Origin: Thiogranum sp.
Lineage (GTDB): Bacteria; Pseudomonadota; Gammaproteobacteria; DSM-19610
NCBI GenBank assembly: GCA_030148775.1
Contig: JASBST010000107.1
Span: forward strand, 1-40,820
Length of the DNA stretch: 40,820 nt
Direction: 5' to 3'
Shown: piece after piece, positions 1 through 40,820 of the stretch
Position numbering within the stretch: the stretch's first letter is position 1
How the letters are laid out: the number at the start of each line of letters is the position of its first letter
Notes under the pieces: model-generated
Databases searched by the model: none
What the model was told of the DNA's origin: nothing
The model's input: the letters and a program-made list of their open reading frames with translations, nothing else
Translations under genes and position numbers: made by a program

Positions 1-140
1 CGGATGATCGCGCAGTACATTGGTGGTTATTATAGCCAGTACCGTCCTCATCAACACAATGGTGGTTTGCCACCAAACCAGGCAGAGGAAAACTATTGGT
101 TTTTCTCTAAAACGGTGGACCAAAATACTTAGCCACTACA
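1..140 (+). mobile_element. Right end of an IS3-type insertion sequence (transposase C-terminus)
   Basis: The first 132 bases are open from the window edge and encode 43 residues ending in TAG. They include YYSQYRPHQHNGGLPP followed by NQAEENYW, which is the C-terminal tail of the DDE integrase-core transposases of the IS3 family. The DNA just after the stop ends in CCACTACA (133-140). This would be the complement of a TGTAGTGG element terminus, so the IS probably ends at about 140. The left end and the catalytic domain lie outside the window, so completeness and activity cannot be judged. Confidence 0.7.
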
Positions 141-261
141 GTCTAGGGTCGGCGTGGCTTTGAATTAGGCTGCGCTTTCAGAGAAAAAGGAATATGTTTT
201 TCTTTCAAAAGTACATCAGGGGATGCTCTTACAGCGATTCCTCGCGGGCGATCGTATTTTA

Positions 262-690
262 TCACCGCCAGGGGCCGCCGGGTTCCCACATTTTACTGAA
301 ATCTTTATCTTGGAGTACTACCTGTATGGGTGAGCCAAGAAAAGTTTCCAAGAAAAGACAGACGTCCTTTAGCGTGACCGCTTGTGTGGTAAGCCTGCCT
401 TTTTGTAGGAAGGCATTCCATTGCGCATTCTTTTGAACATCTTCATAGAATGCAGGGCTGAGCCCTGACGGGGTAGTTTCCGGCAAGGCAGTTTGCCGAC
501 GTTGGAAGGTGTTGCGGATCGCTGTGGATAGCGTCTTGCCATCAAAGCCAAATTCGTGGGCAATGATCCATAGATCGTAAAAATCTTTCATGCGGGTATT
601 GGCGATACCGAGATTCACCAGTGCCTGGTATTTCTCAGCCACTACGGTTCCGGGGGAAGTCCAATAGCATCAGTCGGGAACGGCGTCGAG
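262..690 (-). pseudogene. Decayed AbiEii/AbiGii-type nucleotidyltransferase toxin gene (C-terminal part)
   Basis: The reading frame from about 669 down to 262 encodes PGTVVAEKYQALVNLGIAN, then RMKDFYDLW and a final WEPGGPW. This is the C-terminal half of AbiEii-type nucleotidyltransferase toxins of type IV toxin-antitoxin systems, which are normally about 280-300 residues. The N-terminal catalytic half is absent. Just upstream, LLDFP, normally a few residues before the VVAEK block, appears in another frame, which indicates a small deletion plus frameshift. No AbiEi antitoxin gene is visible. I read this as a dead remnant next to an IS end. Confidence 0.7.
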
Positions 691-933
691 TACAGCGCGG
701 GATATTGCTAAGATCGGGCGTGCTCGGTAGTACAGAGCGTCGCGTGTATGGCAACGGTAGGCTAATAATAAAATAGTTAAATCAAACAACTATCGCCCTG
801 CTGATCGACGGGGAACCAACTCATTGGGGGTTCGGATCCCTCTGGGTGTGAGATTCCATAGCGCAAGAATCGGGTCGCCTGGGTTTCGCATTCCGCAATA
901 ATGACTTTTTGTTGCAAGCGGAGAGTCCTCCTA
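691..933. other. Intergenic stretch without a recognisable gene
   Basis: This is spacer between the AbiEii remnant and the SDR gene. The open frames on both strands are short and show no family signature. A purine-rich ribosome binding site for the SDR gene (GGAGAG, 920-925) lies at its right end. Confidence 0.5.
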
Positions 934-1692
934 ATGATGAACCTCGACCACAAAGTGGCCCTTGTAACGGGCGCCAGTTCCGGTATCGGCCGGGCCACAG
1001 CCAGGCTGTTCGCCAAAGCGGGGGCCAAAGTGGTGGTTGGCGCAAGGCGCGCCGTGCTACTCGACAGGCTGGTGACCGAAATCTCTCACCAGGGCGGCAT
1101 CGCCATCGCACTCGCGGGCGATGTTGCGCAGGAGGATTACAACCAGGCGCTGGTCGATCTCGCCATGAGCGAGTTTGGTGGTCTCGACGTCGCTTTCGAT
1201 AACGCGGGCATGTTGAAAAAGGCTGCCGTCACCGACATCGATCTGGACGACTGGGAGCTTTTACTACGGACCAATTTGACCAGCGGGTTTCTCGCGGCGA
1301 AATATCAGATACCGGTTATGAAGGACCGGGGCGGTTCTATCATCTTCACCGCGTCGTTTGTCGGTTATACCTTGGGAATGCCGGAAATGTCCGCCTACGC
1401 GGCCAGCAAAGCGGGACTGGTCGGCCTGACAAAAGCGCTGGCGGCCGAATACGGAAGTCACGGGATACGTGTGAATGCCCTGGTGCCCGGCGGGACTTTG
1501 ACCCCGAAGGCCGATGAATTTGGTACGGATCCGAAAATCGGGGCGTTCGTAAACGTTATTCACGCGCTGAAACGCCAGGCGAGTGCGGAAGAAATCGCCC
1601 ATTCGGCGCTCTATTTGGCGTCGGACGCGTCCAGTTTCACAACGGGTAGCGCTATGCTTGTCGATGGTGGGGTGTCCATTTGTAAAATGTAA
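934..1692 (+). CDS. Short-chain dehydrogenase/reductase (SDR) family oxidoreductase
   Basis: The 252-residue protein has the classical SDR layout. The N-terminal Rossmann motif TGASSGIG binds NAD(P), NAG follows the fourth strand, and the catalytic set is a Ser in the IIFTASF strand plus YAASK. The C-terminus ends in the usual LVDGG block. I chose the ATG at 934 rather than 901 because GGAGAG lies 8 bases upstream and the family begins shortly before the Rossmann strand. The substrate cannot be read from sequence; close relatives are often named glucose or 3-oxoacyl reductases. It converges on the DUF1348 gene. Confidence 0.88.
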   Translation: MMNLDHKVALVTGASSGIGRATARLFAKAGAKVVVGARRAVLLDRLVTEISHQGGIAIALAGDVAQEDYNQALVDLAMSEFGGLDVAFDNAGMLKKAAVTDIDLDDWELLLRTNLTSGFLAAKYQIPVMKDRGGSIIFTASFVGYTLGMPEMSAYAASKAGLVGLTKALAAEYGSHGIRVNALVPGGTLTPKADEFGTDPKIGAFVNVIHALKRQASAEEIAHSALYLASDASSFTTGSAMLVDGGVSICKM

Positions 1693-1803
1693 TAGACAAC
1701 CCCGTACGACGAATCGGTCCGAAGATTTCGCCACGCCGCCCAGGCAGACGTATGTCGTACACCGGCGCACCACTGCATCAGGCTTATCGCATCCGCTCGG
1801 AGG

Positions 1804-2271
1804 CTACAGCCCCAACTCGCTCAGTCCCGGGTGCTCATCCGGACGACGACCCAGCGGCCAGAAATACTTGCGCTCGGACTCGCGGATTGGCAGGTCGTTG
1901 ATGCTGGCAAAGCGTCGGGCCATGAAGCCCTGGGGGTTGAATTCCCAGTTTTCGTTGCCGTAGGAGCGGAACCACTGATTGGAATCATCGTGCCATTCGT
2001 AGGCGAAGCGCACGGCGATGCGCTGGTCGGTGAAACTCCACAATTCTTTGATCAGCCGATAGTCCAGTTCCTTCGCCCACTTGCGCTGAAGAAACTGGTG
2101 CACCTGCTCACGGCCCTGCGGGAATTCGGCGCGGTTGCGCCAGCAGGTGTCCTGTGTATAGACGAGCACCACGCGATCCGGATCGCGGGTGTTCCAGGTG
2201 TCCTCCGCCAGGCGGACTTTCTCGGCCGCGGATGCGGCCGTAAACGGCGGGACAGGGGGTTTGTTTTCCAT
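1804..2271 (-). CDS. DUF1348 (SnoaL/NTF2-like fold) protein
   Basis: This 155-residue cytosolic protein contains the DUF1348 pattern: an N-terminal [17 protein letters not shown] helix, then [25 protein letters not shown] and a C-terminal block beginning ERKYFWPLG. The family adopts the cone-shaped NTF2/SnoaL fold; its biochemical role is not established. It is transcribed divergently from a TetR-family gene, with two palindromic operators in the 84-base gap, so it is probably that regulator's target. Length is normal for the family. Confidence 0.85.
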
Positions 2272-2288
2272 TTTGCGTGCCTCCGAGT

Positions 2289-2314
2289 GTATGTAGACCG
2301 ATCTGTCTACATAC
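2289..2314. promoter_or_regulatory. Palindromic operator 1 for the TetR regulator
   Basis: A perfect inverted repeat with 10-base arms, GTATGTAGAC and GTCTACATAC, is separated by six bases. It lies just upstream of the DUF1348 start on the minus strand. The TAGAC/GTCTA half-sites are shared with operator 2 at 2328-2347. That TetR binds here is inference from position and symmetry. Confidence 0.7.
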
Positions 2315-2327
2315 GGAGACTAGCCGA

Positions 2328-2347
2328 TGTAGACAAAGTTGTCTACA
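2328..2347. promoter_or_regulatory. Palindromic operator 2 for the TetR regulator
   Basis: Arms TGTAGACAA and TTGTCTACA are perfectly inverted around a 2-base centre. The site ends 8 bases before the tetR-type ATG at 2356, leaving no room for a normal ribosome binding site. This suggests a very short or leaderless message and tight autorepression. Its centre is 36 bases from that of operator 1. Confidence 0.68.
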
Positions 2348-2355
2348 CTTGATAA

Positions 2356-2925
2356 ATGGAAATTCCGGATGCCAATACGCTGACGGGTGTGCCGTCTGCC
2401 CGCCAACGCTTATTGCTGACGGCGCATCGTCTCTTTTATGGTCACGGCATTCGGGCCACCGGAATCGACCGGATTATTGCCCAGGCGAAGGTCACCAAGG
2501 TGACCTTCTATCGCCATTTCCCCAGCAAGAACGATCTGATTCGTGCCTACCTTGACGACCGCCACGAACGCTGGATCAGCTGGTTCATCGACGCCGTGAC
2601 GCGCCATGGCAACGATCTGAATGCTTTGGTGCCGGCGCTGAGCGAATGGTTCGGGCGGCCCGATTTCCGCGGCTGCGCGTTTATAAACAGCGTCAGCGAG
2701 CTGGGTGATGAATTCCCGGACGTCGTCGCCATAGCACAGCGCCATAAGCACGCGATGGCGGCTGTCATCATGCGACTGCTACCGCCGGGCAGAGGGCGTA
2801 AACAACAGGCCGAGGCCATCGCTCTGGTTGTCGATGGCGCTATTGTGCGGGCGCAGTATGAACCGGATCCGCGGGATACGGTTCGATCCCTGCGGCGTGC
2901 ATTAAAAACGATAACGCTTGTCTGA
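2356..2925 (+). CDS. TetR/AcrR family transcriptional regulator
   Basis: This is a 189-residue repressor-type protein. The N-terminal helix-turn-helix (about residues 15-60) includes LLLTAHRLFYGHGIRATGID, followed by KVTKVTFYRHFPSK, the recognition-helix signature of TetR/AcrR proteins. The C-terminal half is the variable ligand-binding and dimerisation domain. Two palindromic operators occupy the 84 bases between it and the divergent DUF1348 gene, so autoregulation and control of DUF1348 are likely. The ligand is unknown. No Shine-Dalgarno sequence precedes the ATG. Confidence 0.88.
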   Translation: MEIPDANTLTGVPSARQRLLLTAHRLFYGHGIRATGIDRIIAQAKVTKVTFYRHFPSKNDLIRAYLDDRHERWISWFIDAVTRHGNDLNALVPALSEWFGRPDFRGCAFINSVSELGDEFPDVVAIAQRHKHAMAAVIMRLLPPGRGRKQQAEAIALVVDGAIVRAQYEPDPRDTVRSLRRALKTITLV

Positions 2926-3408
2926 TCTTTCTGTGGTATCTGTACGACGGTTCGATCCGGCTTGATTTTTCTGCCTGGTGGTTTAGTCTATTTAAAGCGG
3001 ATGCAAAAAAGCCGCATTTCCAGTCTCGCCGCTGTTCTTTGTCGTTCTTTAATAAATCTGCCCGAGGTTGGGCTGAATAACATTATGGAGGATGTATGAA
3101 GCGCTGTGTCGTTGTCGCAATCGCACCAATTTCATCTTTTATCAACCCATAGGCGATATCCAGCTTGGCTGCCGGTGACTTTACAGCCGGTACGGACGTC
3201 CCTGGGTCCGATCGGACCGGCTTGACTGTGCCACTACGAACCCGCTCTGTCGTCACAATGCCGGCGGCCAAAGGTCGCCGCCGAATTGCGGGCGGTTCGT
3301 GGAAGGTATGGGGATGTACCCGAGTCACCCGGGGCAAAGCCAAGATGTCCAGCAGAAGTCGGGCTGTCTGCCCGCTGACGCTATCGAAAATAAAACGGAG
3401 GATCTATC
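2926..3408. other. Long intergenic region with a short signal-like ORF
   Basis: No convincing gene is present. A GGAGG ribosome binding site precedes an 18-codon ORF (3096-3152) encoding a hydrophobic peptide that starts MKRCVVVAIAP and ends at TAG. It could be a leader peptide or the broken start of a lost exported protein. The following bases are open in one frame but show no family signature. A good GGAGG at 3397-3401 serves the next gene. Confidence 0.4.
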
Positions 3409-4632
3409 ATGAGGATGGTTTCAGTCATTTCCAGCATTATCCTGTTTTCTTCACTGTCTGCACAGAACGTATCCGCTGTCGATACGGATACCATTTTTTA
3501 TCGTAAGGACTGCAGCAGCCATACCGGCTCAACCTGCTTTACTGATATAACCGCCATGCAGGACTGGTTGTGGAATACCCGAAATCCCACCGCTGCCGCG
3601 CCTGTGACGGTCAAGATCGGCCCCGGCGTTTACGATAACGAGCTCTTCGTCTGCAATAACAAGGGGAACGTTTCTTTCATCGGATCCGGTGTGAACAGTA
3701 CGATCTTCAAGACGGGCGGTAATGTCGCCCAGATCACGAATTGCGAGAATATCAGTTTCCAGGATATGACGCTGGATGCGAGCACCGGCTCGTATGCTGT
3801 CAGATGGATGGGGGGCGGCAGTTCCCGCTGGGTCAACGTCGACGTCCTAGGGATGTGGAATGCCTGGCGCGATCAGATCGAGGATTGCAACGGAGCGCAT
3901 CCGGTTCATTACTGGTTCGATTCGCGCTTGATCAGCAATCAGAGTTTTGAGGGTGCCTATTTAACGGAGTGCGGCGAGTCGTGGTTCTATGCCTCCGAAA
4001 TCAGGACGGAGTTAGGCCCGTCTACCGGTACGGCTCCCCGGGCAAGCGGCGTCGTCGATGTCGGCGGGAATGCAATGGTGCAGATGTTCGGTTCGTCGGT
4101 CCGGGCAACCGTGCCGGACCCGGCGGCGGTCAACGCCGCCCTGTCTCTGATCATCGGGGTAACCACCCAGGACAGCGGAACCTTCCATATGCACGGGGGC
4201 ATCGTCGGGCTGAATCTGGTGGCCGCTACCCAGACTATCGATGTAATCGGTATTCGGAGTGATTCGAGTGGTGTTGTGCACACGCCGGGTACCGCATTCA
4301 CCTTGAACCCGGGCGGTAGCGGCAGGGCGCTGCGCGCTACCACGGGTGTCAACTCCTCCGGCAAGGTCTTTTCGCCCTTCCTGTGGCAGGCCGGTAGCAC
4401 GTTGCCACCACTGGATACTTCGTATCCGGCTGTTCCGGCTGTCGCCACGTCGGTGACCGGCAACGACCTCTTTGTGGAGACCGATTGCGATGTCAGCGGG
4501 AATTGCGACACCGCGGCGGCGGGTAGCCAGATTCCGCACCTTATGATTTACGCTCCTGCCTGTGATACCGCGACCAGTTCCACTGATACCCCCTGGTTCG
4601 ACGTCGCAATGAATGCCTGCCGGGGTCAGTAG
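3409..4632 (+). CDS. Secreted right-handed beta-helix (pectin-lyase-like) protein
   Basis: This 407-residue protein starts with a signal peptide (about 23 residues, probable cleavage after NVSA). GGAGG lies 7 bases before the ATG. The body has short beta-strand repeats of the parallel beta-helix type, such as VTVKIGPGVYDNE, GNVSFIGSGVNST and ENISFQDMTLDAS. This resembles pectin-lyase-fold proteins whose first rungs carry an 'I.GPG.Y' motif. Many cysteines suggest disulfides in the periplasm or outside the cell. No catalytic set is identifiable, so I make no enzyme assignment. It stands alone, followed by a strong terminator. Confidence 0.65.
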   Translation: MRMVSVISSIILFSSLSAQNVSAVDTDTIFYRKDCSSHTGSTCFTDITAMQDWLWNTRNPTAAAPVTVKIGPGVYDNELFVCNNKGNVSFIGSGVNSTIFKTGGNVAQITNCENISFQDMTLDASTGSYAVRWMGGGSSRWVNVDVLGMWNAWRDQIEDCNGAHPVHYWFDSRLISNQSFEGAYLTECGESWFYASEIRTELGPSTGTAPRASGVVDVGGNAMVQMFGSSVRATVPDPAAVNAALSLIIGVTTQDSGTFHMHGGIVGLNLVAATQTIDVIGIRSDSSGVVHTPGTAFTLNPGGSGRALRATTGVNSSGKVFSPFLWQAGSTLPPLDTSYPAVPAVATSVTGNDLFVETDCDVSGNCDTAAAGSQIPHLMIYAPACDTATSSTDTPWFDVAMNACRGQ

Positions 4633-4694
4633 GTCTAAGGGCTGCTAGCGGTTGGGTCCTGTCTGGCGCTTCCGGAACATTGAGAGCGCCGGGT

Positions 4695-4743
4695 TACCGC
4701 TTGGGCGACTGAGTTCTTCAGTCGCCCAAGCGGTATTGTTATT
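4695..4743 (+). terminator. Strong rho-independent terminator
   Basis: A perfect 18-base-pair stem (4695-4712 with 4718-4735) with a 5-base loop is followed by TTGTTATTTT. It ends transcription of the beta-helix gene and insulates the sulfotransferase gene. Confidence 0.88.
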
Positions 4744-4801
4744 TTCGATATAGAAACTTTATTCTTATGGGATTGAACGGTTATAAGGAACGAAAAAATA
4801 T

Positions 4802-5461
4802 ATGCTCGTCAGTCACAGAAACAGGTTCATCTACACAAAGACGGTCAAAACGGCCGGAACCTCCATAGAATCCTATTTCGAACAATATTGCATGCCTGAA
4901 GGTGAGTGGGCGTTTTCCCATGCGCGGGAAGAGTACGTCAGTTCGACGGGTATCATCGGTTATCGGGGCGCCGACAGCTCGGGCAAGGACTGGTTCAACC
5001 ATATGTCCGCCAGCGATATCAAAACCAGGTTGGGTGACGAGATATGGGATCGGTATTTCAAATTCTGCGTCGTGCGTAATCCTTACGACAAGCTGGTTTC
5101 TTATTTCTTCTTTCTCGAAAAGCAGGGCGGCACGGGTGTCTTGGAGAGCGGCACTATATCCGCAAGATTTCGGCAATGGATCAGAAGCGGCGTTGAGGCC
5201 ATGGATAGGGACAAGTATGTCATAGATGGTGAAACCTGCGTCGACTTTCTGATTCGGTACGAAGATCTGGAAAACGGCGTCGGCCGGGTATGCGATAAAA
5301 TCGGGGTGCCCTTCGAGCCGGAACGTATTCCTCGGTTGAAAGCGGACAGCCGCGATGCCTCGGTTTCCATCGGCGAACTCTACGACGAGGAGAGCATACA
5401 GGCGGTTAAGCAGGCATATGCGTTCGAGCTGGAAGAGTTCGGCTACAGCTTCCCGGGATGA
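4802..5461 (+). CDS. Sulfotransferase family protein
   Basis: This 219-residue cytosolic protein has the two PAPS-binding signatures of the Sulfotransfer_2-like family. The 5'-phosphosulfate loop is near the N-terminus (YTKTVKTAGTSIE, about residues 11-23). The 3'-phosphate site is VVRNPYDKLVSYFF (about residues 90-103). Such enzymes transfer sulfate from PAPS to carbohydrate or other hydroxyl acceptors, often in surface polysaccharide synthesis; the acceptor cannot be read here. It is short but complete for bacterial members. Adjacent genes encode secreted surface-type proteins, so a cell-envelope role is plausible. Confidence 0.78.
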   Translation: MLVSHRNRFIYTKTVKTAGTSIESYFEQYCMPEGEWAFSHAREEYVSSTGIIGYRGADSSGKDWFNHMSASDIKTRLGDEIWDRYFKFCVVRNPYDKLVSYFFFLEKQGGTGVLESGTISARFRQWIRSGVEAMDRDKYVIDGETCVDFLIRYEDLENGVGRVCDKIGVPFEPERIPRLKADSRDASVSIGELYDEESIQAVKQAYAFELEEFGYSFPG

Positions 5462-5728
5462 GATCGGTTTCGCTGCGGCGCCAGAAGACGCTCCGAAATA
5501 GGTCTTTCTGTTGTTGGGGGGGCGACGGACTTCGGAGCGAAGTCAAACTGCGGACTCGGTACCCCGACAGGCCGTCAGACGGGGTCGCGATGGGCACAGC
5601 GGCCCGAGTTCAGAGCCGAACAGCTAGGTCGCGGCGGGAACGATCCTGGTGAGGGTGAGGGCCCCGGTAGTTGTCGTCACTATTGCTTAGTTTCATGCTC
5701 GGGCATTGTGCGCTGCGACAGGTCTTCG

Positions 5729-8290
5729 TTAAGGCCGGAATGAAAACCAAAGGAGTTCATAGTCTTGATTACGGCAGGCTGCCAACGAATAAATAAGATT
5801 TCCCCCTAGGGAGAATTTTACGATGCTGCTTCGCGGAACGCTCGAATCGGAACAGGTGATCGGATAACTGCGCGCTACGGTTTTGTCGCTGACGGACTGG
5901 ACGTAGATCACATTGTCCCGAATGGATGCGATATACGCCCCATCGGGGCTATAGGCCGGCGTGGTTTCTCCTATCCAGGTGCTGGATTTCAGTGTCAAGG
6001 TAGCCGCGTCAAAATCAAGTACTTCGCTTATGCCCCCATTTACAAGTGCTACTTGGTTGCCATCCGGTGATATGCCGATAGTGCGGTTTCCGTTTATCCG
6101 GCTAAACACGGGGGTGGATGTATCATAAGCCAGCGACGGATTGACCGAGTCGTAACTATACCGGTCGATTGCAACTTGTCCCGTATTGTTGCCCATTCTT
6201 GAAATAAACAGTTTGTTATGTTTTTCGTCGAAACCTAGTCCGGCAATCGAGAAGGCAGAAGGATTCAGTAGTTCTATCGCACTCTGTGTCTGAAAGTCGA
6301 GATAATAAATCCTGGGGTCATACGACGCGGTGGCATTGGCATAAACGAGGGCACTATCGTTTGTCGTTCTTAGGATTTTATAGGCTCGGCGATCGAGCGG
6401 CACAGAAACCACGTTTGCCGTCGAAATATCCAATTTTGTTACCGAATGGCCACCGGCGAATAGAGTGCCTTGATCGGCTGTAAGCCCCAGGCTTGTGGGC
6501 GAGAAAGGTAGTTCCCAGTGCGTCAGTTCGAACCCTTGTATGGCATTGACCAACGTTACCCCTATGCCATAGGTGTGATAAAGCCAGCCGTCACAAAGGG
6601 GTAAAAAATCCCAAAGCGGACCGCCTAGTTTAGTGTCGAGCGTTAGACGACCTTGTGCGCTGGGAGCGTACAGCTGTTCAGTTGAGCAGGTAAAATCGGT
6701 TTGCGAATAGACATGAAAGCTATGACTGCTGCTCTTGTTGTACTGAGCATCAGTAACCGTCAACGACATAGTGTAGTCACCCGGTGTATCAGTGGAAAAG
6801 TAAGCCACCGCGCTAGTATCTCCAGTAAGGGAGACCAGACTGCCTGGAGGGCTTTGGGTGACCTGCCACTGGTAGCTTAGTGGGTCTTGTTCCGGATCGG
6901 AACTTCCTAGACCAGAAAAGCCAGCCTTATCTTTCTGATACATGACGCGGGCGCCGCTAATAGCTGCCACCGGCGGTCGATTCATCGCGGTTACAGTCAT
7001 TTCGTCTGCTATGCTGTCTAACTTTCCATCATTGACGATCAGCGCTATGTGGTACTCTCCTGTAAGGTCTGGTGTCAGCGAAGTCGAGGAACGGTCGAAA
7101 TAGGTCAATTGCGCACTACTGCCCGCAGGTTTAGATACCAGTGACCATCGAAAATTTATTAAGTTATAGTCAGGGTCGAAGCTGTCACCGCCATCAATAG
7201 TGACTTGCTGATTCCTGAAAATTGATTTGTCAGATCCGGCTTTCGCCACCGGCGGGGTGTTTTGTGGCGATGCCACCTGACCGAGATTGCTCCAGGGAAT
7301 AGTCCCTGCAACGTCAATGATCGAGTCACCATTGACATCGACTTCTAGCCGTACTGTCCTGGCAGAGACGATAATCGCTGAGACCTTGGCGCCGTTACTT
7401 CCTTGAATAATGAGAGGCCCGCCAGCTGAAGGGTATTTGGAGGCGAGATCTGGAAATCGAAGTCCCGTTTTAGTCTGGACATCAACATACCCTAACTGGC
7501 TGTCATAAAGCCTTCCTCCCAGCGACATCGTAAAGGGAGTTGGGTTGTAGGGTGAGTAGTAATAACCGACCACAAAATTTTCTGTTTTGAGGGCATCACC
7601 GTTAACGTTGTCTATAAAGACAACGTTAGCAGTCAATATTTCGCTGTCATTAGTGATTGTCGATGATAAAGTTCCACCCATAGAAAAGTCGCCGTCGATC
7701 CCGACAATGCTGAGATTCTGGATGATATAGACAGACTTTACCGGTAAACCGGCAGTAAAATCGAATTGCTCGACATTGAGTTTCACGTCCCCATTGAAAC
7801 GATCGCCATCAATCGAGCAATTTTTGAACGAGACCGTGAGCGTTCCGGTACCATTGTTTGCCAGGGCTCCCTTCAGTGTGGTCTTTCCCTGGCCTTGATC
7901 GCAGGCCTGGACTTGGCTTACAGGTACCGCTGCAATCTGTACGCTACCTGTGCTACTGCGGCTTTGTTCCGCAGGGCTAAAATCGGTTGACCGGATTAGC
8001 TCGGTCAGCTGGCGCAGTGTAGTGGTCAAAGAGATCTTTCGTTTGGGCAATGCTCCGGTCGTCGTCGCGATCCGAAAGGCGCCGTACTCATCCCCAGCAC
8101 CGAGGATGTCGTCCACCATTGTCGCGGCGTCTGCGCGCGTAATCTCCGCCGGGTTGGTATTTCCGCTGTACTTAATCTTGCTTGCCGGAGTTTTGCTCGG
8201 ATTGCTTCCTCCGCTGCCGCCGCAGGCAGTCAATAAGATAACCACTATGATCGACGACAGCATGATTATTGTTGGTTTTTTAAATCGCAT
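5729..8290 (-). CDS. Large lipoprotein with PKD-like domains and a C-terminal beta-propeller
   Basis: This 853-residue protein has a lipoprotein signal peptide with lipobox LLTAC (Cys23) followed by a Gly/Ser linker. Residues about 345-435 and 438-530 are two PKD/cadherin-like domains, recognisable from PPVAKAGSDKSIFRNQQVTIDG and GSSDPEQDPLSYQWQV. The C-terminal part (about 540-853) has repeated strands like ISPDGNQVALV and YSPDGAYIASI, typical of WD40/TolB-like propellers. GGAGA precedes the ATG. It is probably anchored in the outer membrane and displayed for binding or adhesion. Its DNA is visibly less G/C-rich than the flanks, suggesting acquisition. No enzymatic motif was found. Confidence 0.75.
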   Translation of the reverse strand: MRFKKPTIIMLSSIIVVILLTACGGSGGSNPSKTPASKIKYSGNTNPAEITRADAATMVDDILGAGDEYGAFRIATTTGALPKRKISLTTTLRQLTELIRSTDFSPAEQSRSSTGSVQIAAVPVSQVQACDQGQGKTTLKGALANNGTGTLTVSFKNCSIDGDRFNGDVKLNVEQFDFTAGLPVKSVYIIQNLSIVGIDGDFSMGGTLSSTITNDSEILTANVVFIDNVNGDALKTENFVVGYYYSPYNPTPFTMSLGGRLYDSQLGYVDVQTKTGLRFPDLASKYPSAGGPLIIQGSNGAKVSAIIVSARTVRLEVDVNGDSIIDVAGTIPWSNLGQVASPQNTPPVAKAGSDKSIFRNQQVTIDGGDSFDPDYNLINFRWSLVSKPAGSSAQLTYFDRSSTSLTPDLTGEYHIALIVNDGKLDSIADEMTVTAMNRPPVAAISGARVMYQKDKAGFSGLGSSDPEQDPLSYQWQVTQSPPGSLVSLTGDTSAVAYFSTDTPGDYTMSLTVTDAQYNKSSSHSFHVYSQTDFTCSTEQLYAPSAQGRLTLDTKLGGPLWDFLPLCDGWLYHTYGIGVTLVNAIQGFELTHWELPFSPTSLGLTADQGTLFAGGHSVTKLDISTANVVSVPLDRRAYKILRTTNDSALVYANATASYDPRIYYLDFQTQSAIELLNPSAFSIAGLGFDEKHNKLFISRMGNNTGQVAIDRYSYDSVNPSLAYDTSTPVFSRINGNRTIGISPDGNQVALVNGGISEVLDFDAATLTLKSSTWIGETTPAYSPDGAYIASIRDNVIYVQSVSDKTVARSYPITCSDSSVPRSSIVKFSLGGNLIYSLAACRNQDYELLWFSFRP

Positions 8291-8748
8291 GAGAATTTTC
8301 TCCAGCCGGCAGCCGGATTAGTGTGCGTTGGTTTAGGGCTCGAATAAGGTTGTCTTTTCTCGCAAAAATCCGGGCCGGAAATCCGTTAGCTATTACGTTT
8401 TGGGCTGTGGCCATTCTGGGTAAAAGGCCTGGATCTGGCGTGTGCCAATTATATGGCGGTCCTAAGTTCGAGTCTACCTACAGGTTTGTCTGTGGAGAGG
8501 CTGGATTTTCAACCAGTTAGCGCTGCTGCGCGGTGTGCCGGCATTTGCAGCCAGGCCGGTGACGTCGCGCGTTTATCTTTGCGGTCAAAAAAATCCGGGC
8601 ACCCATCGGTCAGTTCTCCAGCGGCCAACAGGCCTAGGGACGTCCCTAGTCAGGGCTCGGGTAGAACCCAGTTATTTCCACAATGGCACTGCCATAGACT
8701 GCAGCGGTCGCTACCGAAAAATACAACCCGTTTAGGGAGGAGAGACCC
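8291..8748. other. Divergent intergenic region with a perfect 16-base palindrome
   Basis: No gene is evident. The region must carry the promoters of the lipoprotein (minus) and the nucleotidase (plus). A 16-base perfect palindrome, CTAGGGAC/GTCCCTAG, lies at 8634-8649, about 100 bases upstream of the nucleotidase start, and could be an operator. GGAGGA at 8736-8741 is the ribosome binding site for the next gene. I recognise no riboswitch. Confidence 0.45.
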
Positions 8749-11016
8749 ATGTCGACAATGAGAACACTGCTTGCATTGGTGGTTTCGGGCGCGCTTGCGT
8801 TCGGTTCCACCGCTTACGCAGGCAAGAAGCATCACGACGACGATCATGACGACGATCACGCTTACGGCAAAAAGCAAAAAATCGTCTTTATACACACCGG
8901 TGACTTTCATGGCGACTTGGAAGCGCACGCGAATTTGCGTGCCGGATCCGCGCTGGAAGAAGGCGGTCTGGCCCGTGTGGCACATGTAGTGAAGAAGATC
9001 CGCAAAAAGAACAAGGGCAGAGTGGTTCACGTGCATACCGGCGATACCATTTCCGGCAGCGCCGAAGCGACATTCACCCGTGGCGAGGCCCTGGTCCGGG
9101 TGGTGGACCAGCTGGGGATAGACGCCTTCACCCCCGGAAACTGGGAATTCTCCTACGGCATTTACCGCTATTTGCAGTATTTCGGCCTGCCGGGCGACAT
9201 CGAGCCGATCGCCGGCGACGACTGGAAGAGCATGGCGGTCGGCATTCCGCCGTTCGAGCAGGGACACAAGCCGACCTTCGGCAAGCCCTTTCCCGACGCC
9301 TATCGCTGGGGTGCCGTGGCGTCCAACGCTTATATCAACGGCACGCGTCCGCTGGACGTCGGCGTGGTCAATAAGGGCGTCGGCAATCTGCTGACCCGTC
9401 CGTACAAAATCATGACCGTCAAAGGCATCAAAATCGGCATTTTCGGTTGTACCACCAACCGCGGGCCGCAGGTGGTCAGTTCGTTCATTACCAATGGCGT
9501 CAGTTTCACCAACTGCAAAGGCGAGGTGCGTTTCCCGCAGAACCGGCCGATCAACTGGAGTGGCGCGCATCCGAACCAGGATCCCAACGATCCGGGCAAT
9601 GGTTTCCGGGTCGACCCCGAGATTCCGAAGATGGTGAAACTGCTGCGCGAGGATGAGGGCGTCGATCTGGTGGTGTTGTTATCGGAAGCAGGTCTTGCCG
9701 AGAACATCTACAACGGCGAGAACTTCGACGGCATCGATCTGATCTTCTCGTCCGACATGCACGAGCGCACCCTGGTACCGGTGGTGGTGACACAGCCGAG
9801 CGGTGGCAAAACGCTGATCGTCGAAGAGGGCGAAGACGCGGCTCAGGTCGGCGAGTTGGAGATCTCTTTTAAGGGCGGCAAGCTCGACGAGTGGGAATGG
9901 ACCCGGCACGACATCACCGAGGACACGCCGCAAGACAGCAAGATCGCCGCGCTGGTGGCCGAAGTGCTTGAGCCTTATGAAAGCGGTGGCTTCGCCGACG
10001 GGCAGGCCAATCTCGACGCCTGGTACTACACCAATCCGTACAACGACGCCACGCTCGACGAGCCGCTGGACACGGTGATCGGAACCACCGAGATCGAATT
10101 GTCGCGCAACCGCTTCTCCAACGAGTTCGATCCGGCCAACTTCATCATGCCGGCGGTCATCGAAGGAACCGGTCACGATATCATCGTCGATGCGTTCCGC
10201 GCGCTGACCGGCGCACAGGTGGGCGAAATTCGTGGCTTCCGTTACACCAACACGATTCCGCCGGGCGACATTACGCTGGGTGACCTGTACCACTACATAC
10301 CGATCGGTCCGCAGGTTGCCAAGGCGGGCATCCCATCCACCCCGAGCAACGACAACAAGACCGGCAATCTGGACTGGCCGCGCAATTTGTTGCAGAACAT
10401 CGAGCTGGGCGGCAACAGCACCATGAACCCGCTGGTCACCCGCTGGTCGGGCGGTTGGGCATGGGATTACAGCGGTATCACGTTCGACTTCGATCCGTTT
10501 GCGGCCAACTTCAACCCGGCCGTACACCTCAACGGCTCGCGCGTGTCCAACGCCAAGTTGTGGGACGGCACGCCATTGCAGGACGTGCCAACAATCGTCT
10601 ATGCCTCCTACTATTACGACGGTGACCCCAACCGCATCAACCATAACCAGATCGTTCCGGGCGGCGCGTGCAACAACCAGTTCCCGGGGGATCCGGATGC
10701 GCTACGCAAGTGCGTCGAGGACAAGACGCTGATCCTGGCGAAGAAGCCTGACGGCACGCTGGTGCTGGTCGATCCGGTGGCCTACAAGACGGCCCGTAGC
10801 GCCGGCGACATTGAAGTGGTCGATGCTGTCGAGGTGGTGCGTCGCTATATCGCCGAAACCGCCATCGATGTCTACGACCTGGACGGTACCCTGGTGCATA
10901 CGGCCACCGGCCTGGGCGGCAACGTGGCGCCGTCGGACATGCCGTTCTTCCCGCGCTACAATCTACTCAACCAGTTGGTCGACTCGACCATCGAGTTCGG
11001 CTCCCCGGCCATCTAG
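8749..11016 (+). CDS. Exported SoxB-like 5'-nucleotidase/metallophosphatase, interrupted near its end by an in-frame TAG
   Basis: This 755-residue protein has a signal peptide (to about residue 24) and then a His/Asp-rich stretch. The calcineurin-like domain carries HTGDFHGD, a GDTISGSAEATFTRGEALV block and GNWEFSYG. The last two resemble SoxB, where the usual GNHE is GHWE, more than classical UshA. Expected later metal motifs are altered: LLSEAG where LSH.G is usual, and SSDMHER where GGHTH is usual. The C-terminal 5'-nucleotidase domain includes EIRGFRYTNTIPPGDITLGD. The role is probably periplasmic hydrolysis of a phosphate or sulfur ester; the substrate is uncertain. The frame continues past TAG (11014-11016) for 30 more plausible codons. 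Confidence 0.75.
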   Translation: MSTMRTLLALVVSGALAFGSTAYAGKKHHDDDHDDDHAYGKKQKIVFIHTGDFHGDLEAHANLRAGSALEEGGLARVAHVVKKIRKKNKGRVVHVHTGDTISGSAEATFTRGEALVRVVDQLGIDAFTPGNWEFSYGIYRYLQYFGLPGDIEPIAGDDWKSMAVGIPPFEQGHKPTFGKPFPDAYRWGAVASNAYINGTRPLDVGVVNKGVGNLLTRPYKIMTVKGIKIGIFGCTTNRGPQVVSSFITNGVSFTNCKGEVRFPQNRPINWSGAHPNQDPNDPGNGFRVDPEIPKMVKLLREDEGVDLVVLLSEAGLAENIYNGENFDGIDLIFSSDMHERTLVPVVVTQPSGGKTLIVEEGEDAAQVGELEISFKGGKLDEWEWTRHDITEDTPQDSKIAALVAEVLEPYESGGFADGQANLDAWYYTNPYNDATLDEPLDTVIGTTEIELSRNRFSNEFDPANFIMPAVIEGTGHDIIVDAFRALTGAQVGEIRGFRYTNTIPPGDITLGDLYHYIPIGPQVAKAGIPSTPSNDNKTGNLDWPRNLLQNIELGGNSTMNPLVTRWSGGWAWDYSGITFDFDPFAANFNPAVHLNGSRVSNAKLWDGTPLQDVPTIVYASYYYDGDPNRINHNQIVPGGACNNQFPGDPDALRKCVEDKTLILAKKPDGTLVLVDPVAYKTARSAGDIEVVDAVEVVRRYIAETAIDVYDLDGTLVHTATGLGGNVAPSDMPFFPRYNLLNQLVDSTIEFGSPAI

Positions 11017-11109
11017 CCGCTGCGCGGCGCGCCGCCTCCGGGCTTCGTCTATCCGCCGGATTACATCTCCGGAATGGCCGATACGCCGGATGACGAGGGC
11101 GAGTTCTGA
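11017..11109 (+). other. In-frame continuation of the nucleotidase gene after an amber codon
   Basis: Directly after the TAG, the same frame stays open for 30 codons and reads PLRGAPPPGFVYPPDYI, then SGMADTPDDEGEF, ending in TGA. This is good protein-like sequence with no ribosome binding site of its own. The simplest reading is that an ancestral CAG became TAG. Read-through or a base-calling error are the alternatives. Confidence 0.6.
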
Positions 11110-11144
11110 CGCCAAAGGGCGGCTGCGACCGTAGGCCCCCACTA

Positions 11145-11178
11145 AGCCCCGCTCCGTTCCTGGAGCGGGGCTTTTCTT
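11145..11178 (+). terminator. Rho-independent terminator after the nucleotidase gene
   Basis: An 11-base-pair stem AGCCCCGCTCC / GGAGCGGGGCT with a 6-base loop is followed by TTTCTTT. It lies just beyond the TGA at 11109, which fits that downstream stop being the ancestral gene end. Confidence 0.85.
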
Positions 11179-11291
11179 TGTCATTGCGCCCGGCGCCGGC
11201 TTTACGTTGACAGCCGCCAAAGGGAACGCTTATCCTGCTGCTGTTCCACGGAATTATCTTCGAAAATCGACTGCAAAAGGAGAGATGCATA

Positions 11292-11768
11292 ATGAAAAGA
11301 GCGACTTTGGCAATGGCGTTGCTGGCCGGTTCGGGAACAGCACTGGCCGCCACCAATTCCGGTCCGGGCTGCGGTGTCGGCGCCATGATCTTTGAAGGGC
11401 AGAGCGGTGTCGCCCCTCATGTGCTCGCGGCGACGACCAACGGTACCCTCGGCAACCAGACGTTCGGCATGACCAGCGGCACGTTGGGCTGTGATGTCGA
11501 TCAGCCGATCGACGTGGCGGCGGCCGATTTTCTCGACAAGAACATGGAGAAGGTTGCACGCGACATGGCCAACGGCTCGGGTGAGTCGCTGGACGCGCTG
11601 GCCAGTCTGATCGGTATCGAACCGCAGGACAGAGCCCATTTCCAGCAAGTCACTCACGAACGCTTCACTGCCATCTTCACCGGCGAACAGGTCCGTAGCG
11701 GTGAAGTGATCAGTGCGCTCAATAATGTTATGAAACAGGATCCGATACTGGCCCGATACGCCGGTTGA
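11292..11768 (+). CDS. DUF3015 family exported protein
   Basis: This 158-residue protein has a signal peptide (MKRATLAMALLAGSGTALAA). The mature part shows the DUF3015 pattern: GPGCGVGAMIFEGQSG, then TSGTLGCD and a C-terminal helical part. The family is common in Gammaproteobacteria and has no established function; the paired cysteines suggest a periplasmic disulfide. An AAAGGAGAG ribosome binding site lies upstream. The next gene encodes a DUF4105 protein, a frequent partner, so the two probably act together in the envelope. Confidence 0.83.
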   Translation: MKRATLAMALLAGSGTALAATNSGPGCGVGAMIFEGQSGVAPHVLAATTNGTLGNQTFGMTSGTLGCDVDQPIDVAAADFLDKNMEKVARDMANGSGESLDALASLIGIEPQDRAHFQQVTHERFTAIFTGEQVRSGEVISALNNVMKQDPILARYAG

Positions 11769-11874
11769 TCCCCAGCGCCCGCCGCGGCAGCGGCGGGCGG
11801 CTTGCGCGGCCCGGTGGTGGTTGTGCCGCCACCCGCGTCAGCCTGACTTTCCCGAACTCGTCGACACTCACTGG

Positions 11875-13767
11875 ATGAATTTTCGCTGGTCGCTGCTGCC
11901 CGTCGTCTGGGCAGGCGTATTGCTGTTGATGTCCGCCGCCTGTGCGCAGTCGGCGCCGCTGGACCGGGCGATCGCCCAGGCCCGCGCCGCGGGTCTGGCG
12001 CAAGACGATTATTGGCTGCGTCTGCTGCACTATCAGCGACAGGCTTCGGGTTTCCGCAGCCAGGCCGACGACCCGCGGTTTTTCAACGCCCGCAATGGCA
12101 AAACCTCACCCGAGGCGGAACTGGAGGCGACCGTTCGCGCCTTCTTCCGGGAGGGGGACGACGACCAGCACCCGCAGTGCCGTTTTCCCGCCCGTCTGCA
12201 CTGGCTGGATCAGCGGCTTGATCTGCGTGCCTTCGGCCTGCCGGTAAAAACCTGCGCGGAGTTCCACGCCTGGCTGCAGACGCTGAAAACCGAACGCGTC
12301 ACGCTGATTTTTCCGGCCTCCTACCTGAACAGTCCCTCGTCGATGTTCGGCCACACGCTGTTGCGGTTGACGCCGGCCGATTCGCGTCGTGATACCCCAC
12401 TGGCGGCTTTCGCACTGAATTACGCGGCGGATGCGGACGCCGGCGACAACGGACTGGTTTACAGCTACAAGGGGTTGTTCGGCGGTTATCCCGGCATCTT
12501 CTCCATTGTGCCCTACTACGAGAAGATCAAACAATACAACGATATCGAGAGCCGTGACATCTGGGAATACGATCTGGATCTCACGCAAGCGGAAATCGAT
12601 CAGCTGTTGCGCCATGCGTGGGAACTCAGGCGCATTCGTTTCGACTATTATTTTCTTACCGAGAACTGCTCCTATCACGTCCTGTCGCTGCTCGACGTGG
12701 CGCGCCCGGGGGCGCGACTGACCGACGACTTTTCCGTCAAGGCCATTCCGTCCGACACCGTGCGCGCGGTGGTCGACAACGGCATGGCGCGACACGCCGC
12801 ATACCGCCCGGCGACGACCACGCTGATAGAGCAACGCCTCGGTATTTTTCGCGGCGACGACAGCCGGATATTGCAGCTTGCCGATCCCTCGGCGGGGAAA
12901 ATAAACGCGTTGCTTGCGCCGTTGACCGGCACGGTCGAGCGGGCGCGGGCGCTGGAACTGGCCTACGACTACAATCGCTACCGCGCCGTGCAAGCGTCCG
13001 GTCCCGATCCTTATGCCAAGCGCAACTACCAGCTATTGACCGCTCGTAGCCGGCTACCGGCCGGGCGTATGTGGCCGGACGCACGCCGCCCGGCGTATCA
13101 ACCCGAACAGGGTCACCGCACCGCGCGCCTGGCGACGGGCGGGGGCTGGCGCGACGGCGACGGGTTCCTCAGTCTGCGCTTTCGCCCCGCTTACCACGAC
13201 GTGCTCGACCCCTTGCCCGGCTACACTCGTGGTTCGCAAATCAACTTTCTCGACCTGCACGCCCGCTACGTCCCCGACGACAGCAGTCTGCAACTCGACC
13301 GTTTTACGCTGATCGATATCCGCTCGCTGACGCCGCGCGACGCGTTTTTCAAGCCGGTGTCCTGGAGCGTGGATACCGGCATCGAGCGTGTGCTGACCGA
13401 CAACGGCCGGGATTCGGCTGCGCACCTCGGCGGCAGCACGGGCGTCAGCTACCGACTACGGCAACGGCACCTGGCGTATCTGCTGTTGCAGGGGCAGCTC
13501 AACGCGAGCAAGGCCTATCGCGACAATTACAGCCTGGGCGGTGGCGTGTCTGTCGGTACGCTGCTGTTCTGGCGACACTCGAGCGCCGAGCTGTCGCTGG
13601 GCGGCATCCGCTATGCGTTGGGGGAGACCGACACGACCTGGAGCGCCCGCTGGCGGCAGAGTTTTCCCGTAGGCCGCCAGTCCGCGCTGCGCTACCGATT
13701 GGAGCAACGGCATGAGCGCGGCCGCTACGTCACCGAGGTCGAATTGACGATGAACTGGTACCTCTAG
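11875..13767 (+). CDS. DUF4105 family exported protein
   Basis: This 630-residue protein starts with a signal peptide from the ATG at 11875 (hydrophobic stretch ending ACAQS). An upstream GTG/ATG extension to 11821 lacks signal-peptide character. The central DUF4105 domain includes LIFPASYLNSPSSMFGHTLL, FALNYAA, GLVYSYKGLFGGYPG and ENCSYH, a likely papain/NlpC-like Cys-His arrangement. The C-terminal third looks like outer-membrane beta-strands and ends in WYL. Function is unestablished; an envelope hydrolase or membrane-associated role is possible. It lies about 100 bases downstream of the DUF3015 gene. Confidence 0.78.
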   Translation: MNFRWSLLPVVWAGVLLLMSAACAQSAPLDRAIAQARAAGLAQDDYWLRLLHYQRQASGFRSQADDPRFFNARNGKTSPEAELEATVRAFFREGDDDQHPQCRFPARLHWLDQRLDLRAFGLPVKTCAEFHAWLQTLKTERVTLIFPASYLNSPSSMFGHTLLRLTPADSRRDTPLAAFALNYAADADAGDNGLVYSYKGLFGGYPGIFSIVPYYEKIKQYNDIESRDIWEYDLDLTQAEIDQLLRHAWELRRIRFDYYFLTENCSYHVLSLLDVARPGARLTDDFSVKAIPSDTVRAVVDNGMARHAAYRPATTTLIEQRLGIFRGDDSRILQLADPSAGKINALLAPLTGTVERARALELAYDYNRYRAVQASGPDPYAKRNYQLLTARSRLPAGRMWPDARRPAYQPEQGHRTARLATGGGWRDGDGFLSLRFRPAYHDVLDPLPGYTRGSQINFLDLHARYVPDDSSLQLDRFTLIDIRSLTPRDAFFKPVSWSVDTGIERVLTDNGRDSAAHLGGSTGVSYRLRQRHLAYLLLQGQLNASKAYRDNYSLGGGVSVGTLLFWRHSSAELSLGGIRYALGETDTTWSARWRQSFPVGRQSALRYRLEQRHERGRYVTEVELTMNWYL

Positions 13768-13802
13768 GTAGTCACAGAGCCGACATATTCAGGCGTTACT
13801 AT

Positions 13803-13829
13803 CTTAACGGATCGATCACCACCGTTAAG
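13803..13829 (+). promoter_or_regulatory. Inverted repeat overlapping the ribosome binding site
   Basis: Arms CTTAACGG (13803-13810) and CCGTTAAG (13822-13829) form a perfect 8-base-pair stem with an 11-base loop. The right arm overlaps the AAGGAG ribosome binding site (13827-13832) of the next gene. This could be a translational switch or a DNA-level operator; the two cannot be told apart here. Confidence 0.45.
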
Positions 13830-13842
13830 GAGACATCCGCCC

Positions 13843-16134
13843 ATGAATTCCCTACCCACCTGGTCGGCGCTGCTGGCAGGCGTCGCGATTGCGCTTGCAC
13901 ATGTCGGTGTCAAGGCTCAGCCCGAGGCGAAAAAGCCCCATTTGCACCGCCAGCAACAGGCGTACTTCAATCGCGTCGCCGTATTTCCCGCATATTTGAA
14001 CGCAGCCATCGACCGGGAAAGCGTAGCGGAAATCGTGGCCGCGAGTGAAGACGGCAATACCCTGGTGTATACCGACGGCGAAAATCAGGCGCTGGGTTTC
14101 GTCGATATCACCGACGCCGCGCATCCGGTGGCTCTCGGCGCCTTGGCCTTGAACGGCGAGCCTACCTCGGTTGCGGTCAAGGGCCGCCACGCGTTGGTTG
14201 CGGTCAATACATCGGTGGATTTCATCAACACCAGCGGCGAACTGGCGGTAGTGGATATCGCGAGCAAAACGGTGGTCGCCACGCATCCCCTGGGAGGTCA
14301 GCCGGACGCCGTCGCGGTCAGTCCCGACGGCCGCTATGCGGCCGTCGCCATCGAGAATGAGCGCGACGAGGATCTCGGCGACGGCGCACCGCCGCAGCTG
14401 CCCGCCGGCTTCCTGGTGATAGTCGATCTGCCGGGAGAACCGGCCGACTGGACGCTGCGAACCGTCGCGCTGACGGGACTGGCCGGGCTTTTCACGCAGG
14501 ATCCCGAGCCGGAGTATGTGGCTATTAATCGGCACAATGTCGCCGCTGTCACCTTGCAGGAGAACAACCACATCGTCCTGGTCAACCTCGCGGACGGCAG
14601 CGTTCGCGCCGATTTCAGTGCCGGCACGGTCGATCTCGAAAAAATTGACACGCTGGAAGAAAAACCGGCATTGATTTCGCTGAACGCAGCGCTGCAGGAC
14701 GTCCCGCGTGAACCGGATGGCGCGACATGGCTTGCGGAAAATTTGCTGGTTACCGCCAATGAGGGCGACCTCAATGGCGGCAGTCGGGGGATCAGTGTTT
14801 TTGATAGCAGGGGTCGGGTTCGTTACGACTCCGGCAACAGCCTTGAGCATCTGGCGGTGCGTCTGGGCCACTATCCCGACCGGCGCTCCGGCAACAAAGG
14901 AAACGAAACCGAAAACGTACTGTTCGCACGGTTTGGCAGGGATAAGCTGCTGTTTGCCGGTTCCGAACGGGCGAACCTGATTTATGTCTACGAGATCGAC
15001 GGTAAAATGCCGCGCTTGCTGCAAGCCCTGCCGGCCGGCGTGGGCCCCGAAGGCCTGCTCGCCATTCCGCAACGAAACCTCTTTATCGCTGCCAGCGAAA
15101 AGGACGATCGCGGCGACAAATTCCGCTCGGTGTTGAATATCTATCACCGCGCTCGACAGGCGCCAGCCTATCCGAGCCTGATGTCGGTCGATCGGAGCGA
15201 CGCCACCCCGATTCCCTGGGGTGCCCTGTCGGGGCTGGCGGTGGACACGGAGGACGACGCCGTGGTTTATACAATCCACGACAGCTTCTATCAGCAAAGT
15301 CGTATCTACCGCTTGAATGTCGCACACCAGCCCGCCCTGATCGACGCCGAAATTGCGCTGCATGACAGCATGGGCAAGCTGGCTGCCGTCGAACCCGCCC
15401 TGGTCAATGCCGATAGCAGCGTCAATCTCGACCAGGAAGGTATTGCGGCACGCGAAAAAGGCGGTTTCTGGATCGCGGCGGAGGGCGATGACGCACCGCT
15501 TCGTATTCAGAACCTGTTGCTCAGAGTGGCCGCGGACGGCTTGATCGAACAAGTGGTCACGCTACCGAGCGCCGTCGATGCGCGCCTGCGCCGATTCGGC
15601 TTTGAAGGCGTGGCTGTCTCGGACTCGGAGTTTGGCGAAGTACTTTATGTGGCTTTCCAGCGCGAGTGGCAGGACGATCCCGCCGGTCTGGTTCGCATCG
15701 GGCGCTACCAGGTAGCCGACAACACGTGGACCTTCTACTACTATCCGTTGGATGCGCCGCAATCGGCCAACGGCGGATGGACGGGCTTGTCGGAGATCGT
15801 GTCTCTGGGTGAGGACGAGTTGGCTGTCATCGAGCGCGACAATCAGGCCGGCCCGGATGCGGCGATCAAACGTATTTATCGCTTCTCCATCGGGGATATC
15901 ACACCCTTGCCCGATCCAGGTGCCGGGGTGGTTCCTGCGTTCCCCCTGTTGTCCAAAACATTGGCACGCGATCTGCTGCCCGATTTGCGGGCATCCGGCG
16001 GTCTCGTCCTGGAGAAAATCGAGGGCCTGGCGGTGACCTCGGAAGGTGACGCGTTGGTGATCAACGATAACGACGGCGTTGATGACTCCAACGGTGAAAC
16101 CCGGCTGATAAGAATTCGTCAGCTGTTTGATTGA
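13843..16134 (+). CDS. Exported beta-propeller protein with esterase-like-phytase domain
   Basis: This 763-residue protein has a signal peptide (to about residue 25). The first half (about 60-420) is a propeller with strands such as PDAVAVSPDGRYAAVAIENE and YVAINRHNVAAVTLQENNHI, plus NEGDLNGGSRG, as in alkaline-phosphatase-like 'choice-of-anchor I' proteins. The second half (about 440-760) matches the esterase-like-phytase fold: GALSGLAVD, NLDQEGIAAREKGGFWIAAE, FGFEGVAVS and EKIEGLAVT. This fits a calcium-dependent phosphoesterase in the periplasm, but the substrate is unproven. A terminator follows. Confidence 0.75.
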   Translation: MNSLPTWSALLAGVAIALAHVGVKAQPEAKKPHLHRQQQAYFNRVAVFPAYLNAAIDRESVAEIVAASEDGNTLVYTDGENQALGFVDITDAAHPVALGALALNGEPTSVAVKGRHALVAVNTSVDFINTSGELAVVDIASKTVVATHPLGGQPDAVAVSPDGRYAAVAIENERDEDLGDGAPPQLPAGFLVIVDLPGEPADWTLRTVALTGLAGLFTQDPEPEYVAINRHNVAAVTLQENNHIVLVNLADGSVRADFSAGTVDLEKIDTLEEKPALISLNAALQDVPREPDGATWLAENLLVTANEGDLNGGSRGISVFDSRGRVRYDSGNSLEHLAVRLGHYPDRRSGNKGNETENVLFARFGRDKLLFAGSERANLIYVYEIDGKMPRLLQALPAGVGPEGLLAIPQRNLFIAASEKDDRGDKFRSVLNIYHRARQAPAYPSLMSVDRSDATPIPWGALSGLAVDTEDDAVVYTIHDSFYQQSRIYRLNVAHQPALIDAEIALHDSMGKLAAVEPALVNADSSVNLDQEGIAAREKGGFWIAAEGDDAPLRIQNLLLRVAADGLIEQVVTLPSAVDARLRRFGFEGVAVSDSEFGEVLYVAFQREWQDDPAGLVRIGRYQVADNTWTFYYYPLDAPQSANGGWTGLSEIVSLGEDELAVIERDNQAGPDAAIKRIYRFSIGDITPLPDPGAGVVPAFPLLSKTLARDLLPDLRASGGLVLEKIEGLAVTSEGDALVINDNDGVDDSNGETRLIRIRQLFD

Positions 16135-16157
16135 GCAGCCAACGCTCGCAGGCGTAG

Positions 16158-16189
16158 GGCCGGCATAATGCCGGCCTTTGTTGTTTTTT
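16158..16189 (+). terminator. Rho-independent terminator after the propeller/phytase-like gene
   Basis: Stem GGCCGGCA / TGCCGGCC (16158-16165 with 16169-16176) has a 3-base loop and is followed by TTTGTTGTTTTTT. It sits 24 bases after the stop codon. Confidence 0.88.
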
Positions 16190-16225
16190 CTATACCGGTC
16201 TTGTCATGCGCGCTCATTGGAGGTT

Positions 16226-17068
16226 TCAGTCTGTGAGACCCCGCGCTTCGACGGGATTGCGGGTATCGGGCATGGACGGGATCAGCGAGTCGCCCAGCCG
16301 CAGCGGCTGAATTTTCTCTGCGCGTCCTGTTTCCGCAAGCGTGACCAGCACACCACATAGCGTCATGTAACGGTTGGCGGGAATGAGTTTCTGCTTCTGC
16401 GGATCGGCGCTCAGGTGTTGTAAATAACTGTCTTTGCGGATCCCGACGATACTGTCGTAATCGCCGGTCATGCCGACATCTGTCATATAAGCGGTGCCGC
16501 CGGGCAGGATACGGGCGTCGGCGGTAGGTACATGCGTATGTGTCCCGATCACTGCCGAAACGCTTCCGTCGAAGCGGTGGGCGAAGGCCATTTTCTCGCT
16601 GGCGGCCTCGGCGTGGAAATCCACGAAGAGGTGCGGACGGCCGTTTGTCGTGTTCAGAGCGTCGAGGATCCGGGACATGGTGTCGAAAGGATCGTCGACG
16701 GGCTGCATAAATCGCCTGCCGATCAAATTAACAATTGCCAGCGTTCTTGCATCGAATTCGTGCAGATACAGTCCGTTTCCGGGTGCTCCCGCTGGATAGT
16801 TGGCGGGACGCAACAGCGTCCGGGTCTGTTGGATATAGCCTGCCGTGTCGTCCTGATCCCAAATATGATTGCCGGACGTGATGCAATCCACGCCCAGGCT
16901 GTGAAGGTTGCGGCAATGAGCGGCTGTGATGCCGCGTCCGTTTGCGGCGTTTTCGCCGTTGGCGATGACGACATCGGGTTGCAGGTTTTTTATCAATCCG
17001 GGGATATAAAGTCGAATGGCGTTGCACCACGCATCACCCATTATGTCCCCTACAAAAAGAATTCTCAT
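16226..17068 (-). CDS. YmdB-like metallophosphoesterase (TIGR00282 family)
   Basis: This 280-residue cytosolic enzyme has the family motifs MRILFVGDIMGDAW, IANGENAANGRG, ITSGNHIWDQ, LFVDFHAEAASEK, VIGTHTHVPTADA and YMTDVGMTGDYDSI. Together these give the two-metal site of YmdB-type phosphodiesterases, which hydrolyse 2',3'-cyclic nucleotides and affect RNA turnover in Bacillus. Length is close to the usual 260-270 residues. It follows the small unknown gene at 17079-17432 by about ten bases and is probably co-transcribed with it. Confidence 0.88.
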   Translation of the reverse strand: MRILFVGDIMGDAWCNAIRLYIPGLIKNLQPDVVIANGENAANGRGITAAHCRNLHSLGVDCITSGNHIWDQDDTAGYIQQTRTLLRPANYPAGAPGNGLYLHEFDARTLAIVNLIGRRFMQPVDDPFDTMSRILDALNTTNGRPHLFVDFHAEAASEKMAFAHRFDGSVSAVIGTHTHVPTADARILPGGTAYMTDVGMTGDYDSIVGIRKDSYLQHLSADPQKQKLIPANRYMTLCGVLVTLAETGRAEKIQPLRLGDSLIPSMPDTRNPVEARGLTD

Positions 17069-17078
17069 GGACGCTTGA

Positions 17079-17432
17079 TTAATAGCCAGAGCCGTCGACC
17101 GGTTCGAGCGAATCGGGGTTTTTCCATAACATGGTGTAAACCGAGCGGTCGGTGTTGCCGGTATTGTCGGCTACGATGATTTCCGCAAATTCGGCAGCGA
17201 CGCTTTTGTTGATCGGACAGCTGAACAATAAGCGCCGAAACTGCCTATAGTCCAACGGACGAAAAACCATGTATCGATGCTTTAGATAGAGATGCAGTGC
17301 CGGCAGCGTGAAATCCCAGGCATTACGGGTGACGGAGAACGCGGGCTCATCGCGTAGCGGTGAAAGCTCCAGTTCATCGCGACGGGACACGCGGATGAAA
17401 AAAGACGTGAGCGCTTGTTCGGCGGCTGTCAT
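17079..17432 (-). CDS. Hypothetical protein, about 117 residues
   Basis: I do not recognise this family. The likely start is the ATG at 17432, preceded by a TGGAG-type ribosome binding site; a longer frame to 17528 would run into the LysR gene. The protein is soluble, with no signal peptide or membrane segment, and contains FFIRVSRRDELELSPLRDE and PLDYRQFRRLLFSCPINKS. Its place between the LysR gene and the YmdB-like gene on the same strand suggests it belongs to a small minus-strand operon. It might be conserved with the phosphodiesterase, but nothing here proves that. Confidence 0.6.
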   Translation of the reverse strand: MTAAEQALTSFFIRVSRRDELELSPLRDEPAFSVTRNAWDFTLPALHLYLKHRYMVFRPLDYRQFRRLLFSCPINKSVAAEFAEIIVADNTGNTDRSVYTMLWKNPDSLEPVDGSGY

Positions 17433-17512
17433 GGGCTGACTCCAGCAACGGGTGCGGGCAAACCATCGGGTCGCAAGCGACTCGCGGTTCCGCCCCGACA
17501 GGGTAGCCGTTT

Positions 17513-18496
17513 CTATTTTTTGCTGCAATTGGCCCGGGTATCGGATAACGGGCAGGGTCTCAATCTTTGCGTGGGAGTTTCTTTATGCCGCTGGTTCGAC
17601 CATTCGGACGCCAGCTTGGTGAACGCTATGCAGGCCTGGCTTTTGTAACCGTCTTTTCGGCTGATGACGGTGACGGCTTTGTGTGGGAGGTCAGGCGTTA
17701 TCATAATCGGGTGCAGTCCGCATTGGCTGCGCACGATACTGATCGGCAGCACCGTGGCGAGCGGGCCGACCTGAATCAGTTCGATGATCACACTGAGTGA
17801 GTTGGTGTTGATGACATTGCGCGGAGACACAGCCTGCTCGACGCAATACTGATCGACAATATGGCGCAGCGCGAACTCTGTATTCAAAAGCGCCAGTGAC
17901 TCCTGCCCGAACTCCTGCGCGCTCATGCGCTTGCGTTGACCCGCGCGAGGGTGTTCATTACCAACGGCGAGACAAAGCGCCTCGTTAAAAAGTACACAGG
18001 TTTCGATTTCACTGGAGTCGTCTTCGGGGGACAGCGGCTTACTGAAAGCGATGCCGACATCGATCAGACCTTCGGTGAGCGCGACTTTGATATCGTCCTG
18101 TGGCATTTCCAGCGTATTGAGCGTGATGCCCGGATAGAGATGATTGAATTTCTCCAGTAACGGGCAGGTCATGTAGTCGGTGATGGGCGTCCAGCCCAGG
18201 CGTAGCGAACCGCGGCTCAAGTCCTGAACGTCGTGGATAGCGCGGGTACCGGCGTGCAACTCTCCCCAGGCGCGACGCGCATGGCGCAAATAAATCTCAC
18301 CGGCGTCCGTCAGCCTTACGGTTCTTCCCGAGCGATCGAGCAACGGCGAACCCAGCGACTCTTCGAGTTGTTTGATTTGCTGCGATAAAGTCGGTTGCGA
18401 TACATACAGCGCTTCGGCAGCCCTGGTGTAGCTGCCGTACTCGGCGATGGCAATCAAGTACTGCAGCGAACGGGGAAAAATGTCGCGTCGATCCAT
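17513..18496 (-). CDS. LysR-type regulator, CynR-like, of the thiocyanate locus
   Basis: This 327-residue LysR protein has an N-terminal winged helix (AEYGSYTRAAEALYVSQPTL, then SQQIKQLEESLGSPLLDRSG) and a co-inducer domain from about residue 90. Its sequence tracks E. coli CynR, the cyanate-operon regulator: RTVRLTDAGE, AIHDVQDLSRGSLRLG, LNTLEMPQDDIKVAL, DVGIAFS and VINTNSLSVIIELIQVGPLATVLP. It is divergent from the thiocyanate hydrolase genes across 188 bases. LysR proteins usually activate the divergent operon and repress themselves, so I infer control of scn genes, perhaps in response to thiocyanate or cyanate. The C-terminal tail is longer than CynR. Confidence 0.86.
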   Translation of the reverse strand: MDRRDIFPRSLQYLIAIAEYGSYTRAAEALYVSQPTLSQQIKQLEESLGSPLLDRSGRTVRLTDAGEIYLRHARRAWGELHAGTRAIHDVQDLSRGSLRLGWTPITDYMTCPLLEKFNHLYPGITLNTLEMPQDDIKVALTEGLIDVGIAFSKPLSPEDDSSEIETCVLFNEALCLAVGNEHPRAGQRKRMSAQEFGQESLALLNTEFALRHIVDQYCVEQAVSPRNVINTNSLSVIIELIQVGPLATVLPISIVRSQCGLHPIMITPDLPHKAVTVISRKDGYKSQACIAFTKLASEWSNQRHKETPTQRLRPCPLSDTRANCSKK

Positions 18497-18684
18497 AGCT
18501 ATTGCCTATAGGGTTGATAGCAACAAAGTCATGGACTAATAGCACATCTCATCTAGACTTGTCATCAGGTTAATTAAATGCCCCATTAAAAGGGCTTATT
18601 AGAATATCCATAATATGCTTATTTTCCAGACATCCCGGGATGTCTGCCGAGATCGCACCAGCCACTGAGGAGGATTCAAGGCCC
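18497..18684. promoter_or_regulatory. Divergent control region between the LysR gene and scnB
   Basis: This A/T-rich spacer holds several dyads. GCTAT...ATAGC (18498-18521) surrounds the palindrome CCTATAGG and covers the LysR start region, as expected for an autoregulatory LysR site. A looser dyad with GCCC/GGGC cores lies at 18574-18601, and TAATAT (18611-18616) may be a -10 element. A perfect 20-base palindrome is listed separately. Binding is inferred only. Confidence 0.55.
18627..18646. promoter_or_regulatory. Perfect 20-base palindrome in the scnB leader
   Basis: CAGACATCCC followed by its exact inverse complement GGGATGTCTG, with no spacer. It lies 38 bases before the scnB ATG at 18685 and just downstream of the candidate -10. 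With no loop and no T-run it is unlikely to be a terminator and more likely an operator for a second regulator. Confidence 0.6.
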
Positions 18685-19116
18685 ATGTTAACGCCCACCC
18701 GTCAGCAAGTGTTGCGCCACATCGATCTCGTCGGCCAATTGCAGCCGGCGCTTCATCAACCACAGCACGCGCCGTTTCCTGAAGCCATCGACCACGCCTT
18801 GTTCCGCGCCTATATGCGCACCGCGCACGACGTCGGCGGTGAGCCCGATGTGCCGATCCAGTACGAGGAGAAAGAAGAAGAACAGTGGGAGTTGAATACC
18901 TACGTGACCTGCGAGTGCCTGGCCTGGCGCGGTTTGTGGAACGCCGAAGAGCGGCGTCGGCGTCAGAACGTCGATCTCGGCCAAACGCAATATCTGGGGT
19001 TGCCCTATTACGGTCGCTGGTTGCTGTCGGCGGCCCGGATTCTGGTTGACAAGCAGGCGATCACGCTCACGGAACTGATCAACAAGATAGACGAGGTCAA
19101 GAAACGCTATGAATAA
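18685..19116 (+). CDS. scnB: Thiocyanate hydrolase, beta subunit
   Basis: This is one of three subunits of the cobalt enzyme converting thiocyanate and water to carbonyl sulfide and ammonia. The 143-residue protein contains QPALHQPQHAPFP, TAHDVGGEPDVPI, YEEKEEEQWELNTY, TCECLAWRG and YYGRWLLSAARILVDKQ, which follow the Thiobacillus thioparus beta subunit (157 residues) and the nitrile hydratase beta N-terminal region. I chose the ATG at 18685 because GAGGAGGA precedes it and homology starts there; the ATG at 18640 lies inside a palindrome. The gene overlaps scnA by 8 bases. Confidence 0.92.
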   Translation: MLTPTRQQVLRHIDLVGQLQPALHQPQHAPFPEAIDHALFRAYMRTAHDVGGEPDVPIQYEEKEEEQWELNTYVTCECLAWRGLWNAEERRRRQNVDLGQTQYLGLPYYGRWLLSAARILVDKQAITLTELINKIDEVKKRYE

Positions 19117-19462
19117 AAGCCATCACGCGCAAAAAGCCACGGGCAAGGGCGATCCGCAATGTTTCACCGGCGAGGCGGGTCCGCCCAAATTCAAGGTGGG
19201 CGACCGGGTCAGAATCAAGGATCTGCCCGATATTTTTTATACGCGCTGCCAGGTGTATACGCGCGGTGCGGTCGGCGAAGTGGCGGTGGTCACCCACGAA
19301 AGCCCGGCGCCGGAAGACGAGGCCTGGGACAACGTCGATCGGCCGGAGTGGTTTTACATCGTGCGTTTCAAACAAAGCGAGCTGTGGCCGGATTATCCCG
19401 CCGCCTACGCCAACGATACCTTGCAGACCGAGTTCTCCGAGCGCTGGCTGGAACCGGTGTAG
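19109..19462 (+). CDS. scnA: Thiocyanate hydrolase, alpha subunit
   Basis: This 117-residue protein carries the SH3-like domain of the nitrile hydratase beta C-terminus: FKVGDRVRIKDL, TRCQVYTRGAVGEV, FYIVRFKQSELW and a C-terminal ERWLEPV. In SCN hydrolases this fold is a separate alpha subunit (126 residues in T. thioparus). The start overlaps the end of scnB by 8 bases, implying translational coupling. The order beta, alpha, gamma is that known from Thiobacillus. It supports the active-site gamma subunit and has no metal ligands of its own. Confidence 0.92.
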   Translation: MNKSHHAQKATGKGDPQCFTGEAGPPKFKVGDRVRIKDLPDIFYTRCQVYTRGAVGEVAVVTHESPAPEDEAWDNVDRPEWFYIVRFKQSELWPDYPAAYANDTLQTEFSERWLEPV

Positions 19463-19499
19463 CGCTACTGATCGACACAGAACCGAGAGGGAAAAACAA

Positions 19500-20207
19500 A
19501 TGGCAAAAAAAAGTCCGGGCGAGCACAAAGCGGCGCCAATGGTAGAAGAGGTCAGCGATTTCGAGATTCTGGAACTGGCGGTGCGCGAACTCGCCATCGA
19601 AAAAGGTCTTTTTACCGCTGACGACCATCGTCATTTCACCGAATTCGCCCACAGTATCGGTCCGTTACCGGCGGCCCGTCTGGTGGCCAAGGCCTGGCTG
19701 GATCCGAAGTTCAAGAAACTGGCGCTCGAAGACGGCGTAACCGCGAGCAAGGAGGTCGGAATCGATTGGTTGAATCCAACCGGATTCGGCACACCCAGCG
19801 ACTACACGGATCTGCGCGTTCTCGAGGATACGCCCACAGTGAAGCACGTGGTGGTCTGCACCCTGTGTTCGTGCTATCCGCGACCGATTCTCGGTCATTC
19901 GCCGGAATGGTACCGCACACCCAACTACCGGCGCCGTATCGTCCGCTGGCCCAGGCAGGTGCTTTCGGAGTTCGGTTTACAGCTGCCGGAAAATGTCGAG
20001 ATCCGCGTGGAAGACTCCAACCAGAAGTGCCGTTTCATGGTGATGCCGATGCGCCCGGACGGCACCGAGGACTGGAGCGAAGAGGAACTGGCCGCCATCG
20101 TCACCCGCGATTGTCTCATCGGCGTGGCGCTTCCGCGCCCCGATCGCAAGCAGAATGCGCAGCGACCGGTACACAAGGCTATTCACCCCGTGCAACACGA
20201 CCATTAG
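19500..20207 (+). CDS. scnC: Thiocyanate hydrolase, gamma (cobalt-binding catalytic) subunit
   Basis: This 235-residue catalytic subunit is homologous to nitrile hydratase alpha. The metal-binding claw is VCTLCSC, with Cys120, Cys123 and Cys125 plus Ser124. This matches the T. thioparus ligands Cys128, Cys131 and Cys133, where two cysteines become sulfinic and sulfenic acids around a low-spin cobalt(III). The Thr between the first two ligands (CTLC) is typical of cobalt enzymes; iron nitrile hydratases have Ser. Further matches are SPEWYRTPNYRRRIVRWPR and a C-terminal RDCLIGVALPR. GAGAGGG lies upstream of the ATG. The linked cobalt transporter genes support cobalt use. Confidence 0.94.
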   Translation: MAKKSPGEHKAAPMVEEVSDFEILELAVRELAIEKGLFTADDHRHFTEFAHSIGPLPAARLVAKAWLDPKFKKLALEDGVTASKEVGIDWLNPTGFGTPSDYTDLRVLEDTPTVKHVVVCTLCSCYPRPILGHSPEWYRTPNYRRRIVRWPRQVLSEFGLQLPENVEIRVEDSNQKCRFMVMPMRPDGTEDWSEEELAAIVTRDCLIGVALPRPDRKQNAQRPVHKAIHPVQHDH

Positions 20208-20218
20208 GAGGCTTGGCG

Positions 20219-20608
20219 ATGGGCGGCACTCACAAAGAATCCGACGCTGGTGATTCGAACAACACCTCCGGCGAATACGCTTCCATTGCGCTATTGGAAC
20301 AAATACGACGGCGCGGGCGGGTGTGGCGGGACTTGAGCGCTCAGTATGGCGTTGAAAATCCGGATCCGCCCTGGAAGGTCTGTCTGGAAGGGACTTGCGA
20401 GGCACTCGCCGTGCAAGCCTGCGCATTGCCGGTGTTGGAGCGGCGCTGGGCCGAGGACGAACTTTCCGAAACTCTGTATCAGGGTGTGCCTTTCCCGGAA
20501 CGACAGCTGTTGGCGCTGGCGCACACCATGATCGAACGCGGTCTGTTCGGCGAAGACGAGTTGGCACGGCGAATAGAAAAGGTCGGTGAGCGTCTGAATA
20601 GTGTATAG
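20219..20608 (+). CDS. Thiocyanate hydrolase activator, P15K-like
   Basis: This 129-residue protein resembles the N-terminal region of nitrile hydratase beta and the P15K activator encoded with SCN hydrolase in T. thioparus, which promotes cobalt insertion and maturation. Visible family features are PPWKVCLEGTCEALAVQACA, FPERQLLALAHTMIERGLF and ELARRIEKVGERL. Two cysteines in VCLEGTC could help in metal or thiol chemistry; this is inference. AGGAGG lies 7 bases before the ATG, 11 bases after scnC, so it is co-transcribed with scnBAC. Confidence 0.85.
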   Translation: MGGTHKESDAGDSNNTSGEYASIALLEQIRRRGRVWRDLSAQYGVENPDPPWKVCLEGTCEALAVQACALPVLERRWAEDELSETLYQGVPFPERQLLALAHTMIERGLFGEDELARRIEKVGERLNSV

Positions 20609-20684
20609 GGACTGCATTATCCCGCCATCGATTGCCGCTCGCTGCAATTTCCCTTGCATTGGCGATAAAAAAGGCTTTCGAACC

Positions 20685-20771
20685 ATGACAAAAATAGCAA
20701 AGAAATTCCTACGCATGGACGCCAGTAGAGCAGATACCGATAAATCGACCATACAAGTGAGGTGTTTCTGA
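20685..20771 (+). CDS. Possible 28-residue peptide coupled to the ABC ATPase gene
   Basis: A short basic ORF (MTKIAKKFLRMDASRADTDK and eight more residues) ends in TGATG, overlapping the ATPase start by one base. It has no strong ribosome binding site and no recognised family. It might be a leader that couples translation, or chance. It lies in the 162-base gap after the activator gene, where a secondary promoter could also sit. Confidence 0.25.
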   Translation: MTKIAKKFLRMDASRADTDKSTIQVRCF

Positions 20772-21367
20772 TGGCTGCCCGTGGCGTCAACATTCGTATC
20801 GAAAATTTATCCCACCGCTATACTTCCAAAAGCCCCGTTACCTTTGATCGGGTCAATATCGAAGCCGAGCCGGGCGAGTCGCTGGTAATCATCGGTCGGT
20901 CGGGCTGTGGGAAATCCACGTTGCTGCATATCGTCGCGGGGCTGCTGGCGCCCACTAACGGTACGTTGCTTCTGGACGATGTTCAGGTTCGGGCGCCCTC
21001 GTCGCGCTGGGTGATGATGTTTCAGGCACCCCATCTGTTTCCCTGGATGACCGTCACGCGCAATGTCGGCATCGGTCTGCATTTCGCCAACTGGCCGAAG
21101 AGGGAAATGCAGGAACGTGTCGCCGAAGCCATACGTCTGGTGAATCTGGAAGACTACGCCCATAACAACGTCCAGGATCTGTCCGGCGGTCAACAGCAAC
21201 GGGTGGCACTCGCACGTTCGCTGGTTATGGAACCGGAGCTGCTGCTGCTCGACGAACCGTTTTCCGCGCTGGACGCCTTTACCCGAACCGCGCTGCAGCG
21301 AGATGTTCGCTCAATCGCCAAGCAACTGGGCATTAACCTGATGATGGTCACCCACGATATCGACTAA
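20771..21367 (+). CDS. ABC transporter ATPase (NitT/TauT type), truncated by an in-frame TAA
   Basis: This is the nucleotide-binding subunit of an importer of the SsuB/TauB/NrtD class. The 198 residues carry Walker A (GRSGCGKST), the Q-loop (MMFQAPHLFPW), signature LSGGQQQR, Walker B (LLLLDEP) and the H-loop His (VTHD). The usual VTHDIDEAV continues here as VTHDID-stop-AV, so TAA replaces the expected Glu codon. The same frame stays open downstream. All catalytic motifs precede the stop, so the short form might still work. GAGGTG lies 8 bases before the ATG at 20771; a GTG at 20762 is less likely. Confidence 0.85.
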   Translation: MAARGVNIRIENLSHRYTSKSPVTFDRVNIEAEPGESLVIIGRSGCGKSTLLHIVAGLLAPTNGTLLLDDVQVRAPSSRWVMMFQAPHLFPWMTVTRNVGIGLHFANWPKREMQERVAEAIRLVNLEDYAHNNVQDLSGGQQQRVALARSLVMEPELLLLDEPFSALDAFTRTALQRDVRSIAKQLGINLMMVTHDID

Positions 21368-21586
21368 GCGGTGCTGATGGCCGACCGCGCCTTGGTCATG
21401 GCGGGCTCACCCGGCAGGATCGTACACGATCTGCCTGTGGACCTGGAAGACCCCCGCGAGCGCGACGATCCGCTGGTGCAGTCGAAACGCGCCCATCTGA
21501 TGCAGATTTTTCAGGATGCGGCGAAGCCTTCGCCCTTACACAGAAACGCGACCGAGGCCACGACCCGTTTGGTGGGCATTACTTGA
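21368..21586 (+). other. In-frame C-terminal remainder of the ABC ATPase gene
   Basis: After TAA (21365-21367) the frame continues AVLMADRALVMAGSPGRIVH, then DLPVDLEDPRERDDPLV, to a TGA at 21584. This is the normal regulatory tail of NitT/TauT ATPases. Restart at the ATG four codons after the stop is conceivable, but there is no clear ribosome binding site. It indicates a single G-to-T change or a base error, not old decay. Confidence 0.75.
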
Positions 21587-21636
21587 TCTGTCAGAGCGTG
21601 CAGTTTGGTTCTGATCACCCAGAGAGGAAGTGCGAG

Positions 21637-22917
21637 ATGAAAAAAATCTACCAGAAGCACGGCGACAAGATACAGGACCCCAAGCTGGTTGTGGACTACG
21701 ACCCGTTGTTCAAGGGCGTATTGGGGACGGGAATCAATCGACGCGAGTTTCTCGCCATGGGCGCGCTGGCGGCGTTAAACGGCGCCATGCCGGCGCCGTT
21801 GTTCGCGAAAGAAAGGAAGTGGAACCCGGTGGTGAAAATCGGCTATATACCGATTACCGACGCCGCCGCGCTCCTGGTTGCACACGAGTTGGGATTTTTC
21901 AAGAACGAGGGCATCGATTCGGTCAAACCAACTCTGATACGCGGTTGGTCGCCCCTGGTCGAGGCTTTCGCCTCCCACCGTTTCAATCTCACACATATGT
22001 TGATCCCGATTCCCATCTGGATGCGGTACAACAACAATTTCCCCGTCAAGATTACCGCTTGGGATCATACCAACGGCTCGGCCGTGGTGGTTGGCAGGCA
22101 CAGCGGCATCGAGTCCCCCAAGGACTTCGGCGGCAAGCAGTTCGCGGTACCGTACTGGTATTCGATCCACAATATCGTATCGCAGCGAATTCTGCAGGAA
22201 GCGGGTATTAAACCGGTGATTCGTCCGCAGAACGCCAAGCTCGCGCCCGACGAGTGCAATTTCCTCGTTCTGGCGCCGCCGTCCATGCCCCCGGCGCTGG
22301 CGGCAAAGAATATCGATGCCTACTGCGTGGCTGAACCGTTCAATGCGCTGGGCGAACTGAAGGCCGGCGGAAAGGTGCTGCGTTTCACCGGCGATGTGTG
22401 GAAAGGCCATCCCTGCTGCGTGGTGGTCATGCACGAGGCCGATACCATGGACCCGGACCGGGCGGCCTGGTCCCAGGGGGTACATAACGCCGTCGTGGCG
22501 GCACAGATCTATCTGGCCGAAAACCGCAAATCGATGGCACAGATGCTATCGCGCGATGGCAAAGGTTACCTGCCCTTCCCGAAAGAGATCGTCGAGCGCG
22601 CCATGCTCTTTTACGATCCGGCCTATTATAAGAATCCCAACGCGATCAAACATCCCGAATGGGGCATGGATAGAATCAACTTCCAGGCCTGGCCGTACCG
22701 ATCGGCCACCGAGCTGGTGGTCTCCGATCTGAAAAGAACGGTGGTGACCGGCGACGCGGCCTTCCTCGATACGCTCACGCCAGAGCATGTGGCTAACGAC
22801 CTGGTCAATTACGACTTTATCAAAAAAGCCCTGGAAGCAAACCCGAAATGGCGCGCCGATCCCAGCGTTCCGGCCACGGGGGATCCCTACACGCGTAAGG
22901 AGGTCGTCGAAGTATGA
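21637..22917 (+). CDS. ABC transporter substrate-binding protein (NrtA/SsuA/TauA-like), candidate thiocyanate binder
   Basis: This 426-residue periplasmic binding protein has a Tat-type signal after a long N-region: NRREFLAMGALAAL with Arg35-Arg36. The mature part follows the NMT1/NrtA fold: VKIGYIPITDAAALLVAHEL, FFKNEGI, NLTHMLIPIPIW, AWDHTNGSAVVVG, FGGKQFAVPYWYSIHN and a long C-terminal helical part. Related NrtA/CynA proteins bind nitrate, bicarbonate or cyanate. Its place directly behind the thiocyanate hydrolase genes makes thiocyanate the most likely ligand, by inference. The start at 21637 follows AGAGAGGAAG. It overlaps the permease gene by 4 bases (ATGA). Confidence 0.85.
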   Translation: MKKIYQKHGDKIQDPKLVVDYDPLFKGVLGTGINRREFLAMGALAALNGAMPAPLFAKERKWNPVVKIGYIPITDAAALLVAHELGFFKNEGIDSVKPTLIRGWSPLVEAFASHRFNLTHMLIPIPIWMRYNNNFPVKITAWDHTNGSAVVVGRHSGIESPKDFGGKQFAVPYWYSIHNIVSQRILQEAGIKPVIRPQNAKLAPDECNFLVLAPPSMPPALAAKNIDAYCVAEPFNALGELKAGGKVLRFTGDVWKGHPCCVVVMHEADTMDPDRAAWSQGVHNAVVAAQIYLAENRKSMAQMLSRDGKGYLPFPKEIVERAMLFYDPAYYKNPNAIKHPEWGMDRINFQAWPYRSATELVVSDLKRTVVTGDAAFLDTLTPEHVANDLVNYDFIKKALEANPKWRADPSVPATGDPYTRKEVVEV

Positions 22918-23753
22918 ATACCAACGCCGCCCCTACCGCGGCTGTGGTAGACGCCGCGCTTTCCGATTCCACCCGGGCGATGAAATCGGCCGGACGGCGC
23001 AGTTTCAACTGGGTGGCCGGACTGAGTATTTTGTTGGCGCTCTGGTGGTTCGGCGCGTATCTCATCGAAATCAATCCGTCCACGCGGCACTTCGCCGACT
23101 TCGGGCCCATACCGACCTTCCAGGCCTTTCCGGTTCTGTGGCACGACGGCACCATACAGAACGCGGTGGCCGCCAGCGGCTACCGGCTGGGTGTGGGTTT
23201 GTTGATTGCCATTGCCATCGGGATTCCGATCGGCATCATGATGGGCCGCAGCCGGACTTTCCGTGAGCTGAGTAATTCGCCGTTCCAGTTGTTGCGCATG
23301 ATCAGCCCGCTGTCGTGGGAGCCGATCGCGGTGATTGTCTTTCTTTCGTGGAATCACGCCATTATTTTTCTTATCGCCATCGCCTCGGTCTGGCCGGTGG
23401 CCTTTTCCACGGCGGCCGGACTGGCCAAAGTCGATCCCGCCTGGTTCAAGGTTTCGCGTAATCTGGGCGCGAAGCCCTGGCACACACTTACCCAGATCAT
23501 CCTGCCGGCCATTGCCTTCGACATTCTGACCGGCATCCGCGCAGCCCTGGGTGTTGCCTGGATCGTACTTGTTCCGGCCGAGTTTCTCGGCGTCACCTCC
23601 GGTCTGGGGTATTCGATCGAAGATGCGCGCGAGACGCTTTCTTACAATCATTTGACCGCCATGGTGCTGGTGATCGGCGTGATCGGCTATATGCTCGACA
23701 GCACCTGCGCATTAGCCATAAAACGGTTCAGCTGGCATCGCGGCGCCGTTTGA
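22914..23753 (+). CDS. ABC transporter permease (SsuC/TauC/NrtB-like)
   Basis: This 279-residue integral membrane protein belongs to the BPD_transp_1 family. Hydrophobic segments include WVAGLSILLALWWFGAYLI, a central block around ISPLSWEPIAVIVFLSW, and a C-terminal segment AMVLVIGVIGYML. The EAA-type coupling loop that contacts the ATPase is NLGAKPWHTLTQIILPA. The gene starts in an ATGA overlap with the binding-protein gene, so the two are coupled. Together with the ATPase it forms a NitT/TauT-type importer, here probably for thiocyanate. Confidence 0.88.
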   Translation: MNTNAAPTAAVVDAALSDSTRAMKSAGRRSFNWVAGLSILLALWWFGAYLIEINPSTRHFADFGPIPTFQAFPVLWHDGTIQNAVAASGYRLGVGLLIAIAIGIPIGIMMGRSRTFRELSNSPFQLLRMISPLSWEPIAVIVFLSWNHAIIFLIAIASVWPVAFSTAAGLAKVDPAWFKVSRNLGAKPWHTLTQIILPAIAFDILTGIRAALGVAWIVLVPAEFLGVTSGLGYSIEDARETLSYNHLTAMVLVIGVIGYMLDSTCALAIKRFSWHRGAV

Positions 23754-23783
23754 CGAACCCTAATCACAAGAGGAGAACTGACC

Positions 23784-23978
23784 ATGCAAAACGCTGTATC
23801 AAATGAGACCGTACTTGACGGCCGGGCATTGTCCGGAGTTGTGGCTGCACCCGTCCAGTTGCTGATGGCCGGCCTGATCGGCCTGGTGATTCTTTATGGA
23901 GCGGTGTTCGTGGAGAGCCCGGTAGTGCACAACGCCGCGCATGACATGCGTCATTCGCAGGCGTTTCCCTGCCATTAG
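23784..23978 (+). CDS. cbtB: Cobalt transporter subunit CbtB
   Basis: This 64-residue protein has one membrane helix (LLMAGLIGLVILYGAVFVE) and the family's C-terminal metal-binding end HDMRHSQAFPCH, with His residues and a terminal Cys-His. CbtB is the small partner of CbtA in a predicted cobalt transporter, usually found under B12 control; here it lies inside the thiocyanate hydrolase run. A GAGGAGA ribosome binding site precedes the ATG. It likely supplies cobalt for ScnC, by inference from context. Confidence 0.88.
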   Translation: MQNAVSNETVLDGRALSGVVAAPVQLLMAGLIGLVILYGAVFVESPVVHNAAHDMRHSQAFPCH

Positions 23979-24001
23979 ACAGAGGGTGGAGGCCGACGGC
24001 C

Positions 24002-24724
24002 ATGCTATTTCGACAAATCGTCAGCTATGCGCTGCTAATCGGCGTACTGTCCGGCATCGTGGTCACTGCCGTGCAAATGTGGCGGGTGATACCGATCATA
24101 CAGAGCGCCGAGCAGTTTGAGCATGCGTCCGCGGCGGCGCATTCCCACGACCACGCCATATCCGGTCATGGGCAAACGCCGTGGGCGCCGGCGCCGGGGC
24201 TCGAGCGAACCGGCTATACGTTACTGTCAAACGTGTTGATAGCCGCGGGGCTGGCGCTGGTCATGTTGCCGCTCATGGTCGCGCGCGGCGCAACGCAGAC
24301 CGCCGGCAGTATCTGGCGGCGGGGGCTGCTGTGGGGATTGGCGGGGTATACCGTGTTTTACCTTGCGCCCGCGAGCGGACTTCCGCCGGAGATTCCCGGT
24401 GCCGGCGCGGCGCCGCTGGAGGCGCGCCAGATCTGGTGGCTGTTGAGCGTAGCCTGCACCGCGTCGGGGTTGGCCTGGATGGTGTTTGGCAGGAGTCGAT
24501 GGCGTTGGAGTAGCGTCGCCTTGTTGCTGGTGCCGCATCTGATCGGAGCGCCGCAACCCTCGGTCGCGCCGTTCTCCGAACAGGCACCGGCGGTGGCCGC
24601 GCAGCTGACACAGCTCGCCGAGCAATTTATCACGGCCACCGCCATGGCTAATGCGGCGCTCTGGCTTGTGCTCGGCCTGAGCTCGGTCTGGGCAGTGCGG
24701 CGGATGCTCCTGTCACGGCATTGA
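24002..24724 (+). CDS. cbtA: Cobalt transporter subunit CbtA
   Basis: This 240-residue membrane protein of the CbtA family has the N-terminal helix MLFRQIVSYALLIGVLSGIV, then a His-rich loop (HASAAAHSHDHAISGHG) likely to bind metal. The conserved core is RGLLWGLAGYTVFYLAPASG, followed by LPPEIPG and ARQIWWLLSVACTASGLA. About five or six membrane segments are visible. It follows cbtB by 23 bases. Cobalt specificity is predicted for the family, and the neighbouring cobalt enzyme fits. Confidence 0.88.
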   Translation: MLFRQIVSYALLIGVLSGIVVTAVQMWRVIPIIQSAEQFEHASAAAHSHDHAISGHGQTPWAPAPGLERTGYTLLSNVLIAAGLALVMLPLMVARGATQTAGSIWRRGLLWGLAGYTVFYLAPASGLPPEIPGAGAAPLEARQIWWLLSVACTASGLAWMVFGRSRWRWSSVALLLVPHLIGAPQPSVAPFSEQAPAVAAQLTQLAEQFITATAMANAALWLVLGLSSVWAVRRMLLSRH

Positions 24725-24755
24725 GTTTGGCGGCAGCCCGGATGGAGGGCGCACA

Positions 24756-25400
24756 GTGCACGTTCGGCGGATCGCGTTCTACGGGCTGCTGGTCACCATG
24801 GCGTTGGCCGCGCTGATTGGTGACCCAAGGCCGGAGCAAGAGTATCGGCTATCAACAAATTTCGCTCCCGGCGGTCTGCAGACAGCGACGGACGCTTGGG
24901 AGCCGGGTTATCCGGCGGTTGATACGGGTAACCCCGTACCGCGAGGACTATACAGCGTCGTCGCCTATCTGTTGAGTGCCGCCTCGCTGATGACGGTGCT
25001 GATAGCCTCGGTTGCGACCTCGTGCAGGCCCAGGCGCGGACCAAGGTCGGCGTGGAGCGACGGATTACTGTGGGGTATCGCGGGCTACACCGTATTCTGT
25101 TTGTCCATGAGCGCGCTTAGCTATTTTATGAAAGCCCACGGTCATCTGCAGTTGACGCAGGCGGCTGCGGCAGGCGGGAAGATGCCTGGTGTCGATAGTC
25201 AGTACTTGCCGGGTCTCTTGTCCGCCCCTGCGAGCGGCGCGGCGAGCCCGGGCGATGCGGGATGTCGGGGCGAAGAGGGCAGGGGCGAACGGACGGACGA
25301 GGACGGCCGGCGGAGTCAGCCCCAGCGGTTCGCTTATCGTAAGCCAGCGGAGTCGCCGGGGGGCATGCCCGGCACAGTGAGCGGCGGCAGGCGCCAGTAG
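24756..25400 (+). CDS. Second CbtA-like membrane protein with an aberrant C-terminus
   Basis: This 214-codon GTG-start gene has GGAGGG 6 bases upstream. The first 115 residues resemble CbtA: an N-terminal VRRIAFYGLLVTMALAALIG helix, a second helix SVVAYLLSAASLMTVLIASV, and SDGLLWGIAGYTVF, close to the core of the preceding CbtA. From there it diverges to LSMSALSYFMKAHGH, which resembles the DsrE-like protein two genes on (FSMNALTYFIKGH). The last 70 residues are hydrophilic and Gly/Arg-rich, and look like out-of-frame sequence. It may be a fused or frameshifted paralogue. Functional status is doubtful. Confidence 0.55.
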   Translation: MHVRRIAFYGLLVTMALAALIGDPRPEQEYRLSTNFAPGGLQTATDAWEPGYPAVDTGNPVPRGLYSVVAYLLSAASLMTVLIASVATSCRPRRGPRSAWSDGLLWGIAGYTVFCLSMSALSYFMKAHGHLQLTQAAAAGGKMPGVDSQYLPGLLSAPASGAASPGDAGCRGEEGRGERTDEDGRRSQPQRFAYRKPAESPGGMPGTVSGGRRQ

Positions 25401-25459
25401 TCGACCAACGGCATCAACTAACGGCAAACACGAATCTTAGGAAACATGGGGTTTCACCA

Positions 25460-25849
25460 ATGTCCAGAAAAATTTGCATCGTATGTGCCTCGGGTAGCCG
25501 GGAGAAGTTGCAGATGGCGGCGATGCTCGCGTCGGTCGCCGCCGCGAGCGGCGATCAGGTCACTGTGTTTTTCTCCATGAACGCGCTGACCTATTTCATC
25601 AAGGGGCATGTCAGCGAAGCCCCGAATGAAGGGGAGTTCGGCCAGCTGTTGAAAACCGACGGTGTGCCTACCTTCAGGCAGCTGTTTCATCAGGCCGCCG
25701 AACTCGGCGACGCCAGACTGTTGCCATGCTCCATGGCCATCGACCTGTTGAAGATCGACGCGGACGCGCTCGATCCCGAATTCGGACCTCCCACCGGCTT
25801 GACGGTTTTTCTCAACGAAGCCGAGGGCGGTCAACTGCTGACATTTTAA
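25460..25849 (+). CDS. DsrE/DsrF-like sulfur-relay protein
   Basis: This 129-residue soluble protein of the DsrE/peroxiredoxin-like family opens with KICIVCASGSREKLQMAAML, continues FFSMNALTYFIKGH and VPTFRQLFHQAAELGDA, and has the conserved Cys90 in LLPCSMA. That Cys position carries persulfide sulfur in related proteins. It lies directly before a TusA-like gene and an SQR-like gene, a grouping known from sulfur oxidisers, so it probably accepts or passes on sulfane sulfur in the cytoplasm. Two further cysteines (Cys6, Cys9) are near the N-terminus. Confidence 0.82.
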   Translation: MSRKICIVCASGSREKLQMAAMLASVAAASGDQVTVFFSMNALTYFIKGHVSEAPNEGEFGQLLKTDGVPTFRQLFHQAAELGDARLLPCSMAIDLLKIDADALDPEFGPPTGLTVFLNEAEGGQLLTF

Positions 25850-25886
25850 GGCGCGCCCCGGTGCGATCAGAACGAGGAATTGAAAA

Positions 25887-26117
25887 ATGAGTGAAGTGAA
25901 AGTTATCGACGCCTGCAACACCTTTTGTCCGGGTCCGCTAATGGAGCTGATCACCTATATGAAGCAAGCCCAGATCGGCGACACCCTGGAGTTGCTGTCG
26001 ACCGACCAGGGCTCGGCCGCGGACGTGCCGGAATGGGTCGAGAAAGTCGGCCACCAGATGGTGGGCAGCGAAAAGATCGGCGATGTCTGGCACATCAAGG
26101 TTCGCAAGGCGAAGTAA
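25887..26117 (+). CDS. TusA/SirA-like sulfur carrier protein
   Basis: This 76-residue protein has the TusA signature CPGP in NTFCPGPLMELITYM; Cys14 is the persulfide carrier. The rest follows the two-layer fold with a central LELLSTDQGSAADVPEWV. TusA proteins hand sulfur to partners such as DsrE; here the two genes are 37 bases apart with the SQR-like gene behind. In the thiocyanate setting it could move sulfur released after COS breakdown. A GAGGAA ribosome binding site precedes the ATG. Confidence 0.87.
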   Translation: MSEVKVIDACNTFCPGPLMELITYMKQAQIGDTLELLSTDQGSAADVPEWVEKVGHQMVGSEKIGDVWHIKVRKAK

Positions 26118-26177
26118 AGGCTTTGGAGACGATTTAACGCCGTCGCTGCCAAAGACGGTTGGAGAAGGGAGTATATC

Positions 26178-27311
26178 ATGCGAATTCTAGTTGTCGGTGG
26201 CGGAACGGGTGGAACCATTATCGCCAACAATCTGGCTCGCCGGCTATCCGCCGAACTACGGACCGGTAAAGTCAGTTTGACCATGCTGTCGGCCAGTGAC
26301 CGGCATATGTATCAACCGGGTCTGCTGTACGTGGCGTTCGGGCAAATGATGCCCGATACCCTCTACCGCGACCAGGCCAGCCTGTTGGAGGCCAGTATCG
26401 AGTTTCACGTCGATCCGGTAAAGCATTTCATGCTGGATGAACGGCGGGTGAAGACACAGTCAGATCGGGTGTTCGACTATGACATCCTGGTGATCGCCAC
26501 CGGTTCGCGCATGGTGCCCGAGGAAATACCCGGTCTGGTCGAGGGGTCGGAAACCTTCTACTCCGAGGCCGGCGCAATAAAGATGTACAAGGCGCTGCGC
26601 AACTTCAAGGGCGGCAGAGTGGCGATCGTCGTGGGTGTTCCGCACAAGTGTCCTATCGCACCCGTGGAAGTGACCTTCTCACTGCACGATTATTTCAAGA
26701 CGCGTGGTATCCGTGACAAAGTCGAAATCAAGTACCACTATCCCATCAATCGGATTCACAGCATTGAGAATGTCGCCAAATGGGCCAAACCGGAGTTCGA
26801 TCGCATGGGTGTGGCCTATGAAACCTTGTTTAACCTCAAGGAGGTCGATGTGCAAAACAAGGTTATCCACAGTGAAGAAGACACCGAGTACGCCTACGAT
26901 CTGCTGATCTCCATCCCGGCCCATCGGGGTATGGCGGTGATCGAGGAGAACCGGCTCGGCCAGGCCGGCTGGATACCCACCGACCGGCATCAACTGACCA
27001 TGGAGGGTTATGACAATGTTTATGTTCTGGGAGATACCACTAATCTTCCCGTCAGCAAGACCGGCTCCGCGGCCCATTTCGAGGCCGAGGTGATCGCCGA
27101 CAACATCGCTTCAATTGTAAAGATCGGCACACCGGTGCGCGAATACGATGGCAAGGTGTACTGCTTCATCGAAGCCGGTCACGACCAGGCCACCTACGCG
27201 ATGTTCAACTATCTAAATCCCCCCGACCTGAAGCCCGCGAACAAGTCCATGCATTGGTTCAAGATGTCATACAACCAAATGTACTGGAGCAGCGTGCGCG
27301 GATTGCTTTGA
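26178..27311 (+). CDS. SQR-like FAD/NAD(P) disulfide oxidoreductase
   Basis: This 377-residue flavoprotein has the FAD-binding GGGTGG at the N-terminus, ILVIATGSRMVPEEIPG, and the second FAD motif NVYVLGDTTNLPVSKTG. Only two cysteines are present: Cys158 (PHKCPIAP) and Cys329 (KVYCFIEAG). They correspond to the redox pair of sulfide:quinone oxidoreductases (Cys160/Cys356 in Acidithiobacillus); the third Cys is missing. The C-terminus is aromatic and could bind the membrane. It probably oxidises sulfide or a persulfide and passes electrons to quinone. It clusters with DsrE, TusA and DUF1641. Confidence 0.82.
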   Translation: MRILVVGGGTGGTIIANNLARRLSAELRTGKVSLTMLSASDRHMYQPGLLYVAFGQMMPDTLYRDQASLLEASIEFHVDPVKHFMLDERRVKTQSDRVFDYDILVIATGSRMVPEEIPGLVEGSETFYSEAGAIKMYKALRNFKGGRVAIVVGVPHKCPIAPVEVTFSLHDYFKTRGIRDKVEIKYHYPINRIHSIENVAKWAKPEFDRMGVAYETLFNLKEVDVQNKVIHSEEDTEYAYDLLISIPAHRGMAVIEENRLGQAGWIPTDRHQLTMEGYDNVYVLGDTTNLPVSKTGSAAHFEAEVIADNIASIVKIGTPVREYDGKVYCFIEAGHDQATYAMFNYLNPPDLKPANKSMHWFKMSYNQMYWSSVRGLL

Positions 27312-27322
27312 GGAACCCGACC

Positions 27323-27775
27323 ATGACCTCGCAGATAGAAGTCTCCGATCGACCCGCGCCGCCGTCCGAGCCTGGTGTCGGTCCGGCCGAACTCGCCCGA
27401 CTCTCGGAACTGGCCACGCTTGTTACCGCCGCGCAGGATGCGATGTCCGACGATATCGTCACCCGGTTGTCCGCCGCGCTGAACGAGGGGATGATCCTGC
27501 TCGACCGTCTCACGCGTAATCAGGCGTTGATGCGTCTGCTTCACACACTCGAGCGTGCGGAATGCCAGAATCTGCTGGAAGCGCTGGCCGAGGCATTGGC
27601 GGCGACCAGTCGGGACCTGGCCAAGGGGCGGGCCGCGGATGGCGGGTTAGGCGGCTGGGTTCGGTTACTGCGGGATCCGGACACCTGCGAAACCCTACGC
27701 CTGGTGTCGGTGTTGGGCAGTCACCTCAGCCGTAACCTGCAGGCATCGCGGGCGCCCGATTCTTCGTCAAGCTAA
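27323..27775 (+). CDS. DUF1641 family protein
   Basis: This 150-residue, largely helical protein includes LARLSELATLVTAAQDAMSD, MILLDRLTRNQALMRLLHTL and WVRLLRDPDTCETLRLVSVL, the DUF1641 pattern. Such proteins are repeatedly encoded next to SQR-like flavoproteins in archaea and sulfur oxidisers; their role is unknown and could be as a small partner subunit. The start at 27323 has GAGGAA upstream, 11 bases after the SQR-like stop. Its stop codon overlaps that of the convergent porin gene. Confidence 0.78.
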   Translation: MTSQIEVSDRPAPPSEPGVGPAELARLSELATLVTAAQDAMSDDIVTRLSAALNEGMILLDRLTRNQALMRLLHTLERAECQNLLEALAEALAATSRDLAKGRAADGGLGGWVRLLRDPDTCETLRLVSVLGSHLSRNLQASRAPDSSSS

Positions 27776-28899
27776 AATTCGGCCACAGCGCGCAGGCCCG
27801 CGATCCAGCCCCGCGGACTGCGGCCGTCTTTGCGCGTGTCGTTCAGATACTGGAGATCGGCGCTGAGGCTGAGCGTTGTGTTCAGTTGCCAGCGGTAATA
27901 GCCTTCGACCACCCAGGATCTGGCGATGTCCAGGCTACCACCATCGAGGCGGGCGAAGCCAAGCCCGAGGCGATCGACGCCGCGACCCCATGCCGCCCCA
28001 TCCAGCTCGATGCCCGCCGAATAGATCGCATTGTGCTCGACTGCGGCCTGGTCGCTTTGCCAGCCGAAGCGAGCCCAGGCGCCGAGGACGGCGCCGAACT
28101 GTTGGTCGAAGGAAAACAGTACGCCGTGGCGGTTTTCCGTGTGGGCGCCGCTGTGGTGGAGGAAGTCGCGGCTGCCGGCGGCGAGAATCATCCGGTAGTT
28201 GCCCTCGCCGTAACGGCTGTGGATGCCGCGGGCGATCTGTAATCCATAGAACCGATAGGCCTTGCCGTCGTCATTTTCACCGACCTCCATCGCCACCGCG
28301 TGCAGAGACCAATGGTCGAATTGCCATTCCACTGCGGCGCCTAGGTCGTAAGAGGGTAGAAAAACATTGGGACCGTTGGTCATCACCGCGTTCATGAATT
28401 GGTGGTATTCATCGTTGGCGTAACGGTTGTTGTCGAGATAATCCGTCGCGTCTATGACTCCGAAGGTGACGCCGATCTGTTGTGTGTCGGACCGAAATTC
28501 GTGCCGATACCACGCGGTAAGCAGGTGGTCGTGACTATGACCGTTGATGTTCTTGACGTCGTGTTCCAGGTCGGCGGACCAGGGCGCGACAGTGAAGGGT
28601 GCATTTCCATTCAATCCGTTGCCGATCGCGAAGCCGAACTTAGTATGTAATTCGTCGAACCGGGTTGGCCGGTAGCTAAGTTCAGGTTGGACGATGGTCG
28701 CGCCCTTGCAACCGTTGTCGTACCCCGCTGCGTCGGTGATTCGCTGGCACTGCATGCCGCCGGCGAGGATGCTGCCAATGGATAGATGCTGATTGATTTC
28801 GAATCCATGAACGGCGTCGACCAGGGAAGCCGGCGCCAATAGCGCCCCGATGCGCAAAAGTGTCGTTCCGATCCACTTCGGGTCCGCCCGGGGCGCCAC
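27772..28899 (-). CDS. OprB-like outer-membrane porin
   Basis: This roughly 375-residue beta-barrel protein has alternating amphipathic strands, including GVTFGVIDATDYLDNNRYAN, WSLHAVAMEVGENDDGKAY and WVVEGYYRWQLNTTLSLSAD. It ends in the typical Phe (AVAEF) used by the outer-membrane insertion machinery. The family is carbohydrate-selective OprB-like. The start is uncertain: I prefer the GTG at 28899, which gives a usable signal peptide (TTLLRIGALLAPASLVDA) and overlaps the upstream porin gene by only 2 bases into its stop region's leader; a frame open to 28989 exists. It may be translated with the upstream porin. Confidence 0.72.
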   Translation of the reverse strand: MAPRADPKWIGTTLLRIGALLAPASLVDAVHGFEINQHLSIGSILAGGMQCQRITDAAGYDNGCKGATIVQPELSYRPTRFDELHTKFGFAIGNGLNGNAPFTVAPWSADLEHDVKNINGHSHDHLLTAWYRHEFRSDTQQIGVTFGVIDATDYLDNNRYANDEYHQFMNAVMTNGPNVFLPSYDLGAAVEWQFDHWSLHAVAMEVGENDDGKAYRFYGLQIARGIHSRYGEGNYRMILAAGSRDFLHHSGAHTENRHGVLFSFDQQFGAVLGAWARFGWQSDQAAVEHNAIYSAGIELDGAAWGRGVDRLGLGFARLDGGSLDIARSWVVEGYYRWQLNTTLSLSADLQYLNDTRKDGRSPRGWIAGLRAVAEF

Positions 28900-28906
28900 C
28901 GCTGGT

Positions 28907-30280
28907 TTACTTGAACTGAAACTCACCCCATACCCAGGCCTTGTTGGTGTCCACCATACCCGCGATGGGGTTGTCGTTGGCACGTTCAAAAGTGGCGAAT
29001 TTGATCCCGGTCAGCCAGTTTTTACCATATTTCTTCGCCGCAAGAAAGTTCCACTCGTCACCATAATCGTTACTGCCGGCGTCGGTTTCATACTTGTGGT
29101 AGGCCGCCACGAGCTTTATACCGGCGATCTTGGTGGCGACCACAAACATATTGTCGTTCAGGCCCTGCGCGGGGTTGGTGGAGTTGGCGCCGACAAATTT
29201 GTCCGCCCATCCATTGAAGGCATGCACGGTGGCCAGTGGCGTCTGCAGTGAGGTCGTACCGTTGCCACCGAGATGCTCACGCGCCGCCTGTAGCGTCAAT
29301 GGCAGTGTGCCGACCTTGAATTTACCGCCCAACTGTACGAGGTAATAGTCCTCATCGATGTTCAGTGGGTTATTGTAGGCGTCCTGTTGATTGGCCCATT
29401 CCAGTTCGTAGAGCAGCGTGAACGCCTTGCTCAGTGCGCGCGCACCGGTCAGCCGAATACCAAAAGTGTTGGTCGAAAGTCGCTGTTCATTGAACTGCGC
29501 CGGCGCCGGTATGCCCGAGTTCGTTCTCTTCAGATTCTTGAAATCGAGTAAATAGGCGTAGCCCACCCATTTCCCCCAGGGCGATTGATAGGCGAGATTG
29601 ATCAGATGAGCGGCGTCGAACTTGTACTGCTGAAAGGCAGAGTCATTGCCGAAGATACGGTTCGCTCTTTCGACGAATGCGTATTGAAGTGTCGTCCGTG
29701 GGATGACCGTACTGTAGAGACTGACCGCGTCGAGCGTCTGCATATTCTGGCGCCAACGCACATCCCCGACCCAGCGGTCATTGTCCAGCACCAGGCGCTG
29801 GCGACCGACCCGTACCTGGGTCTTGTTCAGCAGGGCGGGGCCGTTACTCGCATGGATACCGATATAGGCCTGGTTGATTTCTGTCGCGGCCGGGTCGGGC
29901 ACCAGCGAATCCGTACCTACCTTGCTGAAATCGGTGGTGTCGAAGTAATCACTGTCGTTCAGGTGGGAGACGGCTTCGCCCTCAAGCCGCATCCAGAAGG
30001 CGTTCCAACGCTGGCTGGTATAACCGACCCTGGAGCGTATGGTAAACGCCTCGGCATTGTTTTTACTGTTGTCTTCGTGCACGTACTCATAGCGAGGCCG
30101 GAGCTCGACATTGGGACTGCCGCTTACCAAAGCCTGGGTGAAGCCGGCGGCTTCGGGCGGGGATACCGGTGCCGGCGGGGCCGGTACACCGACGCCATAG
30201 GCCGTTGAGGTGGTGCAAAGGGCAAGCGCGAACAAACCGCGCGTGCGTGAGCTGAATGGTGGCGTGTGGTGAACGGACAT
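28907..30280 (-). CDS. Alginate-export-like outer-membrane porin
   Basis: This 457-residue protein has a signal peptide and a large beta-barrel: VELRPRYEYVHEDN, RSRVGYTSQRWNAFWMRLEG, KTQVRVGRQRLVLDNDRWVG and a C-terminal WGEFQFK ending in a charged residue. The pattern is that of the alginate-export (AlgE-like) barrel family, many members of which are porins with no alginate role. GGAGGT lies before the ATG. It is followed on the same strand by the OprB-like gene. Location next to the thiocyanate locus makes anion entry across the outer membrane a possible role, unproven. Confidence 0.78.
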   Translation of the reverse strand: MSVHHTPPFSSRTRGLFALALCTTSTAYGVGVPAPPAPVSPPEAAGFTQALVSGSPNVELRPRYEYVHEDNSKNNAEAFTIRSRVGYTSQRWNAFWMRLEGEAVSHLNDSDYFDTTDFSKVGTDSLVPDPAATEINQAYIGIHASNGPALLNKTQVRVGRQRLVLDNDRWVGDVRWRQNMQTLDAVSLYSTVIPRTTLQYAFVERANRIFGNDSAFQQYKFDAAHLINLAYQSPWGKWVGYAYLLDFKNLKRTNSGIPAPAQFNEQRLSTNTFGIRLTGARALSKAFTLLYELEWANQQDAYNNPLNIDEDYYLVQLGGKFKVGTLPLTLQAAREHLGGNGTTSLQTPLATVHAFNGWADKFVGANSTNPAQGLNDNMFVVATKIAGIKLVAAYHKYETDAGSNDYGDEWNFLAAKKYGKNWLTGIKFATFERANDNPIAGMVDTNKAWVWGEFQFK

Positions 30281-30527
30281 AACCGGTACCTCCCTTGGGT
30301 TTGGCTCGCCGTATGATCGGGCGCCTCCGGGGTCGTGCCGATTCTATGTTTTCGCATAACCGCGCTTCTAGGACCGGCTATGGCGAACAGCGCTCCCCGA
30401 TTGTTGATCTCTCTAAGCGTCACTCGCAGCGGAAGGCTGCACGTTATCCAGCCTAGTCATTGGCTGATTAGCCGTCCAAGACTTTGTTGCTATTGCACTC
30501 ATAGGCGTTTCTTATGGATAAGTGCAG
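30281..30527. other. Intergenic region upstream of the porin genes
   Basis: No gene was recognised. The region should hold the minus-strand promoter for the porins. Short open frames on both strands show no family signature. It runs directly into the decayed cfa copy. Confidence 0.4.
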
Positions 30528-30870
30528 CGTTTCGCTGGGATTAGGCCAAGCCTATATGGATTAGGTCTGGGAAGCAGATAAGCTGGATGAAACCATAACG
30601 CGGTTACTGCGCGGACATCGACAGCCAATGGACGGGTTGGATAAAGTCGTGGCTTCGAGAGACCAGATGCACACGATGCGAAGGCGCTGCGGCGGACTGC
30701 CTGTCGATATCCGATACATGAATTATCGCGAGTTGGACGGAAAATTCGACAAGCTGTTTTCCGTGGGTATGTTCGAGCATGTTGGCGCAAAAAACCACAC
30801 GATCCATTTCGACACGGTCAACGAGCTGATGAAAAACGGCGGGCTGTTTCTTTTGCATACTATCGGCGGG
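30528..30870 (+). pseudogene. Decayed, internally deleted copy of the cfa gene
   Basis: Translation matches the adjacent cfa product in two blocks: LGQAYMD-stop-VWEADKLDETITRLLR, then MRRRCGGLPVDIRYMNYREL, FSVGMFEHVGAKN and LMKNGGLFLLHTIGG. Relative to the intact gene about 320 bases are missing in the middle, including the SAM-binding GCGWGG motif, and an in-frame TAG lies near the start. The 3' third is also lost. It is a tandem duplication that decayed, or a product of recombination. Confidence 0.85.
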
Positions 30871-31056
30871 GCGGAGTCGGGATTGGCTTGTGCTGGCGCC
30901 ACTAGCCCGGTTATGCACACCAAGATGGATATTAGTATCGGCATTTCCGATAATAGCTGCAAAAAAATATTGTTTTACAAATATTAAATCAATCTCTAGC
31001 CTCCCTTACACAATGCGCACTCTGCTAACAGATCAAAACAAGAGAAGGCTGTAGCC

Positions 31057-32235
31057 ATGCTGAGAGAAGAAGAATTTTCCAACAACGGAAGTACCTATCT
31101 GGGCGCGACCGCGGATACCGGCATTCCCAAAGTTTTGCAGCGACTGTCAGCAGCGGCAAATATCCGTTTCGACGGCGACGCACCGTGGGATATTCAGGTT
31201 AAAAGCCACCGCCTGTACCGGCACATACTCACTAAAGGTTCACTGGGATTCGGCGAGGCCTATATGAATGGAATCTGGGACGCCGACAAGCTGGACGAAA
31301 CCATAACGCGGATATTGCGTGCCGACGTCGACGGTCAATTGAACGGTTGGATGAAGCTACGGTTGCTCGCCGATATTTTACGGCAGAATGTGCTCAATCT
31401 GCAATCACCCCGGCGGGCATTCCAGATAGGAGAGCGGCATTACGATATTGGCAACGATATTTTCTCCGCCATGCTGGATAGAAGCATGAACTATTCCTGC
31501 GGCTACTGGGAATATGCCGACAGCCTCGACCAAGCACAGCACGACAAGATGGACATGATCTGCAGAAAGCTGGACTTGCAGCCTGGTGAAAAGTTGTTGG
31601 AAATCGGCTGCGGCTGGGGCGGGCTGGCACGCCATGCCGCCAAGTATTACAAGGCCGAGGTCACCGGAATTACCGTTTCGAAGGAACAGCTCCACGCGGC
31701 GCGAAGGCGCTGTGCCGGACTGTCCGTCGATATCAGATATATGGATTACCGTGAGCTGGACGGAAACTTCGACAAGTTGGTCTCGGTGGGGATGTTCGAG
31801 CATGTCGGACCGAAAAACTATACGACCTATTTCGACACGGCTACCGAACTGATGAAGGACGGTGGATTGTTCTTGCTGCACACCATCGGTATCCATGCCA
31901 CCTCGAAAACGGTCGACCCGTGGATCAACAAGTATATTTTCCCCAACGGCAAGCTTCCTTCCGCCAAAGAGATCGCCAGTGCGATCGACAATCGCCTGGT
32001 CATAGAGGACTGGCACAACTTCGGCCACGACTATGACCGCACGCTCATGGCCTGGTGGGATAACTTCCAGCGTGCCTGGAGCGCGTTGAAGGGGCGTTAC
32101 GACCAGCGCTTTTACCGAATGTGGAAATACTATCTGCTGAGTTGTGCCGGCTTCTTCCGTTCCCGTCAGGGTCACCTGTGGCAGATCGTGCTGAGCAAAA
32201 GACAGCGTACCGGGATATATCGCTCGATCCGCTAG
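31057..32235 (+). CDS. cfa: Cyclopropane-fatty-acid-phospholipid synthase
   Basis: This 392-residue SAM-dependent enzyme adds a methylene bridge to unsaturated acyl chains of membrane phospholipids. The N-terminal lipid-binding part includes FGEAYMNGIWDADKLDETI, then HYDIGNDIF and MNYSCGYWEYADSLDQAQ. The SAM motif is LEIGCGWGGLARHAAKYY, followed by TGITVSKEQ, VSVGMFEHVG and the C-terminal block with DWHNFGHDYDRTLMAWW. Length fits E. coli Cfa (382). It is likely monocistronic and serves membrane stress tolerance. A decayed partial copy lies immediately upstream. Confidence 0.93.
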   Translation: MLREEEFSNNGSTYLGATADTGIPKVLQRLSAAANIRFDGDAPWDIQVKSHRLYRHILTKGSLGFGEAYMNGIWDADKLDETITRILRADVDGQLNGWMKLRLLADILRQNVLNLQSPRRAFQIGERHYDIGNDIFSAMLDRSMNYSCGYWEYADSLDQAQHDKMDMICRKLDLQPGEKLLEIGCGWGGLARHAAKYYKAEVTGITVSKEQLHAARRRCAGLSVDIRYMDYRELDGNFDKLVSVGMFEHVGPKNYTTYFDTATELMKDGGLFLLHTIGIHATSKTVDPWINKYIFPNGKLPSAKEIASAIDNRLVIEDWHNFGHDYDRTLMAWWDNFQRAWSALKGRYDQRFYRMWKYYLLSCAGFFRSRQGHLWQIVLSKRQRTGIYRSIR

Positions 32236-32393
32236 CTTATAGCTTGACGGCGGATGGAGAGGTTACGCGATCTGACGGATAAAAACCCGCGTGCCGGCAG
32301 GCCCATCCGGGAAACTTTTAGGCCTCTTACCCCGACGTTTCTCGCCTCGGGCATATAACAGGCCATTAAAAGTGTAAGGCAATAACATTTAAC

Positions 32394-32410
32394 ATGTGCT
32401 TGCAATACAT
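32394..32410. promoter_or_regulatory. NsrR-like site 1 (imperfect)
   Basis: ATGTGC-TTGCA-ATACAT has the 17-base span of the NsrR motif (ATGYAT, 5 bases, ATRCAT), with two mismatches in the left half. It lies 50 bases before the nirK start. Its centre is 33 bases from that of site 2, three helical turns. Confidence 0.5.
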
Positions 32411-32426
32411 CATTAACGAAGTTAAC

Positions 32427-32443
32427 ATGTATATACGATACAT
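32427..32443. promoter_or_regulatory. NsrR-like site 2 (perfect half-sites)
   Basis: ATGTAT-ATACG-ATACAT is a perfect inverted repeat with the half-site and spacing of NsrR operators. It ends 16 bases before the nirK ATG, so bound repressor would block transcription or initiation. The NsrR-type regulator gene is at 35750, same strand. Confidence 0.68.
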
Positions 32444-32459
32444 CAAAAGGGAGCGCCCA

Positions 32460-33395
32460 ATGAGACCGTTGAATCTGATCACCTGCTTTTGTTGTGCCGT
32501 TCTATCCTCGGCCGCGTTAGCAGAGACTGTAAAAGTGGAAATGACCGTCAAGGAACTGCAGTTGAAGGTGGACAATGCCGGCCACATGCAATCGATGTGG
32601 ACCTACGGTGGCACTATCCCGGGGCCGCTGGTGCGGGTGCGGCAGGGCGATACCGTTGATTTCACCCTGCACAACGACAAAGCCAATCATCAGAGCCACT
32701 CCATGGATTTTCACGCCGCTCAGGTCGACGTGCTGGATGAGTTCGCGCCGGTCAAACCCGGAAAGACAAAAAAGTTCAAGTATAAAGCTGAGGTTCCGGG
32801 CGTCTTCATCTATCACTGTGGCGCTGAGGCCATGTCCGAACATATCGCCAGAGGAATGTACGGTGTGATTATCGTCGATCCCAAGGGCGGCTATAGCGAG
32901 GCATTCCCCAAGCCCGACCGTGAGTACGTGTTGGTGCAGGGAGACTTGTTTGAGGAGGGTACCAAACCCAAGGATATCACCATGAATAAGGGCTGGAAGG
33001 CTTCGCTGATCAACGGCAAGGTGTTTCACTACGACCCGGTTCACGACAGCAACGCCAGTGTCGCCCTGGAATCGAAGCCCGGCGAGCGTGTGCGGATCTA
33101 TTTTGTCAACGCCAGTATCAACGAGTCGGCGGCATTCCACCCCATAGCCGGCATCTGGGACCGGGTGTGGGATAACGGTAATCCGAAAAACGTGCGTTAT
33201 GGCATGCAGACGGTGGATGTGCCTCCCGCGCACGGCCTGATATTCGATATCGTCAGCCCGGCTTGTAGAAATACCAACAACGCCTTGGTCGACCATCGCA
33301 TGAAGCACGCGCTGAACGGCGCCGTCACGGTGCTGATGAACTTCAAAGACGCCGATCCCGACAAAGGCAGGAATGGAAATCTGATTCTCAGATAG
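32460..33395 (+). CDS. nirK: Copper-containing nitrite reductase, class II (AniA-like)
   Basis: This 311-residue periplasmic enzyme reduces nitrite to NO. It has a signal peptide (to about residue 21) and two cupredoxin domains. Type 1 copper ligands are His80, Cys120, His128 and Met133; type 2 ligands are His85, His119 and His279. Catalytic Asp83 (SMDFHAA) and His227 (AAFHPI) are present. YHC...EHIARGMYG and LVDH match the AniA class. The ATG at 32460 is chosen over the in-frame 32394, which lies inside a regulatory site. It is first in an operon with cytochromes and a multicopper oxidase. Two NsrR-like sites precede it. Confidence 0.9.
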   Translation: MRPLNLITCFCCAVLSSAALAETVKVEMTVKELQLKVDNAGHMQSMWTYGGTIPGPLVRVRQGDTVDFTLHNDKANHQSHSMDFHAAQVDVLDEFAPVKPGKTKKFKYKAEVPGVFIYHCGAEAMSEHIARGMYGVIIVDPKGGYSEAFPKPDREYVLVQGDLFEEGTKPKDITMNKGWKASLINGKVFHYDPVHDSNASVALESKPGERVRIYFVNASINESAAFHPIAGIWDRVWDNGNPKNVRYGMQTVDVPPAHGLIFDIVSPACRNTNNALVDHRMKHALNGAVTVLMNFKDADPDKGRNGNLILR

Positions 33396-33442
33396 GTCGC
33401 CGAGAATATTCCGAATACGACATTACTGAATGGGGATACGCC

Positions 33443-34168
33443 ATGTTTCATAGTGTTCGCAAGGGGGCGGTGCCTGGCTCTCTGAAAGTCTTGTTGTCCG
33501 CCATGGCCTGCTGGTTGCCGCTAGCTACGGCGCTGGCCGAGGACGTCGGGCAGTACGTGTCCAAAAGCTGCGCGGGGTGCCATGCGCTGACGCAAGCGGA
33601 GATAAAAAACGCTGACGTCAGCGAACGAGCGCGAAGAAAGGGGCCTCCGCTCTATTATGCCGGCGACAAATTCAAACAGAAATGGCTCGAACGCTGGCTG
33701 GCCAAGCCCGTGCGTCTGAGGCCGGCTGGTAGTTTCCCACCGGATCACACCATCGTCACCGACGATGGCGATGTCATAGATCGGGCCACACTAAAGGATC
33801 ACCTGGCGCTTCCGGCTGGTAAGACCAAGCTGGTCGCCGGGTATTTGATGGGTTTGCACATGGGCGATAAGCCTCTGCTTAATAGTCAGTACAAGCCCAA
33901 GAAAATCTCAAAAATGCTCGGCAGTATGGACTTCAACAAGTTCAAGGGCTGTTCGGCTTGTCACCGCGACGCGGCGGACAACGGCGGCGTGTCCGGTCCC
34001 GAGCTCTATACGGCCTGGAGTCGGATGCAGCCGGAGTTTCTGATCTCCTATATAAAGGACCCTGTTGCCTGGGATGTGCATACCATGATGCCCGATAAGC
34101 ATCTCAAGGAGAAGGAAATACACAAACTGGTGGATTATCTCAAACTCATCGGGGAGGCGGCTCAATGA
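33443..34168 (+). CDS. Di-haem c-type cytochrome (NcgB-like)
   Basis: This 241-residue periplasmic protein has a signal peptide (to about residue 32) and two haem-binding motifs, CAGCH (Cys43, Cys46, His47) and CSACH (Cys170, Cys173, His174). Candidate Met ligands occur late, in HTMMPDKHL. It probably delivers electrons to NirK or the multicopper oxidase. The equivalent Nitrosomonas nirK cluster also has a di-haem cytochrome. The gene overlaps the next cytochrome gene by 4 bases (ATGA). Confidence 0.85.
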   Translation: MFHSVRKGAVPGSLKVLLSAMACWLPLATALAEDVGQYVSKSCAGCHALTQAEIKNADVSERARRKGPPLYYAGDKFKQKWLERWLAKPVRLRPAGSFPPDHTIVTDDGDVIDRATLKDHLALPAGKTKLVAGYLMGLHMGDKPLLNSQYKPKKISKMLGSMDFNKFKGCSACHRDAADNGGVSGPELYTAWSRMQPEFLISYIKDPVAWDVHTMMPDKHLKEKEIHKLVDYLKLIGEAAQ

Positions 34169-34539
34169 ACAACCGGATTTTCCTGGCGTTGTCGTCTTTG
34201 ACGATCTTGGCAAACTTCGCCTATGCCGGTTCACCGCCAGCTGACGCGATCAGAGGTAAAACACTTTACAAGATCTATTGTACCCAGTGTCACGGTCTCG
34301 AGGGTGACGGTTACGGCATCAATGTGGCGGATATGGAGGTGTTGCCGCGCGATCATACGGAGACAAAGGAAATGAAAACGCGCACTGACAAGGATCTTTT
34401 CAAAGCCATCAAGTTCGGCGGCAAAGCCATCGACAAGTCGGTGTTGATGCCGAACTGGGACGGGAATCTGTCCGATCGGCAGATCGACGATCTGGTGGAG
34501 TATCTGCGAGTACTGTGTTGCACAAAGACCGGGAAATAG
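34165..34539 (+). CDS. Mono-haem c-type cytochrome (NcgC-like)
   Basis: This 124-residue periplasmic cytochrome c has a signal peptide (cleavage near YAG) and one haem motif CTQCH (Cys39, Cys42, His43). The likely Met ligand is in VLMPNWDGNLSD, as in class I cytochromes c. Translation is coupled to the di-haem gene by ATGA. It is probably an electron carrier for NirK. Two extra cysteines (VLCC) sit near the C-terminus and are unusual. Confidence 0.86.
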   Translation: MNNRIFLALSSLTILANFAYAGSPPADAIRGKTLYKIYCTQCHGLEGDGYGINVADMEVLPRDHTETKEMKTRTDKDLFKAIKFGGKAIDKSVLMPNWDGNLSDRQIDDLVEYLRVLCCTKTGK

Positions 34540-34553
34540 GAGCTAAGACAGCG

Positions 34554-35636
34554 ATGAACAAGCGTAAAAGTGCGTCCGCGGCGAAACTGGCGTTGCTGCT
34601 TATCGGCGCGTTGGCGGCGCTAGCCCCGTTTGCAAGCCTGCACGCGGAGCTGAGAAAGTTTGAGATGACAATTGAGGAGGTGCAGATCGAAGTGGCGCCG
34701 GGCTTCAAGACCAAGGTCTGGGCATTCAACGGGCAGGTGCCCGGACCCTTGATACATGTCAAGGAGGGCGACCATCTGGAAGTGACGGTGCATAACCTTA
34801 CAACGCTTAACCACACCGTGCACTGGCACGGCGTTTATCAAACCAACTCCTGGCGCAACGATGGTGTGCCGAATATAACCCAGCAGGCGATCGAGCCCGG
34901 CGACAGTTTTGTGTATAAGTTCGTCGCCGATAAACCCGGCAGTCTGTGGTATCACTGCCATGTGAATGTCGCCGAGCACGTGGGTCTGCGCGGCATGTGG
35001 GGCCCGCTGATCGTCGATCCGAAAAACCCTACAGAGCTTGAGAAGCAGGTGACCAAGGACGCGATTCTGATGTTTTCAGCGTGGAACTCCGACGTGGCGA
35101 TGGAGTATGGGAAGGGTGGTGACCCGCGAGAGCTCGCCAATTACTTTTCCATTAATGGTAAATCCTTTCCCAGTGACCAGCCACTGCGCGTCAGGAAGGG
35201 GGACGTGGTGCGGCTGCGCTTGTACAGCGTCAGTGCGCAGACGGCCTATCATCTTCATGGGCACGACGTGCTGGTGACCCATAAGGATGGCCTGCCCTTG
35301 CAGGCGCCATACTGGGCGGATGTCGTCGACGTTGTGGAGGGCGCCAGGATCGATGCCATAGTGCGAATGAATAATCCCGGCCGCTGGATCAATCATGATC
35401 ATATCGAACACCACACCAGCAATAACGGCAAAATGCCCGGGGGCGCGGTAATGGTGGTCGAATACGAGGGTATAGAGAAAGACGATTGGTATGTCTGGAA
35501 AGACAAGGATGCGAATTACGACCCGGATTTCTATATGACCGAGTCGCTTAAAAAACCTTACGGAATTCACAATCATGCTCAGTTCCGCGGTGAAAAAATA
35601 GAAAAAAGCCGCAAGAAAAAGAAAACAGGCCACTAG
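34554..35636 (+). CDS. Two-domain multicopper oxidase (NcgA/BCO-like)
   Basis: This 360-residue exported oxidase has a signal peptide (to about residue 31). Domain 1 has HWHG (His90, His92) and YHCHVNVAEHVGLRGMWG, giving type 1 ligands Cys135, His142 and Met148. Domain 2 has YHLHGHD and NHDHIEHH but no Cys, so the type 1 copper is in domain 1, as in type C two-domain enzymes such as the blue copper oxidase of the Nitrosomonas nirK cluster. The start at 34554 gives a proper signal peptide; the frame is open further upstream over the cytochrome gene. The tail is Lys-rich. Its role may be copper or NO tolerance. Confidence 0.87.
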   Translation: MNKRKSASAAKLALLLIGALAALAPFASLHAELRKFEMTIEEVQIEVAPGFKTKVWAFNGQVPGPLIHVKEGDHLEVTVHNLTTLNHTVHWHGVYQTNSWRNDGVPNITQQAIEPGDSFVYKFVADKPGSLWYHCHVNVAEHVGLRGMWGPLIVDPKNPTELEKQVTKDAILMFSAWNSDVAMEYGKGGDPRELANYFSINGKSFPSDQPLRVRKGDVVRLRLYSVSAQTAYHLHGHDVLVTHKDGLPLQAPYWADVVDVVEGARIDAIVRMNNPGRWINHDHIEHHTSNNGKMPGGAVMVVEYEGIEKDDWYVWKDKDANYDPDFYMTESLKKPYGIHNHAQFRGEKIEKSRKKKKTGH

Positions 35637-35650
35637 CGGCCTGCAACCAG

Positions 35651-35699
35651 GCGGGCTGGAAACGTCCTATTGAACTTGCCGGGACAAGATCCAGCCCGC
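35651..35699. promoter_or_regulatory. Inverted repeat between the oxidase and nsrR genes
   Basis: Perfect 10-base arms GCGGGCTGGA (35651-35660) and TCCAGCCCGC (35690-35699) with a 29-base loop. There is no T-run after it. It could be a weak attenuator or mRNA-processing hairpin between the oxidase gene and nsrR. Confidence 0.4.
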
Positions 35700-35749
35700 T
35701 GCCAGGCACTATGGGATTTGCGGGACACCTTAGGTAAAATGCCTGCATC

Positions 35750-36175
35750 ATGGATGTCAGCCGCTACACCGATTATGCCTACCGGGTTCTGATGTACCTG
35801 GCGGTGAACGATCGGCAGCGGGTCACCATGGCCGAGATCGCCAAGTACTATCTCATTTCGCACGAACATCTGAGAAAGGTCGTCCATCGGCTGTCGAGTC
35901 TGGGCTATATCAGAACGTACGGTGGCAAGGGTGGGGGGATGGAGCTCAATAAAGCCGTCGACGCGATCAACGTTGGACAGGTGTTTTTGGATTTCGAAGG
36001 CTTTGCCCCACTGATAGATTGCGATAAATCGGCCTGTCCACTAAGAACCTCCTGTGGTCTGAGTTCGGTGTTCAAGGACGCGCAGAAGGCGTTCCTGGAA
36101 AATCTGAAGCGACATACGCTTGCCGATGTTCTGGCCGACCGCAAAATGGTGAAAAAGCTGAATGCCAAGGCCTGA
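35750..36175 (+). CDS. nsrR: Rrf2 family iron-sulfur regulator, NsrR-like
   Basis: This 141-residue protein has an Rrf2 winged helix (TDYAYRVLMYLAV, ISHEHLRKVVHRLSSLGYI, GGKGGGMELNK). Three cysteines at 91, 96 and 102 (DCDKSACPLRTSC) match the E. coli NsrR cluster ligands in position and spacing. NsrR carries an NO-sensitive Fe-S cluster and represses NO-related genes; nirK with two NsrR-like sites is the obvious target here. It sits 113 bases downstream of the oxidase gene and may have its own promoter (TAAAAT near 35734). Confidence 0.87.
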   Translation: MDVSRYTDYAYRVLMYLAVNDRQRVTMAEIAKYYLISHEHLRKVVHRLSSLGYIRTYGGKGGGMELNKAVDAINVGQVFLDFEGFAPLIDCDKSACPLRTSCGLSSVFKDAQKAFLENLKRHTLADVLADRKMVKKLNAKA

Positions 36176-36216
36176 TCCGCCGGTCACTCCGGGGTCGCAC
36201 CCCTCGGAGGCCGAGC

Positions 36217-36341
36217 TTGCGTACAACATACCGAGTTCAAGCCGCGCCTCGTCGCTCATGCGCTCCTGCGACCAGGGCGGATCCCAGGCCAGCTCCACTG
36301 TCGCCGTCCTTGATGAGGTCGACAGTCACTGCGTCACTCGG
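36217..36341 (-). pseudogene. Remnant of a DUF59/PaaD-like Fe-S assembly gene
   Basis: Minus-strand translation gives VTVDLIKDGD in one frame and VELAWDPPWSQERMSDEARL, then ELGM, in the next. Joined with a small frameshift they resemble the C-terminus of MIP18/PaaD-type metal-sulfur cluster assembly factors, where DG(D) leads into VEL.WDPPW..ERMS. The conserved N-terminal part is not found. Rrf2 regulators often neighbour Fe-S assembly genes, which fits. The call rests on memory of the family pattern. Confidence 0.4.
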
Positions 36342-36718
36342 CCGTCTGTTGGCGGACGGTCAGATTCAACCGCCAGGCCGCTCGAGCCGAAAAAGCCAGC
36401 CGCTCGGTCCATTTGACGGAGCCTAGTTGAAAGCTCCGTCGGCGAGCTTAGGTAGGTTCAGCAGCACCCGTCCAGTTACCGCCTGAACCACTGAACCACT
36501 GAACCAAAACGGGACGCTATTGACGTCGCATCGGCTCTCCGTTGCCAGATTCTTCTGACACTCCTCGTTTTTTTCATTAACTTTACGTCTGTACTGACGT
36601 CGTCAAATGCGACTTCTTTTTGACGACCGATTGACACTTCACATCGCGGTCGCCGGACGCGGTATTCCATTCAAATGATAACCGTCCGCCCGCGCTATTC
36701 TGGCATCATGACGTTGCT
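36342..36718. other. Intergenic region with repeats and dyads
   Basis: No gene was recognised. It holds a GACGGAGC/GCTCCGTC hairpin (36415-36440), a period-8 direct repeat TGAACCAC (36484-36505, 2.75 copies), and a 9-base inverted repeat GTCGTCAAA / TTTGACGAC (36599-36607 with 36619-36627) upstream of the next gene. The last may be part of that gene's promoter region. Confidence 0.45.
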
Positions 36719-38383
36719 ATGATGTCGCTGCTCTACGCACTACGGCGTGCCCTCGTGCCGCTGATCGCCTTGGCCCTGACGATAGCGGCTGTCGGTCTGA
36801 CGCGTGTGAGTCTGTGGGGCTGGTTTTTATTGCTGATCTCGTTGCCGGTGCTGTTGCTGGGGGCCTACGACTGGTTCCAGCGCCGCTTCACCTTGATGCG
36901 CAACTATCCGGTCGCCGCCCGTATCCGCTGGTTGTTATACGATCTGCGCCCCTTTCTCAGGCAGTATATTGTCGAGGACGATCTGGAGGGCACACCCTAC
37001 AGTTTCGAGGCGCGCAATCTCGTCCACCTGCGCGCCCGCGGGCAAACCGATACCCAGCCCTTCGGCAGCGAACGCAATATGGACGTGGAAGGCTACTCCT
37101 GGGTGTCGCACTCCATGGCACCGGAGCGCGAGCCGGAGAAACATCCACGCGTCACCGTCGGCAACGAGCAAACCGCGAAGCCATACAGCGCCTCGGTGTT
37201 CAATATTTCGGCGATGAGTTTTGGCGCGCTCTCGCCCAAGGCGATCGAAGCGCTCAACCTCGGCGCCCGGCATGGCCACTTTTATCACGATACGGGCGAG
37301 GGCGGGCTCAGCGAATATCATCTCAAGCACGGCGGCGACATCGTCTGGGAGATCGGTACCGGCTATTTCGGCTGCCGCGACCACAAGGGGCGATTCGATC
37401 CCGGCCAGTTCGCCGACAACGCCCGGCACGATCAGGTCAAGATGACCGAAATCAAGCTCAGCCAGGGGGCCAAGCCGGGTCACGGCGGTTTGCTGCCGGG
37501 CAAAAAAGTGACGCCGGAGATCGCCCGGGCGCGGCAGGTACCTGCCCACGAGGATTGTCTGTCTCCGCGCGCGCACTCGGCCTTTTCCACGCCGGTCGAG
37601 TTGCTGGAGTTCGCCGCCCGCATGCGCGAACTTTCCGGAGGCAAGCCGGTGGGTCTCAAGCTCTGCGTCGGTCAGCCCCATGAAGTCATGGCGCTGATGA
37701 AGGCAATGCTGAAAACCGGTATCTATCCGGAGTTTATCGTCGTCGATGGCGCCGAGGGCGGCACCGGCGCGGCACCGGAGGAGCTGTCCGACTGGGTCGG
37801 TATGCCGCTGATCGAGGGGTTGGTAGTGATGCGTAATGCGCTGGTAGGTAGCGGGCTGCGCCGGCACGTGCGACTCGGTGCCAGCGGCAAGGTGTATTCG
37901 GGCATGGGCTTGGCACACAATCTGGCGCTCGGCGCCGACTGGTGCAATGCCGCCCGCGCCTTCATGTTCTCTATCGGCTGTATTCAGGCCAAGCGCTGCC
38001 ATCTCGGCACCTGTCCGACCGGCATCACCACGCAGGACAAATGGCGCCAGCGGGGACTGGTGGTGGACGTTCAGGCGCAGCGGGCCGCGCGCTTTCACGG
38101 CAAGACGCTCGAATCGCTCGCCAATATCGTCGCCGGCGTCGGTCTTACCCACCCGCGCGATCTGGCGCCGCATCATCTGAGTACCCGCATCAGCGCCGCG
38201 CAAGCGCGGGCCATGGGCGATGTGCACACCTTTTTGCCGGAGAACAGCTTGATCGAAGCACCGCAGGATACCGCTTATGCGCACTGGTGGGAGGCCGCCG
38301 ACGCCGACAGCTTCAAACCCCGAATCGACCTGGTGGCGAGAGTGACCGAGAGGCGCTCCAAGGGCGGGGGGGTGCAGTTGTGA
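36719..38383 (+). CDS. Membrane-anchored FMN-binding glutamate synthase-like protein
   Basis: This 554-residue protein has two N-terminal membrane helices (about residues 8-48), then the FMN/TIM-barrel domain of the GltS central family. Visible motifs are NISAMSFGALSPKAIEALN, GEGGLSEYH, KPGHGGLLPG, VVDGAEGGTGAAP and the [3Fe-4S] cysteine pattern CIQAKRCHLGTCPTGI. Stand-alone members lack the glutaminase domain; their substrate is uncertain, though the barrel reduces an imino group in true glutamate synthase. Start is 36719 or the adjacent ATG at 36722. The cyo genes follow 156 bases on. Confidence 0.85.
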   Translation: MMSLLYALRRALVPLIALALTIAAVGLTRVSLWGWFLLLISLPVLLLGAYDWFQRRFTLMRNYPVAARIRWLLYDLRPFLRQYIVEDDLEGTPYSFEARNLVHLRARGQTDTQPFGSERNMDVEGYSWVSHSMAPEREPEKHPRVTVGNEQTAKPYSASVFNISAMSFGALSPKAIEALNLGARHGHFYHDTGEGGLSEYHLKHGGDIVWEIGTGYFGCRDHKGRFDPGQFADNARHDQVKMTEIKLSQGAKPGHGGLLPGKKVTPEIARARQVPAHEDCLSPRAHSAFSTPVELLEFAARMRELSGGKPVGLKLCVGQPHEVMALMKAMLKTGIYPEFIVVDGAEGGTGAAPEELSDWVGMPLIEGLVVMRNALVGSGLRRHVRLGASGKVYSGMGLAHNLALGADWCNAARAFMFSIGCIQAKRCHLGTCPTGITTQDKWRQRGLVVDVQAQRAARFHGKTLESLANIVAGVGLTHPRDLAPHHLSTRISAAQARAMGDVHTFLPENSLIEAPQDTAYAHWWEAADADSFKPRIDLVARVTERRSKGGGVQL

Positions 38384-38539
38384 AGCCGACGGTAGTCAGC
38401 TCGGGAGTCTCGCCGGTTTTGCCGCCGACGTGCGCGCTCGACTTGTCAGGTAACAGCGATCGAGCGCAACTATTCCATCCATACAGAGGGCAACAGGTGC
38501 CTGTCGACCAGCCTCGGCGGCGCTTTACGGGAAGGGCTT

Positions 38540-39436
38540 ATGCGGACTGCCAGCCGATGGGCGCGCTATAGCGGACTGATAGGGCTGTCCGTCACCGGCC
38601 TGCTGGTTTCCGGCTGCGCCGGCGACTATGGCATGTTCGGCGCCGCGGGGCCTATTGCCGAGGCCCAGCGCAGCCACTTTCTGCTGATTGTCGGCTGGAT
38701 GCTGGTGGTATCGCTGCCCTTGTTCGTCGCGCTGCCGTTTATTCTCTGGCGCTACCGGCTGGGCAACCGCAAGGCGGATTACCGCCCCGATTGGAAGTTC
38801 TCGCCGCTGCTGGAGGCGCTCATCTGGGGCGTGCCGATCCTGGTGGTCGCGGTACTGGGGTACGAGGCCTGGCGCCAGTCCTATCAGCTCGACCCCTACC
38901 GACCGATCACCGCCGCGGCGGCGCCGCTGGATATTCAGGTCATCGGCATGGACTGGAAATGGCTGTTCATCTATCCGGATGCCCGCGTGGCGAGCGTCAA
39001 CGAAGTCCTGCTCCCGGTCGACCGTCCGGTACGCTTCCGCCTGACCAGCGCCAGCGTGCTGCAGTCGTTCATGATTCCGCGCCTTGGCGGACAGATGTAC
39101 GCCATGCCGGGAATGGTCTCGGAGATCAATCTTATCGCCACCCGGGCAGGGGAGTACCGTGGTTTGAACACCCAGTTCAATGGCGAAGGTTTCGCGCGGC
39201 AGAAGTTCGTCGCCCGCGCGGTCAGTGATAGGCAGTTTCGCCGCTGGCTGAACAACACCGCGCAGACCGCGCCGCCGTTGGATGCCGCCGCGCTGGCGCG
39301 ACTGCGCAAACCCTCGCTGCTCCCGTCGCCGGTTCGTTTCGGTTCCTTCAGGGGTGATCCGTTCCGATCGATTGTGGCCCAGATCGCGCATGCCGGTGAT
39401 GGCGCCGGCCCGGCACACACCCAAGGAGGACATTGA
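38540..39436 (+). CDS. cyoA: Quinol oxidase subunit II (cytochrome bo3 type)
   Basis: This 298-residue lipoprotein has lipobox LLVSGC (Cys26). Two membrane helices follow (HFLLIVGWMLVVSLPLFVAL and ALIWGVPILVVAVLGYE), then a periplasmic cupredoxin-like domain with IQVIGMDWKWLFIYP, SASVLQSFMIPRLGGQMYAM and GLNTQFNGEGFARQKF. The CuA cysteines of cytochrome c oxidases are absent, so electrons come from quinol. It is an early gene of a cyo operon. cyoB follows with AAGGAGGA in the 2-base gap region. Confidence 0.9.
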   Translation: MRTASRWARYSGLIGLSVTGLLVSGCAGDYGMFGAAGPIAEAQRSHFLLIVGWMLVVSLPLFVALPFILWRYRLGNRKADYRPDWKFSPLLEALIWGVPILVVAVLGYEAWRQSYQLDPYRPITAAAAPLDIQVIGMDWKWLFIYPDARVASVNEVLLPVDRPVRFRLTSASVLQSFMIPRLGGQMYAMPGMVSEINLIATRAGEYRGLNTQFNGEGFARQKFVARAVSDRQFRRWLNNTAQTAPPLDAAALARLRKPSLLPSPVRFGSFRGDPFRSIVAQIAHAGDGAGPAHTQGGH

Positions 39437-39438
39437 GT

Positions 39439-40820
39439 ATGGATAGCTGGAGCTGGTGGTTGGGCAAACTCGATTGGCAGGCGCTGCCCTTCGTGCGTGC
39501 CTGGCTGCACCCCAGCCTCAGCGAACTGATCGGCGCCGGTGCCGGCGCCCTGGTGGTCCTGGGTGCGCTTACGGTCGTCATGCTGCTGACGCGGCGCAAG
39601 GCGTGGCGGACCTTGTGGAGCGATTGGCTGACCAGTCTGGACCACAAGAAAATCGGCATCATGTATATCGTAGTGGCCCTGGTCATGCTGACGCGGGCGC
39701 TGATCGAGGCGGTTTTGATGCGCATGCAACAGGCCGCCGCGGTGGGGGATCCGGGCTTCCTCTCGCCCGAGCATTTCTCGCAACTGTTCAGCACTCACGG
39801 CACGGTCATGATTTTCTTCATGGCGATGCCGTTTCTGACCGGCGTCATCAACTATGTCATGCCGCTGCAAATCGGTGCCCGCGACGTCAGTTTCCCCTTG
39901 CTGAACTCCATCAGTCTGATGTTGACGGCCGCCGGCGCGGCCCTGGTGATGACTTCGCTGGTGATCGGAAAATTCTCCACCGGCGGTTGGAGCGCCTATC
40001 CGCCCTATACCGGCATCGAGTTCAGCCCCGGGGTCGGTCCGGACTACTGGATCTGGGCGGTCACCCTGAGTTCGGTCGCCTCGACGCTGTCCGGTCTGAA
40101 TTTCGCTGTGACCATCTACAAGGAGCGTGCGCCCTGCATGACCTTGTTCCGCATGCCACTGTTCTGCTGGACCACACTGTGCACGTCCATTCTAATGATC
40201 TTTGCAATGGCGCCGCTGACTGTCGCCACGGTGATGTTGGCGCTTGACCGCTATGCCGGCTTTCATTTTTTCACCGCCGATGCGGGCGGCAACATGATGA
40301 ACTACGCCAATCTTTTCTGGCTTTTCGGGCATCCCGAGGTCTATATCCTGATTCTGCCGGCCTTTGGCGTTTACTCATCAGTGATCGCCACCTATTCCGG
40401 CAAGACGATCTACGGTTACAAGTCGCTGGTGTATGCCACCATGGCGATCGCGGTACTGTCGTTCACCGTCTGGCTGCACCATTTCTTCACCATTGGGCAA
40501 TCGCCCAATGTCAACGCGGTGTTTGGCATCGCCACCATGCTGATCGGCGTGCCCACCGGGGTGAAAGTGTACGACTGGCTGTTGACCATGCTGCGCGGCC
40601 GACTCCGTTTTACCGCGCCGATGCTGTTTTCCATCATGTTTCTCGTGACCTTTGTGATCGGCGGTATTACCGGAGTGATACTTGCCAATCCGCCGGTGGA
40701 TTTCGTGGTTCATAATTCGCTGTTTCTGGTGGCGCACTTCCACAACATGCTGATCCCCGGCCTGCTGTTCGGCATGATCGCCGCGACACAACACTGGTTC
40801 CCGAAAGCGTTCGGTTTTCG
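39439..40820 (+). CDS. cyoB: Quinol oxidase subunit I (cytochrome bo3 type), partial
   Basis: The frame starts at the ATG at 39439, 2 bases after cyoA, with AAGGAGGA before it, and runs off the window end after 460 codons. It is the proton-pumping catalytic subunit: STHGTVMIFFMAMPF (low-spin haem His), GHPEVYILILPAFG (CuB and the His-Tyr pair), VWLHHFFTIG (CuB), IGVPTGVKVYDWL (K-channel Lys) and VAHFHNMLIPG (haem ligands). Multiple membrane helices are evident. The 3' end lies outside. It reduces O2 to water with quinol in the inner membrane. Confidence 0.93.
   Translation, partial: MDSWSWWLGKLDWQALPFVRAWLHPSLSELIGAGAGALVVLGALTVVMLLTRRKAWRTLWSDWLTSLDHKKIGIMYIVVALVMLTRALIEAVLMRMQQAAAVGDPGFLSPEHFSQLFSTHGTVMIFFMAMPFLTGVINYVMPLQIGARDVSFPLLNSISLMLTAAGAALVMTSLVIGKFSTGGWSAYPPYTGIEFSPGVGPDYWIWAVTLSSVASTLSGLNFAVTIYKERAPCMTLFRMPLFCWTTLCTSILMIFAMAPLTVATVMLALDRYAGFHFFTADAGGNMMNYANLFWLFGHPEVYILILPAFGVYSSVIATYSGKTIYGYKSLVYATMAIAVLSFTVWLHHFFTIGQSPNVNAVFGIATMLIGVPTGVKVYDWLLTMLRGRLRFTAPMLFSIMFLVTFVIGGITGVILANPPVDFVVHNSLFLVAHFHNMLIPGLLFGMIAATQHWFPKAFGF

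Follow-up and report, generated by a model that had tools for sequence, protein, structure and literature searches.

Does a row of genes for regulation, anion uptake, cobalt supply, thiocyanate hydrolysis and sulfur transfer form one route from thiocyanate to sulfane sulfur, and what would switch it on? The question is raised by DNA of Thiogranum sp. (assembly GCA_030148775.1, contig JASBST010000107.1, positions 1 to 40,820 of the forward strand; this whole stretch of 40,820 nucleotides is the window that we analysed), where, at 17513-27775, a CynR-like LysR gene stands opposite scnB-scnA-scnC-P15K and a NitT/TauT-type ABC importer, followed by cbtB-cbtA, dsrE-tusA-SQR and a final small open reading frame (ORF). 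With 111 contigs and 86.7% completeness, the source assembly appears to derive from a metagenome. Family matches and coordinates bear out the gene set and positions that an earlier note on this DNA had claimed, including the overlaps between genes (8 bp for scnB and scnA, 4 bp for the binding protein and permease). Against the nearest relative, dN/dS is 0.02-0.08 for the regulator, hydrolase, P15K, importer, DsrE, TusA, SQR and porin2 (with dS of 0.5-1.6, thus partly saturated), and these genes are therefore more than chance ORFs. We consider it probable that they represent a thiocyanate-utilisation operon of the carbonyl sulfide (COS) pathway and that a single LysR activator of CynR type turns on both this operon and a convergent porin pair.

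The enzyme is the best defined part of the locus. The scnC gene (19500..20207, plus strand, as are all operon genes below) encodes a thiocyanate hydrolase gamma subunit that scores 390.6 bits against TIGR03887 (cut-off 291.45), keeps the cobalt claw VCTLCSC (CxxCSC) and has as its best solved relative the gamma subunit 2dd4 (E 4e-118), which we take to come from T. thioparus. The alpha and beta subunits are separate, as expected of a split nitrile hydratase (NHase) beta chain: scnB (18640..19116; PF21006, 67.5 bits) matches its N-terminal half and scnA (19109..19462; PF02211, 80.9 bits) its C-terminal half. The scnB start is more likely the ATG at 18685 than position 18640, because the same frame in locus L003 has a stop just 5' of that ATG and the median ORF length in the scnB family is 143 amino acids. 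The adjoining gene at 20219..20608 is a P15K-type candidate, a name that we assume to be that of the activator gene, and is assigned by its position and a weak NHase_beta_N match below the cut-off. Together these genes predict a hydrolase that would convert thiocyanate to COS and ammonia. The name P15K itself occurs in a reference title within PMC5458468.

The neighbourhood comparison of scnC relatives that the earlier note had called for shows how much of this layout is shared. We used the best 80 of 348 loci encoding a relative, a sample in which distant scn loci are not represented, and took the labels 'actinobacterial' and 'sponge' from database records and isolate names. Whereas dsrE-tusA-SQR-orfX lies 3' of scnC in 48 of 51 proteobacterial loci, it does so in none of the eight actinobacterial ones. 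A P15K relative is present in 50/51 and 8/8, respectively, a LysR gene in 48/51 (counting any LysR match in the stretch), and a relative of the last ORF adjoins SQR in 48/51.

The earlier note did not know the full set as a described unit, but it is not undescribed: Berben et al. 2017 (PMC5328954) give a near-identical layout for two species, and a 'conserved operon' of scn genes (Kantor et al. 2015) is cited in PMC5458468. In the account of PMC5328954, the clusters of Thiobacillus thioparus DSM 505 and Thioalkalivibrio thiocyanodenitrificans ARhD 1 have the same order of scnABC, a small protein, a NitT/TauT importer, DsrE/F-like, TusA, SQR and, at the end, a hypothetical protein. They differ in that their cobalt uptake gene is nearby, whereas here CbtBA is inside the operon, the permease is single, the ATPase is broken and the element that heads the operon also lies before a convergent porin pair; the scn section of PMC5328954 names no regulator, operator or porin.

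One could read such a locus as serving nitrogen supply or detoxification, with the relay merely clearing toxic sulfide. Actinobacteria, which retain the hydrolase and activator genes alone, fit this, as do loci L005-L009, where importer and cobalt genes are present and no relay genes were seen in the stretch covered (at least 9.5 kb downstream in three of them), and a study of a lucinid symbiont regards the hydrolase as supplying ammonium (PMC11171427). Yet those 48 of 51 proteobacterial loci keep the relay, many of them carrying the record names of sulfur oxidisers, and PMC5328954 places the same cluster in thiocyanate oxidation. We regard the nitrogen or detoxification reading as improbable.

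Uptake is where this particular assembly departs from its relatives. The importer ATPase gene (20771..21586) halts at an in-frame stop at 21365-21367, which we presume to sit just 3' of the H-loop, and the same frame is then open to 21586. The binding protein (21637..22917; NMT1_2 or NrtA-CmpA type, PF13379, 129 bits) and the permease (22914..23753; PF00528, 75.9 bits) are open over their full length, and a complete NitT/TauT importer is thus not encoded as assembled. The ATPase continues past the stop point in all 58 readable relatives (two loci below 60% identity were excluded and two more are cut by contig ends), leaving the stop unique to this assembly, as it would be if a real recent mutation had killed the importer and uptake were decaying in this organism. 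This is possible, if somewhat doubtful: the segment 3' of the stop has a dN/dS of 0.074 over 72 codons, so that the stop either arose recently or reflects an error of base calling or assembly, and the source resembles a metagenome assembly.

It seems to us quite unlikely that the importer takes up a different anion (nitrate, bicarbonate, sulfonate or cyanate) and shares no more than its regulation with scn. The solved relatives of the binding protein do include nitrate and bicarbonate transport proteins, and the importer genes are absent from L013, L016 and L025, which retain the relay; but where present they mostly lie between the activator and relay genes (L015, L037 and L055 are rearranged), and they are missing from the eight longer actinobacterial loci. 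Thiocyanate stays our candidate cargo.

Next in the operon are two proposed cobalt uptake subunits, cbtB (23784..23978; PF09489, 69.3 bits) and cbtA (24002..24724; TIGR02458, 194.9 bits, cut-off 182.9). Both exceed their Pfam cut-offs, and of the NCBIfam models CbtA is passed and CbtB just missed (60.7 of 64.4 bits). A partial CbtA-like ORF at 24756..25400 (PF09490, 25.9 bits, below cut-off), which has a DsrE-like stretch, was considered as a second full CbtA and rejected on that score. It occupies the slot of a second cbtB in L011, L028, L034, L044, L046, L049 and L077, and shares 46% with its counterpart in L003 at a dN/dS of 0.29.

The sulfur relay begins with a DsrE-like carrier (25460..25849) that passes PF13686 (43.2 bits, cut-off 25) and PF02635 but stays far below the DsrE2 equivalog model's cut-off (25.4 of 210 bits), followed by a TusA-like carrier (25887..26117; PF01206, 70.6 bits, cut-off 28.6) with a CPGP (CPxP) motif. 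The SQR-like flavoprotein (26178..27311) belongs to the FAD oxidoreductase family, matches mitochondrial-type SQOR (E 5e-38), scores 317.6 bits where the type III selenoprotein model demands 525, and has two cysteines aligned with those of the mitochondrial enzyme, presumably the catalytic redox pair. In a tree whose root is not known, 50 of 51 scn-linked SQR sequences, together with that of L165 (a cut contig), fall on one branch with support of 97/96, whereas L037 and a second, stand-alone copy in genome G100 fall outside it, which supports a separate lineage of SQR that goes with scn. In G154, one of five class-sample genomes with scnC, no SQR was matched at E 1e-30. The cassette as such is not exclusive to scn, an idea we dropped: in other Gammaproteobacteria it occurs alone, at 13 loci (L165-L176 and L178) in genomes without an scnC match, all four genes being in order in ten and the SQR lying outside the scn-linked branch in 12, and hence only one SQR lineage is scn-linked.

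The last ORF (27323..27775, its start more likely the ATG at 27323 than position 27254) had been identified in the earlier note as DUF1641. The window protein has no match to PF07849 and passes the cut-off of no Pfam family, and it is DUF1641-like at best; among seven orthologues (six from scn or cassette loci, plus L082), L172 passes PF07849 and L082 just misses it.

The regulator (17513..18496, minus strand), which we call ScnR, scores 358.3 bits against NCBIfam CynR (curated cut-off 277), has CynR (2hxr/3hfu) as its only match under 1e-20 in the Protein Data Bank and shows a dN/dS of 0.023. In front of scnB lies a 42-bp element (18495..18536, plus strand, 20 of 20 key positions) whose left end lies over the start codon of cynR: a 15-bp inverted repeat, ATAG-N7-CTAT, at 18495-18509, a second ATAG 22 bp on, at 18517, and GTCATGGAC at 18528-18536. 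This recalls E. coli CynR-cynTSX, for which PMC5002191 describes a divergent LysR gene and 15-bp inverted repeats (ATAA-N7-TTAT), the first two sites, at -66 and -44, being 22 bp apart. Here, in contrast, the repeat is mostly ATAG-N7-CTAT and stands before scn, porin and cobalt genes. We read the element as a putative activator-type two-site promoter resembling that of CynR.

Specificity resides only in the longer element, as the palindrome alone is not enriched: with up to two mismatches it occurs at 35 places in the genome of this organism (G000) and 48 in the closest relative, G005, the reversed pattern at 82 and 86; those of the 35 scored outside the window reach at most 16 of 20 positions of the full element, and 15 of the 48 in G005 were looked at. 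The inner 20 bp, allowing two mismatches, are found in the genome only at 18517-18536 and within a second full copy (30474..30515, minus strand, 20 of 20 key positions) before the porin pair, and G005 likewise has two copies only, at matching places. The full element is present in 65 of 68 proteobacterial loci, partly by construction since the 20 scored positions were chosen from the same loci, and gives 160 matches compared to 6 in shuffled sequence. It heads scnB in 62 loci. Within the operon, none of 50 loci holds a copy of at least 17 of 20 positions (one 16/20 match lies inside L019), and neither does any of the 13 stand-alone cassette loci. Where cynR is not adjacent, the core palindrome still lies upstream of scnB in 26 of 29 cases (shuffle mean 0.73). 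This core, ATA-N9-TAT, replaced a strict palindrome, CTAT-N7-ATAG, present in only 6 of 37 regions.

The likeness to CynR invites the view that this is an ordinary CynR regulon that captured scn genes, with cyanate as the signal and thiocyanate acting only through cyanate made elsewhere. The family cut-off makes the regulator a CynR, its sites are built like those of CynR, and cyanase occurs in 22 loci; in L020, for instance, it is the second gene of a CbiM operon headed by the element. Against this, no cyanase is found among the 23 window ORFs searched (13843 to 34168), the element heads scnB in more loci than have cyanase in the stretch, and the hydrolase route, as set out in PMC5328954, yields no cyanate. 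We hold capture by a cyanate regulon to be unlikely.

The element also precedes porin and cobalt importer genes. The porin pair (27772-30280, minus strand, convergent with the scn operon) consists of an OprB-type porin of uncertain start codon (27772..28989; PF04966, 52.7 bits, cut-off 22.9) and an Alginate_exp family porin (28907..30280; PF13372, 30.9 bits, cut-off 25.2; dN/dS 0.041). In relatives, the full element lies upstream of CbiM in 15/15, HupE in 4/4 and porin2 in 9/9 cases, compared to 7 of 128 control ORFs. These per-locus counts are not independent, 7 of the 15 CbiM cases (L020-L023, L029-L031) being of lucinid-symbiont types according to their record titles, and in 10 of the 19 CbiM and HupE cases (all four HupE and six CbiM) the element is that at a divergent cynR start, facing the importer gene. 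Nine CbiM cases and all nine porin cases have separate copies, and some element-headed CbiM importers sit outside the operon. The element precedes 3 of 17 CbtB ORFs and, among separate cbtBA units in eight loci, only those of L012, L019 and L073. It lies directly before 1 of 22 cyanase and 1 of 29 methyltransferase genes, which in L020 and others are later genes of an operon. We think it fairly probable that a LysR-type thiocyanate regulon with one 42-bp two-site activator promoter extends through Alpha-, Beta- and Gammaproteobacteria. Besides the hydrolase and outer-membrane porins, it would cover a paralogous cassette dedicated to sulfide oxidation and cobalt importers that belong to three or more unrelated families. 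This control layer looks new, as neither element nor regulon was found described in the papers searched (most subscription papers lay outside the search). If the regulon is real, one signal would open the whole thiocyanate route together with its metal supply.

The claim of one thiocyanate-to-sulfane pathway stands in part. Gene order, the activator-type element before scnB and before CbiM outside the operon, and the scn-tied SQR lineage give good support to a single functional set for regulation, uptake, cobalt, hydrolysis and sulfur relay, whereas a closed route from thiocyanate to sulfane is a candidate reading: no gene for the step from COS to sulfide was seen in the locus. No COS hydrolase was found there, nor any member of its family in the 86.7% complete genome; the assembly also lacks a full dsrA, present in its relative.

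As we picture it, ScnR would sit without inducer on the palindrome overlapping its own start codon and, with inducer, which we infer to be thiocyanate or cyanate, would also occupy the second site 22 bp on, aiding RNA polymerase at a TTGGAC-like hexamer. The porins would pass the anion through the outer membrane and the NitT/TauT-type importer would bring it into the cell, while CbtBA may supply cobalt for the ScnC claw, assisted by P15K. The hydrolase would release ammonia and COS, an enzyme that this locus does not encode would turn COS into sulfide, and the dedicated SQR would oxidise sulfide into the quinone pool and hand the sulfur to DsrE and TusA. A cluster known from two cultures is now seen as a widespread unit. 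From its sequence signature one can predict its porins and metal importers and look for regulon genes away from scn, so that the uptake route, inducer and metal supply become directly testable in cultured strains. Thiocyanate breakdown is applied to the treatment of gold-mine and coke wastewater (PMC8061750, PMC5458468).

Scans of 17400-30700 gave no excess of sigma-70 promoters (6 compared to 6.1 in shuffles) or terminators (12 compared to 13.5), Rfam at gathering thresholds had no match in 17400-30800, and composition and tRNA scans yielded nothing of use. COS hydrolase was rejected as a regulon member, the core palindrome being absent from 22 of 25 beta-CA/COSase-family loci (several places are counted twice); in the other three (L086, which is the same place as L126, and L133) its distance to the gene is roughly 0.5 kb or more. 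A first core control on all upstream regions (47/286) also took in regulon genes and antisense ORFs; conserved ORFs from outside the named clusters took its place, with the core in 7 of 95 and the full-element control as given above. Counted by core alone, the porins show 7/11 and 6/9, below the full-element figures, and core matches also lie upstream of 15 of 25 GlcF-like genes.

The best 80 of 348 scn loci comprise, by record name, 68 non-actinobacterial and 12 actinobacterial loci, and neighbourhoods were counted only where at least 9.5 kb follow scnC (51 and 8 loci, respectively). The earlier note had proposed a single locus joining thiocyanate hydrolysis, uptake, cobalt supply and a sulfur relay. 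Two of these modules recur in most of the 51 non-actinobacterial loci: dsrE-tusA-SQR-orfX, where orfX is the last ORF of the operon, lies downstream of scnC on the same strand in 48 (the exceptions are L005, L007 and L009), and the importer ATPase, binding protein and permease are each matched in 48. A cbtB match occurs in 16 of the 51 and a cbtA match in 15. P15K is found in 50, a LysR match in 48 and a relative of porin2, one of two porin ORFs converging on the operon, in 10; in the 8 actinobacterial loci, scnC is accompanied by scnB, scnA and P15K only. Modules can drop out singly: L013, L016 and L025 have a relay but no importer, and L005–L009, within the stretch examined, have no relay alongside their importer and cobalt genes. 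The latter are gammaproteobacterial, sponge symbionts judging from isolate names, and keep the hydrolase, the importer and two cbtB sets; perhaps they use thiocyanate for nitrogen only. Importer genes are reordered relative to scnBAC in L015, L037 and L055, with dsrE-tusA-SQR-orfX still downstream of scnC.

The scn cluster already appears in the available text of Berben et al. 2017 (PMC5328954), and that of PMC5458468 cites an earlier conserved scn operon. No description of the element, regulon or porin link presented below was found in the literature searched. Thus, the cluster is of a known type, and it is the regulatory finding that goes beyond it.

Of 37 regions in which cynR and scnB diverge, 33 have a palindromic core, ATA-N9-TAT (consensus CATAG-N7-CTATG), overlying the cynR start codon in a constant register. 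As it is also present in 26 of 29 scnB upstream regions whose cynR is not adjacent (shuffle mean 0.73), it is not merely a start-codon effect; actinobacterial scnB upstream regions carry it in 0 of 11 cases. The palindrome alone is not enriched, with 35 places in the window's genome at up to two mismatches compared to 82 for the reversed pattern. Alignment of 113 sites reveals a longer, 42-bp element, with A and T at offsets 22–23 in 105 and 102 of the 113 and GTCTTGGAC from offset 33. For Escherichia coli CynR, which acts through cooperative binding, 15-bp repeats (ATAA-N7-TTAT) are described at three positions, with centres at −66, −44 and −34 (PMC5002191, available text); if the first palindrome of the present element is placed at −66, its second half-site would coincide with −44 and TTGGAC would lie near −35.

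Scored over 20 positions picked from the alignment of these same sites, the element reaches at least 16/20 in 65 of 68 non-actinobacterial loci and at least 17/20 in 64, and two of the three loci without it start after scnB. There are 160 matches compared to 6 in mononucleotide-shuffled sequence; among the 12 actinobacterial loci, one shows a lone match, scoring 16. The window holds two elements, each scoring 20/20, one before scnB (18495–18536) and one before the porin pair running toward the operon (30474–30515), and the next best match scores 15. At up to two mismatches, the inner 20 bp (for example, 18517–18536) occur at exactly two places in the window's genome and two in its relative G005, at matching positions, while the reversed control matches nowhere in either genome.

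An element scoring at least 17/20 heads scnB in 62 loci. Among ORFs with 400 bp of upstream room, it heads CbiM in 15/15, HupE in 4/4, porin2 in 9/9 and a GlcF-like iron–sulfur protein in 16/26, compared to 7/128 other conserved ORFs as a control; for cbtB, cyanase and a methyltransferase the counts are 3/17, 1/22 and 1/29. Four HupE, six CbiM and one GlcF case reflect the element at the cynR start facing the other gene; the remaining nine CbiM cases and every one of the nine porin cases have a copy of their own. From scnC to the last ORF, no element scoring at least 17 was found in 50 loci (L019 has one of 16), which is consistent with the entire operon being driven from a single regulated promoter. 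The GlcF-like protein, with cysteine-rich domains, is encoded in 28 scn loci (for example, L036 2517–3833, L020 6244–7542 and L061 2352–4556).

The mode of cobalt supply differs between loci. CbtBA lies within the operon, with a second cbtB in seven loci; L004 has a NicO-type permease, and CbiM and HupE occur in 15 and 4 loci, respectively, of the best 80 of 348. That unrelated importers replace one another next to a cobalt-dependent hydrolase is the best genomic argument in our analysis for cobalt as the cargo; different cobalt systems in two species were noted by Berben et al. 2017 (PMC5328954).

The sulfur cassette also stands alone: 10 of 13 loci around close SQRs, taken from genomes with no scnC match, carry dsrE-tusA-SQR-orfX without scn. 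In an unrooted tree of 65 SQR sequences, where the placement of long rows such as L178 is unsure, 50 of 51 scn-linked SQRs fall in one branch (support 97/96). This branch includes one solo row, L165, probably a cut scn locus whose contig ends just beyond a cbtB; L037 and 13 solo rows group elsewhere, and genome G100 has one copy inside and one outside. The tree split and the stand-alone cassettes together indicate that scn is mostly linked to a distinct variant of a general cassette. In the class sample, four of the five genomes with scnC have an SQR match at E 1e-30 and the fifth, G154, has none. Two cysteines of the window's SQR-like protein align with mitochondrial SQOR. In the stand-alone cassettes L172 and L173, a core palindrome lies near the upstream side of dsrE (roughly 145 bp in L172), which may be chance; the full element is absent there (best score 15/20).

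Gene content, order, selection, the element and the genes it heads are the observed parts of the mechanism; the inducer, the substrates of the porins and importer, and the flow of sulfur are inferred. Selection is visible against the locus of the closest relative that has one, Thiogranum sp. BWSM_145 (L003, genome G005; ScnC identity 95%): dN/dS is 0.02–0.08 for the regulator, hydrolase, P15K, importer, DsrE, TusA, SQR and porin2, and 0.12–0.29 for cbtB, cbtA, the last ORF and a partial CbtA-like ORF. The hydrolase yields COS and ammonia (PMC5328954), and the step from COS to sulfide is a gap in the pathway. In Thiobacillus thioparus DSM 505, a gene outside the 20-kb scn stretch closely resembles the COS hydrolase of known structure, 3vqj (384 bits), and members of the beta-CA family, ordinary carbonic anhydrases included, occur in 18 of 26 different scn genomes examined. 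None was found in the window's genome, an absence that means little as the assembly also lacks a full dsrA, which the relative has. T. thioparus DSM 505 carries a second COSase-like carbonic-anhydrase-family gene with an internal stop or frame break (L127/L090, G057:C11), and the intact COS hydrolase lies elsewhere in the same genome.

The window corresponds to contig C107 of its source genome, a 3.1-Mb assembly of 111 contigs, 86.7% complete. With scnC in 2 of 17 genomes of the genus and 5 of 274 of the class sample, the locus is patchy. Family matches of the window's ORFs bear out the earlier gene table in substance; for the last ORF, assigned there to DUF1641, they give a weak family resemblance and nothing beyond it. 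The scnB start is probably at 18685. The importer ATPase gene (20771–21586) has a single in-frame stop; the part past that point is intact in all 58 readable relatives and has a dN/dS of 0.074 against L003, which implies either a recent stop or an error. An ORF at 24756–25400 (L003 15252–15908) has a CbtA-like start and then continues into sequence similar to the central part of DsrE (AGYTVFCLSMSALSYFMKAH compared to VTVFFSMNALTYFIKGH); it is common to the two genomes and its constraint is weak.
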